Source: Geosiphon pyriformis (taxonomy: Eukaryota; Glomeromycota; Glomeromycetes; Archaeosporales; Geosiphonaceae). From it: 64,000 nt of DNA. The notes beneath the pieces are model-generated. The model had not been told where the DNA came from, did not search any database, and saw only the letters and a list, made by a program, of their open reading frames with translations. Shown one piece after another: positions 1-64,000 of the stretch. Numbering within the stretch: position 1 is the first letter of the stretch; each line of letters opens with the position of its first letter. A program made the position numbers and the translations under genes. Where the stretch lies: contig JAAOMT010000602.1 in NCBI GenBank assembly GCA_016748015.1, positions 1,502,054-1,566,053 on the forward strand, written 5' to 3'.

Positions 1-276
1 GAAAAACAATGGAGTAGAAAATTTGAAAATAAATGGAATGGACTATTTTTTATCCATGAAGTCCTAGGCAACGGATCATACAAGCTAAGACTTGATGACA
101 AAATCCTAGCAAAAGTTGCACATGGAGATTATTTGAAACACTATAATTCCAGACACAATCCTGAACCATTAATTCCACAAATTGGTACACATTTTCCTTT
201 AATCAATCCTGAAAATATTCCCTAAAATTTAGAACCAATAGTTGTTATTGAACAATCTCCCAACTTGAACACTTAA
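1..276 (+). pseudogene. Ty3/gypsy integrase C-terminal tail (element 1)
   Basis: The first frame reads the end of a retroviral-type integrase: a chromodomain-proximal beta-barrel region with EKQWSRKFENKW, FIHEVLGNGSYKLR and KVAHGDYLKHY. It aligns closely with the same region of the element at 3627-4235 (EKQWSGKFDYKWDRPF, ILGNRAYKLR) and with the minus-strand element near 13200-13400. The reading frame carries one in-frame stop (about 222-224) before its terminal stop at 274-276, so this copy is broken. The rest of the element lies upstream, outside the window. Assignment to Ty3/gypsy is firm; activity is excluded by the stop. Confidence 0.85.
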
Positions 277-398
277 CTTAAATTTATTATTATAATTATT
301 TCCTTATAATTTAGAAACAATCTCACAAAAACAAAGCAAAAATAACATAAAAACCCATACACCAAAAATAATTTTCTTTTATTTTCAAATTTCTTATA

Positions 399-1077
399 AT
401 GACTATTCCTCAAAACATTCAACAATTATTCCAAAAACTAATGTTAGCTTTAAAAACAATACCCGAATTATCTATTACTGTTACTGGAAGCCACATTAAT
501 TATACTCAAACAGAAGTAGTTACAAATTTAGCCCCAAATTCACAAAAATATCACTCATATAAGAAGAACACAAGAAGTTATTCTGGAATTCACCTGCCAG
601 AACTTTTAAAGCTTGCTTTAAGAGAAAACTTAATGCTCATTCCTATTAGTATTCCACCAAATGCTACTATTCAACAAAAACTTCAACTGTGTCTTAATAA
701 AGAAAACTACGATTATACTCCAATATATAGATATTTCTACATTGGAAAAACACTTCATAAATGAAAACAGGAGCTTACAGCAGCAAATCTCACAAAAGAA
801 GCTATTCGGAAACAACTCCATAATGAATTCAAGACAACAGCTGGACCTACAAACAGTCATTATAAACTAAGAGCTGCTCTTAGACTTTATGACCTATTCC
901 ACATCTGTGAAAACGTCCTACAAAACCCAATTTTACAGTCTTTGAAGATTTAATACATTGGAAAGCTTACAGAACTGAAATTTCAACAATTTTCAGACCA
1001 AATTTCTTCAATAATTTTGGATTATTATCTGAAAATTACAGACAGTACTTGGACTTCAATGGAGCTTAGTTTTAAGA
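399..1077 (+). pseudogene. Accessory third ORF behind gypsy integrase (element 1)
   Basis: An ORF of 121 codons opens at 399, 123 bp after the integrase stop, and ends at 764. Coding similarity to the third ORFs at 4279-4993 and 12430-13070 continues in other frames up to the polypurine tract near 1075 (shared segments: a start region LSITVTGSHINYTQ, and near the end IGKLTELKFQQF followed by SSIILDYY). I do not recognise a known domain. The protein is basic and polar, with no signal peptide or membrane segment visible, which argues against a classical envelope. Frameshifts and stops make this copy a pseudogene. Confidence 0.65.
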
Positions 1078-1086
1078 AGGAGGTTA

Positions 1087-1664
1087 TGTTACCAGACAAA
1101 ATTAGAAATATTGTTTAGCATGAAATTACCCTTATAAATCTTATTATTAATTAGCATATATTATCATTTCAAATTATCACTTATTACATTAGCAAAATGT
1201 CCGAAATTATCATTTAATTAATAACCCAATTTGTACATAACACAAATGTAATCTAAGTGTGATGATCAATCATGTAATACCCTGAAATATGTAACATTCA
1301 AAAGTTTGCCAAAATTTGTAGAAATTTGCCGAAATAATTGATAGTTCACCAAAATATCTAATAGTTCGTAGAAATAACTTGTAGTTCACCAAAATGTATC
1401 TTTAGTTCAGCAAAATTGTAGAAAAGAGCAAAGTTCAAGTTCATAGAATAGTGTTATAATAAGTTGTATAAAAGAAGAGCTTCTCTCTTTGAGAAAATGT
1501 ATCTTACTTTAGATTTATTACTTAGAACTATTTCTACACACACAAAAAAAAATAAATATTAAATAATTCAAAAAACCAAATTCTTTAATTATTGCACTTA
1601 GAAATCCCCAAAACCCAACTAATGTTTTGAAATTGATTAGCTACCAATTTCAGTAAAACTGTTA
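1087..1664 (+). repeat. LTR of gypsy element 1 (3' boundary approximate)
   Basis: A purine-rich tract (TTTTAAGAAGGAGGTTA) just before 1087 is followed by TGTTACC, the usual LTR start in this window. The interior has a TATA-like GTATAAAAG at about 1467, and several diverged repeats of AGTTCACCAAAAT between 1296 and 1425. The right end is set tentatively at GTTAGTAAC near 1664. No clear primer-binding site follows, and the LTR at 5007 is not similar, so this LTR belongs to the element entering from the left or to a composite. Confidence 0.6.
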
Positions 1665-3065
1665 GTAACTCCCTTGACAGAATTCTATTTCTTTTATATT
1701 TCTTTTATTTTCTTTCTTTTATTTTTTTATTATAATCATTAGGGTAGCCTACAGACAAGATTCCTGTAGAAGAGTTGACTTTTACAGCAAAGTAACTACA
1801 CATTTTTAGTGAGCTTCCAAACGAGCAATTTCTGGAAAAGAGTTAACATTTACTACAACATAACTACACGAAGCAACTGGCACGGAATTGGTCATTCCAC
1901 TTATAAGTCCAGCAGTTCAAATTATAAAAGATAATTTGAAGATAAAAATTCAGTTATCAGAAATTCAAACACTTCCCATAATCATAAATTAACAGTATTA
2001 CAACAAACATACAAGAGCTAAGAAGAGACCAAAAACCTCTGGTAATACTGAAAACTCCTAATTACACTCAAAAGCTCAAACAATGCAATTGGAGAAATAT
2101 ACCAATTACAGAAAGATATTCATTGCTATTCCAAAAACTTTTTTTTCAACCAAAATTTGAAGTGGGGTTTGAAAACCATGAAGAAGAGTCTGAATCGGAA
2201 TCTGAAGAAACCAGTAAAAAAAACAAGCACAAAACCAGTTACTGAAACAAGTAGCCAGTTCAGAAACCAAGAAACTCATGATCAAGAGAAAGAAGTAATA
2301 CATACCAACCACCTCAGAGACACAACCAGAAATTCAGTGACAGCCAAAATAATTGCTTGTCACACCAGGACTTCAAAACAAAAACACACGCCTGCTATTT
2401 TTACAAATGCATAGGACATTTGATTAGTTAATATCGAATATAAATAATACACAAAGCATACAAGAATAATTATTACATGCCACTTCAAATGCCCAGGAAT
2501 TAATACAGACCAATATTACATTAATACTCTATTATGTACCAAAATCAAAGAACTTACTAGCAACAGCCCATGGTAGCCAACCAAAATTGGCATTTCAAGT
2601 CCCAAAATCAGCCCATGTGGAATCAAAATGCATTGGTTTAGAGAAACCCAAACCACGTAGGACTTAATTAGCAAACAAACACAAACTACTCAAACTACCC
2701 AAATTTTCAACCAACTTACCTTAATATATTAGAAAACTTAAATTTTGGAAATATTAATAATAATGTACCTGGAACCAAAAATATTATCAATGCTAACTAC
2801 TTGTCATGAATGAAACACATATAAAAACCATCAAACAATAATCAATTCATAAACAATAGACAATTACCTTTATAAAAATCTTAGCCAATACTTAAGAACA
2901 CTACAGCTAGATAAAAACACACCAATAAAAGAACTAATTAAGTTCCAGAAATTATCAAACCATTATTTTATTCAAAACCACATACTTTATTACTGAAATC
3001 AACAAAATCCAAATAATCTATTAAGAGTTATAACCGAAAATAAAAAAGAAACTATCTTATTTAAC
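1665..3065 (+). pseudogene. Decayed gypsy leader and gag remnant
   Basis: No continuous frame. Around 2145-2230 one frame gives FEVGFENHEEESESESEE, comparable to the acidic Glu/Ser stretch at the gag N-terminus of the minus-strand gypsy (about 23190-23280). Near 2390-2410 a frame gives CYFYKCIGHL, a degenerate CCHC zinc-knuckle-like segment. From about 2880 the sequence passes directly into the linker upstream of integrase (KTHQ.., LIKFQKLSNHYFIQ in shifted frames). Protease, reverse transcriptase and RNase H are not detectable, so a large internal deletion lies between gag and integrase. Confidence 0.55.
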
Positions 3066-4235
3066 ATGTACTCAGATATCTATTCAGGCCACTTTAAAAA
3101 AACAACAACTATTCAACATACAACTAGTCATTATTATTGGCCAAAAATGCACTCAGATATTATCCAATACATAAAATATTGTGACTCATGCCAACAAAGA
3201 GGAGGAACAAAAACAACAGAACCATTAAGACTCATAAAAGTTGGACAACTATTTGATAGAATTGGAATTGATTTAGTTAGACCATTACTAATAACAGTAA
3301 AAAACAATCATTATATTACAATAGCAGTAGATTATCTTACTAAATAGCCAGAAGCCAGAGCCATTCAAACAGCTGATGCTATATCTATAGTCTACTTTGT
3401 ACATGAAGATTTAATTTGCCGCCATGAATGTCCACAAGAATTGTTGTTAGACCAAGGGACACATTTTGTAAACAGTACACTAAATAAGCTCAGCCAAAGA
3501 TTTGGAATTAAATGACTATTATTATTACCATACTATCCCCAAACAAATAAATTAGTTGAATGGTTTAACCATACACTATATAAAGCATTAGCCAAAATCA
3601 GCAATGAACATAAAAAAGAATGGAATTTGTTCATACTAGCAGTTTTATTAGCATATAAGACATTAAAACAAAATACTATACAATTTACACTATTTGAATT
3701 GGTTTATGGAAGAAAGGCCATATTATCAATTGAACTTACTATTCCAACTTATCCAAATGAAATTATTACAAAAACAACATTCTACAAAACAATACTTAGA
3801 AAAACATATAAGTTAATGGAAATTTTGAAGAACAAAAAAAGAAAAGCAGCTCAAAATATTGAACAGTCACAAGCACAACAAAAAGTGAGACATGATAACC
3901 AGTTACCAAATAATATAATTAGCTATAAAATAGGAGACAAAGTATTGTTGCATCATACTAAAGCAGAAAAGCAATGGAGTGGAAAGTTTGACTACAAGTG
4001 GGATAGACCATTCTATATTCATGAAATACTTGGCAATAGAGCATACAAGTTAAGACTAAATGAAAAAATTTTAAGAAAAGCAGCACATGGCAACTGGCTG
4101 AAATTATATTACAACAAATCAGTAATAACAACACAAATACTTAGAATTAGAACACAAATACTACTAGTATCACTAGATCAGATTCCGCAAAATTTAGAAC
4201 CAGTAGTTTTAATTAAACATTATATAAAAAGATAA
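3066..4235 (+). pseudogene. Ty3/gypsy integrase (element 2)
   Basis: Encodes a retroelement integrase. A zinc-binding HHCC region (GHFKK, then HYYWPKM, then CDSCQQ) is followed by the catalytic core with DLVRPL (first Asp), LLLDQGTHF (second Asp) and YYPQTNKLVEWF (Glu), and a C-terminal region with IGDKVLLHHTKAEKQW and ILGNRAYKLR. At least two in-frame stops (after YLTK near 3346, where other copies have Trp, and after FGIK near 3512) split the frame. The TGG-to-TAG change suggests transition-driven decay. The gene is adjacent to its own third ORF at 4279. Confidence 0.9.
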
Positions 4236-4278
4236 TTAATCTTAAATTACACCAAAAAACAGTTAACAAAGCATAAAA

Positions 4279-4993
4279 ATGTATGCAAAAGAGCCCAAAA
4301 AGCAGTCAAAAATTAAAACAATAACATATATTCCAGAAAACATTAGTAAGTTAACCCAACAACTATGTCAAAGCTTACAACAATCAAATTCAGATTTAGA
4401 AATTACAATTAATAGTTCCAAGATATCATATAAAAAAAAAATGATACCAAATTCTACAATAAATGAGAAACCTAGTTTTGCACCATATACTACTATGGTC
4501 AAAAACAGTAACAGTTTTATCAACAAAACCATTAAAAATTTAGGAATAGCATTGGACAATACATTAATAATAGAAAAAATGAACATAGTAGAATTAACAC
4601 CAAGTATATTTGAACAGCTGAAGAAAAAATTCCCCATTAATTATTATTATTACCAATTAGAAAAACAATTAAATATACAAATATTATACTTAAAAGATTC
4701 AGTCAAAAGTATTCAACAAAACAACAATACAACAATTAGAAAGTTTTATTGGAAAAACCAACAATATACTTCATATAAAAGCTGTTTACAAAATTTTTAA
4801 GGCTTTCGAAAACTGTCACAAAGTACTATTGAATTCAACTATGAATTTTATAACAATTAATAGCATTGGACGATTAACCAATTTACAATTTCAAAATTTA
4901 CAACAACAAATTAATAATACAGTATTAGATTATTATAGTAATATAGAAATCAATAAAGAAATTAACTTTGATTTCAACAGAGCTCAATCTTAA
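4279..4993 (+). pseudogene. Accessory third ORF behind gypsy integrase (element 2)
   Basis: An intact 173-codon ORF (4279-4800) begins 43 bp after integrase. It is rich in Lys, Asn, Ile and Gln with no signal peptide or membrane span. A shifted frame continues the similarity from about 4803 to 4990 (FENCHKVLLNS, IGRLTNLQFQNLQ, LDYYSNIEI), which matches the end of the third ORFs of elements 1 and 3 (for example IFQNYSEVLLHFNMETITI in element 3). The original protein was therefore probably about 235 residues with one frameshift here. Function unknown; conservation in three diverged gypsy copies implies it was part of the element. Confidence 0.65.
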
Positions 4994-5006
4994 AAGAAGG
5001 GGATAA

Positions 5007-5323
5007 TGTTATAGTTTAAGAATTTAATAGGAATTATAAATAATATAAATTAGCCAATCATGAAATAGCATAACAACAATTTATAAAAAAAAATGATTTA
5101 CAAATAACAGCAAGCACTATTTTACAATAGCAGCAAGCACTATTTAGAAATAATAGAAATAGAGTATTACAAGACATTATTTTGTAAAACAATAATTATA
5201 TATATATATAATAGTTTTTAATAATAAAGAAAAAAACAGCTTCAACTAGAAGCAACAAATATGTAAATAAAATCTTATTTAAAAAAAATTAATAAAAATA
5301 ATAAATTGAATAAATATTACAAT
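5007..5323 (+). repeat. 3' LTR of gypsy element 2 (right end approximate)
   Basis: The polypurine tract AAAAGAAGGGGA (4992-5003) is followed by TGTTATAG at 5007. The LTR has a TATA-like TATATATATATAATAG near 5198-5215, an AATAAAG near 5222, and a short duplication of CAGCAAGCACTATTT (about 5108 and 5131). An ATTACA end near 5323 is a guess. No matching 5' LTR is present in the window. Confidence 0.5.
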
Positions 5324-5780
5324 TATGAGATTAACAATAGAATTTACATACTCTTTCTAGTGAATAAAACTATCATTCCATCTTTGAACCCTTTGGAAGA
5401 ATAATTCCTAATCAAAATTATTCACATAGTTACTAATTAAATTGAAAAAGCTTTATTATATACTTATAGAAATCACGAAAAAACCATTAACATTCTGTGT
5501 TTTTAGATTAAAGAAACACATTAGACAATTGCAAGAATAGTCTCAGAGAAGACTCCAAACAGTGGGTAGATTTCAGATTAGCCTCTGGAAAAGAGTACAC
5601 AACATACAAAGACAACTAGAATTAAAGAGAAGACTTACATCACAACATTAAGAAAAAATCTTTAGTATATTATTATTAATATCCAACACATAAAATTGAG
5701 GAACTCATGAAAGACTAATTGCAATTAAAATGAGAGATCAACAATTAAAATATACCAAAAAAACATTTTTGTAACAGCTT
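5324..5780. other. Unassigned AT-rich sequence between retroelements
   Basis: No ORF or recognisable domain. Base composition resembles the neighbouring decayed retroelements, so it is probably retroelement-derived, but I cannot place it in a family. It ends where similarity to the leader of the minus-strand gypsy begins. Confidence 0.3.
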
Positions 5781-6635
5781 TTATGATTTCTGATTCTACC
5801 ATTTTTGGATAATTGTTGTTGGTACTGGTTCTCTGTAAGATTATACTTCACAGAAAGCACCAAATGTTACAGGTAATTATTTGAGATCTCAAATTAAATA
5901 ACAATACCTGTAACTTGGTGTTCAGAAGCTATTCATAATGATAGTAATCTGAAGGTTTTTTGTTATTTGAAGGTTTTTTTGTTGAATTTTTTGTATAATA
6001 GACAGAGATTTATTGGTAATAGTGTTATCCATAGCTTTTCAAAACCTCAGTTTTGTCAATTTCTTTCTCAGTATAATGGCTGGTAATTCTTCTGGTAAGC
6101 TATCCTCAATCAAGTGTTTTACCTTTATTTCTGGGTTTTTTACCAATCACTTTATCTTGATGTCAGTACCCTGCATATTAATCTTCAATAGAGTTAGTAA
6201 ACAACAAACAAAGAAAAAAACAAGAAATAAAAGAAAATGAAATAAAAAAATAAGCCAAGGCAATACACAAGTTAGTATTCCATCAATAGCCAGGATCAAG
6301 AGCTATTGTTCTAATGTGGTTAAGTATCAGTTACTATCAACATGGAGTGTTGATAGTGGAAGGTGAATTTGAGATAGTAAATAGTTATTTTATTAAATGA
6401 TTGTGATTTGGAAGATTGCTTAGATTAAATCTAAAACTGAGAGGTCTCTAACTAAAAGATTCTACTTTTTTTACTTCTAATGCTACTGCTATATATACTT
6501 AATTAATGTTCTATGAGATCACTCACATTCTTGAGCAATGTGCCATAATTTCTTGAGCAATGTGCTTATGTGCTAACTATTACTTTTTTATTGGTCTACT
6601 ATTTTTCTTATATATGTTTTCTTTTATGAGTAATA
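5781..6635 (-). mobile_element. Truncated gypsy: 5' LTR (copy A, 5865-6635) plus leader stub
   Basis: Read on the minus strand, the LTR starts with a mutated TATTACTC (6635) and ends GTAACA (5865), followed by TTTGGTGCTTTCTG, a tRNA-primer-binding-like TGG sequence. The leader from 5864 to about 5781 matches 23840-23921 of the full-length gypsy. The internal coding region is missing. The LTR abuts LINE copy I at 6636, so the element inserted in that LINE. Its U3 repeat region is short compared with copies B and D. Confidence 0.8.
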
Positions 6636-9042
6636 ATGATAGCTATTCTCATTAATCAGAAAGTTAAAAATGTATTTTTATTTATTAATGGATTACCTAT
6701 TTTAATTACCAAAAGTAGTGTTCCATACAAGTATTTAGGGATTTTTTTATTTACTAATAGAATGTTCAAATGTAGTCTGACCAAGACATAATCTGATGTA
6801 AAGTTTTTTTCAAATATGGTTTTAAAAAAAGTTGTTATAAATATGCAGTTTTTATACTTGGTTTTAGCAGTTTTATAGTTTATTGTTGGTTATTATATAT
6901 AATTTAGTTTTATTTCTCCTAGGGTCTGTTATTAATAAAATGTTTTAATTAGAAAAAATTTTAAGTCAAAAACTGATTTGTTTCATAACTTTTTAAGTAA
7001 AATACTGTATTATTTCTTATTCTATAATTTGAAAAAATTTGAACAAATTCAGACTGAAGAAAAGATTTCTTTGGCTGTTATCTTTGTAAACACTTTTGAA
7101 ATTCTTGGTCAGCTCTTTAAACACTGATTTTTGGATTTTTGAATTCTGGATTGTGTTTTTTTGAATTTTTTACAGCATCTAATAAAGTTGCATATTAGTT
7201 TTTTTAACAATTTTTTGGCAGAAATAATACATATCTTTTTAGATAATAGTTTATTATTAAATAATAGCTTGGTTAATGCATTTTTTGGTCTTAACAAATT
7301 TTCTGTGTCAAGTGTTTTTAGGGCTTTTGTGTATTATGAAAAGATTAAATTCTTAAAAAGATTTGGTGTGGCTTTTTGTAACAGACTTCTGGATAAGTAA
7401 AGTAAAATTATAAAATAGAAGAGATTTTGCTAATAAAAAAAATTAAATTCTAAAGGACTTGTGTCTTTATGGTTCATTTTGGTATCAAATTTCTTGCATA
7501 ATACTAAATATATTCTGGTTTCTTCTAATGTGGTTTCTGAATCAGATGGTAATAATATTGTTTTATTAAGTTAATTTTCTGCATTAAAAGAACATTTCTA
7601 TAAAATATAAGTGAATATAATTATTGTGTATACAGATAGTTCTTTGAAAATTTTGGGTTCTTTTGCTGTAATTGGTAAAACTACTGCATATTTTCTCAAA
7701 ATTGATTTAAGGATTGGTATTAGAGTTAATAGTCTGCTGTTATCAATAATAATTAAATTACAGACTGTTGTTCTGGCTTTAAAATGTACATATTTTTTCT
7801 GTACTGTAGTTGTATATTTGAACAGTTAGGCTGCTATAGATGTGTGTGTTTTAGAATTAAAAATGTCAAGTTTTGATTTTCAAAACTGCTGCTGAATAGA
7901 GAAAAAGCACATTGCAAACTTGGTTAACATTAAAAATCTTTTAGTAGTTTGGTCTAAAGTTAAGAAACATTCTGGTATTTCAAATAATATTTATGCTGAT
8001 GTTTTGGCAAAAACTACTTGTATGTTTTTGGTTTTATTTAATAATATACATAAGTGTTTTATCAAGACTAATGGTTTGTTAGTATTCAGTAATATTTATT
8101 ATTTTATTCAGAATATATATAGATCAATATATTATACTTGTTGAAAAAATAGTCCTGGTTTTAAGGTGTTAAATGGCTCTTTAATTTGAAGAGTTAATTA
8201 AGTCTAGATAATTGCTGTATAATACTCAGACTTACACATGCTATCCAGTTTCATAAGTAAGATTTCAGCTGGTTTGCATACATATTTTATGAAAACAGTT
8301 CATAAGAGATTGCCAGTTGTTGTTAAGAAAAAACTTTATAATAAAAAGTATCTAAGTGTTTTGTATTTGCAGTATAGAAAGATTAAGTTTTCTAATCATG
8401 TTTTTACATGTGCCAAAGAGTTTGATTCTCATAGAAAAATTTTGCTTAAACAAGTTACAATTTGAAAGTCTTTAATAAGATTTTACATATTTTCTTCTAT
8501 AGTTATAGAATCTTTTTTGTTATGTTTATTGAATATTAGTCTGTATGTTTTTTTCTGCAAAGGCTTTGTGCTTGAGAATTGGTATAGTAAAGCTGTGTAA
8601 ACATTTGATGATCATAAAAAGACCTCCCAAATTTTGGTTGGTTTTGTGTATGGTTTATATAAACAGCATTATTGTGTTTTATAGGGGTTTAGATCTAAAT
8701 TCAAAGCAGATATAGATAAGTGTAATTTGATCAATAATTTTGGAATGGTTCTTAATATTTTTTGCAATTTGGTATCAGGTTTGTCAGATAAGATAGTTAA
8801 ATTAATTGGTATTAATAAGTTTTTTGGTATTAGTTTTGGTTTTTGTAAGCTTTGTTTGTTTTTTTCTGGTTTGAATAATAAAGCTGTAGTTTATATAAAA
8901 GTATAGTGTTTTTTTAATTGGTTTGAGTGACTGGTAACATATAGTAAATGTGTGAATTGTATTTAGTTGGAGTTCCTAATTTTAGCTTTGTATATTAGAT
9001 AGCAATTAGACTGTACTTATTAAATTAATAAAATAAATAAAT
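6636..9042 (+). mobile_element. LINE copy I, 5'-truncated, decayed (end of RT, RNase H, C-terminal zinc-like region)
   Basis: Plus-strand frames read the end of a LINE ORF2. They include VPYKYLGIFLF (post-RT region) near 6720, FLKRFGVAFCNRLLDK near 7350, an RNase H domain beginning VYTDSSLK near 7627 and ending KVKKHSGISNN (7956-7990), then HTYFMKTVHKRLPVVVKKKLYN (8268-8345 in overlapping pieces) and a C-terminal ISFGFCKLCLFFSG segment ending near 8907. Many stops interrupt it. The 3' tail (about 8910-9042) shares TTTGAGTGACTGGT and the AATAAATAAA-type end with LINE copies II and III. The 5' side is cut by the gypsy LTR at 6635. Confidence 0.85.
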
Positions 9043-10439
9043 TAGAAAAAAAATTTATTTTATTATTATTATTAATTATTTATACTTAAAAAAACTATTA
9101 AAATACATTAATTAAAGCTGTTTTTTGATATAAATAACAAAAAGTTTATATTTATTTAAATCTAAAAAAAAGTTTTTTGATCTTAATTTTAAAAACCAAT
9201 ATAAAATTAAAGTTATATATTGTTAAAACATTTTAATCAAACTTATTTTAAATTAATGTCTCTAAAAATTAAAGTTATAATTAAACTAATATTAAATTAT
9301 TTTTAAACTCAAAACAAAGTTCTATTTGTATTTTTAATATTAAATTAGTTTTGGTTACATAAATTGTGTTTTTTTAATAAAAATAAACTACTTAAATACT
9401 AAAAAATTAATTTAATTTTAATTATTAAATTTTACTAATGCTTTTTATTATAGCTTTATTAATTTTATTTTGATTAATTAAATAATATTAAATTTAAATA
9501 GTACAGTATACACAGTTTTCATTAATATTTTTATTGAAATTTTTTGATTATTATGATTATTTATTAATTACTTAAAATTAGTATTAACTATTATATTATT
9601 ATTATTTATTAAGTTGGTAGTTTTTATTATACTAAATTTAAACATAAAAATTGTATAAATTATTTTATTAAATTTTGAAAAAATAAACACTTTTCAAAAT
9701 TATTTATATTTAAAAATAATTTTTAAAATAATTTTAATTTAATTTAAGCAGATTTTTTATTAACTGTCAATAAATTTATATTTAAAGCAAAAATTTTCTT
9801 AATTAATATATTTACACTAATTGTAAAAAAAAAGAAAAAAGAGAAAAAATATTATTATTATTTTTAAAAATAATCTTGTTTAAAAACTTTATAATTATTA
9901 TTTAAGTTTTAAGTTTTAATATTTTTGAAATAATATTTATATTAATTATTTCTATTTTAGTGTTATTATCTATATTGAAAACAGTTTTTTTTCTTAAGTA
10001 ATACTTATTTATATTAATACTTTTAATTTCTGTTGTATTATTTATATTAGCATTATTTATATTATTAACTAAAACAGCTATTTTAAAAAAATAGTATTAT
10101 TGTTATTAAGTTTTAAAAAAAACACATTTTTGTTTTGGTTAAAAAAAATTTGTTAACAAAGTTAACATCCAAATTTTTAATACTTTTATTAAAAATTATT
10201 ATATTATTTAATTTAACAACAGCTATATAATTAAATAAAAAAAATATAAAAGTATTAAATTAAATCTTAAAAACTATTATTAATAAAAAAAAAAGAAGTT
10301 TTTTGTTTTTTTAGTTATAGTCTAATAAAAAAAAATTTGAAAATATAAAATAATTATTATGTCTTAACTAATATATTAAATTATATAATACAATTTTATT
10401 AAAAAGTTAAATATTATATAATTTTATTAAAAAAAATCA
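9043..10439. other. AT-rich stretch without genes
   Basis: About 1.4 kb of extremely AT-rich DNA with many homopolymer runs. I see no ORF, no recognisable relic and no structured repeat. It lies between the tail of LINE I and a mariner relic. Confidence 0.6.
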
Positions 10440-10840
10440 ATAAAATATTTTTTTACTATTTGTTTTAATTATTATTTTACAATATTGTTTCATTAATTCT
10501 ATTAAATTAATTAAAGTAGATTCAAAAATATATTGTTATTTTTCTTTTATAAATTTTTTAATTTATTATAATTTTAAGATATTTTTTTTTATATTTATTT
10601 TAACAATATTCCAAAAATTTTTTATTAAGTTTAAGTCAAAACAATTAATTAATCACTTTAATAATTTAATTGTATTTTTAACAATAAACTTTTTGGCAAG
10701 TTTATTAGTATGCTTGGAATTATTATCTTGTTAAAATTACCAATTATTCTCTAGTATTGTTTTAATTTCAAATAAGTAAATATAAAAAATATTTATATAA
10801 AATTGAGTATTTATTATTTAAATAAAACAAAAAAACTTCT
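10440..10840 (-). pseudogene. Tc1/mariner-type transposase relic
   Basis: One continuous minus-strand frame, interrupted by stops, reads ILENNW*F*QDNNSKHTNK, then LINCFDLNLIKNFWNIVK, then LINLIELMKQY. This matches the C-terminal half of Tc1/mariner transposases, where the second catalytic Asp lies in a QQDNxPxHT motif and is followed by a PDLNPIENLW block and a helical end. The N-terminal half and terminal inverted repeats were not found. The surviving pieces are in the right order and spacing, which makes chance unlikely, but the sequence is very decayed. Confidence 0.65.
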
Positions 10841-10974
10841 TTCTTTTTTTCATCCCAAATTCTCAAAAAAGAGTCAAAAAACTTTTTTGAAAAAAGTTTT
10901 TTACAATTCAGTATGATAAATCAAAACCGTTTTTGTTTGACTACAAGGCCACTGTTGGCTGTAGTATTGTTGTT

Positions 10975-11547
10975 ATGAAGAAAACTGTCAAAAGTTCTGG
11001 TTCTAACACTAATAATAAGGATGTTGTTTTCAGGAAGAAAAAAAAAATTGTTGTATTAAAGAATAGTACTACTTATAGTATGGCTTCTACTAAAGAGATA
11101 ATTAGAAGTTCTTGGGGTTTTAATGCTAGAGATATCACTAAATCTAATAGTGTTAACATGAAAAAAGAGTTCTTGATAGAAAAAACCAGTGTGGATTATG
11201 ATGAAAGAAATATGTTTATTAAAAGTAACTCTAAACAGACACTGAAAGAACCAAAATTAGTTATAAAGCAGGCTTTAAGTACACTATTGGGAAAAATTAA
11301 TTTTTTAGCTGCTAAGAATAATAATGATGTTCTTTTGAATGCTTTTGTGGTTTTCTCCCTCTCTTTGAAAAATTTGGTCAATGTTTCTGTCAGGAAATTA
11401 TTTGTTTTGGATATTAGTCTGGACAAAGTTGTTGGAAAAACTTGTAATAATAAGAAAATTATTCTCAAAAGTCAATGGTTTTGGAGAGGTCTCTATCTTT
11501 TTAAAATTTGCTGAAATTATTAGAGTGATATTCACTTCTGAGTCCAG
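10975..11547 (+). pseudogene. LINE II ORF1, 5' part
   Basis: Starts at an ATG at 10975 (MKKTVKSSGSN). The product is rich in Lys, Ser and Asn, as expected for a LINE ORF1 N-terminus with nucleic-acid-binding character. The frame continues to about 11470, where a frameshift moves it into the frame reading VNGFGEVSIFLKFAEII. It is then cut at 11547 by the gypsy LTR; the last four bases, CCAG, are the target duplication. The remaining part resumes at 24811. Confidence 0.75.
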
Positions 11548-12415
11548 TGTTACAGGTAATTATTTGGGGTCTCAAATCAAATAACAAACTCATAACTTGA
11601 TGCTCAATTAATATAATAGTGTTAATGATATTGGTTTTTGAAGATTTTGTTAATCTGAAAGTTTTGTTGTAGAGTTTTTTGTATAATGGACAGAGATTCA
11701 ATAGTTGTTTTTAGTAGCCTTCTGGAATTGCAATTCCATTCAATTTCTTTCTCAGCATGGTGGCCAGTAATCTGACAAAGATGTTTTTCTGGTAAGCTAT
11801 CCTTAAATTATCAAACTTTATACTTTTTCTTTGGGATCTTTTACTAGGATATTCTTAATGTTAATAATTCAGCACTTTTCTTTTTAATCAATTAGTAAAA
11901 CAAAAAAATAACAAAAAAAATGAAAAAAAAATAAAGAAATAAGCCAAGGCAATAAGTATTAGTATTTCATTAATAGCCATAATTAAAAGCTATTGTTCCA
12001 GTGTGGTTAAGTATCAATTACTATCAACACTTCATGTTAATAGTGGAAAGTAGATTAAAATAGTGAATAATTATTTATTAATATTTTGTAAATGGAAGAT
12101 TGCTTAGATCAAATCTAAACTGAGAGGTCTGTTTTTTCTTCTTCTAATGCTATTACAATATATACATAATTGATGTTCTATGAGATTGCTTATATTCCCA
12201 AGCAATGTACTATAATTTCTTGAGCAATGTGCCCTAATTTTCTAATATTGCTACACATTGTTGAGTAATATGTTGTGATTTCTGATATTGTTCTATATTG
12301 CTGAGCAATGTGCCCTAATTTCTGATATTGCTTTATATTGCTGAACAATATGCTCACATGCTAACTACTACTCCCTTATTGGTCTGCTATATCTATTTTC
12401 TTTTTATGAGTAATA
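11548..12415 (-). repeat. Gypsy 3' LTR (copy B)
   Basis: On the plus strand it runs from TGTTACAGG to GAGTAATA; on the minus strand it is TATTAC...CCTGTAACA, a mutated TG...CA LTR. The minus strand has a TATATATTG promoter-like run near 12160 and, upstream of it, an array of near-palindromic units of the type ATTGCTGAGCAATGTG (12205-12350). It is preceded on the minus strand by the polypurine tract AAAAAGAGGAGATAA. It differs from LTR D mainly by transitions. Confidence 0.9.
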
Positions 12416-12429
12416 TTATCTCCTCTTTT

Positions 12430-13070
12430 TAATATTGAGCTCCATCAAAATTCTTATTTTGAATTATGTTAAATACTTCTTTTTCAAGTAGCATCTGTTC
12501 CATCCTACTCTTTATTTCTTTAATTTGTAAGTTGTTTATTCTTTCCCATTGGTTGATAGTTATTGTTTCCATGTTAAAGTGTAACAATACTTCTGAGTAG
12601 TTTTGGAATATAGTGTGTAGTTGATAAATGGTCCTAATGTGTAGTGTTAAATTTGTTTTCTTTCCAATAATGTTTTCAATGTTTCAGATTATCTCTTGAT
12701 TGAAGATTTTTTTTAATTTCTCAAGATATAACTTCTGAATGTCTATTTTTCGTCCCAATTAATGGTAGCAATATGGTATTGGAAGTTGGTTTATCTATTG
12801 ATTCCAATTTTCTTTTGTTAGTTCTTTTGTTGAAGCAATAATAGTTGTTTTTTCAAAAGTGTTTTTTACTTTTTCGACTATTTTATCTAACCAATTTATT
12901 GATTGTTTCTGTGGTTGCTGGTATGGTGTACTTTTTCCTTTTTGTTTGGTGTTTTGATAACAAATTGTTTGGTTGTTAATGATAATTTCCAGGTTTACTT
13001 GCTGTTGACTTAAAGCCTGAAACAATTGTTGAGCTAAAGTATGAATGTGATCTGGTATTTCTATTTTTCT
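12430..13070 (-). pseudogene. Accessory third ORF of gypsy element 3
   Basis: Behind integrase, minus-strand frames read MFQALSQQQVNLEIIINNQ (ORF 13025 to 12795), then after stops GRKIDIQKLYLEKL, HIRTIYQLHTIFQNYSEVL, and FDGAQY just before the polypurine tract. Position, length and the blocks NLEIIIN and YSEVLLHFNMETITI correspond to the third ORFs of elements 1 and 2. I find no known domain, signal peptide or membrane segment. An RNA- or Gag-associated accessory role or a degenerate envelope substitute is possible; neither is supported by a motif. Confidence 0.65.
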
Positions 13071-13079
13071 TTGTTGCTT

Positions 13080-14500
13080 TTGTTATATATATCATGTCTT
13101 TATATACTCTTTTTGGTTATTTAATTGGATGTATTTGGTTCAATAACTATAATTGGTTCCAGATCTTGTAAAATCTCATCTGATTGGACTAGTATTTTCT
13201 GTACTCCTAGCTGTGAAATATTACTAGTGAATAATACTATATAATGATATGGTTTCAGTCAATCACCATGTGCTGCTTTGACTAAAATTTTGTTATTCCA
13301 TCTTAATTTATAAGCTCTATTTCCTAGAATTTCTTCTATGTGAAATGGTCTGTCCCATTTGAAATCAAATTTTTTACTTTATTGTTTTTTCACTTTGGTA
13401 CGATGTAAAAGTACTTTGTCTCCAATTCTGAATTTGACTGGTTTATATAGTAGCTGGTTATCATGTCTTTCTTTTTGTTTTTCTTGTGACTTTTAAATGT
13501 TATTAGCTGCTTTTTGCCATTTGTTTTTTAGTGTTTCTATTAAGTTATATGTTCTTTTCAACAATGTTTTTTGCAAATTCTCTTCTGTTATTGGTTCTGT
13601 TGGATATGTTTTGACTTTTATCTCAACTGGTAATGTTGCTGTTCTACTGTATATTAATTCAAATAGTATTGCTTGTATAGTGTCTTGTTTCATTGTTTGG
13701 TAAGCAAATAATACTAATGGTATGAATAAATCTCATTCATCTTGGTTTTTCTGGCTAATCTTGGCTATTGTTTCACATAGTGTTCTGTTAAATCCTTCAA
13801 CTAACCCATTTGTTTGTGGATGATATGGTAATGATAATAGTCTTTTTATTCCAAATTTTTGACTTAATTCTGCTATTGTTCTATTCACAAAATGAGTTCC
13901 TTGATCTGATAATAGTTCTTTTGAACATCCATGTCAACATATTAAATCTTAATGAACAAATTTGGCAATGGATTCTGTATTTGCTCTTTGAATGGCTTTT
14001 GCTTCTGGCCATTTAGTGAGATAATCTATGGCTACTGCAATATATTTGTTGTCTCTGCTAGTAATTGTTAATGGTTCAACTAAGTCAATTCCAATGTGAT
14101 CAAATAATTGTTCTACTTTGATTAATCTTAATGGTTCATTGGGTCTTGTTCCTTTTCTTCTCTGACAAGCATCATAATTTTGAACATATTAGATAATATT
14201 TGAATACATTGATGGCCAATAGTATCTTTTTCTGGTTCTTTTCATAGTTGCTTTTTTATGAAAGTGTTCTGCTGTTAGATTTGAGTGCATGTTGAATAAT
14301 ATTATCTCTTTTTCTGATTCTGTGATTACTTTGGTTGGTTGATCTGTATTTTTTTTGTTCTTCTGGTAAAGTATATTTTGATAGTTAATAAAATGTTTTA
14401 ATTGTTGTTTTATGTTATTTTGTTCTTTTTGAGATAATTTCTCCTTGAATGATTGGGTATTTATATAATGTTGGAGTTGTTGGTATTTTTGTATATTCAT
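13080..14500 (-). pseudogene. Gypsy element 3 integrase
   Basis: Minus-strand integrase. The N-terminal zinc-binding part has the blocks MHSNLTAEHFHKKA, RYYWPSMYSNII and YDACQRR. The DDE core is legible with IGIDLVEPL (first Asp), LLSDQGTHFVN (second Asp) and LPYHPQTNGLVEGFN (Glu). The C-terminal part has FRIGDKVLLHRTKVKKQ and ILGNRAYKLRWNNK. The three catalytic acids survive, but several in-frame stops occur (after SNII, VH, QDE and NNI, and in KKQ*S). The gene inserts cDNA into the host genome in an active element; here it is dead. Confidence 0.9.
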
Positions 14501-14519
14501 TTTTTTGTTATATTTTGGG

Positions 14520-14989
14520 TTGAAATGTTTTTAGATTTGTTTTATTCACAACAATCCATCAGCATTTCCGTTTTTTTTTCCTTTTTTGTAATGTACTATA
14601 TAATTAAATAGTGAAAGTTCTATTTTCCATCTGACATGGTGATTGTTTCCAAATTTTTGCTTCTGAATTGAAGTCAATTCTTTATAATCAGTGTACACAT
14701 CAAACTTTTGATTCAAGTATTTTTTCTATTTGATGACAGCCCAATAAATAGCTAAGTGTTCCAATACTGGAGTTTTATAGTTTTTTTCAGCTGGACTTAA
14801 GCTTCTGCTGGCATAAGCTACTAGATGTTCTTGTCCATCTGGTTTTTTCTAAAATAATACTGCTTCCAATGCTTGATCAAATACATCAATTGTGATTATG
14901 AATGGCTTGCTATAATTTAGATAGATTAGTACTGAAGCTTAAATAAGCTTTTTTCTTAATATATTAAAAGCTTCTTGCTAAGTTTCTGT
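14520..14989 (-). pseudogene. Gypsy element 3 RNase H domain
   Basis: Minus-strand frames after the RT read PFIITIDVFDQALEAVL (first Asp region), HLVAYASRSLSPAEKNY, LEHLAIYWAVIK, FDVYTDYKELTSI and GNADGLL, which is the standard gypsy RNase H order. The usual TDHK motif has become TDYK (CAC to TAC transition). Stops are present. It normally degrades the RNA strand of the RNA:DNA hybrid during reverse transcription. Confidence 0.85.
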
Positions 14990-16990
14990 CTATTTATATT
15001 TAGTGTTTTTTGTTTGGAATTGGTATAGTAGTTGAGCTATTTTGGAAAAGTTTTTGATAAAACAATAGTAGTATCCAGCAAATTCCAAGAATGCTCTTAA
15101 TTCTGTAAGATTATTTGGTACTGAAAAGTTTTTAACAATCTTGTCTGAATCTGTTTTGATCCCATCTTTGCTTACAACATGTCCCAAAAACTTGAGTTCT
15201 GTTTTGTCAAAGAGACATTTATTGGCATTTAATTTCAATTCTGCTCATTTGAATCTCTCAAACACTTGTTAGAGATGATGCAGATGATTATTAAATGTTT
15301 TTGAGAACATGTTAATGTCATTCAAGTATACGATATTACAGGTGATTATTTCTGCTGTCGAATTAAATAACAAATTTATAACTTGGTGCTTAAAAGCTAC
15401 TTCTGTGGATGAGGTTCTGCAAGTGTTGTATCTGAAGGTTTTGATGGAGTTCTTTGTATAATGGACAGAGATTCAATAGTGTCAATAGTAGATATATCTT
15501 TCAAGAGTTTTTCCAATTTCTTTCTCAGCGTGGTGGCCGGATTTAGTCTGGTAGTCGTGCCCTTCTGGTAAGCTATCCGATAATATATAAAATCCTACCC
15601 TTATTTCTGGATCTTTTACCAGACTATTCTTGATGTCAATAACTCAGTGCTTAATCTTTTAATCAATTAGTATACAACAACAAAATTAAAAGAAAAAAAA
15701 TAAAATAAAGAAAATAAAAATAAAGAAAATAGAGAAAATAAGCCAAAGCAATTTGGTACATTAGTATTTCATCAATAGCCATGATCAAGAGCTATTGTTC
15801 CAGTGTGGTTAAGTATCAATTACTATCAACATGAAGTGTTGATAGTAGAAAGTGAGTTGAGATATGGAATAATTATTTATTTGATAATTGGAAACTAGAA
15901 TGTTGCTTAGATTAAATCTAAACTGGAAGGTCTGTCTTTTCAGCTTTTAATCCTACTGCTATATATACATAATTGAGATTCCTCAATTCCTCAATTCTTT
16001 GCAACAGAAATCCTGCGATTCCTGATAAGAGGAATCCTGCAATTTTGGAATCCTGCAATTCCTCATCGGAGAATTTTGCAATTTCTCTGAGAAAAATTCT
16101 GGAATTCCACATTTATTATGTTTACCTCTGATTGGCTAATATCTACTGACTAATAATACTATATTTCTTATATTCTATGAGTAACAACAACTACTGATTT
16201 CCATAGTAGCCCAGTATAAACAATTTCTATAAGTCACTGGAAAGTGGCTGGAGCATTCATTAAGCCAAATGGCATAACCTCAAATTCAAAATTCTTTTCT
16301 CATGTTGTAAAAGCCATTTTCTCTTTATCTTCCAGTTTTATGGCTACTTGCCAGTAACCACTGTCTAAGTTTAAAGTTAAGAACCATTTTTTCCTTCCAA
16401 AAGCATTAAATAGCTCTTAAATCTTTGGTGTCAAGTAACTATCTCTTTTTGTTACTCCATTTAGTTTCCAGTAATCCACACAAAAGTGGATTTTCCCATT
16501 TTTCTTATGGACTAATACCACTGGTGATAACCATGGGCTCATTGATGGCTGAATTAGTCTATTGTTAAGCATCTAATTGATTTCTTGACAAATAATCTCA
16601 TGGCTGGCTGGTGGTACTCTGTATGCTCTTTGTTTAATTGGCATTGCATTTCCAGTCTTGATCTGATGCTGGATTATGACAGTTCTGCCAAATTCATTTT
16701 TACTTGCAAAGATGTCATTGAAGTTGTTAAGTAATATTTTAAACTACATATGTTGTAGTAAGTCTAGATTTCCCAAGTTTATCTGTTCTAATTGTTCTGG
16801 TTGGAGTAGATAACACTCTTTTCATTCATATATTGTTTGAGATGTGATATTTACATATCTACACAATTGTGGAAAGTCTGAAATGGTGTTTGGCAGTTGT
16901 TCTTTAATTTTGGTGGTTAAGTATCCAATAGTGGTTCCTTCTGGTATCTCAATAATATTTTCTGTATTATTATAAATGGGAATTTTGATA
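14990..16990 (-). pseudogene. Gypsy element 3 reverse transcriptase, split by a solo LTR
   Basis: The N-terminal part (16187-16990) reads IKQRAYRVPPASHEII, KNGKIHFCVDYWKLN, LTLNLDSGYWQV and FEFEVMPFGLMNAPATFQ. The catalytic box lies beyond the inserted LTR (15334-16186) as VYLNDINMFSKTF, where canonical YLDD has become YLND, and the thumb continues with FLGHVVSKDGIKTDSDK and LRAFLEFAGYYYCFIKNFSKIA down to 14990. The break falls immediately before the YxDD motif. The region between dUTPase and RT (about 16990-17230) continues the polyprotein without a recognised domain. Several stops are present in addition to the insertion. Confidence 0.9.
15334..16186 (-). repeat. Solo LTR (copy C) inserted in gypsy RT
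   Basis: An 853-bp LTR of the same family as A, B, D and E, from TATTACAGG (mutated TGTTACAGG) to GAGTAACA on the plus strand. It is flanked by ACGA (15330-15333) and ACAA (16187-16190), a 4-bp target duplication with one transition. No internal element sequence accompanies it, so it is a recombination remnant. Its U3 repeat region differs from its relatives: instead of AGCAATGTG palindromes it has repeated GGAATCCTGCAATTCC-like units (about 15985-16110). Confidence 0.85.
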
Positions 16991-17232
16991 TGTTTATGGT
17001 TTTTTGCTAGTATGTATAAATTGACTAGTTCAATCTTTCTTGATTTACAAAGTGTTGCTTCTGCCTCAAAAATCTGAACCTAATTTTTTACTTTTCTTTT
17101 TATGACTACCATGCACTGATCATATGATAGAATAAAAATTGATTGATAAACAAAGATAATTTCTTCCTTGTCAACAGTTTTTTTTTCTGCCATATTAAAT
17201 AGTATATCTATTCTATTCATAAATCCGAAACT

Positions 17233-18144
17233 CTATATTCCTCTCACTGTAATTCCTAATTTCTCTCTGTTTTTTACTAATATTAATTGAGCTATTTTAA
17301 CCAGAGGCAGGAATATTGTCTGTGCTATCTTTTCATTTGGCTCTATGATATAGACTTTTTTTGAGTCATTTTGTAGCATTGCAATGATATTTCTTACATA
17401 CTCTGTGTCAATTATTTTTCTTCTGATGTTGATTCTTTTTTTTGCTAAACTACTTCTAAATGCTAGTTGAACCATTGTTGTTGCTGGAATTTTTAGTGCT
17501 ACTTTAAGATCAATACAAGTGCATGAATGTGGCTCCAATTTAATGGCATCTTTTTTCAAATATTTTAGATCAAATCCTGCATCAGTATCATGTGCTTGTT
17601 CTGACATGATGTCTTCATTGTTATCACTGAACCATTTGAATTTTTGTTCCTTGAAGAGATTAGAAAAAGCAATATATGTTTTTAAGTTTGAATCAGAGTA
17701 TGAATTATTGTTATTTTTGTTGCCATTTTGAATGGAGCTGGAACTGTTATTCTCGTTATCATTATTGTCAGAATTTGAATCGGGATTGACATTTGATTTC
17801 GATTTTGATGGGCAGCTGCTGATTGGTTTATTTTTCTCTGAAATTATATAGATCATGTGTGGTGGTGGATTGTAAATGAGATCACACTCATTACAATATT
17901 GAAAATCACATGGGATCAGACAGTGATTATATAACTGGGTGTTTATTTCTTCTAAACACTGTTCTTGCTCTTCTCTTATTGGTGCCAAATTTTGATGGTA
18001 TTCATAAAACTTCTCTGAACCTGTCTTTAAGTCGAAAAAAGCATCTGGATTTGGGATAAAGACAATGTCAACTGGTTCTAAAAAATTATTTTTAATTTTC
18101 AAGATTTTGCTGGATGTGGCTCCCTCAACTTTGGTATTCACCAT
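17233..18144 (-). pseudogene. Gypsy element 3 polyprotein segment: Cys-containing linker plus dUTPase domain
   Basis: A 303-residue open frame. Residues 73-95 contain CLIPCDFQYCNECDLIYNPPP, a possible zinc-binding cluster; residues 115-160 are a Ser/Asn/Asp-rich linker. Residues 184-303 are a trimeric-type dUTPase: motif 1 AHDTDAGFDL (184-193), motif 2 RSSLA (230-234), motif 3 IIDTEY with the catalytic Asp246, motif 4 NEKIAQTIFLP (270-280), then a stop at motif 5 after VRGI. Several motif glycines appear replaced by Arg, Lys or Glu, the effect expected of G-to-A transitions. dUTPase hydrolyses dUTP to dUMP and would limit uracil in the cDNA. Confidence 0.85.
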
Positions 18145-18145
18145 T

Positions 18146-18822
18146 CTTCAAATTTTGTCTTCATCATGTGGGTAGCCATCTAAGTGAGTTATTGCTCAGT
18201 GCCAGACTGCAGTAATAAGAGTATTACAATTGACCCAGTTGCTTATGAGGATTGTGTATTGGCATGACACATTGCACATTCGTCCTTGACTAGGAATGTT
18301 ATTCCACATTCCTTTGTTAAATAACTATTCGCCACAAGTAAAACATGGTTTATTGTCCCACTTTTCCTGTTTCTTTGGGTAACCATAGCATTCCCTATAA
18401 CATGGCTTGCAGTAGTAGTGGGTTCTGGTCCAATAGTTTTTGTTAGAGACTATCCAAGCTTTTATGGAGGAAAGTTTCTTTTTATAATTCTTGCATTTAA
18501 AGAGTATATATGGTGGCTCTTTTATTGGCTCATATAAGTACTCTTTTTCTCAGCCACTAGTTATTTTTTCTGTAGTAGCATCTTTTTCTGGTGTATTTTC
18601 TTCCTTTCTTTTTTTTTTGTTGTTCCAAAAGAATACTAATGATAGCTCATTGTGTTTAGTGTTAGCCCAGGAAACTTGGTATGCTTCTTAAGTAGGTTTT
18701 TTTTTTTTTTTTCTAATTCAATAAGTGGCTTGTCATTGATAGTGGTCTTGAAGTGACCACAAGTGGCTGGCACACATATGTGGTGGCCATTCTGGCTAAG
18801 CTGCAGTTTTTAGATGTTTTAA
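18146..18822 (-). pseudogene. Gypsy element 3 linker with Cys-rich segment, between protease and dUTPase
   Basis: Minus-strand frames give ICVPATCGHFKTT near 18750-18785, a Lys/Glu-rich region, then THYYCKPCYRECYGYPKK and NKPCFTCGE (about 18325-18430), which together form a CxxC...C...CxxC pattern suggestive of zinc binding, and finally HLDGYPHDED just before the dUTPase frame. In-frame stops are present. The segment has no named domain that I recognise. Confidence 0.55.
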
Positions 18823-19376
18823 TCAAGCATGGCATTGGTTTTGTACAGCCAGTTGTTTTCAATAAGAGCTTGATACTAAGTTGCTTTCATTACCAATACT
18901 TTGATTGATATTATGATGCCATTGACTTCAAATGGAAAGTTGTCTATTTTATCAATTAGAGTTTTGGTCACTCCATTAGCAGTTATAATTCTGGTGCTGG
19001 CAGCATGATCAACTTGGCAACCTAATTGGTTCATGAATTGTCATGTAATAATGCTGCTTGCTGACTCATTATCAAGGATAAGCTTGATAGAGTGGCCATC
19101 AACTTTGGCATCAGTGTACATAGCAGTGATTGGTTTTTCCTCAAGTGCAGTTCTACTAAATAAAGACATAGATATTAGTTTCTTAAGTTCAAATGGAAAG
19201 ATAGCTACAAGTAATTTGTCATTGGTAACAGTAATTGGAGGTATATTGCTGGTGAGTGGTTGTTTTGGCTGGGTTTCATGTTGTTGAATGAGGCATTTTT
19301 TGGGATTATCAGGAGACTTAAATAGTTTTAAGAATTCAGGTTTTAGGTATATCCAGTTCTTGAATTTTGCTGGCAT
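18823..19376 (-). pseudogene. Gypsy element 3 aspartic protease region (first copy)
   Basis: The minus-strand ORF 19376-19041 starts MPAKFKNWIYLKPEFLKLF and ends KVDGHSIKLILDNESASSIIT. This matches a retropepsin active-site region, where the expected D-S/T-G triad has become D-N-E (two G-to-A type changes); the frame then hits a stop where Trp or similar would stand and continues with QFMNQLGCQVDHAAS. The protease would cleave Gag-Pol. The same sequence recurs at 21178-21731 because of the assembly duplication. Confidence 0.75.
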
Positions 19377-19779
19377 GATTCCGATGACTGATTTAAGAAG
19401 GTGAGAATTGGTTGGTGAACAATCATTGCCAATCTCCAGTTTTGAGTGACTTTAGGTCTGAGATTTTTTGATGTCATCTGAGCTGAGTTTGGGGTAAAAA
19501 TTACCAGTGTCTAATAAATTACTTGTGGCTGTGGTGGTTGATAGATTATGGGTGTTATTGGTTAATAGATTGCTGCTGGAGACTGATATACTGGAAGTGA
19601 GTATAATTGCTGTATCATTGGGGTTTGATAAATCAGTTGCATCATTGGAAAATAATGTAATTGAGATTAGTATTATTCTGATAATTAATTACTATCATAA
19701 TTCTGAGTTTGAAGTCAGTAATTAGAGTTTTAATACTAATTAGCTGATCTTAGATTGCTTATCTTTTTTCAACATTTGA

Positions 19780-21000
19780 ATTGCAAATGTTTTTGTTTAC
19801 CACAATAGTAACATACACATGTTTTTTGCTGCCACTGGTGATTGGTTGACACTGCTAAACATGGTTGATTTTAGATGTGATTAGGGTTTTCTTGATTATT
19901 GTGCTATTGAAAAGGTTGATAAATTGTTTGATTGTTGTTAGCTAAGTATTTCTCTAATTTCTGATTGATTGATTTACTGAATTGCTTCAATTTGGAATTC
20001 AAGTCAGATGATTCATTCATTACTAGATTTATGGCTTGGGTGTGGTTGGCTTCAAGTTTAGCTGCTTTAAAATCTCTGGCATTTGTAACTGTGGCTTGAA
20101 GGTTTGCTAAATGCATTAGGCATATATATTGGAAGATGCTATTGTGCAGGTCTCTAATGAATTGATTTAGAATTTGTGGCACTGTAAAATAATCAGCTTA
20201 GATTGTCTGGATTTGGTGCAGATTCCTATGGAAGCATTCTAAGTAGATAGTGACTGTTTCATTCTCTCCTTGCTTAATGGTAGTGAAAGTGTTGGCCAAT
20301 CAGTTGATGCTATTATTATTGCTGAAATATTATAGGAATGCAAGCTTGAATGCATTAAAATTTTGAGGTTTGTTAACCAGATTTTGATACCATAAGTTGG
20401 TAGTACCCTGAAAAAAGTATAGAATGGCTTGCATGGCTCTGGTGTTATTTTATTTATTGGCTGTAATGGCTTTTTCAATATTGTTTAGCCACACTTGGGC
20501 ATTGTTTTCTTCACCCATGAACTTTTTGAGTTTTGCTATTAAAGTATAGACTATTGGATCTAAGTTTGGTTGTTGTTGTTGTTGTTGCTATTAAAGTGGC
20601 TGCTGTGATTGTTGAGGTGATTAAAATAGTTATTGAATAGATTGCTAAAGTGGCTGCTGTTGAATTGGTTTAATAATTGGTTCAATTGGTGACTGATCGA
20701 TGACAATTACTGGAGATAAGTTTTTTTGATTAATTGTTTTGGAGTTTGGATTGTTTTGAGTTTGCTGAGTTTGAATGTTTGGAGTTTCAATTTCCGGATT
20801 TTTTAGGATTAGGTTTTGGTAAGTAAATTCTTAATCCTCACTTTCTTCTTCTGATTCCATTACTTTCCACAAACTTGTGGTTCCAAAGTCTGGTTGAGGT
20901 AGCAGTGATCAAAATTCTAATGGCATTGGTGATCACAATTTAAATCCTTCTAAATATTTGCCATATGGTCCTAATAATTTTGTTTTTTTTGTTTACTTTA
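19780..21000 (-). pseudogene. Gypsy element 3 gag, duplicate copy on the left of the gap
   Basis: Identical to 22135-23355 (see the gag entry there). It includes the ORFs 20182-19904 and 20478-20239 and the CCHC knuckle near 19780-19825. It is very probably not a separate gene copy but the end of the left-hand contig. Confidence 0.75.
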
Positions 21001-21157
21001 AAATAGAAATTATCCAAAGATTAATATTGCATTTGATGTGGATGCGTCTGCTAAGGAGATATTGATGGCATTTCTTGATATATAATAGTATAATAGATTG
21101 GTTGATAATTCAACTCTGGTTTTCTTCCAAGTGGGTGGTTGTATCTTTTTGGGTGTT

Positions 21158-21177
21158 NNNNNNNNNNNNNNNNNNNN
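21158..21177. other. Assembly gap (20 N)
   Basis: Twenty N bases join two contigs whose ends overlap by 2335 bp of apparently identical sequence. The true distance is therefore negative: the contigs should be merged and not spaced. Confidence 0.97.
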
Positions 21178-23512
21178 TCAAGCATGGCATTGGTTTTGTA
21201 CAGCCAGTTGTTTTCAATAAGAGCTTGATACTAAGTTGCTTTCATTACCAATACTTTGATTGATATTATGATGCCATTGACTTCAAATGGAAAGTTGTCT
21301 ATTTTATCAATTAGAGTTTTGGTCACTCCATTAGCAGTTATAATTCTGGTGCTGGCAGCATGATCAACTTGGCAACCTAATTGGTTCATGAATTGTCATG
21401 TAATAATGCTGCTTGCTGACTCATTATCAAGGATAAGCTTGATAGAGTGGCCATCAACTTTGGCATCAGTGTACATAGCAGTGATTGGTTTTTCCTCAAG
21501 TGCAGTTCTACTAAATAAAGACATAGATATTAGTTTCTTAAGTTCAAATGGAAAGATAGCTACAAGTAATTTGTCATTGGTAACAGTAATTGGAGGTATA
21601 TTGCTGGTGAGTGGTTGTTTTGGCTGGGTTTCATGTTGTTGAATGAGGCATTTTTTGGGATTATCAGGAGACTTAAATAGTTTTAAGAATTCAGGTTTTA
21701 GGTATATCCAGTTCTTGAATTTTGCTGGCATGATTCCGATGACTGATTTAAGAAGGTGAGAATTGGTTGGTGAACAATCATTGCCAATCTCCAGTTTTGA
21801 GTGACTTTAGGTCTGAGATTTTTTGATGTCATCTGAGCTGAGTTTGGGGTAAAAATTACCAGTGTCTAATAAATTACTTGTGGCTGTGGTGGTTGATAGA
21901 TTATGGGTGTTATTGGTTAATAGATTGCTGCTGGAGACTGATATACTGGAAGTGAGTATAATTGCTGTATCATTGGGGTTTGATAAATCAGTTGCATCAT
22001 TGGAAAATAATGTAATTGAGATTAGTATTATTCTGATAATTAATTACTATCATAATTCTGAGTTTGAAGTCAGTAATTAGAGTTTTAATACTAATTAGCT
22101 GATCTTAGATTGCTTATCTTTTTTCAACATTTGAATTGCAAATGTTTTTGTTTACCACAATAGTAACATACACATGTTTTTTGCTGCCACTGGTGATTGG
22201 TTGACACTGCTAAACATGGTTGATTTTAGATGTGATTAGGGTTTTCTTGATTATTGTGCTATTGAAAAGGTTGATAAATTGTTTGATTGTTGTTAGCTAA
22301 GTATTTCTCTAATTTCTGATTGATTGATTTACTGAATTGCTTCAATTTGGAATTCAAGTCAGATGATTCATTCATTACTAGATTTATGGCTTGGGTGTGG
22401 TTGGCTTCAAGTTTAGCTGCTTTAAAATCTCTGGCATTTGTAACTGTGGCTTGAAGGTTTGCTAAATGCATTAGGCATATATATTGGAAGATGCTATTGT
22501 GCAGGTCTCTAATGAATTGATTTAGAATTTGTGGCACTGTAAAATAATCAGCTTAGATTGTCTGGATTTGGTGCAGATTCCTATGGAAGCATTCTAAGTA
22601 GATAGTGACTGTTTCATTCTCTCCTTGCTTAATGGTAGTGAAAGTGTTGGCCAATCAGTTGATGCTATTATTATTGCTGAAATATTATAGGAATGCAAGC
22701 TTGAATGCATTAAAATTTTGAGGTTTGTTAACCAGATTTTGATACCATAAGTTGGTAGTACCCTGAAAAAAGTATAGAATGGCTTGCATGGCTCTGGTGT
22801 TATTTTATTTATTGGCTGTAATGGCTTTTTCAATATTGTTTAGCCACACTTGGGCATTGTTTTCTTCACCCATGAACTTTTTGAGTTTTGCTATTAAAGT
22901 ATAGACTATTGGATCTAAGTTTGGTTGTTGTTGTTGTTGTTGCTATTAAAGTGGCTGCTGTGATTGTTGAGGTGATTAAAATAGTTATTGAATAGATTGC
23001 TAAAGTGGCTGCTGTTGAATTGGTTTAATAATTGGTTCAATTGGTGACTGATCGATGACAATTACTGGAGATAAGTTTTTTTGATTAATTGTTTTGGAGT
23101 TTGGATTGTTTTGAGTTTGCTGAGTTTGAATGTTTGGAGTTTCAATTTCCGGATTTTTTAGGATTAGGTTTTGGTAAGTAAATTCTTAATCCTCACTTTC
23201 TTCTTCTGATTCCATTACTTTCCACAAACTTGTGGTTCCAAAGTCTGGTTGAGGTAGCAGTGATCAAAATTCTAATGGCATTGGTGATCACAATTTAAAT
23301 CCTTCTAAATATTTGCCATATGGTCCTAATAATTTTGTTTTTTTTGTTTACTTTAAAATAGAAATTATCCAAAGATTAATATTGCATTTGATGTGGATGC
23401 GTCTGCTAAGGAGATATTGATGGCATTTCTTGATATATAATAGTATAATAGATTGGTTGATAATTCAACTCTGGTTTTCTTCCAAGTGGGTGGTTGTATC
23501 TTTTTGGGTGTT
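21178..23512. repeat. Assembly overlap, second copy
   Basis: Second copy of the 2335-bp stretch starting TCAAGCATGGCATTGG. This copy runs on uninterrupted into the gypsy leader and 5' LTR D, while the first copy runs on into the Cys-rich/dUTPase part, so the pair are overlapping contig ends of one element. Confidence 0.9.
21980..23281 (-). pseudogene. Gypsy element 3 gag
   Basis: Starts at the ATG at 23281 (MPLEF, followed by a stop). The N-terminus has PQPDFGTTSLWKVMESEEESED, followed by a Gln-rich stretch (about 22925-23010), and the capsid-like part KKFMGEENNAQVWLNNIEKA, LANTFTTIKQGENETVTIYL, VPQILNQFIRDLHNSIF. It ends in a CCHC zinc knuckle CYYCGKQKHLQFKC (about 22130-22175), which binds genomic RNA. 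Several stops interrupt it. Capsid-type and knuckle order are normal for Ty3/gypsy Gag. Confidence 0.8.
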
Positions 23513-23901
23513 ACTGCTGGTGTTTGTAATTTTCCTTTGTCTTTGTCTGTGTAGGTAATGGGAAATTATTGTTGAGTGTACCTCTCAATGGTTTGATTGA
23601 TTTTCCTAATAATTGGTGTAAAACTGTAGTTTTTTGGTAAGCTGGTATGTTGAAACAATTCTGTATAGAAATTTTTTCTTGTGGATTCAATGTTAACTGT
23701 TCCTCTTAAGTAGTCTGTGATTTTATTGTTGACATAAAAGTTAAAGGCTGATTCTGCTGAGAAGTGGTTATTGTATAATCCTAATTGTTGGCTGTACTGT
23801 TAAAACAAAGATTTGGCAAATCTTAAATGGTTTGCTCCTATAATTTCTGATTTTGCCACTTTTGGATAATTGTTGTTGGTGCTGGTTCTCTGTATGATTA
23901 T

Positions 23902-23919
23902 ACCTCATAGGGAGCACCA
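23902..23919 (-). other. Gypsy primer-binding site
   Basis: Two bases after the 5' LTR end, the minus strand reads TGGTGCTCCCTATGAGG. A TGG start complementary to a tRNA CCA end is expected here. Copy A has the related TGGTGCTTTCTG. I cannot name the tRNA without a search. Confidence 0.6.
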
Positions 23920-23921
23920 AA

Positions 23922-24806
23922 TATTACAGGTAATTATTTAGGGTCTTAAATCAAATAACAAACCTGTAACTTGGTGCTCAATTGATATAATGGTGTTGAT
24001 AATGTTGGTTTCTGAAGGTTTTGTTGTGAAGTTCTTTGTATAATAGACAGAAATTCAATAGTTGTTTTCAGTAGCCTCCCAGAATTGCAATTCTATCCAA
24101 TTTCTTTCTCAGCGTGGTGGCCAGTAATCTAGCAGAGATATTTTTTTGGTAAGTTATCCTTAAATTATCAAACTTTATACTCTTCTTTTGAGATCTTTTA
24201 CCAGACTATCCTTGACATCAATAATTCAGTGTTTTTCTTTTTAATCAATTAGTAAAACAAAAAAATAACAAAAGAAAATGAAAAGAAAATAAAATAAAGA
24301 AAATAAAGAAATAAGCCAAGACAATAAGTATTAGTATCCTGTTAATAGCTGTGATCAAGAGCTATTGTTCTAGTGTGGTTAAGTATTAATTACTATTAAC
24401 ATAAAGTGTTGATAGTGAAGAGTAAATTGAAATAGTGAATAATTATTTATTGATATTTTGTGAATAGAAGGTTGCTTAAATCAAATCTAAACTAAGAGAT
24501 CTGTCTTTTCTTCTTCTAATGCTACTGCTATATATACATAATTGATGTTCTACAAAATCATTTATATTTCTGAGCAATGTGCTATGATTTTTTGAGTAAT
24601 GCTTATATTGTTGAGCAATGTGCCCTAATTTTCTAACATTGTTCCACATTGCTAAGCAATGTGTTGTGATTTTTAATATTGCTTTACATTGCTAAGCAAT
24701 GTGCCCTAATTTCTGACATTGCTCCACATTGCTAAACAATGTGCTCATGTGCTAACTACTACTTCCTTATTGGTCTGCTATATTTGTTTTCTTTTTATAA
24801 GTAACA
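23922..24806 (-). repeat. Gypsy 5' LTR (copy D)
   Basis: On the minus strand it starts TGTTACTTAT and ends CCTGTAATA (a mutated GTAACA). It has TATATATAG near 24527 as a promoter-like element, and U3 palindromic units of the type CATTGCTNAGCAATGTG between 24570 and 24745. The target duplication CCAG follows at 24807-24810, matching 11544-11547. Confidence 0.9.
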
Positions 24807-24810
24807 CCAG

Positions 24811-25819
24811 CTTAATACAAACTACTAAGAAAGCAAAGAGTGCAAAGATTCTGGTGAATACCAATCTCAAAAAATCTTCAATGTATTTAAATTGGACTGT
24901 GATTGTAAAAGAAATTCCAATTGAGATGTCAGCTGATGCTGTGCATACTGCAATGTCTGAATATGGTTTGGTAGTGTTGATCAAGATGCAACTAGTTGGA
25001 TTATGGCAAAAAGCAGTAGTCAAATTTGGTAAGACTAAACAGACTGACTTGATTGCAGCTTGTTAGTTTATCCTGATTGGAAAGAATGCAATATGTATGG
25101 CCAGGACTGATCAAAACAAAAAATTATAGAATACTAAGAATCTTTATAGAGCACTGTTCTATACTCTGCCAATAAGAACAAATGCTTATGACATCTGGGA
25201 TTTTATTGGTTTTGTAGGTGAAAAAACATGTGCAATTAATCATCATCCTATCATGTATGCCTGGATCAGATGTGCTGTTGTTTGTTTTGACTTGGCTGAG
25301 TCTTTGAATGCTGTCATGGGAACCATACCAGTAGTAAGGGGTGCTTATTTTCACTGGTCTCATCTTGTTTCTGCTGTGTATGCCAAGTGTGGAAAATCTG
25401 GTCATATATCTTTGGACTGTGTTTTTGGTAGAAAATTTTCTTCTGGTGGCTTGTCTTACAAAGTTTTTTCAGATGCTAATAAAAGCAGGCTGGCTGCCAT
25501 TTATGCCAAATATTTAGCTCTGGTAGCCCATTTTGTTTCTTTTGGTGGTGTTTCTTGGACACAGATTGCTAATAAGTTATCTTTCCTATCTTTCTTTTTA
25601 AATAATAGTTTAGTTAGTTTTGGTTTCTCTTTGAAGAAAAAACCTATTCCACTGGTGTCTGTGAAATTGAATAACAGATTTGCCACTCTTGAGTGCAGTT
25701 TTACTAATCTCACAGAGCAAGTTAATAAGCTGGCTAAGAAGTTGGATGCATTTGGGCCAACAGTTTTTCAGCCTAGTTCTGGATGTCAACCATTAGTGAT
25801 CCTTTTATCACAAAATTAA
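24811..25819 (+). pseudogene. LINE II ORF1, 3' part
   Basis: Continues ORF1 after the gypsy insertion (LIQTTKKAKSAKIL). Next comes an RRM-like stretch (WTVIVKEIPIEMSADAV), one stop at about 25064-25066, and FIGFVGEKTCAINHHP. A CCHC zinc knuckle CAKCGKSGHISLDC follows at about 25384-25425, and the C-terminal part ends at 25819 (VILLSQN). The pieces 24719-25066 and 25253-25819 share one frame. RNA-binding ORF1 proteins of this layout package LINE RNA. Confidence 0.8.
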
Positions 25820-26010
25820 AGAGTGAATATAGTAATGAGTAAAAGTTTAAGTGTGGTCATTAGTAGTAAAACTGTTGCAAGAGCAGTGAGTTTTAATCTA
25901 TTAGTGGTCTCAAAACTGAAAGATACTTTAAACAATTTAATTAAAACATTAATGGACTTTTCAGCCAGAATGAAGAATACTGGTGTAAGTTCTGGCAATA
26001 ATTTCTTTCA

Positions 26011-29000
26011 ATGACTGTTCTCATTTGGAAAATAGCTATGTGTAATGTTAAAGGCATAAATAATGTTGCTAAACAAGTAGACATTGTTTGATTGCACAAA
26101 GATATAAACAATTTGATTTTGATTTTTACAGAAACAAAGCTGAAAGGGAAGGTTTGTTTATAGATTACTAATAAGTTTGATAGTGTTTAGATTTTCACTT
26201 CTGGTTTGAATTCTGGTTACATGGGCTTTAAGGTTGCAATTGTCATGAATGCTTTTTTGGCTAGACATATATGTAAAATTTTTGAGATGTCTGGTCAGCT
26301 CTTTTTTTTTAGGTTACTCTTTAAAAATAAACTCTCTGTTTCAATTTTGGGGCTTTATGCTGATGTTTCTTCTACAGTTCAGTTCTTTTAAGCTGGTAAT
26401 ATCAATTCTTTGATTGCAAAAGCTGTGAATGAATCTTTTTTTGTTATCTTGGACAGCAATTTTAATAAAAATGGTTTCTACAGGTGTGCCAGTTTTAAGA
26501 AATGCTTTAATTTAGGTTAGGTTAATTTCTTGAATGGGAGTTTGTTTGTAAAGGTGCTGATATGGGCTAGTTCTAAAAGTATTACAAAAACAATTGACTA
26601 TGTGCTTATTTTTTTTAACCTGGTTAATGCATTGGTAGGTCATAATATGCTTTTAATTAAGGAATATTTTGACACTGATTATTAAGCTGTCTTTGTTTCT
26701 GTAAGATTGGACAGTTTGTTGGATGTGCATTTGAATTTTTTACACAAGCAGGCAAATATAAACTATTGAAAGTTTGATGTTAAAAATGCTAATGAGGTGA
26801 AATAGAGTAAATTTAAGAATACTACAACAGCAAATACAGCAATGTTTTCTGATGACTTTGCTACATTTAGGCAATTCTCTAATTTGAATGCAATGTGGGA
26901 TGTAGTTTGCAAAGTTGTTACTCTTTCAGCTAATGAGATATTCAAAAAAATGCAGTTTAAAGATTTTAATAGTGTCTTTACCAAAAAATCTTCTAGGTTT
27001 TACAAGTTGGACCAAAAAGCATGAGGTGATTTTTGATATCTCTGATAATTGGTCTCGCCAATATCAGTCTTTGGGTTATGTTTTTAATAATGTCTTTTCT
27101 GATGTAATGTGTTTGATTAGTTTTGATGAAATGTTCAATGTAATTTCAAGTCTGTCTGATGGAAAAATGGCCAGTTTGTTTGGTATCTCAAATGAATTGT
27201 GAATACACTATAATAATTTGGTTTTGAATATGCTTTTGGTGCTTTTGAATTTGTGTTTAATTTGTGAATCAGTATCTGAGCTTTGGAGAAAAGCTTGGGT
27301 TTTGATGATTTCCAAGCCATATGAGTAAAAGAATGTTCTTATAAATACTTATCTTATTGCTTTAATTAAGACAGCTTGCAAAATCCTTTTCAAAATTCTT
27401 TCAGACAAGATTTTTTCTGCTTGTAATGCTTTTGAGGTTCTTTAAGAAGATAACTTTTCTATTTTAAAAGATACAACAACACAGTTTCCTATTTTTGCCA
27501 TTAGTTCTGTAGTCAAAAACATCTTAGAAAAAAACTGGGAACTGTGACTTGTTTTGTAGGATATACATAAGACCTATAATTCTGTTGGGTGGGAACATCT
27601 CAGAAAAAATTTGGTTAAGATCAAAATATGCAGCAGGTTCATTAAATTTTTTGGTAGCATTCACAATAGTCATGTCAACAAAGTGATGATAGACTTTGGT
27701 TTGACTGATGAATATCAGATTTATAATGGATTAGATCAAAGAAAAGTTTTCTCACCTTTTCTTTGACACATATTCTATGATCTGCTTTTATGTAAGGTCA
27801 AGAAATAAAAGAGCATGTGTGGTTACAGATTGAATTCTTATTTTGTTGCTAAGACTGGCCAAGTAGAATTTTAGACTGAGATAATATTCTTTCTTGCTGC
27901 TAGTGCTTTTGTCAATAATACAATCTGGATTGGTAGTAGCCAAACTGCTATACAATACATTTTCAATGTTACTAGTGAATTTTTTCAGTTCAATGACATT
28001 TCAATTAATAATAACAAGACTATAGCCATTCTTATTAACTATTTTTATCACTAAAAAAGAGAAATCTTATTGCTATTTGGGCATTTTTTTATCTTCTGAG
28101 GGTTTGTTGAAGCCCAGTTTGACTAAGGCTTATTTGGATGTCTGGGTTTTTACCAATTTAGTTTTGAAGAAAGCAATCTTTAATAAGCAGTTTGTATATT
28201 TGGTGTCTGCAGTTCTTTATCTTATTATCAGTTATAGAATTCAATTCAGTTATATTTTTATTGGCATATGTAATAAATATAACACTCTAATTCATAGGAG
28301 TTTAAAGTCTAAATTTGGTTTGTTGCTTGATTTTTCTAATGACACTATTCATCATTCTTCTCTATATGATCTGAAAACATTTGAACAAATTCAGGCTAAG
28401 AGCAAATCAGCTGGTACTGTTTTCTTTGCAAACTCTGTTGGGATTTTGGGTTAGCTGTTTTCTCACAGATTCCATAATCTGCAAGTTTTTAGCTGGCATC
28501 TGCTTCATTCTTTGCAGTTTTCAGTTAATATTAAAGTCAATCTTTTGAATAATTTTTTGGCAGGTGTGGTCCATATTTTTTCTGAATGTGATTTGTCTTT
28601 GGATGTCCCTATGGCTAATGCTTTTAGGTTTCAGAGTAGGACTCCCATGTCTCTTGTTTTTGGTGATTCAAATTATTTTAAATATCTTTTTTCATTTTAA
28701 CATTATAGGATTGGCTTTGTGGAACAGCTTTGTAACTGTAAGGGCACTGTTTTTAATTAGAAGATGTTCAAACAGTAAAAGTGATTGGACTCTTATGGCC
28801 TAGTTTCTGTTTAGTTTAAGCTCTCTGTTTGTTTTTTTTGTGATGTAATTTCTTTTTCTGTCTACTTTCCACCTTTGGGTGGCTGTAGCTCTTTAAACAT
28901 TCTTAAGTCTCATGAGTTTAAGGTCATTTGTGATGGTCTTTTGGGTACTAAAGCAGATCAACTTTCAGTTTATATGAATGAATTTTTATGTGATTTGAGA

Positions 29001-30250
29001 ACTTTGGACATGAAGGCTGGTGCTGCAGCTTTTTTCAAAAATGTAGATTTGGGTTTGAGTGTTGAGATTTTTGGTTTAATGTCTTCTATTATGGCAAGTT
29101 GCAGGCCATTGTATTGGTTTTTAAATGTATTCTTTCATCTTTTTTAGTTAACTTATATTTGGACAGCCAAACTGCTATAGATAGTTGCAGGTTAGAATTG
29201 AGTTTGGTTTGTCCAGATTTCAGAAATTATTGTTGGTTCAAATGCTACCACATTGTGAATATTATCTGATGCAAAAATTTGAATGTTAATTAACATAAGG
29301 TTAAGGATTACTCAGGTGTTACAGGTAATAAATGTGCTGATATGCTTGCCAAGACTGCCACTCTCTTTAGTTAGCATCTTTTATATTTGGTTGGTAAGCA
29401 TTATATTAGGGCTGGTAGTAATGTTGTTTTTGACAATTCTAAACATTTCATTTGTGAAGTTTTTCAGTTAGTTTTTTGTGTGTGTTGAGAAGTTGGCTTT
29501 GGTTCTCAGGTTGTGTCAGATAGTTTATATATGGATGTTAATTGGTTTAGATCATCTTTGGTATGACATTCTGACTCTCATATGGCTGCTGGTTTCATCA
29601 GCAAATGTTCTGCTGGGTCCTACACATATCTTATGAAAGCTCTATATTATTGGCTACCTGTCATTTTGTGTAAGCAGCTATATAACAAGTGCTATCCCAG
29701 TGTGGTATTTTGTTTTATAATAAAATAGAGGTTTCAAACCATGCTTTTTTTTGTGTTTTTGATGCTGCTGGTTGTACTCAGTTATTGAATGTTTATATAA
29801 CTGCTTGGAGAGTACTTTCTGGTTTTCTTCACTCTGCTTTTTGTGTTTTACAATTGTTATTCATCTGTGTTTCTAATATTGTCATTAGTGTGGTTCTGTA
29901 TAAGGGCTTTGTTTTCAATAACTGGTATCATAAGTCCTGTTTCTGTTTTCAAGAATTCCAAGGTAGCAAGTCAGAATATTATTGATTTTGTGCATGAGTT
30001 TTGTCTGGCTTTCTAGGACAAATTTTGGTTGGTTTGTACTAAATACAGAGCTTTTATGGAGAAGAATAGGTTGATCCCACATGGTAGATCTATTTTTGTT
30101 TTAGTATTTGGGCTTTTTTTAATGCTTTCAACTGGTGTAGTCAAATTATTGGATATAGCTGAAGTTATTAATGTTAGTTTTGGATTTCATGAATCTTGTT
30201 TGTTTTTTTTGGGTATAGGGAATATGGTTTCTGTTTATATAGGTGGTTAA
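26011..30250 (+). pseudogene. LINE II ORF2: endonuclease, reverse transcriptase, RNase H
   Basis: Begins at the ATG at 26011, 192 bp after ORF1. An apurinic-type endonuclease is visible from IFTETKLKGK (about 26128), through SGYMGFKVAIVMN, to ILDSNFNKNGF (26450). The reverse transcriptase has ISNELW (27190), IALIKTACKILFKILSDK (27355), LVLQDIHKTYNSVGWEHL (27550) and GLDQRKVFSPFL; the catalytic box reads AFVNNTIW near 27907, where other LINEs have FVDD. RNase H covers about 28960-29360, followed by a C-terminal block with THLMKAL-like YTYLMKALYYWLPVI (29618). The end is ISFGFHE-like near 30190-30250. Numerous stops; inactive. Confidence 0.85.
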
Positions 30251-30599
30251 TATTGTTCTGTCTGGTTTGAGTAACTGGTCATGTGTAAAAAATACATGAT
30301 TTACACTTAGTTTAGATTAATTGTATAATGTATTGTACTAGGTAGTGTTTGGACTTTACTCATTAAACATGTAAAAAAAATAAAAAAAATTAGTTTTTAT
30401 AGAAATCTCTTTACATAAAAAATTTTGTTCAATTTTTAAACATAAAACAAATTAGTCAAGTATTTTTATATTAATATTTTATTTAATTGTCCACAAAAAA
30501 TACAAGAAATCTAAATTATACAAATCCAAGTTAGCTAAAAAAACATTTATCAAAAAAGCAATTAAAAAGCACATGAAAAATTTTTGTTCTAATAAAAAA

Positions 30600-33500
30600 G
30601 GCATAATAAAAAATGTTCTAGACTAGTCATTTTGCAAAATAGTTTTAAAACACTTGATAATAAAGGATAAATTGGTTTTGAAACCAAAAAAAGTAAAACT
30701 TAGTGTTAACAAAATTATTAAAAATTAGACAAAAAAGCAAACTGTATCTCTGATAATGCTTAATCTTTGGATTTATCAATATATACTATTAGACTATATG
30801 AATAACAATATTTTTTTTAGAATAATAAAAAAGATCAGTATAAAGAAATTGCTTTTGGTAATTAGTAGTCTATCTAATAATAAAGCTGTTAAATTGTCTG
30901 ATATCTCCAATAAACTTTGAAAGCATAGTAGTAATAAAGTGATAGAGTTTTTTTGGAATTGTTGAATTTATGTTTATCTCTTGGTAACATTTTTGTTTTA
31001 TGAAAGAAAATTTGGGTTTTAATAATTTTCAAGTCATAATTAAGATAAAATTTTAACAAATACCTAATCTATTGCTTTAATTAAGACAGCCAAAAAAATT
31101 TTCTTAAAGATTTTATCTGATTAAATCTCAACTACATATAACAAGTTTGATGTTTTATGTAGTAATAGTTTTTTAGTATTAAAAAATATTTCAATTTAGT
31201 CTTTTGTGTTTGCTGTTGGGTCTATAATTAAAGATGTTTTGGAAAAAAATAAAAAAATTTGGTTGGTCTTGCAAAATATACACAAAATATATGACTTAAT
31301 TAGATGGCATCATCTAAGGGCTAGTTTTCAATAAATCAAAATGTATAATTAGTTTTTTAACAACATATATAAGAGTAGAATCAATAAGAGATAATTAATT
31401 TTGGACTCTTAAATAGCTATAAAGTACATAATAAGTTGGATTAAAAAGAAGTTTTCTCATCTTTTCTTTGAAAAATTTTTATAATCCACTATTATATAAA
31501 GTTAAGAGGCATAAACATTTGTTCAAATATTGAATTTTTTATGATTAATGATATTTTAATCAATAATAAAAAGATAATAACTATTTTTATCAACCAAAGC
31601 ATTAAAGTTGCTTCTTTAAAAATCAGTGGCTTGCTAATTTTTATTGTTAAGAGAAATGAAACACACAAATATTTAAGTATCTTTTTGTTGACTAAAGAAT
31701 TGTTTAAGTCAAGTTTAGTTAAAACTTATTCTGATGTCTGATTTTTTGTAAATATAGTGCTCAAAAAAGCCATTATGAATAAATAACGTTTTTATCTAAT
31801 ATTGGCTGTTTTGTAGCCCATAATTTGCTATAAATTTCAGTTTAGTTTTATCTTGTTAAGTGTGTATTATAAATAGAACATTATAATTAGAAAAAGTTTT
31901 AAGTTTAAGACTGATCTGCCACATAACTTTCTTAGTAAGATATTGTATTACTTATTTTTATATGGCTTGAAATTGTTTAAACAAATATAAACTAAAACCA
32001 AATTAGTATTAGTGGTGTTTTTTGCCAATTTTCTAGGCATTCTTAAATAGTTGTTTGATCATAAACATTTGAATTTGCAGATTCTAAACTGGACTTTTTC
32101 AAATTTATTGTAATATTTTATCAAGTTACATGTTAGTCTTATCAACAATTTTTTGGTAAAAGTGGTGAAAATTTTTTTGGTTAATGATTTATCTTTAAAT
32201 AACAAGCTGTTTAGTGTATTTTACAGTTCTGAAAAATTTTTAATATTAAATATTTTGGAAAAATCTTTGTATTATAATTCAGTTTACTTTTTAAAAAGAT
32301 TTAGTGTGGTTTTTAATAATAGAATCTTGGACAAATATAATAATATAATAAATTAAAAAACATTTTATCATTAAAAAAAACTAAATTCCAAAAGTTCTGT
32401 ACTATTTTGGTTCAAGTTAACTTTAAAGTTTTTTTGTGATAATACTTTTCTAATAATTAATTCTGATTATACCAATGGATCTGATGGGTTAAGTGTTTTG
32501 AAATCTAATAAGTTTTTTGATATTCATGAATATTTATATAAGATTTGAACAGATACTATTAAAGTATACATTAATAGATTATTAAAAAATTTGAATTCTG
32601 TAAAAATGGCTTGTAAAACTGCAACATATTTTTTGACATTGTTATAGTAATTCTTTGAAATCTTAAATCAAGTTACAAACCTATAACTTGGTGTTTAATA
32701 GCTGATATGAATATTAGTATCTAAAAATTTTGGTATTTAAAAATTTTGGTTAAGTTCTTTGTATAATGGACAGAGATTCAATAATGTTTTATCTGTTACT
32801 TTTTAGAATCACAATTCCATCAGTTTTTTTTAGTGTAGTGGCTGGTAATTCTCTTGGTAAACTATTTTTAATTTCAATTATCTATCCTTATTTCTGGATT
32901 TTTTACTAGTGTTATATTCTAACATTAATACTTCTATGTATTAATCAATTAATAAACAACAAAAAAACAACTAAAGAAAAAGAAATAAAGAGAAATAAAG
33001 AAAATAAGCCAAGATGATAAAAAGTTAGTATTTTGTTAATAGTCATAATCAAGAGTTATTGTTCCAATGTGATCATATATTAGATACTATTAACATAAAG
33101 TATTAATAGTAAGGAGAGTAATTTAGATGGTAAATAATTATTTATTGATATTGATGATTCTAATTAAGATGTTTTTTAATGAAAAAATCTTGGTATTGAT
33201 TCTATCTTTTTTGCTTTTAACACTTTTGTTATATATACATAATTTGGATTTTATGAAATCATTTACATTCTTGAGTAATGTGCTATAATTTCTTAAGCAA
33301 TGCTTATATTGTTAAGCAATATGTTATAATTTTCTGATATTGTTTTACATTGCTAAGCAATATGCCATAATTCTTGACAATGTTCTACATTGCTAAGCAA
33401 TGTGCTTATGTGTTAACTACGATTTTTCTATTGGTTTATCTGTTTTTTTTACTATTTTTTTGTATGTTTTTTTCTATGAGTAATAATATTAAATATGAGA

Positions 33501-34825
33501 ATTAGCATTAAAATACATAATTTCTTAACATCCACAATAATTGAATTATAGACTGTTGCTCTGTTTTTGAAAAATGTCTTATCTTTTTATATAATAACTT
33601 TATATATAGATAATTAAGCTGTTATTAATATGTGTACTTTTAAGACTGGATTTAATACACTGAATTTTTGTAATTAATATTAAATAGAGAAAAGACTTAT
33701 TAATAATCTGATAAAAAACAAGAATTTTACTGTCAGATGAATTAAGATTAAAAACTATTTGAATATTTTGGACAATATTAAAACAGATTGAATATTAAGT
33801 AAGACTATAAACTCTTCCTTATTTTTGCCAAATAGAATTTATAAATGTTTTATTGTGGTCAAAAACATGGCTGTTTTTGGCTTTGTTTGTTACTTCATTT
33901 ATAATGTATATAAGTCTATATATTATGCTTATTAAAAAAATAGTCTTGGCTAAAATATGGTTTTAGGTAAATTAATTTAAAAGATAAATTAGTCATCTAT
34001 TATAAAAATATAACATTTTAATTTAAATATGTTTTTTGGTTTTATGAATAAAAAATCTTCCAATCTGCATATATATTAATAAAAACTGTACATGAATACT
34101 TGTTTATAATAGTCAAAAAGAGACTATATAATTAAAATATTATGTTTGTTATATGAAAAGATAGAATTTTTAAATCATGTTTTTATCTGTTCTAAGAATA
34201 TTGTTATTTGTGAAGAGATTTTGACTAAGCTTTTTGGCATCTGAGTTTATTTAGTAGGTGTCTGTACTTTTTTTTCTTCTGTTATATTAAAAACTCTTTT
34301 TTGATATTTAGTTAATATAAATTTATATGCTTTAATTTGTAAAAAATTTGTGCTAAAAAAATGGTATTTGAAAGCTATCATGGTTTTTGTTAACAGAAAG
34401 AAAGCTTTAAATATTGTGGTTGTTTTTATGAGACAGTTAGTAAAATTTTATTATTTAAAGATTTGGCTTATTAAATTAAAGTTTAAAGTAAATATAAAGA
34501 AAGTGAGTTTAATAAGTAATAAAAGTATAAAGTCTGGTCTGGCTGTTAGCTTGGTAGCTAGTTTATTAAATAATGTGATTTATCTTTTGAAGTTTATTAA
34601 ATTATTTGCTATTAGTTTTGGTAAACACAAACTGTATTTGTTTTTTTCTGACTTGAGTAATAATATAAAAGTTTATATAAATATATAGTATTATTTTGTC
34701 TGGCCTAAGTGAATAATTACATATAGAAAGCATATAAGTTGTATTTAGTTTAAGCTTCTTAGTTTAATTCTATGTATTAAATAGCAATTAGATTTTACTT
34801 ATTAAAATAAATAAATAAAAAATAT
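30600..34825 (+). mobile_element. LINE copy III, decayed, 5'-truncated, with internal solo LTR
   Basis: Plus-strand fragments of the same ORF2: LSNNKAVKLSDISNKL (30865-30915), IALIKTAKKIFLKILSD (31070-31120), WLVLQNIHKIYD (31260-31295), FISTKA-like RT end, then FLKRFSVVFNNRILDK (32290-32335). The RNase H domain is cut by LTR E and resumes with IIELQTVAL near 33540. The C-terminal segment ends near 34688 (YINI). The 3' tail GTATTATTTTGTCTGGCCTAAG and the AATAAATAAATAAA end near 34800-34825 match the other copies. It is more AT-rich and more broken than copy II. A 5' end near 30600 is approximate. Confidence 0.8.
32640..33485 (-). repeat. Solo LTR (copy E) inside LINE III RNase H
   Basis: On the plus strand it runs from TGTTATAGTAATTC to GAGTAATA. 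It is flanked by ACAT (32636-32639) and ATAT (33486-33489), a 4-bp target duplication with one C-to-T change. The LINE frame reads ATYFLTL before and ILNMRISIKIHNF after the LTR, consistent with a clean insertion in RNase H. U3 palindromic units (TTGCTAAGCAAT) lie at 33315-33410. Confidence 0.85.
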
Positions 34826-34829
34826 AATT

Positions 34830-37738
34830 TAAAAAATTTTAAACAGATTTAGATCAAAATAAAATAGTTTTTATAGTGGTTTTTTAATTATTAAAGATAT
34901 TTTTAAAAAATTATTTTAATTATTAATTATTGAATTTGCAAATTTTTATAAAATATCTTAAAATTTTTTGTTTATTTATATATATAGTTTAAGATAAAAA
35001 AAATGGAAATTATTATTTTAATTATAATTTAATAAAGATTTATTTAAATAATATAAATTTTTAAATATATATAGTTTAATATTAAATAAATGTTTATTTA
35101 AAATAGTTTTATTAAAAAAATAAATGAGTTTATTTTTAACTATTTTTTAAAGATAAAAAAAATTAATTATAAAATATATTACAAATATTTTTTTAATTTT
35201 TTATATATAAATAATTAATAAAAAATTCCATTTTTTAAAAAAAAAAGTTATAAATAAAAAAATTATCATATTATTTTTATTAATTATATAACTAATAATT
35301 ATTAAACTTTAATAAAAATTTAATTATATATTATTAAGAAACTAATAAATAAGTTTGATAATATTTGATATTATTTATTAAAATAATAAAATATTTTTTA
35401 AAAAAATTTTATTTAGATTTCCATTTTTTTTGTTTTAGACTGTATATTTAAATATTAGATTTATAAATAACTTTTAAAAATTTTTTTAAATTGTAATACT
35501 TTTTTTATTAATAGTTTATTTATTATATTTTAATATAAAATTAATATTTTTATAGTAAATATTTTAAACTTTATTATATTTCAAATATTTAAATTAATTA
35601 AAAAATTTAGTATTATATTTGTAAATTAATTATTAAATTAGTATTATTTTAAGAAAACAGTTTTTATTTAATTTAAATTAATATTAAAATTTGATAAATT
35701 AAATAACTTAATTAAAATATTAATTATAGTATATGATTTAAATTTTTGAATTATACGAAATTTTTGTGATTTTTTTTTAATTAAATTTGAATTAAAAAAT
35801 ATGTGTTTAAATAAAATTAAAATATTTATTAATAATTCTATTAAAAAATTGAATTTTTTTAATATAGCTAAAGATATATTAATTTATTTTTTGAATATAA
35901 ATTAGATGTTAAAATTTATAATATTATATTTTTTATTTTTGCTAAATTACAAATAACTATATTAATGTTTAAATTTATTTTAATAATAAATATTATTATT
36001 AATACAAATAATTAAAGAGTATTAAATATATATAAAATAGAATTTAATTTGTTTTAATCTAATATTTATAATAAATATTTAATTAATAATATTAATATTA
36101 AATTATCTTATTATTAATTTTTAGATTTTACAGATTTTTAATAATATTAATATTTAATTATCTTTATATAATTATAGTAAAAAGTTTTTTAATACTCAAA
36201 CATAATTTAAAACTTATTAATTTTATTTATAGTTTGGTTATTAATTTTAAAAAACTTATTTAGTTATCAAATTTTAACCTTAGAATAAAATATAAAAAAA
36301 ATTTATTAATTAGTAATAATTTTGATATGTAGTTTAATAATTTTTGAATTTGAAAATTTTATTTGCAAAAAAGTTTATATATAGTTTGTTAATAAATTTT
36401 AATTTTATAATAAGTTTGTAATTTATTTTTAATAAAATTTGTAAAACTTTTAAAGCTATTAGTGTATTTTTTTAAATAATATATAATATAATTTTAATTA
36501 ATTTAATTAACTAATTACATATAATTAAAACATAAATTATAATATTATAATAAGTATTAGTTAAATTATACTTATTAAATAAAATAAAATAATTTTATGT
36601 TTAAAAACTTGTAAATAATAGTTTTAATAGATTTATTGTTAAATTAATATAATTTATTACTTTTAAAAAGTGCAAAATTTATGGTTTTTGTTAAAATAAA
36701 TTAATAAAACTTAATTAAAAACAAATAAAACAAAATTACCAATAAAAAAAGTTGTATATATAATTATTAATAAATTGTAATATAATACAAAAACAATATT
36801 AAGTTTACAAGTTATAATATAAATAAAAAAATAATAATAAATAACCAAAAAATTATTTAATTATAAAAATTATAAAAATAATTAAATAAAAAAATAATTA
36901 AAAAAAATTACATATTAAAAATAATAATATAATTCGAAATAAGAATATATTAAATAATAAAAATAATAAAACTAAATAATAGTAAGAATTTTTAAATAAA
37001 TAAAAAATTTTTAATGACTAATTTTTAAAAAAATTCTCAAAAACTGTAAATAACAAATATTATATAAATATTAAATTAATTAAAATATTTTTAACAATTA
37101 TTATAATTACAAATATTAACAAAAAAAAATGTTATTTATTTTTAATTTAATTTATAATTATATAAAAATTAAACATCTAATAATATTTGTGTAATAATTA
37201 GCAATTTTAATTAAAAAAAAATTATTTTTTTAAAATTTATAATTATAATCAGAACTAAAAATAAAAATCTACTTTTTTTATAATAATTAAAGAAAACAAC
37301 AATCTAAAAGCTTTTTTAATGGTTTTTACCATTAAAATAAACATTGTAAAGCAGCTAAAATTCAAGTAAAAATTAACATAAAATCATCTCTTTAATTATT
37401 ATTATTAATTAATATATATTATTGTTTTATATTTTGATTTTACAAATTTTTATCTTTGTAAAATTGTGTATTAAATAATGTATTCTAAATTTTATATGTT
37501 TTAAAATTATCACATTAATAGTTTTGTAGTTAATATTTGTGTTAATATTTGAAAATTTTTTTATAAGTAATTACTATGTTGTTTATATACAATATTTTTG
37601 GATTATTTTTTTTCATTTTTTTCAAAACAGAAAAAATTTGATTATGACAAAGCATCAAAAAAGTAAATTAGAGATCAATTGTTTTTTAAAATTAAGTTTA
37701 CATAAAAATTTATTGCAATATATTTAAATAATACGAAA
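34830..37738. other. AT-rich desert
   Basis: Almost 3 kb of A/T runs with very few G or C. No gene. A short perfect hairpin (TTTTAATGGT, TTTT loop, ACCATTAAAA) lies at 37314-37337. A 62-codon ORF at 37539-37727 has a basic helical end (MTKHQKSKLEINCFLKLS) that could be a transposase N-terminus, but I could not confirm it. The composition changes sharply to ordinary DNA at about 37738. Confidence 0.6.
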
Positions 37739-38028
37739 AATAATAGTCATGATTAAAATAAATTGATTTTCGGCTCATCTTTAACAGCGTATTAATTTAC
37801 GATGCCATAACCGAATCATTTCTCTCTCAAATTCCAGACATATATTTTACTTTTGAGGTTGTGAGTCGAAAAGACTGCTGTTTAATTTTCGTAAAATTTG
37901 AAGTGTTAGCTATCTAATTATGATTAAAATAACCCATTAAGATAAAGTTATTTGGTAGATAAGAAGGAAAAGTTGCATAATGAAACAGTTGTTTAAAGCA
38001 CCAAAAGAATATAATGGGAGATCCCGAC
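37739..38028. other. 3' flank of the Pns1-like gene
   Basis: Ordinary-composition DNA between the AT desert and the stop codon of the transporter gene. It presumably holds the 3' UTR and polyadenylation region. No ORF seen. Confidence 0.4.
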
Positions 38029-40058
38029 TTAAATTCCTTGAACCACCCTTGGCCATTCTTGACGAATACGTTCAAATAATTCAGGTTTAGTTCGTCTTAA
38101 TGCATCAGGTTGCTCAGCAAGTGCCACAAAGGTAGTTGTCACGCCTGAGTCAATCGCATCAGTAACTACAATCTTTTAAAGCAGTTCGTAAAGTATTGAA
38201 TCAGTGAAATTTTGAGGCAAAGAAGCTCATTTTTGATGAAAAGACATACCGTCATCATCAAACCAAGCAAGAAACATACAAGAACAAGGACAAGTATGCG
38301 CGTGGTGTCGAATCCTGAGGTGAAGATTTTTATATATGCATAACCAAACAGAGCGCATAGAACTCCGATGAAGATGGCGCCCATTGCAAGCACATTTCCT
38401 ATAAGGTTATCGTTGATGATGGCTTCTACACCTCGATCTTTGATCAATGTCCAAGTATCCTTGGCAGCTTCGCAGTAAGACTTGCCGAAAATGGCAACTT
38501 CGAGATTATGCAATAGTTAACTTAAATGATTCTTATAGAAATAAAATTATCAATATAATAATGCCTTGACCTACCTTCCACATAAGCATAATGATTGAAA
38601 TATTCGACCAGGCCTTCTATGCATGACAATATATAAGCGAAGCAACATGCCAAGAATCCCAAGGCCCCATCATCACTGTTGGCAATCGTTCGGAATATTG
38701 CCCTTAAAGTGTTTAAGAGGGCAATGATCAGACTACCAAAGCAAATAGAACCAAGTGACGTAGTGCAAGCGCGCTTAAGTGAGCTCAAAGTGGGGGCAGA
38801 GCCAGTTCCTTGAGGAGTGCCTTCAAGGAAATAATATGCAGCATAGACACCAGCATCGGTAACGTGAACAATTGTTTTTATGACCTGACTTGTCCAGTAG
38901 AAATTGAATAACAAATAAATCATTACAAAGTACAAGTTGTTATTTTTGCAACTGATCTTCCCATTCTCGGTTGACTTGCAATCTCCTCGCTTATAGAACA
39001 ATTGATACCTAAAAGGAATAAATCAATTTAGCTTTAAGTTTAAAATTTAGAAGACGAATAATATTTTTACATACGATCCAACCGCGGCGAAGGCCCACCA
39101 GATCGACCAGCCTACTTGGAATACCAAACCGACGAATCCCATCACAATAGTGCCATAATATTTTTTCGTTATACTAGTGACTGTTTCTAACATAATGGCA
39201 GCAAATGGAATTCTATGTCTCCAACTCCATGCACAAATAAGATAAATTACACCAAAAATTGCAAATATAATGGCCTAGAAAATTGAAACGATAATCAGTA
39301 TTTCGGAGGTATTATAAAGACTTATTTATAAAGAGCTTACTAAAACAAATTGACGAGCAAGCCCATAAATGATAGCTGCGATAAAATAGGTGGCGATCGA
39401 AAGCCATAAAGTAACTTTGATAAGGGGTTTAGGAAAGCGTTGCATCAGTAGCATATAAATTAGGCTCAAGAAAAATCCAAAGACCAGAGAAAGGACCAAC
39501 AACACGATGGATTTGGAATCCAGGTCAATATTGGTTTTACTATCATTGGATGAACGATCATTTATAAATTCTTTGATTCCAAAATAACTTAGGGTTATAA
39601 AGCCAGCAAATTGAATTGCATATAGTATGAGGGCCCATAAATCTAGAAAAAGAAATGAAATCTGTTAAAATTTTGGACAAAGGATGTTTATCATGAGATT
39701 TAAACCAATCGAGAATATACAATATTTTCGAACAATATTTTACATAAATATTCTAAGAGCTTAAAAAAAGGCTGGGATTATCAACAAAGAATGAGGATTT
39801 TCCTTTTCAGCATATTCTCAATTAACTCATAATAATATCTTTCTCAACTCTTTTTGGATTTCACTCACCTTGATACTTTGGCCTAGGATTCCATTTCTCA
39901 GCTACTGGATTTGTGGTTTGCCCTTGTTCATAACTAGGAGGTTGATAACCAGGAACAGGAGCATATGAGGTTGCTTCTGGGGGAGGATAATATTGTTGTT
40001 GTGGGGGAGGAGGATAGTACTGTTGCTGTGGTGGTGGTGGATAATATTGTTGACTCAT
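38029..40058 (-). CDS. PNS1: Pns1/CTL-family choline-transporter-like membrane protein
   Basis: Six exons on the minus strand: 40058-39869, 39642-39341, 39274-39075, 39008-38575, 38497-38250, 38172-38029. All introns are GT-AG with donors such as GTGAGT, GTAAGC, GTATGT, GTAGGT; phases agree and give a 505-residue protein. The N-terminus is a cytosolic Tyr/Pro/Gln-rich repeat (QQQYYPPPP three times), followed by KWNPRPKYQDLW and about ten hydrophobic segments. Conserved family features are FNHYAYVEVAIFGKSYCEAAKDTW and the end VVTDAIDSGVTTTFVALAEQP. This matches yeast Pns1 and animal CTL/SLC44 proteins (PF04515). The family sits in the plasma membrane; yeast Pns1 is a CTL homologue without a firmly shown substrate. 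It is transcribed in the same direction as the HD1-like gene upstream. Confidence 0.92.
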
Positions 40059-40069
40059 ATTGCAAAGAA

Positions 40070-40125
40070 ATGTATTTTTGTCTTCTTATTATACAAAGGG
40101 AGCGATACCAAAAATCAAGCAAATA
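40070..40125 (-). promoter_or_regulatory. Probable core promoter of the Pns1-like gene
   Basis: On the minus strand TTGTATAATAAG lies about 40 bp upstream of the start codon at 40058, in an otherwise ordinary 5' flank. This is a TATA-like element by sequence only. Confidence 0.35.
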
Positions 40126-40594
40126 AAATATCGATTTGGGTTGTAAAGTTTTTTCTTGATTTAGAACTCAATTGGGGCTTTTTATCTTCTCGGAGACAAA
40201 CAAAAAAAACCCGAGTTTGGATACGAAGGAGAAAAATTGCTAAAAAGCCACAAATCTCTTGGGCATTTTATCAACCACTATGATGGACCTCATGATTGGC
40301 CACAAATTTTAAGGATTAGTTACACTTGTGCCAAAATAAAATCTAAATATGTGCATAATATTTATCGACTATTGATAAGCCCGAAGGAAAGGTGGGCTTG
40401 GACGATGAAATGTGGGGTTTTTATATTTTGATTCGTCACTTCAAACGCGTTACGTAAGTCTTTTTGCTTTTATTTGGAAAGTAAAAAAAAATACAATATA
40501 TACACTAATTACAAAATTGCGAAATGAAAGGTTATATGAATCGAACTAAAATAACTAACCATTATTTTGGTCAATTGGATAAATTGTCTCAATT
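40126..40594. other. Intergenic region between Pns1-like and HD1-like genes
   Basis: Contains the 3' end of the HD1-like gene and the upstream region of the transporter gene. Small ORFs on the plus strand here are unrelated to any family I know and overlap expected regulatory DNA; I leave them out. Confidence 0.4.
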
Positions 40595-41626
40595 TTAAAC
40601 TTGGGCACTCCCTCTTATCCTTACACTTTTTGCTTTTCCTCTATTACTCCGAACAGGACCATTGGAAGTTGATTGAGTACCGGTAAGTTTTGTTATACGG
40701 GCTTTTCCCAACTGCCGTCCGTATTTTATGGCACGATAAAGCAATGCTTCATGAGCCTTTTCAGTCTCTGTTTTTTTGAGATAATTTAGACTTGTTCTTA
40801 TGTACCATCGATCAATGTCTTGTTCAGAAACATGTGTCCAAAGTGATAATAAGTATCTCTGTTTCTTGTCAGGTTTACGAAGGTTGTTGTCGAGCAAATA
40901 TTTAATCAACCATAAAGTCGTTTCTGGGTCAATTCGATCACGCGTCTTTTTTAAATCTTTCTTCAATTCCTTTCGAAAATTCTCAGAAGGGATTCGAAGG
41001 AGATTTATAGTGGTTTCCGCAAATCTACTATGGGAACCCACCAATTCATCAATAATTTCGTTTTGTTGATTACAAAGTTCGATAATTTTTTCTGAAAGAC
41101 TGCTCATAATAGCAAGAATCTCAAAATCCAATTGTGTTTTACCTCCCTTGGGAATTAGAAGATCCATTTCATCTGTAAGTTTCAACAAGTTGGATAAAAA
41201 TTTTGAAACATTCACTGAAGTATAAAAATTGTCTCGAAAATTAAGCAACTCCATCAGTATGGGAAAAAGTGGGTGGCTTCCAAATCGTTCGTTATAGAGT
41301 CTTAAATTTTCAATTATTTGAGTTTCTTTTTGGTCTGGGAGCTTCCTAGCTGTAAAGCTATTCAAATTAGAGTTTCCTGCAGAGGATTTTTTCCTATTAT
41401 CCTCTACAAAATGTTCGGTTGTCACTTTGGAAGAAGCACTTAGAAATGAAATAGTTGTATTTATTGGTTTTTCTTTTAACCCACTTTGTAAATGGTTTTT
41501 ATGGAGTGATTCGTAAGAAATGCTTGCATTCCCTAGCTCGAAGAAAGTTAGATCCAAAGTTGGGCTCAAAGAATCTCCTAAAGGGCGTGGATTGTGGAAG
41601 CGGGTTATGCGTTTGTTTTCTTCCAT
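40595..41626 (-). CDS. HD1-like divergent homeodomain protein (candidate mating-type gene)
   Basis: A single open frame of 343 residues, no intron needed. Residues about 105-215 are helix-rich, as in the dimerisation region of mating-type HD proteins. Residues about 226-285 align with a homeodomain: a first helix TLWLIKYLLDNN, the loop Pro (RKPDKKQR), and a recognition-helix segment DIDRWYIRTSLNYL with Trp274 at position 48. The spacing from the loop Pro to Trp is the canonical 23 residues. However, positions 49-53 read YIRTS, not FxNxR, so the invariant Asn51 and Arg53 are missing. The basic C-terminus (GKAKSVRIRG) could be a nuclear localisation signal. It is divergent with the HD2 gene across 464 bp. 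HD1-like is inference from context and weak similarity; a non-DNA-binding partner is possible. Confidence 0.65.
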   Translation of the reverse strand: MEENKRITRFHNPRPLGDSLSPTLDLTFFELGNASISYESLHKNHLQSGLKEKPINTTISFLSASSKVTTEHFVEDNRKKSSAGNSNLNSFTARKLPDQKETQIIENLRLYNERFGSHPLFPILMELLNFRDNFYTSVNVSKFLSNLLKLTDEMDLLIPKGGKTQLDFEILAIMSSLSEKIIELCNQQNEIIDELVGSHSRFAETTINLLRIPSENFRKELKKDLKKTRDRIDPETTLWLIKYLLDNNLRKPDKKQRYLLSLWTHVSEQDIDRWYIRTSLNYLKKTETEKAHEALLYRAIKYGRQLGKARITKLTGTQSTSNGPVRSNRGKAKSVRIRGSAQV

Positions 41627-42090
41627 TTTAATCTCAAGTTAACGATTTCTGTTGAAGGATCAAAATGGATAAATCTTTTGCAAAATATTGGCCCTGAACT
41701 GAGGTTTATTAGTTATTTTATCTTGGGTTGGAAAACAGGAGTTTAGAATAATCAGATGAGGAGAGAGAGAAGTAATGGAAAAATTCCCTAAATGCATGTT
41801 TATCATGTAAATCTTAATGTATTATGGGTCTCAATCTTTGATAATCGATCTGATAGGATGACAGCTATTGTAGTCCAAATATCGTCTTCCTGCCGAAATA
41901 TCGTTTCTCCTTGTTTCTCATTGTTTTTTTTTGGTTTCAATCAGGATTATTATCAAAATTATACAAGCAGAAGGAAGGTAAAGCCTCCTGATTTCTGAAG
42001 ATAAAATCCTGCTAAGATCGCTCCCGCTGACTCTCTAACACTTAAAGTATAAAAAAGGATGAATATGGTAGATAAGTTTTATACTAGACC
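41627..42090. promoter_or_regulatory. Shared divergent promoter of the HD1-like/HD2 pair
   Basis: 464 bp separate the two start codons. On the plus strand AAGTATAAAAAAGG (about 42045-42060) lies some 35-45 bp before the HD2 ATG and may be its TATA element. No clear repeat or operator was seen. Divergent regulation from a common spacer is typical of fungal HD mating-type pairs. Confidence 0.5.
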
Positions 42091-43548
42091 ATGGAATTAA
42101 TTCAACAAAAAGTTGTCGCATACAACCACATAAGAGAACACTTTTTGAAGATCAAACAAGCTGTCTCTGACTCTAGCTTTAATGATGAAACTATTTTAAA
42201 AAACCCACTTCGCATTCAATTATTTAGGCATCACGGTTATCAACTTGAGTCTTTTACGAACGAGATTAATTTTCTAAACCTTTTTCAAAAATACCTTGTT
42301 GATCAAACTATCTTCACTTTAATTTCTACTGATTTTGAGCACCCTGACATAAGTGAAAGCTATGAAAAAGTCAACATTCAAGCAAAATATTTTGAGGCAG
42401 TAAATAAACTTCGTCAATACATTGAACAGACTTGTCTTGAACGCAAAATTGATGCATTAAAAAACTATTTCATTATTCCCTTTGGAAATATCGCCCATTT
42501 GCAAACAATTATGATTAAAATAGAGCAAGTCTTTATTAATTTGTTCTTAGAAACACTATCGGAATATCGGAATACCATACGCTTTCAATTTTCTGAATTA
42601 TTAATTATAAAAAGACCTTTAACAATTCCACACACAGCCTCAGGCCGCTTCAGTAATGAAACCAAACAAATCATGGAAGAATACTTTGTAGAAAGAAACG
42701 ACCGACCTGATGCTAAAGAAAAGCAAGATTTGAGCGGCCAAACAGGTTTAACTATAAAACAAATCGAGACTTGGTTCAACAACCGAAGAAGTCGTTCTCT
42801 TAAAGATGATACCTGCGACAAAGATACGATAGGATTTATGAACAAAGAAATAGATTGGGATAATAAATTCTTCAAAATTGAAAAAGAAGCTGGACAAATC
42901 ATTGAAAGAAAGGAAATTGCATCCTGCGATCTAACTTATTATGATGCGTCTGGAATAACCACCATTGACGTCACTCCTTCACAATTACCCATATCATCAT
43001 TAGTACCATTTTCTTCCAAAAATGGCCTCAATCTCCGACTAAACTTAAAAAAAGAGGCACATAGAATAAAAAGTGCACCATATTCAAAATCATTTTTTTC
43101 ACGAGCTGAAAAGAACTTGGCCAACAAAAACGCCTCTGAAATTTATCAATCCGATTTGATTAAACAACAGTTAAATATCACAAAAAATAATACAGTGTCT
43201 AAAAGTTCCGGTTGCGTAATTGAAACAAAATCGCTTGAAAAATCAGGCATTGACCAAGTTCAAGAAACATATTCAATCCTTGATAATTCGCTTACTTGGA
43301 CGCGAGAAAAAATTTACCCAACCTTTAATAATTCGCTGACATTCGTTCCCATCAGTAATTTAAAAGTTTCACACCACCCCAATAAAGTCACAGCAAGTTC
43401 ATTTGCAGAACCTTATGGATCCTCTCCTAATTTTCCCAGAAGGTTAGTAGAGCAAACACCAACATACAATCCTGAATATTCCGAAATCGGTTCACAAACC
43501 ACTGAACTTCTTATTTCTCCTCTCACGTACAAACCCCCTATCAATTAA
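42091..43548 (+). CDS. HD2-type homeodomain transcription factor (candidate mating-type gene)
   Basis: A single frame of 485 residues. Residues 1-170 are predicted to be mostly helical, as in the dimerisation domain. Residues 181-240 form a typical, non-TALE homeodomain: GRFSNETKQIMEEYF in helix 1, DRPDAKEKQDLSGQTGL through the turn to helix 2, and IKQIETWFNNRRSR in the recognition helix, with Trp228 (position 48), Phe229, Asn231 (51) and Arg233 (53) all in place. After residue 245 the protein is Ser/Thr-rich and likely disordered, as in activation regions. No intron is evident. The start at 42091 is the first ATG after the promoter element. Divergent with the HD1-like gene and close to a phosphatase gene. 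Family identity is firm; mating-type role is inferred from the pairing. Confidence 0.9.
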   Translation: MELIQQKVVAYNHIREHFLKIKQAVSDSSFNDETILKNPLRIQLFRHHGYQLESFTNEINFLNLFQKYLVDQTIFTLISTDFEHPDISESYEKVNIQAKYFEAVNKLRQYIEQTCLERKIDALKNYFIIPFGNIAHLQTIMIKIEQVFINLFLETLSEYRNTIRFQFSELLIIKRPLTIPHTASGRFSNETKQIMEEYFVERNDRPDAKEKQDLSGQTGLTIKQIETWFNNRRSRSLKDDTCDKDTIGFMNKEIDWDNKFFKIEKEAGQIIERKEIASCDLTYYDASGITTIDVTPSQLPISSLVPFSSKNGLNLRLNLKKEAHRIKSAPYSKSFFSRAEKNLANKNASEIYQSDLIKQQLNITKNNTVSKSSGCVIETKSLEKSGIDQVQETYSILDNSLTWTREKIYPTFNNSLTFVPISNLKVSHHPNKVTASSFAEPYGSSPNFPRRLVEQTPTYNPEYSEIGSQTTELLISPLTYKPPIN

Positions 43549-43871
43549 TCTTTTAATCCTTTTATCCCAAATATCTTCAAATGAGTTTATCACCAAATGG
43601 CCAACGTAAAGGTTTATAAAGTTGCCCAGGATTTCGCCTCTAAATGGTTATTTACCTCACTATAATCTCATATTCGAAAAACTGCATTGAGAATTCCTAG
43701 TAGAGAATCAAAATTTTTGTTGGTACATACATATTTTCCTGGACATTCGCAATGATCGTGATGACAATTTTTTATCATGGAAAATCCACGTGAAATTATG
43801 AGATTATCGAATATTAAAATCAAAGTTAAAAATTTTTTCTCAATAAACTTTATTCACGAGGAAATATCATT
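43549..43871 (+). promoter_or_regulatory. Spacer between HD2 and the histidine phosphatase gene
   Basis: 323 bp containing the HD2 3' end and the phosphatase 5' region. No TATA box is obvious. No further ORF is supported. Confidence 0.35.
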
Positions 43872-44924
43872 ATGTTAAAAACTATTTTCTTCACACGAGT
43901 ATGTTCTTTGCATCTTTTATTCACGGCATAATTTCAAGGATCATTTTTCTCTGAACACAAATATGCATAAGTTTATCAGGTTCACACTAACTGCTTGGCT
44001 GCTCATTAGCATGGTCATCGTGCAGACTGGATAACCCCAGACGACGAAGATGTTGTGTATCCCACAGGCCTCAACTGGGACCCTCCCCTCTCTCGGCACG
44101 GCTGTGAACAAGCCAAAGAACTTGCTCAATACTTTGTTGATAACAATATTAAGATCGATCGAATTTTTTCCAGTCCATATTTTCGAACTTTGCAAACTGC
44201 AAACGCAGTTGCCGAGGCTTTAGATATCGATATTTGCGTTGAAGATGGTCTGAGGTTTGATGAAAATCCAATAATATTACTTATCTGTTCAAATTTAGAG
44301 CAAAAATTATATTAAATCAGTTTGGATTTGATTTTCAATAATTTCAAATTACTTATAATATCAATTTGGGCTTATTTCCAAGTTTTTAACATAAAAATAA
44401 TTTAAATACCTTCTCTTTGTAGTGAATGGTATGGCCTTCATCGAATATTTATACCAAGTGCTGCCCCCATATCAGAACTTGAACTATTTTTCCCTCGAAT
44501 CAATACTTCTCATACTTCACTTGTTCAACATCCGAGTGTTAGTGAAACCATTCAAGATATACATGGGCGTCTTTCAACCACCATGCGCAAATTAATCGCA
44601 CTATCTGATGTAGATCCTAAAATCAACACTGTTTTAATAGTGACCCATGCGGCATCCTTGATAGCCGGGGTCAGAGCTGTTTTAGAGGAAAGATACGCTT
44701 CTATTGGTAGCGCCACATGTTCATTAACGGAGCTGATAAGAAGAAATGAAAAATGGGTGATGTTACGTAACGGAGATACTTCATTTATGTCCAGTGGGCA
44801 AGAAAAAAATTGGACCTTTACAGAACCGAATGTGACTAATGATGAAATTGAGATAAAAGGCACACTACCAGCTACCATGGAAGACGAAAAAGGACAAATA
44901 AAAAAAAGTACACATCTGCTCTAA
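43872..44924 (+). CDS. Histidine phosphatase superfamily protein (phosphoglycerate mutase-like)
   Basis: Three exons: 43872-43898, 44010-44254, 44423-44924, giving 257 residues. Intron 1 (43899-44009) has donor GTATGT, a CACTAAC branch site and acceptor TAG; intron 2 (44255-44422) is phase 2 with donor GTTTGA, less typical. The first exon codes for only nine residues, and splicing creates the catalytic motif FTRHGHR (Arg9, His10, Gly11). Other active-site residues are Arg68 (FSSPYFRT), Glu92 (LSEWYG) and His166 (VTHA). These define the branch-1 histidine phosphatase fold, with the fungal TFC7/YOR110W-type arrangement. Substrate is not predictable. Its joined reading frame is supported by motif continuity across both introns. 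The frame is ordinary in composition, unlike the AT desert that follows. Confidence 0.88.
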
Positions 44925-45189
44925 GAAAAATCCTGTCTTGTATTTTATCATTTCTCAGCCTTAAAATATATATCATTAGCTGCTATGAAAGGCGATCCTA
45001 AGAATAATGCGAGGAAGACAGGAACAAAATTCATTGTTTGTTTTTAAGAATTTGACATATATCTACATATTTTTAAACCGGTATTCGCTATTGTTTCTTA
45101 TTATAATAAGTGCAAATCTGTAATCCTACATGTAAAGAAACAAAATTAAGCTTCTTTTTTGTTTTTTACTGTGTGATTGGTATCAATTT
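44925..45189 (+). other. 3' flank of the phosphatase gene
   Basis: Presumed 3' UTR and downstream sequence; no ORF. The AT desert begins at about 45190. Confidence 0.4.
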
Positions 45190-45599
45190 ATAAAATTAGT
45201 AACAAATTTTAGTTGAATAAAATTTATTTTCTGTTTTAATGTATGAATAAATCTAATTTATAAATTATTGTTCTTAAAATGTTATTAATTAAATTATCCA
45301 TATATTAAATTTAAAAAATTTTACTGAAATATAAAGATTGCAAAGTTAATTTATATAAACTTGTTTTTTAAAAAATATAAAATAATATTTGTTTAAATTA
45401 TAATTAACAAAAATTTAATTATTTTTTAAATTAAAACAATTTAAATTAATTACCAGATTTATTTTACAATTATATTTAGTTAAATTTTAATCTTAAAAAC
45501 TATTTATTGCAAATATTATATTTTTTTTATTTTTTATTTTATTTTACAAAGACAACTTAATTATTGTTTACTATAATACAGCAAAAAAATACTCTAAAT

Positions 45600-46700
45600 A
45601 GATATAACTTATGTTTTATTTATATATAACCAATTATTTAAGCCAATTAAATCACATTATACAATAAACTATTTGTTTTAAAAGCATTACAAAATTTATT
45701 TGAAACATTAACTTATTATTTAATTAAAATACATTAATAAATTATAAATAAAATTATTTTTGTAAACAAAAATTCTAAATTTAATAATTATTAAGTCATA
45801 AATATTAGATAATTATTTTTTAGTATTAGACTTTTTTTTATATTTTATATTGAATTTAAAATTTGATAACTAAATATAATTCTTATATTTAATAATAAAA
45901 ATTTATAATATATTAAACAGTTTTAATAGTTAATTCAAAAATCAAAAAAAATTTTCAATATTAATTCTTAAAAATAAATTTCTTGATTACAATTATATAT
46001 AAATAATTTAACATAATATTATTATTAAAAACTTATATAATTTAAAATTATTTATTTATTATATTTAAATTATATAATTTTTTATATAAAATTACTAAAA
46101 ATTATCTGTAAATAATTTTATTAAATATATATATAAATTAACTATAATATAATTTATTAAACCAAATTTTATGTAATTATTAAAATATCAAACTAAGTTT
46201 ATTTAATAAACAAAGTTTAAACTTTATTTAATACAATATATTAATAAAATAATTTAAATTAGATATAAATTACATACTTACTATATGTAATCAACTATTT
46301 AAGTCAGTTAAAACAACACTATAGATCTATTTTAATTAAAACATTATTAATATTACCTAAAAAAACACACATAATTTATAAATTTCAAAATAAATACTTA
46401 AGTTTTTTATAATTCTAAACAATTTTATAATTTTAATTAAAAGTTATGATTCAAGTCTACAAATAACAAAAAACATAAAATTATCTTAAATATTAAATTA
46501 TTCTTTTTTATAAAAGCTCTAAGTTTTAAATATGCCAATTAAATTTTATTTCTGTAAGCTATTTTTATTATTTAAACAAATTTTACAATCTTATTACTAG
46601 TTATTTTAGTATAATTAAAAATTAAAAGAAAATTTAAATATCAATTTCTAAAAACAAAACTTTTATTTAGAGTTATATATAAATTAATATTGTTTATATA
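45600..46700. repeat. Possible diverged direct repeat, about 660-680 bp apart
   Basis: CAATTATTTAAGCCAATTAAA at 45631 resembles CAACTATTTAAGTCAGTTAAA at 46292, and AATATTAATTCTTAAAAATAAA at about 45956 resembles AATATCAATTTCTAAAAACAAA near 46637. Spacing is 661 and about 680. These could be remnants of two LTRs or of a tandem repeat, but in such AT-rich DNA chance cannot be excluded. Confidence 0.3.
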
Positions 46701-47859
46701 TAAAAAAAAATAACTATAAAATAGCCAAAAACAATTAACATAAACTTAACATAAAAGTTTAAAAAGCTATTATTATTACTATAATATTATAATTTTAAGT
46801 ATTATTATTAAACATTAATAATATTATAACATAAATCTTAATATTAATTATATAAATTTATTTAAAAAATAATAATTAAATTTATATTTAAGGTATAAAA
46901 AACAAATTATATTATCAAAAACCAATCAAACTATTTTATTAAAGTTACACTAAAATTTTTCAATTAGTTATTAAAAAAGTATTATTTTTAAATGTTTATT
47001 TTAAAAAATAAATATAAAAAAAATTATTAAAGAGTTATAAAATAGTAAACATAAATTAAAATAATATTATTTAGATATTTAACAAATATATTTTATAAAA
47101 TATTTTATTATATTACTATATTTATTTGAAATAAAAGCATAATAAAATTATTTCTTTTATAATATATTTAAAAAATAATATAATTAAAAAAACTTGCTTA
47201 TAATAAAAATAAATATATATGAAATAAAAAATATATATTTAGAACAAAAATGAAAAAAAATGAAAAAAATCTACTATTTATAATAAAACTACAATAAAAA
47301 ATTGGTTCAATATAAATTAATACTTTTTTTAACTTATAAAAAACTGTATATATAATTAAATTATTTAAGATTTATATATTATATTAATACTATTTTAATT
47401 ATATCAATTATTTATATATATTAAATTAATTAATTTACTTTAAGTTTATTTAGCATATTAATTTTTTAAAAACTAATAATTTAGATAATCAGATTTTAAA
47501 TAGCTAAATTTTAAAACTTTAATTATATATTAATAATACTAATTACAATATAATTAAAAACATATTAATTAATTAAATTTTTAAAAATTATTTTTAAATA
47601 ATAATTACAAATTTGAAATATTAGATTGTTTAAATAAGACATATAAAAATTTGAAGCATAATAAAATTTGTTATTATTAAATTACATGTATTAATTTTAA
47701 ATTTTCATTAATATTTTTTAATTTTTCCAAAATATTTTTGTATTTAATTTAGTTTTTAATTAAATTGTAATTAAATTGATTGTTAATTTCTTATTTTTTT
47801 ATTGTCAATTAATATTTGTTAAATTAATATATTAGTAATATCATATATAAATTCAAAAT

Positions 47860-49240
47860 TTTTTTAAAATTTCAATATTTCTACTATATAAAAATAAATA
47901 TTCAAAAAACTCAATCTTATCACAATAAAAACACAAGACATTATAATTACATTTATTATAAAATCACTTCTAAACAATAATTAACAAATATTAATTTAAA
48001 AATTTCATATAATATAAATGTAGTTTTACAATAAATTTACTTATGTAACTTAAAATCATATATAAATTAAAATACTAAACCAAAAACAATTTATTTCAAT
48101 TAATATCTTCTATTAAATTTTCTATAATTATATTAATATTAAAACAAATTTTTTAATAAGTTTAATTTATAATTTTAGAAACATTTTAAACAAATAATAT
48201 ATATTGTTCAAAACAATTATACTAATTGCTTTGATATATTTTTTATAAATATGAACAGAAAACATAAAACCAAACTAAAAAGCAGTATCAATTAGTATAT
48301 TAGTTTTTATATTATTTAAAATACTAATATAATTTTTAATCTTTAATTAAATAATATCAAAACTTTTATTTTTTATAATATTTACAATATAATATTTTTT
48401 TAATTAACAATAACTATAAAAATTTGACAAATTTAAACTTAGTTTAAAAAAAACAAAGTTTAAAACAATCTGGTTATTAAGATATATTATTATTAAACTA
48501 GAAATAAAAATATATTTTAAAACTAAAACAACTGCTTACAATTTTATAAGTGTTAAAAAAAGCAAATTATCTATTTTGATTCTAATATTCAAATTTATAT
48601 TAACAAAAAATACAATAATTGTTTTTCTTATTTTTAATAAACCAAAATATTTTAAAGACTTATTTATATAAACATTAATAATATATAAATTAATACTAAT
48701 AAAACTTTTTTTACTAAAAAACTTATTAAAACTAGTTCTATTAAAAGAATATAAACTACCAACTAAGAAAATATGATATAATAAATAATAAAATAACCCA
48801 AAAACACAATAGCCAATTTAAATTAATTAGAAACAAAGTCTTTAAAATCAAGTTTTTCTTAATAATAAAAGCTTTTTCAATTAAATACTGTATTGTTTTT
48901 GGTAAAAAGCTGTTTTACAAAAATAACACCAAATCTTTTAAGTAAACATAAAACATTAAAAAATATAAAACTTTTTAAAATAACAAAGATTAAAGTATTT
49001 TTAAAGAAATAAAACATAAAAAGCAAATTATTCTTAAGAGAAAAATCAAAATTTTAGAATAATTTTACAATTTTAACCAAAAAATTGTTTCTAAAATTGA
49101 TTTTTAAATTAACAAAAAACTATAATAGATAATTGAAAAACCAACTTAAAACTTGTAAATTCAAAAATTTATAATTAACAGTTAATTAAAAATATTATTA
49201 ACATTTAAAAACAATACAATTAAAACAATTTTATATTCTG
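47860..49240 (-). pseudogene. Highly decayed LINE relic (copy IV): post-RT region, RNase H, C-terminal zinc-like block
   Basis: Minus-strand frames recover LINE ORF2 blocks in correct order. From right to left: INFRNNFLVKIVKLF (about 49077-49116), LLKRFGVIFVKQLF (about 48910-48945), IIVFFVNINLNIRIKIDN and AVVLVLKYIFISSLIIIYLN (48470-48645, RNase H), SYISKFIVKLHLYYMKFLN (about 48000-48060), and NVLCFYCDKIEFF with CFYC (about 47900-47935). Each aligns with LINE copies I and II (for example FLKRFGVAFCNRLLDK and VVLALKCTYFFCTVVVYLN in copy I). Frameshifts, stops and Ile/Phe/Leu/Asn-biased replacement show extreme transition-driven decay. Confidence 0.75.
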
Positions 49241-50994
49241 TTTGTACTTGCTTAAAAGTTTTTAATTTATATAAAAAAAAGTAATAAACAGTTTTATTTA
49301 AAAAAATTTTTGATAGGCCAGATTTTATTTTTTAATTTTTTTTAATTATTTATAAAAATGTTATTTAACAAAAAAAACAACTTGTAATATTTAAAATATA
49401 TTAAAATATAGTTTAATTATTTTCAATTTAAATTGTGTTGTTAATAAAAACACTTATTGTAAAAAAAAGTCAAGCCAATTTGTTTTTTAATCTTGTTAAT
49501 CTTAATAATAAACTTTGTTTAAGTTTAATTATTAAAAATTATGTTATATTATTAACTAATTTTTTTAATAATTTTTGTACTTATAATTAAAAACATTATT
49601 AAAAAATAACAATCTTACTTATTAAACCATTTTTTTAATTAATCTTGAATATTTTGTCTTTTTTTATAATATTTTTTTGTTATAACATATATTATTTAAT
49701 AAAAAGTCTCTAAACAATATTATAAAAGTTTAATAGTATTTATAATTTTATAAAAAATTAAATTTTATACATATTTAAAATTATATATAACTGTTTTTTT
49801 TGTTTACTTAAATTTATTAAAATAATCTTATATCTTATTTTGAAAATTATATTTATTAAAATATTAATATTTAGATTATTTGAATTATTAAATTTTATTA
49901 TTTCAAATTTTAAATCTTTAGTAATATTAGATAATAAATTTATTTTGATAAGTTAGAAAATAGAATTGTTATATATATATAGTTTTATATATTTCTTTAA
50001 ATGATTATTAAACTTAAACAAATTTGTAAATTTCAAACCAGATCTAAATTAAATTCGGACTTGTTAAAAAAATTTAACTTTAAATTTAAATTAAGCTTAC
50101 TTTAAAAATTTGGTTTGGTTTAAGTTTAATTTATAATTTAAACTAAACTTAAACAATATTACAAAATTGTTTTTTTGATATATTATTTATTAATATTTTT
50201 ATTTTATTATAATAAGTTTTTTATAAGTTTTTAATTCTATTTATGTAAAATATTAATATTATGCTAAATATTTTTTTGTTAATATTATAATGTAAACTAT
50301 TTTTTAATTCTTAATTATTGTATATATTTATGTATTTTTTCTTAAAAGCTAATTTAAAATCTATTTATAATAATAAAATATTTTCTAAAGCTATTTTTGC
50401 AATTGTTTAATGTGTTTTTCTAATTTAAAAACATAGAATATTAATATTTTTTAGTGCTTTTTTTAATTTTTACAATAGAATTTTTATTAATTAATAATAA
50501 TTTTAATAATTTAAATAATTTTGATTAGAGATTATTTATCTAAAAAATTTAATTAATTAATAATAGTTTTATTTAATAAATAAAACAAGTAAATTTTTAA
50601 TGTTTTAATTATAATACTTTAGTTTTTAATATTATTTCTTATTTTTTTTTGATTTAAAGATTTTTTTAAAGATTTATTTAAAAGTAAAAATTAAAAGATA
50701 ATTAAAGTAAAAGATTGAATTATTGGAATTATTAACTTGTTTTTTTTTAATATTAAAATTACTATATATATATATGTTTATAGTTTTATAAAAAAACATA
50801 TTATAATACTTTTTTTTTAATAATTTAATATAATACTTATCATTATTATAAAATAGTATTTGCTGTTATTATAATTTTTTACTAAATTTTTAAATTATAA
50901 CAACAGTATTTAAAGTTTAGTTTAGTTTTATTTATCAAATAATTTTATCAAATATTAAAAAACTTTGTTTTTTTAAACCTATTTTATAATTAGA

Positions 50995-51090
50995 TTTAGC
51001 CAATCAAATTTAGCCAATCAGATTTTAGTTTTATAATTAACAATAATATTTTTAACAAAATTTATTATTGTTAAAAAGTATATAAGCTTT
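50995..51090 (+). promoter_or_regulatory. Relic LTR promoter (two CCAAT boxes, TATA box)
   Basis: Two CCAATCA motifs (51000-51006 and 51014-51020) are followed 60 bp later by GTATATAAGC (51078-51087). This spacing is that of an RNA polymerase II promoter, and it precedes the gypsy relic. Confidence 0.45.
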
Positions 51091-51902
51091 AAATAATCAG
51101 TCTTTAAATATAATATTTTTATATAAAACTATATATAAAACATTATTATAAATACTTAACAAAAGTAAATATAATATTAAAAATATAGAACTATAAAAAA
51201 ATAATTACAAATTATCAAATTATACTAAATTTAAAAATCATAAAATAAATTTTGATTTGAATTCCAATACAACTACTTTAATATTTAACAATAAAGATAA
51301 AATTTTAAAGTTATAAAAATTCATTAAAATTAAAATCACTAATAATAATTAAAAATTTGGATCCTTATTTAATTATTAAAAATTTAATAAAATATCTGTC
51401 TATATTACTTTTAGTTAATTTATAACTTATTTACAATTCTAAAAAATCTTTAAAAATTCTTAATACCAAAAAAAACAATTTAAATCTAACAAATATTCTT
51501 AATATTTAATATTAATTTTTAATAATAATGTTATTTTTTTTATTTACAAAGTACAAGTAGTTAAATATTTTATAGATTTTAGATAATGATTTTTTAGTTA
51601 GTATTATAACTTAAAATTTTTTAGATGTATTTGAAAAAAAAGTTAGTAAATTATTAATTAAACTAATAATTAATGTTTATAAAAACAAAAATAAAGACCT
51701 AAAAATTATTAAAGCTGTTTTACTCAAATTAATAATATATATATTAAAATTGATATAAAAGTATTCAAAATTCAAAATTATATTATAATATTAAAAATAA
51801 ATAATTAAAAAAAACCAAAACTTTTTTTAATTACAAGTTTGTAAACTTATAATTTGTAATAATTAAATATTAATACTAAACAATATTTTTTATAATAGCT
51901 TA

Positions 51903-51955
51903 ATAATAACAACAACAATAATAAAACAACAATAATAAAACAACAATAATAATAA
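51903..51955. repeat. CAACAATAATAAAA-type microsatellite
   Basis: Repeats of AACAACAATAATAAAA occur three times in 50 bp. A simple low-complexity repeat. Confidence 0.6.
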
Positions 51956-53739
51956 TTTTAAAATTTTAAAAACTTTAAAAAAAAACAAAATTAGTCTTTA
52001 CTATTATCAATAATAATAAAAAACTTTTAAACAATATGTAAAAAAACAATAAAAAGTTAGTAATCAATAAAAAATTTAAATATTGCCTATATTATAATAT
52101 GCTTTGAAAAATATTTAAACAATAATTAGAGAAAAAAATTATTAGTAATATGATTTTTATGCTCAAAGTTAATATAACTACTTTTTTTATTTTTTAAGTA
52201 ATAAATAAATATTATGTTTGATTTTTTTTTAACATTAAAAACCAATTAAGTTAATTTAATGAAAAAATTAAGATTGTACAAAAAAAAAGTACCTAAAATT
52301 CAATTATTAATTATTAAGCAATCTAGTAAAAAAACTAAAAAATTAATATTAAAAATTTATTAATAAAAAATAAACTAATAATATTAAAAAAAATATTCTG
52401 AATGAATAAATTTTATTTAATATGTAATTAAAACCAAAAATATCCAATTTATTTATTTGAAATCTTATTAATTAAATTGTTAAAATAATAAATTTATTAA
52501 AAAAAAATAGATTGTATAAAAAACTTAAATTTATATAAAAAACTTAAAATAAATAGATATTTTTAATTGTAATAATATTTTAAAAAAAATTCAATAATTT
52601 TGTATTAATAACTATCAATTAAATACATTATTAAATAAAATATATATTTACTTTCAAAATTAACAACATTTTTAATTATTTAAAAATTCAATTTATTTTA
52701 CAATAATTAATTTAACTATTGAAGCTTGGCAAATAAAAATAGATTTTGTCAACAAAAAAAACTGTTTTTATTACAAAATATAGAACTTATAAATTTATTA
52801 TAATGTTTTTTAAATTAATAAATAAAGTATTTAAATCAGAACATTAGAAGTTATTTTCTGTATATTTTAAAGATATAATTATATATTCAAAAACTAGGAA
52901 TAAATATTTAAATTACTTTTAAAAAGTTTTTAATCTTTTTAAAAATATTAAACTTAAAATTAATCTAATTAAATCATTTTTTAAATAATAATCTACCTAG
53001 TTTTTAGATTATCTTATAACAAAAAATAAGATTAATTCAAAATAAAAAAATTGTAAAAACTTAAATAATTAATGAATATTTTCAAGTTATAATTTTTTTA
53101 AATTAGCTTTTTATAATTAAATATTTTTTTAAAATTACATATCTATTTAATTAATTTTTAAGAAAAAATTTTAATTATTATTAACCAAAAAACATTTAAA
53201 ACTTTCAAAGAAAAACTTTTTATTAAGTCTATTTTAAAACAACCCAATTTTAACAACTTATTTATTTTTTAATTTAATGTTTTTTTTAATATTATTTTGT
53301 TTTAAAAAAAAAAACATATTATAGTCTATAATAGTAAAATTTTTTAACAAACAAAAAAAAATTACACAATTACTAAAAAATATATTTTATGTTATAATCT
53401 TTTGAATATTAGTATAAATATTTTTTTTAAAAAATTTAATGTTTATATTAAAACTTAAGTCTTAATTTAATTAAAAAACAAAAGAAAACTAAATTATATA
53501 TTTAAATAAATATAATTAAAACATTAAATATTACAAAAAAACAGATTAGGAATAGTTAATTATATTATTTATTAGTAATTTATTTTAAATTAAACATGAT
53601 AATAAACTTAAAAAACTATTAATATTTATTAAAATATAATTAATAAAAAGAAAATATTTGTACAAATAATTAAATTTTTATTTAATTTACCAAAACCAAT
53701 TATATTGTTATAATTAAAACTTTTTTTTTAGCTTTTGTT

Positions 53740-53905
53740 TTATTTAGCTATAATTAGTTATATATATTAGTTATTAATATTATTAACTAATTATTCTAAT
53801 TATAGAATTAGTTATTAATATAATTATTGATTTAATTAATAACTTAGTTATTAACTTAATTAATAACTGAATCATTAATATAACTATTAATCTGATTATT
53901 AATTT
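53740..53905. repeat. Imperfect array of TTAGTTATTAAYWT-type units
   Basis: TAGTTATTAATAT and its partial inverted forms (ATTAATAACT, AATTAATAAC) recur about ten times, giving a region able to form several AT hairpins. It lies near the proposed 3' LTR of the gypsy relic. Confidence 0.4.
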
Positions 53906-54942
53906 TTTTTAAAAAATATATAAACAAAACTTTTTAAAACAATAAAAAAGTATTTATATTCAAATTATATTTAAATTAATTTTTTTTACTATTTATTTAT
54001 TTTTTTAATTTGTATAATTATTAGTTTTTGTAAAGTATATTAAATAAATATTTATTAAAAAATACAATTAATATCTGATATTGAATTTTAAAAATAGTAA
54101 TATAAGACATAAAATTATATTAATATGTTATTTTTTGTATACAATATAAATTATTTTTTTATTTTCAAACTTTTTGTTACTTTTTGAAAAGAATAACAAC
54201 TAAAATATTTATAAGACTAATTTTGTATATTGAATTTTTACTAATTTAATTTGCTTATTAAAGTTAAATTATCTTTTAATTATTTTTATTGTTATATAAT
54301 ACTGTTTTTTATTTATTTATTAATGTATTATATCTAACTATAATAATATGTTATTCAAATTTGTAACAATATTATAAAAACATAAAACAGAAACAAAATC
54401 AAATATAACAAAAAATATTGTAATTTTAAAAAATTAGCAAGCTTAATGTAATTTTAATATTTTTTAATAATCAATATTAAACTAATAAAAATATATAAAA
54501 TAAAACCAGATTTATTTTAAACTGATTTAATTTTTACAGTTTTATTAAATTTTAAAATTAGAAATTATAATAGTTTTTAAATATTATTACAAATAATAAT
54601 ATTTTCAAAAAACCATTTTTTTAAATATTTTAAAAAAATTAATAACAATTATTTTTAAAAAAAAGTTGTTTTTTGTTTTTTTTGCTATTTAAATAGTAAT
54701 AAAAAAATTGTTAAAAAAATAACAGCTTGGTTATTAACTTGTTATTAAAGATTTTAAAACTTTTAATATTGATAAAAAAATTAGATTAAAATTAATTTTA
54801 TTTGTTACTAAAAGAAACTTTAAATAAAAAAACTTTTTTTTAAAGCCAAAAAAAATCTTTTATTAATAGTTAAAAACTGTTTTTTATTTTTAATATTTTA
54901 AAAAATGCTGTTTTATTGTATTTTTTTATTTTTTTATTTATT

Positions 54943-55028
54943 TAACGAGTAAGACCCAACCACCACTTAATACAATACATCAAACTAAGTGATCTAAACT
55001 AGACGCGAATCACGCATTTTTCTACATT
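54943..55028. other. Ordinary-composition island with CpGs in the AT desert
   Basis: TTAACGAGTAAGACCCAACC to CGCGAATCACGCATTTTTC is about 85 bp of far higher GC content than the kilobases on either side, with several CpG dinucleotides. No ORF, tRNA or recognised repeat. It could be a transposon terminus or a recent short insertion. Confidence 0.5.
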
Positions 55029-56144
55029 GTTTTTATTTCCAAAAAAACTATTAACTACAATAAAAAAGAGCTGTTTTTTTATTTTTTATTTTAAGTATAA
55101 TTAAAAAATTATAAAAGAAAAAAGTTTTAATATTAAGTAAATATTTTTTAAAATATTATTATAAAATATAATTTAATTAATATTTTCTTATTTATAATGT
55201 ATAAATCTTTTATTAAATACAAATTATTATTTTTTTAAATATAACTAATTATTTAAATAATTACAACATATTATTATTATTAAAAACACTTTATTTAAAA
55301 TTTATAATTAACTAAAATTTTAAATAAATTAAATATTATTAAAATATTTTAGTATTATATTTAAAAAATATTTACTGTTAAATACTATTTAAAAATAGTA
55401 ATTGATTTTATTAAAATTCAATTATTATTAAAAACAAATTAGTAGTTTATATACATATTGTTATTAAATAAAATTTAACAAAAACTAATTAATAATTATT
55501 ATCCTTAATAATTACTTTTATATAATAAAACAATAATTAAATTAATTAAAAAAAATACATAGTATTTAGAACAGAAAAATTATTATTACTACAGATTAAT
55601 TTTTAGAAAAAAATTTTTTTTAATTAAATTTTATAAAACAAAATTCGTAAAGAAAAACAATTAAAATTTAACTAATATAAAAAAGCATTTTTTAGTTTTA
55701 TAAAAAAAACTATGTAATTACATTTTTAGTTTAACAAAATTTTAACAAATAAATTTTCAAGGTTTTTAATCAGTTTACTAAAAAAAAATTTTATATTCAA
55801 TAAAAATTCTTTAAAGTATTCATAATAATATATAATATCTTTATAGATAATACCTGCAATGAAAATAATTGTTTAATTAAATATAAATTTTATTTTTACA
55901 TGATTTTTAAAAAAATTTGTAGCTGTTTGGAAAAATATTACAGGTTTTAATGTATTTAATAATTTTTTTAAAATAGACTAATAATAATAAACTAAATTTT
56001 CTGAATTGTTTTTGTTTTTAAAATACTTAACTAATAAATAAATCAATATATATATTATAAATTACAATTTTTCTTTTTTTTAATTTTATAACAATAAAAA
56101 TCTACCCAGTTTTTTTTATATAATTGACTTTAGTATTGCCAATA

Positions 56145-56616
56145 TCAATTCAATTTAAGTTGATTATAAAACAGAATACTTGTCAAAAAAATTATTTGCA
56201 AGTTTGTTATAAATTGGAAACTTCTTGTTAAGTATAATTTTTGTTTAAAATTACCTTTGGTATTGGTGTTACATGATTCTGACTCACAAGATATTAAAAA
56301 AAATAGTTTTTGAATTATAAAAATATTTTTAAAATCTGGTTTTCCATCTAAAAAATGCATGTAGAGTTTTCATAAAATTTTGCAAAAAGATTTTTGCTAT
56401 TAAATAATAAAAGACTGAAAGGTTGCAGGTAACAAAAATTTTTCTAAACTTCACATTTAGAAATGTACTTTTGATTTCAAATATTCAATTTCTAAGTTGA
56501 TTGTTCACAGGTAAATGTAAAATCTTTCACACATCATTTCATCTATTGAATAATTCAATGATAATTTCAGAATGTGGACAAAAAACCAACGCTAAAAGAT
56601 CATGCCTGCTATCTAA
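56145..56616. other. Boundary region after the AT desert
   Basis: Composition returns to ordinary here. A 71-codon minus-strand ORF (56145-56360) has no family similarity that I recognise and I do not call it a gene. The promethin-like gene ends at 56617. Confidence 0.35.
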
Positions 56617-57234
56617 TTAATGACTAAAAGGGGTAATAGCTCCACCGCGCCGTTGACCGGGACGTCCACGACCAGTACGATTCATATGATCCTCGATTTT
56701 TTCGTCCCATTCCCTAGGAATAATCCCTAACCCAGATAACACATAATATACTGCTTTAACTCCAACATAAAGGAAACCTCCAATTAAACCTCCAATACTC
56801 GCGATAAACAATAAGACCCCAACCACTGGGAAGAATACCAATCCACCTAAAAATGCTAAAAAACCTTCAGTACAAATAATCCCAATACCAGCAATACCGA
56901 CAACGATAGCGCAAGTCAGGGTGATCCAACCAAGTAAAACAATGGTCGGGATTGCAGCAAAGGTTCCAACTATGTAAGTAAACCAACGAAAGAATGGATT
57001 ATTTTGCCAAGCATTGGTGAGAAAATCAATTATCGGTTGAATAGCTGCACGTGGATTTGTAAGGATGATTTTAATGATGCCGGTTGTAGCGCCAGCAGCT
57101 TGTTTGACTTTAGTTGCAGCCGTTGAGGCAGTGTCTTCAAGTTTCTCTATGGTTTTTGATGTTATGATTTCGACTTTTTGTGCTACCTCCTCAGCTTCCA
57201 TGCCAGAGAAAGGTGATACCTGGGGTGTAGACAT
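56617..57234 (-). CDS. Promethin/LDO-like lipid-droplet membrane protein
   Basis: Single frame of 205 residues. Residues 1-80 are cytosolic with an amphipathic stretch (EKLEDTASTAATKVKQAAG). Residues 81-172 are an unbroken series of hydrophobic segments separated by small Gly-rich turns (IAGIGIICTEGFLAFLGGLVFFP, then IASIGGLIGGFLYVGVKAVYY, shown here in pieces by position). The C-terminus is basic (GRGRPGQRRGG). This architecture fits promethin/LDAF1-type proteins and fungal Ldo16/45 relatives (PF16015), which sit in the ER and lipid droplets and help droplet formation with seipin. The pattern match is good but rests on hydrophobic layout. It has a promoter-like TATAAATA 113 bp upstream. Confidence 0.7.
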   Translation of the reverse strand: MSTPQVSPFSGMEAEEVAQKVEIITSKTIEKLEDTASTAATKVKQAAGATTGIIKIILTNPRAAIQPIIDFLTNAWQNNPFFRWFTYIVGTFAAIPTIVLLGWITLTCAIVVGIAGIGIICTEGFLAFLGGLVFFPVVGVLLFIASIGGLIGGFLYVGVKAVYYVLSGLGIIPREWDEKIEDHMNRTGRGRPGQRRGGAITPFSH

Positions 57235-57346
57235 TTTAGAAAAAATGTTTTTCTCAAGTGATATAGAGATTTAAGAAGTTTTGATTTTCTTTCAAGTGTA
57301 GAAAGAGGAAAGCTTTAAATAAAGTTTAAAAGCGACAGGAGATAGG

Positions 57347-57354
57347 TATTTATA
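57347..57354 (-). promoter_or_regulatory. TATA box of the promethin-like gene
   Basis: The minus strand reads TATAAATA about 113 bp upstream of the start codon at 57234. This is a textbook TATA sequence at a plausible distance in an AT-rich genome, so moderate weight only. Confidence 0.45.
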
Positions 57355-57399
57355 CTTTAAATCAAATAGAAAAATCTCTAAAAAACCCTAAATCAAACC

Positions 57400-59441
57400 G
57401 AGAGAAAGGTTTGATCATGATTTTTCGTTAAATTGAAATCAATCAAAGAATATTGCTTGACATATGATCTTTGACTCATACATTTCATTTAAAAGGTTTT
57501 AGAGAGGATCCCTTTGATGATAAATATATAATTTTTTTCTCAAGATAGAGTAAAGACAAACTTTTTACTTTGAAAAAAAAAAAAAAAAATGCTCAAAACG
57601 ATTTGAGCGATGGTATCAGAGGCGTCGTTAATACTGTTTTTAGAGTTACAAAAAGTAAAAAAAAAAACAAAGTTTAGTCCAATTTCTTTGAATCTGATTA
57701 TCATCATTGAGCATGATTTATAATAATGAATTCTTAATAATAATCATTATTTCATTCAAATGTCATGATGAAGTAAAGTTTGGGAAATAATCTTACTACA
57801 ATTTATCATTAAAATATAACCGCATAATTAAGAGATTTGGATAAATAATTTCCCATAGTTATTCTCCGAAATCAGGAATAAGATCGTTTTTAATGAATAA
57901 GCAAAAATAAGAATTAAAATTTGTCAATAAAAATGTTTGATCCTATAGTTTTTTAAAACAAATTAGGAATTTTTGGTAAATTATTTTTCAAAAATGAATT
58001 TTTTTTTTTAAAATCAAATAGTTTCCAATTTTCTAATCTATTATACAAGAACATCAATTCGCGACGTATGGATCATCCATGGGATGGCCCGTGTTTTGGG
58101 GGTAGGTCCTGATTTATGGATTAGTATTAATAATAAGCAACGGATCGGGCAATCGATCAGAAAAACATATCAAGAACGCTTATGAAATTAATTTTGATGG
58201 TCATAAAAATTTTCAAAATTTTTTTTTTTAGAGACAAATAAATTGAGTCGAAGAATTTCTTCAATAATTGAATACAATTGGATTAAATAGATAGAATAAT
58301 ATTATTTTAATAAAATTTATTTTCAAATTTCTAACTAATTGGGTCATAAAAAAATGAATTTTAAAAAATTTATTTATTTTGAATTTTTCCAGACAAATTA
58401 ACTTGTAATTTTAAAAATCACAGAAAAAAATACAATTCGTATATTCATAATATGGATTTAATAGACCAGTGGATATTAAATTTACTTTGATAATGAATCC
58501 AAGTTAAGTTTAGCCATAAAGTATATAAATTGAAATTATCTTTCTAGCAATCATAAATTGAAGTTTAATTTGTTTAAGCCTAAAAAAAAATTAATTTCCA
58601 TCATTCATAAACAAACGACTGACGTTGTGCTATTTTGGGAGTACTCTTAAACTTTTAATTTATTTGAAACCCTTTTTCATATTTTTTAATTTCTTTAAAA
58701 TTCAAAAACACCCCCTCCCCCCGCATTTGGAGTCATAGATTTATCGTGGTTGGTAAAAAAATTAAATTTGATTCGTTATATAACAAAAAATTGTTTTCTT
58801 AAAAAGTTTTTTTTAGGAATGTTTATTAGTCAGCTCATTACGATATAGGCATATATTTTTTCTTAATGTACACACAAATAATAAACTGAAAATAAAATTC
58901 TTTTTTCTACATGTTTAAGACTATAAATGAAAATATGAAAGTTCCAGTCTAAATTTCTAGAATAAAAATTTTAACTCTGAGCATTCGAAAAGATTGACAC
59001 ATATAAATCCTCTTTGTTATGATTCTAAAAGAAAATTCGTGCATGCTAACAACCATTTGGAAATAGTGAGACTTTATCCTGAAATTTTTTACGGGAACAA
59101 TGAATCTAATCTTCAAGAGTGTTAATTAATTAATTAATTAATTAAGTAAAAGGTGTAAGCAAAAAACATATTCTAATATCATTATTTTTTTTCGATTCAT
59201 TCTTTCAGATTTCGACAGTAGAAAATTTTATTTAACCTAGTTATCCATAAAATTTTATTTCTTCAAAATAATTTTGTGCTTTAAATCAAAAATGGGAATT
59301 TTTTAAATGTAAATCTAAATATATATAGTTTTTATAAAGAACATGTTGATATGACATAAAAATTTGATAAAAGAATTCTCACTCTTGAGATCTAACCTCC
59401 TACTACTCTAATTAATCACTTTACTCAATTCAATAGAAATA
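57400..59441. other. Intergenic region, no recognised gene
   Basis: About 2 kb. Contains an A17 tract at 57572, a C-rich run at 58710-58723, a (TTAA)n repeat at 59121-59145 and a higher-GC patch at 58060-58190. In that patch an ATG at 58084 opens 33 codons (MARVLGVGPDLWISINNKQR...) with ordinary coding composition; it may be an exon or a fragment of something unrecognised. Nothing else stands out. Confidence 0.4.
59121..59145. repeat. (TTAA)n microsatellite
   Basis: Six TTAA units in a row starting after GTTAATTAATT. A simple repeat. Confidence 0.9.
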
Positions 59442-59994
59442 TTAAGTATTCAAACACTTAGAAGATTGACTATTTTTATTGTAGTTTCCTTTAAAAGTTT
59501 GACTCGTAAAAGTACAAGTAGTACCTGGTGCAGAACCGTTAATTTTAAAATAAAAGGATCCAGTCTTAGATTCAGGACCAAGATTCAAAATGAAATACGG
59601 AGTTGACAGCTTTTCTACAGGAACTGAACCCCGGTATTGCCTTTGAATAAAAGTCCCTGTGGACAGGTATAAATCGACCGTATCTATTGTTTGTACTTGA
59701 CTAAGTCCTTTATTCCATGAGACTTGGTAACATTGTCCTGTTGAAATGGAGTTCAAATTCCAAGGTTTTAATCGCAAAAAAATCAATAAAAAAAAATATA
59801 AAATTTCTCAACTTCTTTTTTTTTGCCTTGAAAAGAAAACCAATATTGTACTGACCATTTGTAAAAGATATATCATTTTGATTTGGTCCTGGTGAAGTAA
59901 TAATGAGTCCATTACATGAATTTTGTCGTTTTTCCAAAGGAATAGCGGTTAAAAGACACACAAAAAAGGTTAATATCACCAAAAATATCTTCAT
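59442..59994 (-). CDS. Small secreted protein, Kre9/Knh1-like (paralogue 1)
   Basis: Two exons: 59994-59856 and 59737-59442, giving 144 residues; the 118-nt intron has donor GTCAGT and acceptor CAG, phase 1. I start at the ATG 59994 (MKIFLVILTFF), not the upstream ATG in frame, because it gives a clean signal peptide (residues 1-18) and a Kex2-type KR site at 22-23. The mature part reads NSCNGLIITSPGPNQN, then after splicing NGQCYQVSWNKG and a beta-rich domain with STPYFILNLGPESKTGSF and a final Cys near KCLNT. This is the Ig-like fold seen in Kre9/Knh1 (PF10342) and many small fungal secreted proteins. Probably extracellular or wall-associated; an effector role is possible. A related gene follows at 60629-61205. 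Confidence 0.78.
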
Positions 59995-60045
59995 TTTCAA
60001 AAGTACTTGTATGAATAAAGTATTGGGATTAAATTTTAATTTCAA

Positions 60046-60628
60046 AAAGTTTCCAGGATTTTTAATTTAAAAAATTCTTTTACTATAGTAATTTTTATAA
60101 AGGTATTTTGTGAAAAATGTGGTTGACAAATTTTTTTTTTCCCAATCCATTAAAAATCTGGTCATTTTATAAAGAATAAGCCAAGAGGGCTTATTAAGTC
60201 AATCATTGTGCGAAACGAAGATTAAAACAAGTTTTTTTTTTTTTTTTTCTTGTTCTATTATTGTTCAAGGCTGGATGCTCTACAAAGCAATCAAAAACTC
60301 TAAAGGAAAATAAACTAACTTCTAAGGCGAAAGATCTTGTTCTACCATTCCAAAAATATAATTCTCAATTATATCAAACCCCACATGTTGTGTTCATGCT
60401 AAAATTGGAGATTATAAATGAAAATTCAAAAATAAACTTAATACAGAATGATTATTTATAAAAATACATCTTTAAAATTAAAAAAAAAACTTTTATATTT
60501 AGATGTATTTGAAAATCGCTCGATTGGTTGATAATAAAAAAAAAAACATAAAAAGTTTATACATTCTCTTTGTAAATTACATATTTAAGAATTAATAGGC
60601 TGCTAAAAAGTTACATTTTGAAACGAGC
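60046..60628. other. Spacer between the two secreted-protein genes
   Basis: 583 bp, including poly-T tracts near 60231-60250. A 66-codon plus-strand ORF at 60261-60461 has no recognisable family and lacks a promoter-like sequence; not called. Confidence 0.35.
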
Positions 60629-61205
60629 TTAAATTTCTAAACATGTGTTAGGAATATTATTTAGATTAAATATTCCTTTAAGTTTTATGTAAGGCACGTC
60701 ACAGTATTTTGTATCATCACCATCTTTAATCTTTGCAACAAGAGCCAACAAGTAATCACCACTTTTTTGTTCAGGGCCAAGATTAAGAGGGAAGAGCGGG
60801 GTTTGTTGCGGAATAGTTGCGTCACCAAATATTGAACCGCTCCATTGGTTTACAATGAAATTTCCATCTGTATCTAATAAATTAACATCGGTAACTTCTA
60901 TACCCCTACTGCGACCGGCATCAAATGAAAGTTGATAACATTCACCTGGAGTAGTAAGATATATAAAATTTGAAAATTTAGTTTTACCCACTTAATTTCC
61001 CTCTCCTTCTGACCTCACCCCCCCCTCTCCCCCTCTCCCCCTGTAAAAACAAATTTTATTCACCATCTGTCCATGGTCCTGCTTCATCAACCGGAAAAGT
61101 GATACGAAATCCAGTACAAGTAGGTTTTTGAATGGTCTGTCGTTTTGTAGGAAATGCCAACAAGAGAGGAATCATAAAAACGAGGAGAAAAACCAGAGAT
61201 TTCAT
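60629..61205 (-). CDS. Small secreted protein, Kre9/Knh1-like (paralogue 2)
   Basis: Two exons: 61205-61064 and 60945-60629, giving 152 residues; the 118-nt intron is phase 1 and placed exactly as in the paralogue at 59442 (before the GECYQLSF / GQCYQVSW block). Signal peptide residues 1-19 (MKSLVFLLVFMIPLLLAFP), KR at 21-22 as a likely Kex2 site, Cys30, then FRITFPVDEAGPWTDG. The C-terminal domain has PLFPLNLGPEQKSGDYLL and ends TCLEI with a late Cys. Same family and likely destination as paralogue 1. The intron carries an unusual G-rich tract on the coding strand (61011-61042 on the plus strand, C-rich). Confidence 0.8.
61011..61042 (-). other. G-rich tract in the intron of paralogue 2
   Basis: On the minus strand three runs of five or more G separated by AGA, with a final run of seven, about 20 bp inside the intron after the donor. 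It can form a G-quadruplex in DNA or pre-mRNA. Effect on splicing is speculative. Confidence 0.6.
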
Positions 61206-61325
61206 CTTTTACTTTCAATTTTTAATAATACGTGTGTGTGTGTATAGTGAATTCTTTTTGATATAATTTTGCTGATTTGAAAAGGATCTCTTTTATAAAT
61301 CATTTTCGCTTTAACAAAAAATGAT

Positions 61326-61544
61326 TTATTTTCTTTTGGTAGGGTAAGGTTCATCCTTCACAAGATTGATGACAATTCGTATTAGAAACAATAACATTAA
61401 TACAAATAAAATAAAAACATTATAAAAAAAATAATTTCTTGTCAATTTACCACTGTGAATCCCAAATTGATAAAAATAAAAGCTCAAATTTCTACTTTTG
61501 AAGACATGAAAATAACACATGGTTATTCTTCTATAAGGAAACAA
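61326..61544 (-). CDS. Small hypothetical membrane ORF
   Basis: 72 codons with one clear hydrophobic segment (VFILFVLMLLFLIRIVINLV) and a basic, Kex-like end KDEPYPTKRK. It has no homologue that I recognise and no upstream exon that I can join. It may be a chance ORF or the last exon of a small gene. Confidence 0.25.
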   Translation of the reverse strand: MFPYRRITMCYFHVFKSRNLSFYFYQFGIHSGKLTRNYFFYNVFILFVLMLLFLIRIVINLVKDEPYPTKRK

Positions 61545-61959
61545 TGTCTTTTTTAATTTCTCATGTTTGCAGTTCTTTCAATCGAGGAGATTGCTGTGTT
61601 CCGACCAGCCACTTAAGGCTATTTCACACAACAGCCCCGATTGCCCAAAAAGTCAATTTTTTACCATTTAATTGTTTTTCAAAAAATTGAGTCGACCATT
61701 TCCCACTGAAAGAAGTTTAAGCTAGTTTTGTTTTATAAAAATTTTTGTCATACAATTAATAACGTTGAATTCATTATTAGAATTTCTTGGAGGAAGTGAA
61801 TATGCAGTAGTGTCTTACTTGAAAAGTTACACAACGTGATGAAAATAATATTTGATCAACTTTTGATATTCACAATTATACCATATCGAGAGGTTGTTGG
61901 GTTTTATAAAAAAAAAATTTGATGAATTAAAATAAAGTAAAAAAAAAGATTGTTCTTGC

Positions 61960-61988
61960 TTGATTGATTGATTGATTGATTGATTGAT
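61960..61988. repeat. (TGAT)n microsatellite
   Basis: Seven consecutive TGAT units after CTTGCT. Simple repeat. Confidence 0.9.
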
Positions 61989-61999
61989 TAATATATCAA

Positions 62000-64000
62000 T
62001 AAACTATTTCTAAACACAATGAAAGCTAATCTGAATTTTTGATGGCCCATGAGATTCAAGAAGTGCGAAACAAACAAATTAATCTTTCATGAGATTGTTA
62101 TCGTTGTTGCTTTCACACTATCAATATTTTTGTCATTTAAAGACCAATGAGAAGAATTTCATTTCGGCGTTTACCAAGATAGACTAAAACTGGATCAACA
62201 GTAGTTAATATTTAATTCTAATTTGAAGAGCATCACACTTAGTTATTCGGAAAGCTCAATTTGTGTAATGATGAATTTCAAAATTTTCAAAGTAATATTC
62301 GCAATCTCAGCCAGCCCAAAAAAAGTAATCAAGGATTTCTAAGGAATATTTATCGTTTTGAACCAGCTCAAAACAAGTAAAACGAGTAACTTCTATAACT
62401 TGCTCCCAGATCTTGAAATACTATTACGAGTTCATCAGGTGGCTTGACAATGAAAGGTTACATCTGATATTATTAATATTATTTTAGATAATTTCCGTTT
62501 AATTATTGAACTTTTGAGTCTTATAATGACTTTTAGTTCTGTTCATCTGGAAAGTAAATCTATACTCGTTTATTTTTTTCCCTAGAGATGCTACTAGAGT
62601 TGTGAAAACGTTTCTTCTTTTGAAAACCTCCTCCATTCCAAATATTTTGTCTCACATACTCCTGTGAAAAAATGGATGAATCGATCACTGAATTCCGGTC
62701 ATTCATTCTCTTGAAATTACATTCATGATAGTGATGAGAGACGAAACATGTGCTTCTGCTCTTCCTGTAATTTTGGTAACCCAAGAAGATGGTGTTCTTG
62801 CTAAAAATTGGCGATGCACGCACAAATAGAATACCATTTGTACTTTAATGATTGAGAATATTCCGAATGGTAGTCTTCCTCTTACAGTTGTCCAGTGACC
62901 ATAGCACTACAACCTGATAATTTTGTTAAATACAAGACTTGTATTCGAATAAAGGAAGGGTTTATCTTCAAAGAAAGATTATCACAAATTTTGTGATACT
63001 TTAAAAAGTTAAATAATTTTAAAAACCGAAAATGCGAATGATTTTGTTCGTTTTCCAAATATTTTGTCTACTATTCATATTTGAGTTATTGTTTTTAAAG
63101 AAAAAAAGCTTATAATATTAAAAAAAAAATTACATAGCTACATCAATTATTACAATTAAAGATAATGAAATGCTGACATAATTCTATTCAAAATAAATCA
63201 TTAAATCTATAATTGATGAAATAATAAATATATTTTTTCATTGTTTAAGTTTTAAAAGATGATTAGTTTTGTGTTTTAAAAAATGAATTTCTATCAAAAT
63301 ACCATAATCTGAAAAAAGAATGAGATCTTTGAAATTTTATCGTATACACCGAAATAAAAGACCCGATGCTGGAAAGTACGCAATAGGAATTGTTTACGTA
63401 AATGTGTTTTATTTTCCAGAACGCCAACGTACTTGATAACATGCATCAAAATGACGATATTCTAAATTCGAAAATCCCCAGTTAATTATAGAAATTTCAA
63501 TGCTATTTAAAATATAAAAACAAATTTATTTTTGGAATTTTTATATCTGTCAGCATTTTTCATAAATACCCCTTAATTACTTTTTCCTCATCGAATTCAA
63601 ACCTGATTTTTGATTAGATAATTGTCGTAGATCTTTTAGGAGATAGTTAGATTGAAAATGAAATTGAAAAATGATGACTTTTGTTTCTCGGTAGAAAATT
63701 TATATCTATTTTTATCAAACATTTTATATATATTAATTATATTTTTCGGCTCTAATTCCTTATTACCAAAAGCTTTTTTTCGCAACAGTGGGACCTTTAA
63801 CTAGGATTTAAATTGACATTAGTGTGTTCAATAAACCAAGTTTTAAACTAAAATTCGTCTTTGTAATTAAAATTTTAAAATAATAAGGTTTTAAGATCAA
63901 AGTTCATACAACAGAGTCTCAATTTTTGAGTCTTTTTAACATTAGAAACGTCTCTTAGTTTTTGGGTGCGAATTCATCATAAATTCCCATTTTATAATTC
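62000..64000. other. Terminal region, no recognised gene
   Basis: Ordinary-composition DNA. A minus-strand ORF at 62560-62823 (87 codons, Ser/Arg/Asn-rich, with CFVSHHYHEC) is the longest frame but has no family match or signal. A plus-strand frame near 62880-62995 (SSYSCPVTIALQPDN...) is similarly unsupported. Either might be a fragment of a gene extending beyond 64000 or a relic. I see no further feature. Confidence 0.35.

Follow-up and report, generated by a model that had tools for sequence, protein, structure and literature searches.

A divergent HD1-like/HD2 gene pair resembling the putative mating-type locus of Rhizophagus irregularis in a genome assigned to Glomeromycotina

Sex in arbuscular-mycorrhizal (AM) fungi is an old question, and the homeodomain (HD) locus is one of its main genetic handles. 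The present study concerns a divergent pair of HD1-like and HD2 genes, carried on contig C300 of a genome assembly of 124.7 Mb (406 contigs), within a 64-kb stretch of DNA that is referred to below as the window. The question raised by this pair is whether it constitutes a mating-type (MAT)-like locus of the kind proposed for Rhizophagus irregularis and, if so, whether its two products act together in the control of nuclear compatibility. In our opinion it is best explained as a Glomeromycotina homeodomain MAT-like locus, present as a single haplotype, whose products would form a joint factor with a role in nuclear compatibility; taken as a whole, this reading seems to us fairly probable. Published studies are cited by their PMC numbers.

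Organization of the gene pair and characteristics of HD2

The HD1-like gene (positions 40595..41626, minus strand; 343 codons, stop included) and the HD2 gene (42091..43548, plus strand; 485 codons, stop included) each consist of a single frame without introns. They are arranged head to head, with 464 bp from start to start (41627..42090), an intergenic region which by its position would be a shared promoter. Both starts are fixed by in-frame stop codons located shortly 5′ of each ATG, i.e. four codons upstream in the case of the HD1-like gene and one codon (ACC) upstream in the case of HD2. Frames of this length are not expected by chance, since the longest stop-to-stop frame found in 200 simulated windows (64 kb each, with the local dinucleotide make-up) was only 219 codons, the mean of the maxima being 145.

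Inspection of the intergenic region by eye revealed a TATA-like sequence, AGTATAAAAAAGG, approximately 45 bp 5′ of the HD2 start. Operator motifs of HD heterodimers showed no enrichment between the two genes in comparison with 500 shuffles, for the patterns tried (TGAT/ATCA, the bbs of U. maydis and the a1/alpha2 type). The intergenic string GATAATCGAT was left out of this count, because it had been chosen after inspection of the sequence. A scan of the 64-kb window against Rfam gave zero matches.

The predicted HD2 protein contains a homeodomain (residues 186-235; 42646..42795, plus strand), which matches the Pfam family PF00046 with an E value of 1.8e-11 and a score of 44.1 bits (cut-off 22.9). 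Its third helix contains the sequence WFNNRRSR, and Trp48, Asn51 and Arg53, in the usual homeodomain numbering, are all present. Thus, the original prediction, which had described two open frames of 343 and 485 codons separated by 464 bp, with a canonical homeodomain in the plus-strand protein, holds for both the frames (with exact coordinates) and the domain. The whole genome contains ten PF00046 matches, corresponding to nine genes if two adjoining pieces on contig C346 belong to one gene. When aligned with six other homeodomains of the same genome, that of HD2 has one additional residue in its first loop. The closest solved structures, judged by sequence, are the homeodomains of Extradenticle/PBX (best E value 6.9e-6), with MATa1 of yeast placed lower (E value 0.0026). 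A scan of viral_contigs with HD2 yielded 10 pattern matches, none of which was confirmed as a relative.

Neighboring genes and similarity to the locus of R. irregularis

In the MAT-like locus of R. irregularis the HD1-like and HD2 genes have opposite transcriptional directions (PMC7490403), and the annotation of the locus entry (accession no. KT946687) includes a choline-transporter-like gene as a flank (PMC9560946). A gene of the latter family (PF04515; 38166..40058, minus strand) is the next one beyond the HD1-like gene and is transcribed in the same direction; the E values on two of its exons are 1.8e-38 and 8.6e-21, while its first exon and its introns were placed by eye. A search of the 124.7 Mb assembly detected only two PF04515 genes, the neighbor of HD1-like being the better of them (178.9 bits), and the number expected by chance within 5 kb of the pair is about 0.0002. 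The flanking gene is shared with R. irregularis at the level of family membership, as distinct from one-to-one orthology, and the comparison concerns its presence as a neighbor, irrespective of the side on which it lies in R. irregularis. On the opposite side, the next gene beyond HD2 encodes a putative histidine phosphatase of branch 1, recognized by one exon (44406..44924, plus strand; PF00300, E value 1.2e-4, 22.2 bits, cut-off 21.7), with an extra exon before approximately position 44290 that was placed by eye only.

The recognition helix provides a second line of comparison. SJR, a published primer for the MAT locus of R. irregularis (PMC11414155), reads TWFNNRRN in one frame, and its best site in the 64-kb window is helix 3 of HD2 (42768..42794, plus strand), which encodes TWFNNRRS and matches 22 of the 27 bases (18 for the runner-up). 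Across the 32 stretches compared, the three holding HD2 reached 22 matching bases, and the remaining 29 at most 19. At the protein level, HD2 shares seven of the eight residues of the helix encoded by SJR, versus four or five in the seven further homeodomain fragments from the same genome that were compared.

The R. irregularis locus (HD2, accession no. KT946661; HD1-like, accession no. KU597387) and the locus described here have in common the divergent pair, the TWFNNRR recognition helix, the choline-transporter-like neighbor and a Glomeromycotina genome. They differ in that one allele only is known in our case, and the species is very likely another one, as the helix-3 DNA matches the primer at only 22 of 27 positions and the Glomeraceae primer GLOM1310 has at least six mismatches in the 18S copy. 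Judging from these features, the locus is very probably a homologue of the putative MAT locus of R. irregularis. An earlier proposal that this is the MAT-like locus of a Glomeromycotina genome is supported by the layout, the helix-3 sequence, the choline-transporter neighbor and the evidence on the host.

Taxonomic affiliation of the host

Several genomic traits point to a host belonging to Glomeromycotina. The G+C content is 28.3% across approximately 257 kb of genome stretches, some of which overlap, and HMG_box matches are numerous (118 in the whole genome, with 150 of 153 candidates scored). An expansion of this kind is reportedly the subject to which the title of a 2014 paper by Riley et al. 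refers. Ketoacyl-synthase matches were confined to one split gene in a search of the genome, which leaves no candidate for a type-I fatty acid synthase, and the sole 18S copy found has sites for AML1 and AML2, rDNA primers of AM fungi, with one mismatch each. AM fungi and Geosiphon seem to have lost genes of fatty-acid synthesis (PMC9560946). On the basis of the abundance of HMG_box matches, the lack of a type-I fatty acid synthase candidate, the AML1 and AML2 sites and the AT-rich genome of 124.7 Mb, the assignment of the host to Glomeromycotina is well supported.

Among the lineage primers tried on the 18S copy, ARCH1375R gave the best fit (2 mismatches in 25), followed by ARCH1311 and ACAU1660 (3 each), AM1 (4), LETC1670, GIGA5.8R and GLOM5.8R (5 each), and PARA1313 and GLOM1310 (6 each); the best sites of several of these primers are misplaced in the rDNA, and their true fit is worse than the counts suggest. 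This order of fit gives a hint of placement within Archaeosporales.

The 18S copy lies at the end of contig C320, in a stretch (L029) more than half of which consists of N. It shows two differences from primer WANDA and one each from AML1 and NS8, all of them C-to-T or G-to-A, as if the copy had decayed by deamination; the difference from AML2 is of another kind.

Copy number and the question of a mating role

A search of the whole assembly gave one match for HD2, and one full-length match for HD1-like, together with a weak match (E value 0.057) containing two stops. No second allele or paralogue of either gene was found in the entire 124.7 Mb. In dikaryons of R. irregularis both copies are present, on different contigs (PMC9249182). 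Given the single copy in our case, the strain is probably homokaryotic, unless the assembly lacks the other allele. According to PMC12712441, the known heterokaryotic AM strains number only five, and all of them belong to R. irregularis.

The occurrence of the pair in a single copy also agrees with a different explanation, namely that this is the same conserved locus but with no part in mating: a co-regulated transcription-factor module that serves vegetative recognition, growth or sporulation and is maintained by purifying selection. Data from R. irregularis argue in the same direction. Trees of MAT, of a phosphate-transporter gene and of the whole genome are congruent, and dN is below dS (PMC11414155); the authors reject a mating function in this species and discuss asexual roles. 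PMC7490403 records no HD2 reads in coexisting isolates, and no significant change in HD1-like. On the other hand, HD2 and HD1-like were the only two orthologous groups common to dikaryons A4 and A5 (PMC9249182), in a comparison of groups from coverage-drop regions for which the dikaryon has two copies but monokaryons only one. We regard a locus devoid of any mating role as quite possible.

In the reading that we prefer, of a MAT-like locus acting through a joint factor, control of nuclear compatibility is the least certain step. By analogy, such a role may be proposed in a tentative way, but we rate it low because of the arguments of PMC11414155 and PMC7490403 against a mating role and because of the small number of heterokaryotic strains (PMC12712441).

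HMG-box genes and other mating-type systems

The mating-type loci of Mucoromycotina, a group of the same broad fungal lineage, are of another type: sexM/sexP is an HMG gene located between genes for TPT and an RNA helicase (PMC7490403). The present genome abounds in HMG genes, but the locus described here is built of homeodomain genes. With 150 of the 153 candidates scored, all 118 HMG_box matches fall outside the 64-kb window, and the nearest one on contig C300 is approximately 148 kb from it.

A sexual system run by HMG-box genes, with the HD pair as a bystander, must nevertheless be weighed. A search of the assembly revealed a single STE3-type pheromone-receptor gene, which is followed within about 14 kb by a ferric reductase gene and four tandem HMG-like frames (contig C303:334859-349822 for the whole region; loci L030, L031 and L032); three of the HMG-like frames are among the 118 genome-wide matches and the fourth was recognized by eye. 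HMG genes of R. irregularis respond to coexistence (PMC7490403), and those of the present genome might determine sex, perhaps beside the STE3-type gene. However, the proximity to STE3 may be due to chance, since HMG genes are so numerous in this genome, and we consider this arrangement unlikely to be the one that governs sex.

The homeodomain loci of basidiomycetes (e.g. the A locus of Coprinopsis cinerea) likewise contain a divergent pair with a canonical homeodomain in HD2. A hallmark of these loci is linkage to mip1, the gene of the mitochondrial intermediate peptidase. In our case the neighbor is a choline transporter. A further difference concerns the HD1-like protein, in which any homeodomain signal stays below the cut-off of Pfam.

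The HD1-like protein and a proposed mechanism

The product of the minus-strand gene had been predicted to contain a homeodomain-shaped but degenerate segment near its C-terminus. Such a segment can be discerned at residues 227-286 (40769..40948, minus strand), where the tryptophan corresponding to Trp48 is kept, and the positions of Asn51 and Arg53 are occupied by Arg and Ser, respectively. The whole protein gave no Pfam match at E≤10. When residues 209-300 were scanned separately, PF00046 was matched below the cut-off (E value 0.045, 14.0 bits), and an unrelated family was slightly ahead of it (E value 0.017). A profile built of seven homeodomains, including that of HD2, gave 12.4 bits on HD1-like, which exceeds the maxima reached in two series of shuffles, 2,000 each (5.3 and 6.2 bits), and the scores of the remaining control frames in 201 kb of sequence, the best of which was 2.4 bits, but upon removal of HD2 from the profile the score fell to 3.2 bits and the signal was lost. 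The full-length AF2 model was poor (pLDDT 38.4) and was set aside. A low-confidence model of the fragment has helices with the lengths and spacing of a homeodomain, and its top PDB matches are homeodomains, although they lie under the usual significance. The degenerate segment is thus plausible, while the support from PF00046 is weak and sub-threshold.

The lack of a Pfam match for the whole protein, the unrelated family ahead on the fragment, the poor full-length model, the dependence of the profile on HD2 and the sub-significant fold matches would all suit an unrelated helical protein that merely shares a promoter with HD2, the latter acting alone, as a homodimer or with other factors; yet we find this improbable in view of the fragment score, the profile score above shuffles and control frames, the homeodomain-like helices with homeodomains as top PDB matches, and an HD1-like gene adjoining HD2 in the reported layout of R. 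irregularis (PMC7490403).

The two proteins also differ in charge. HD1-like has a pI of 9.64, with two K-K/R-X-K/R motifs (KKTR and KKQR) and a basic tail, while HD2 has a pI of 7.65 and zero motifs of this type, which is a simple consensus only. This apparent split between DNA reading by HD2 and basic stretches in the partner resembles what is described for C. cinerea, where the homeodomain of HD1 is dispensable and HD1 contains an NLS, whereas HD2 lacks an NLS and requires its homeodomain (PMC4915694). By this likeness, HD1-like would be the import partner and HD2 the DNA reader.

Under the MAT-like reading, HD1-like and HD2 would form one transcription factor, in which HD2 supplies the DNA-reading helix. 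HD1-like, with a homeodomain-like segment devoid of the contact residues, would be the dimer partner and provide nuclear import through its basic stretches. If only HD1-like and HD2 proteins of different nuclei paired productively, the locus would report the presence of two compatible nuclei in a shared cytoplasm. That the two proteins act as a joint transcription factor appears reasonably likely.

Distribution and significance

The HD locus has been confirmed in Glomerales and Diversisporales, and not in Gigasporaceae, according to PMC7490403, and PMC9560946 states that it was not confidently identified in a search of Funneliformis. Our search of the open-licence literature found no report of an HD locus in Geosiphon. 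The locus described here is a further complete example of a known, disputed type, with the family of the neighboring gene conserved, and it possibly lies outside the orders reported so far. Were the host a member of an early-diverging order (Archaeosporales, perhaps Geosiphon), the pair and its choline-transporter neighbor might have arisen close to the root of Glomeromycotina, with HD1-like acting ever since as a dimer partner that no longer reads DNA; we regard this scenario as quite possible. The additional complete copy supplies a further sequence for the design of allele surveys and interaction tests, and it sharpens the idea that HD2 alone reads DNA.

Other features of the region

Some further features were observed in the surroundings of the pair. 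Two minus-strand frames of 136 aa (19041-19451 and 21396-21806), retroelement-like by eye, have identical translations; they are separated by an offset of 2,355 bp, and a short stretch of N lies in between, so that they may have arisen by recent duplication or reflect a join made during assembly. Near retroelement-like frames, a 304-aa frame (17233-18147) contains a dUTPase domain (PF00692, E value 2.1e-13). Eight kilobases of the window (48001-56000) have a G+C content of 11 to 12%, compared with 34% at 40001-44000 and 28% at 56001-64000. To the right of the window and not far from the locus, contig C300 encodes TLDc-domain proteins (L017:7778-8971 and L021:1040-1885), one of which also has a BACK domain; they resemble the BTB-TLD expansions of AM fungi.
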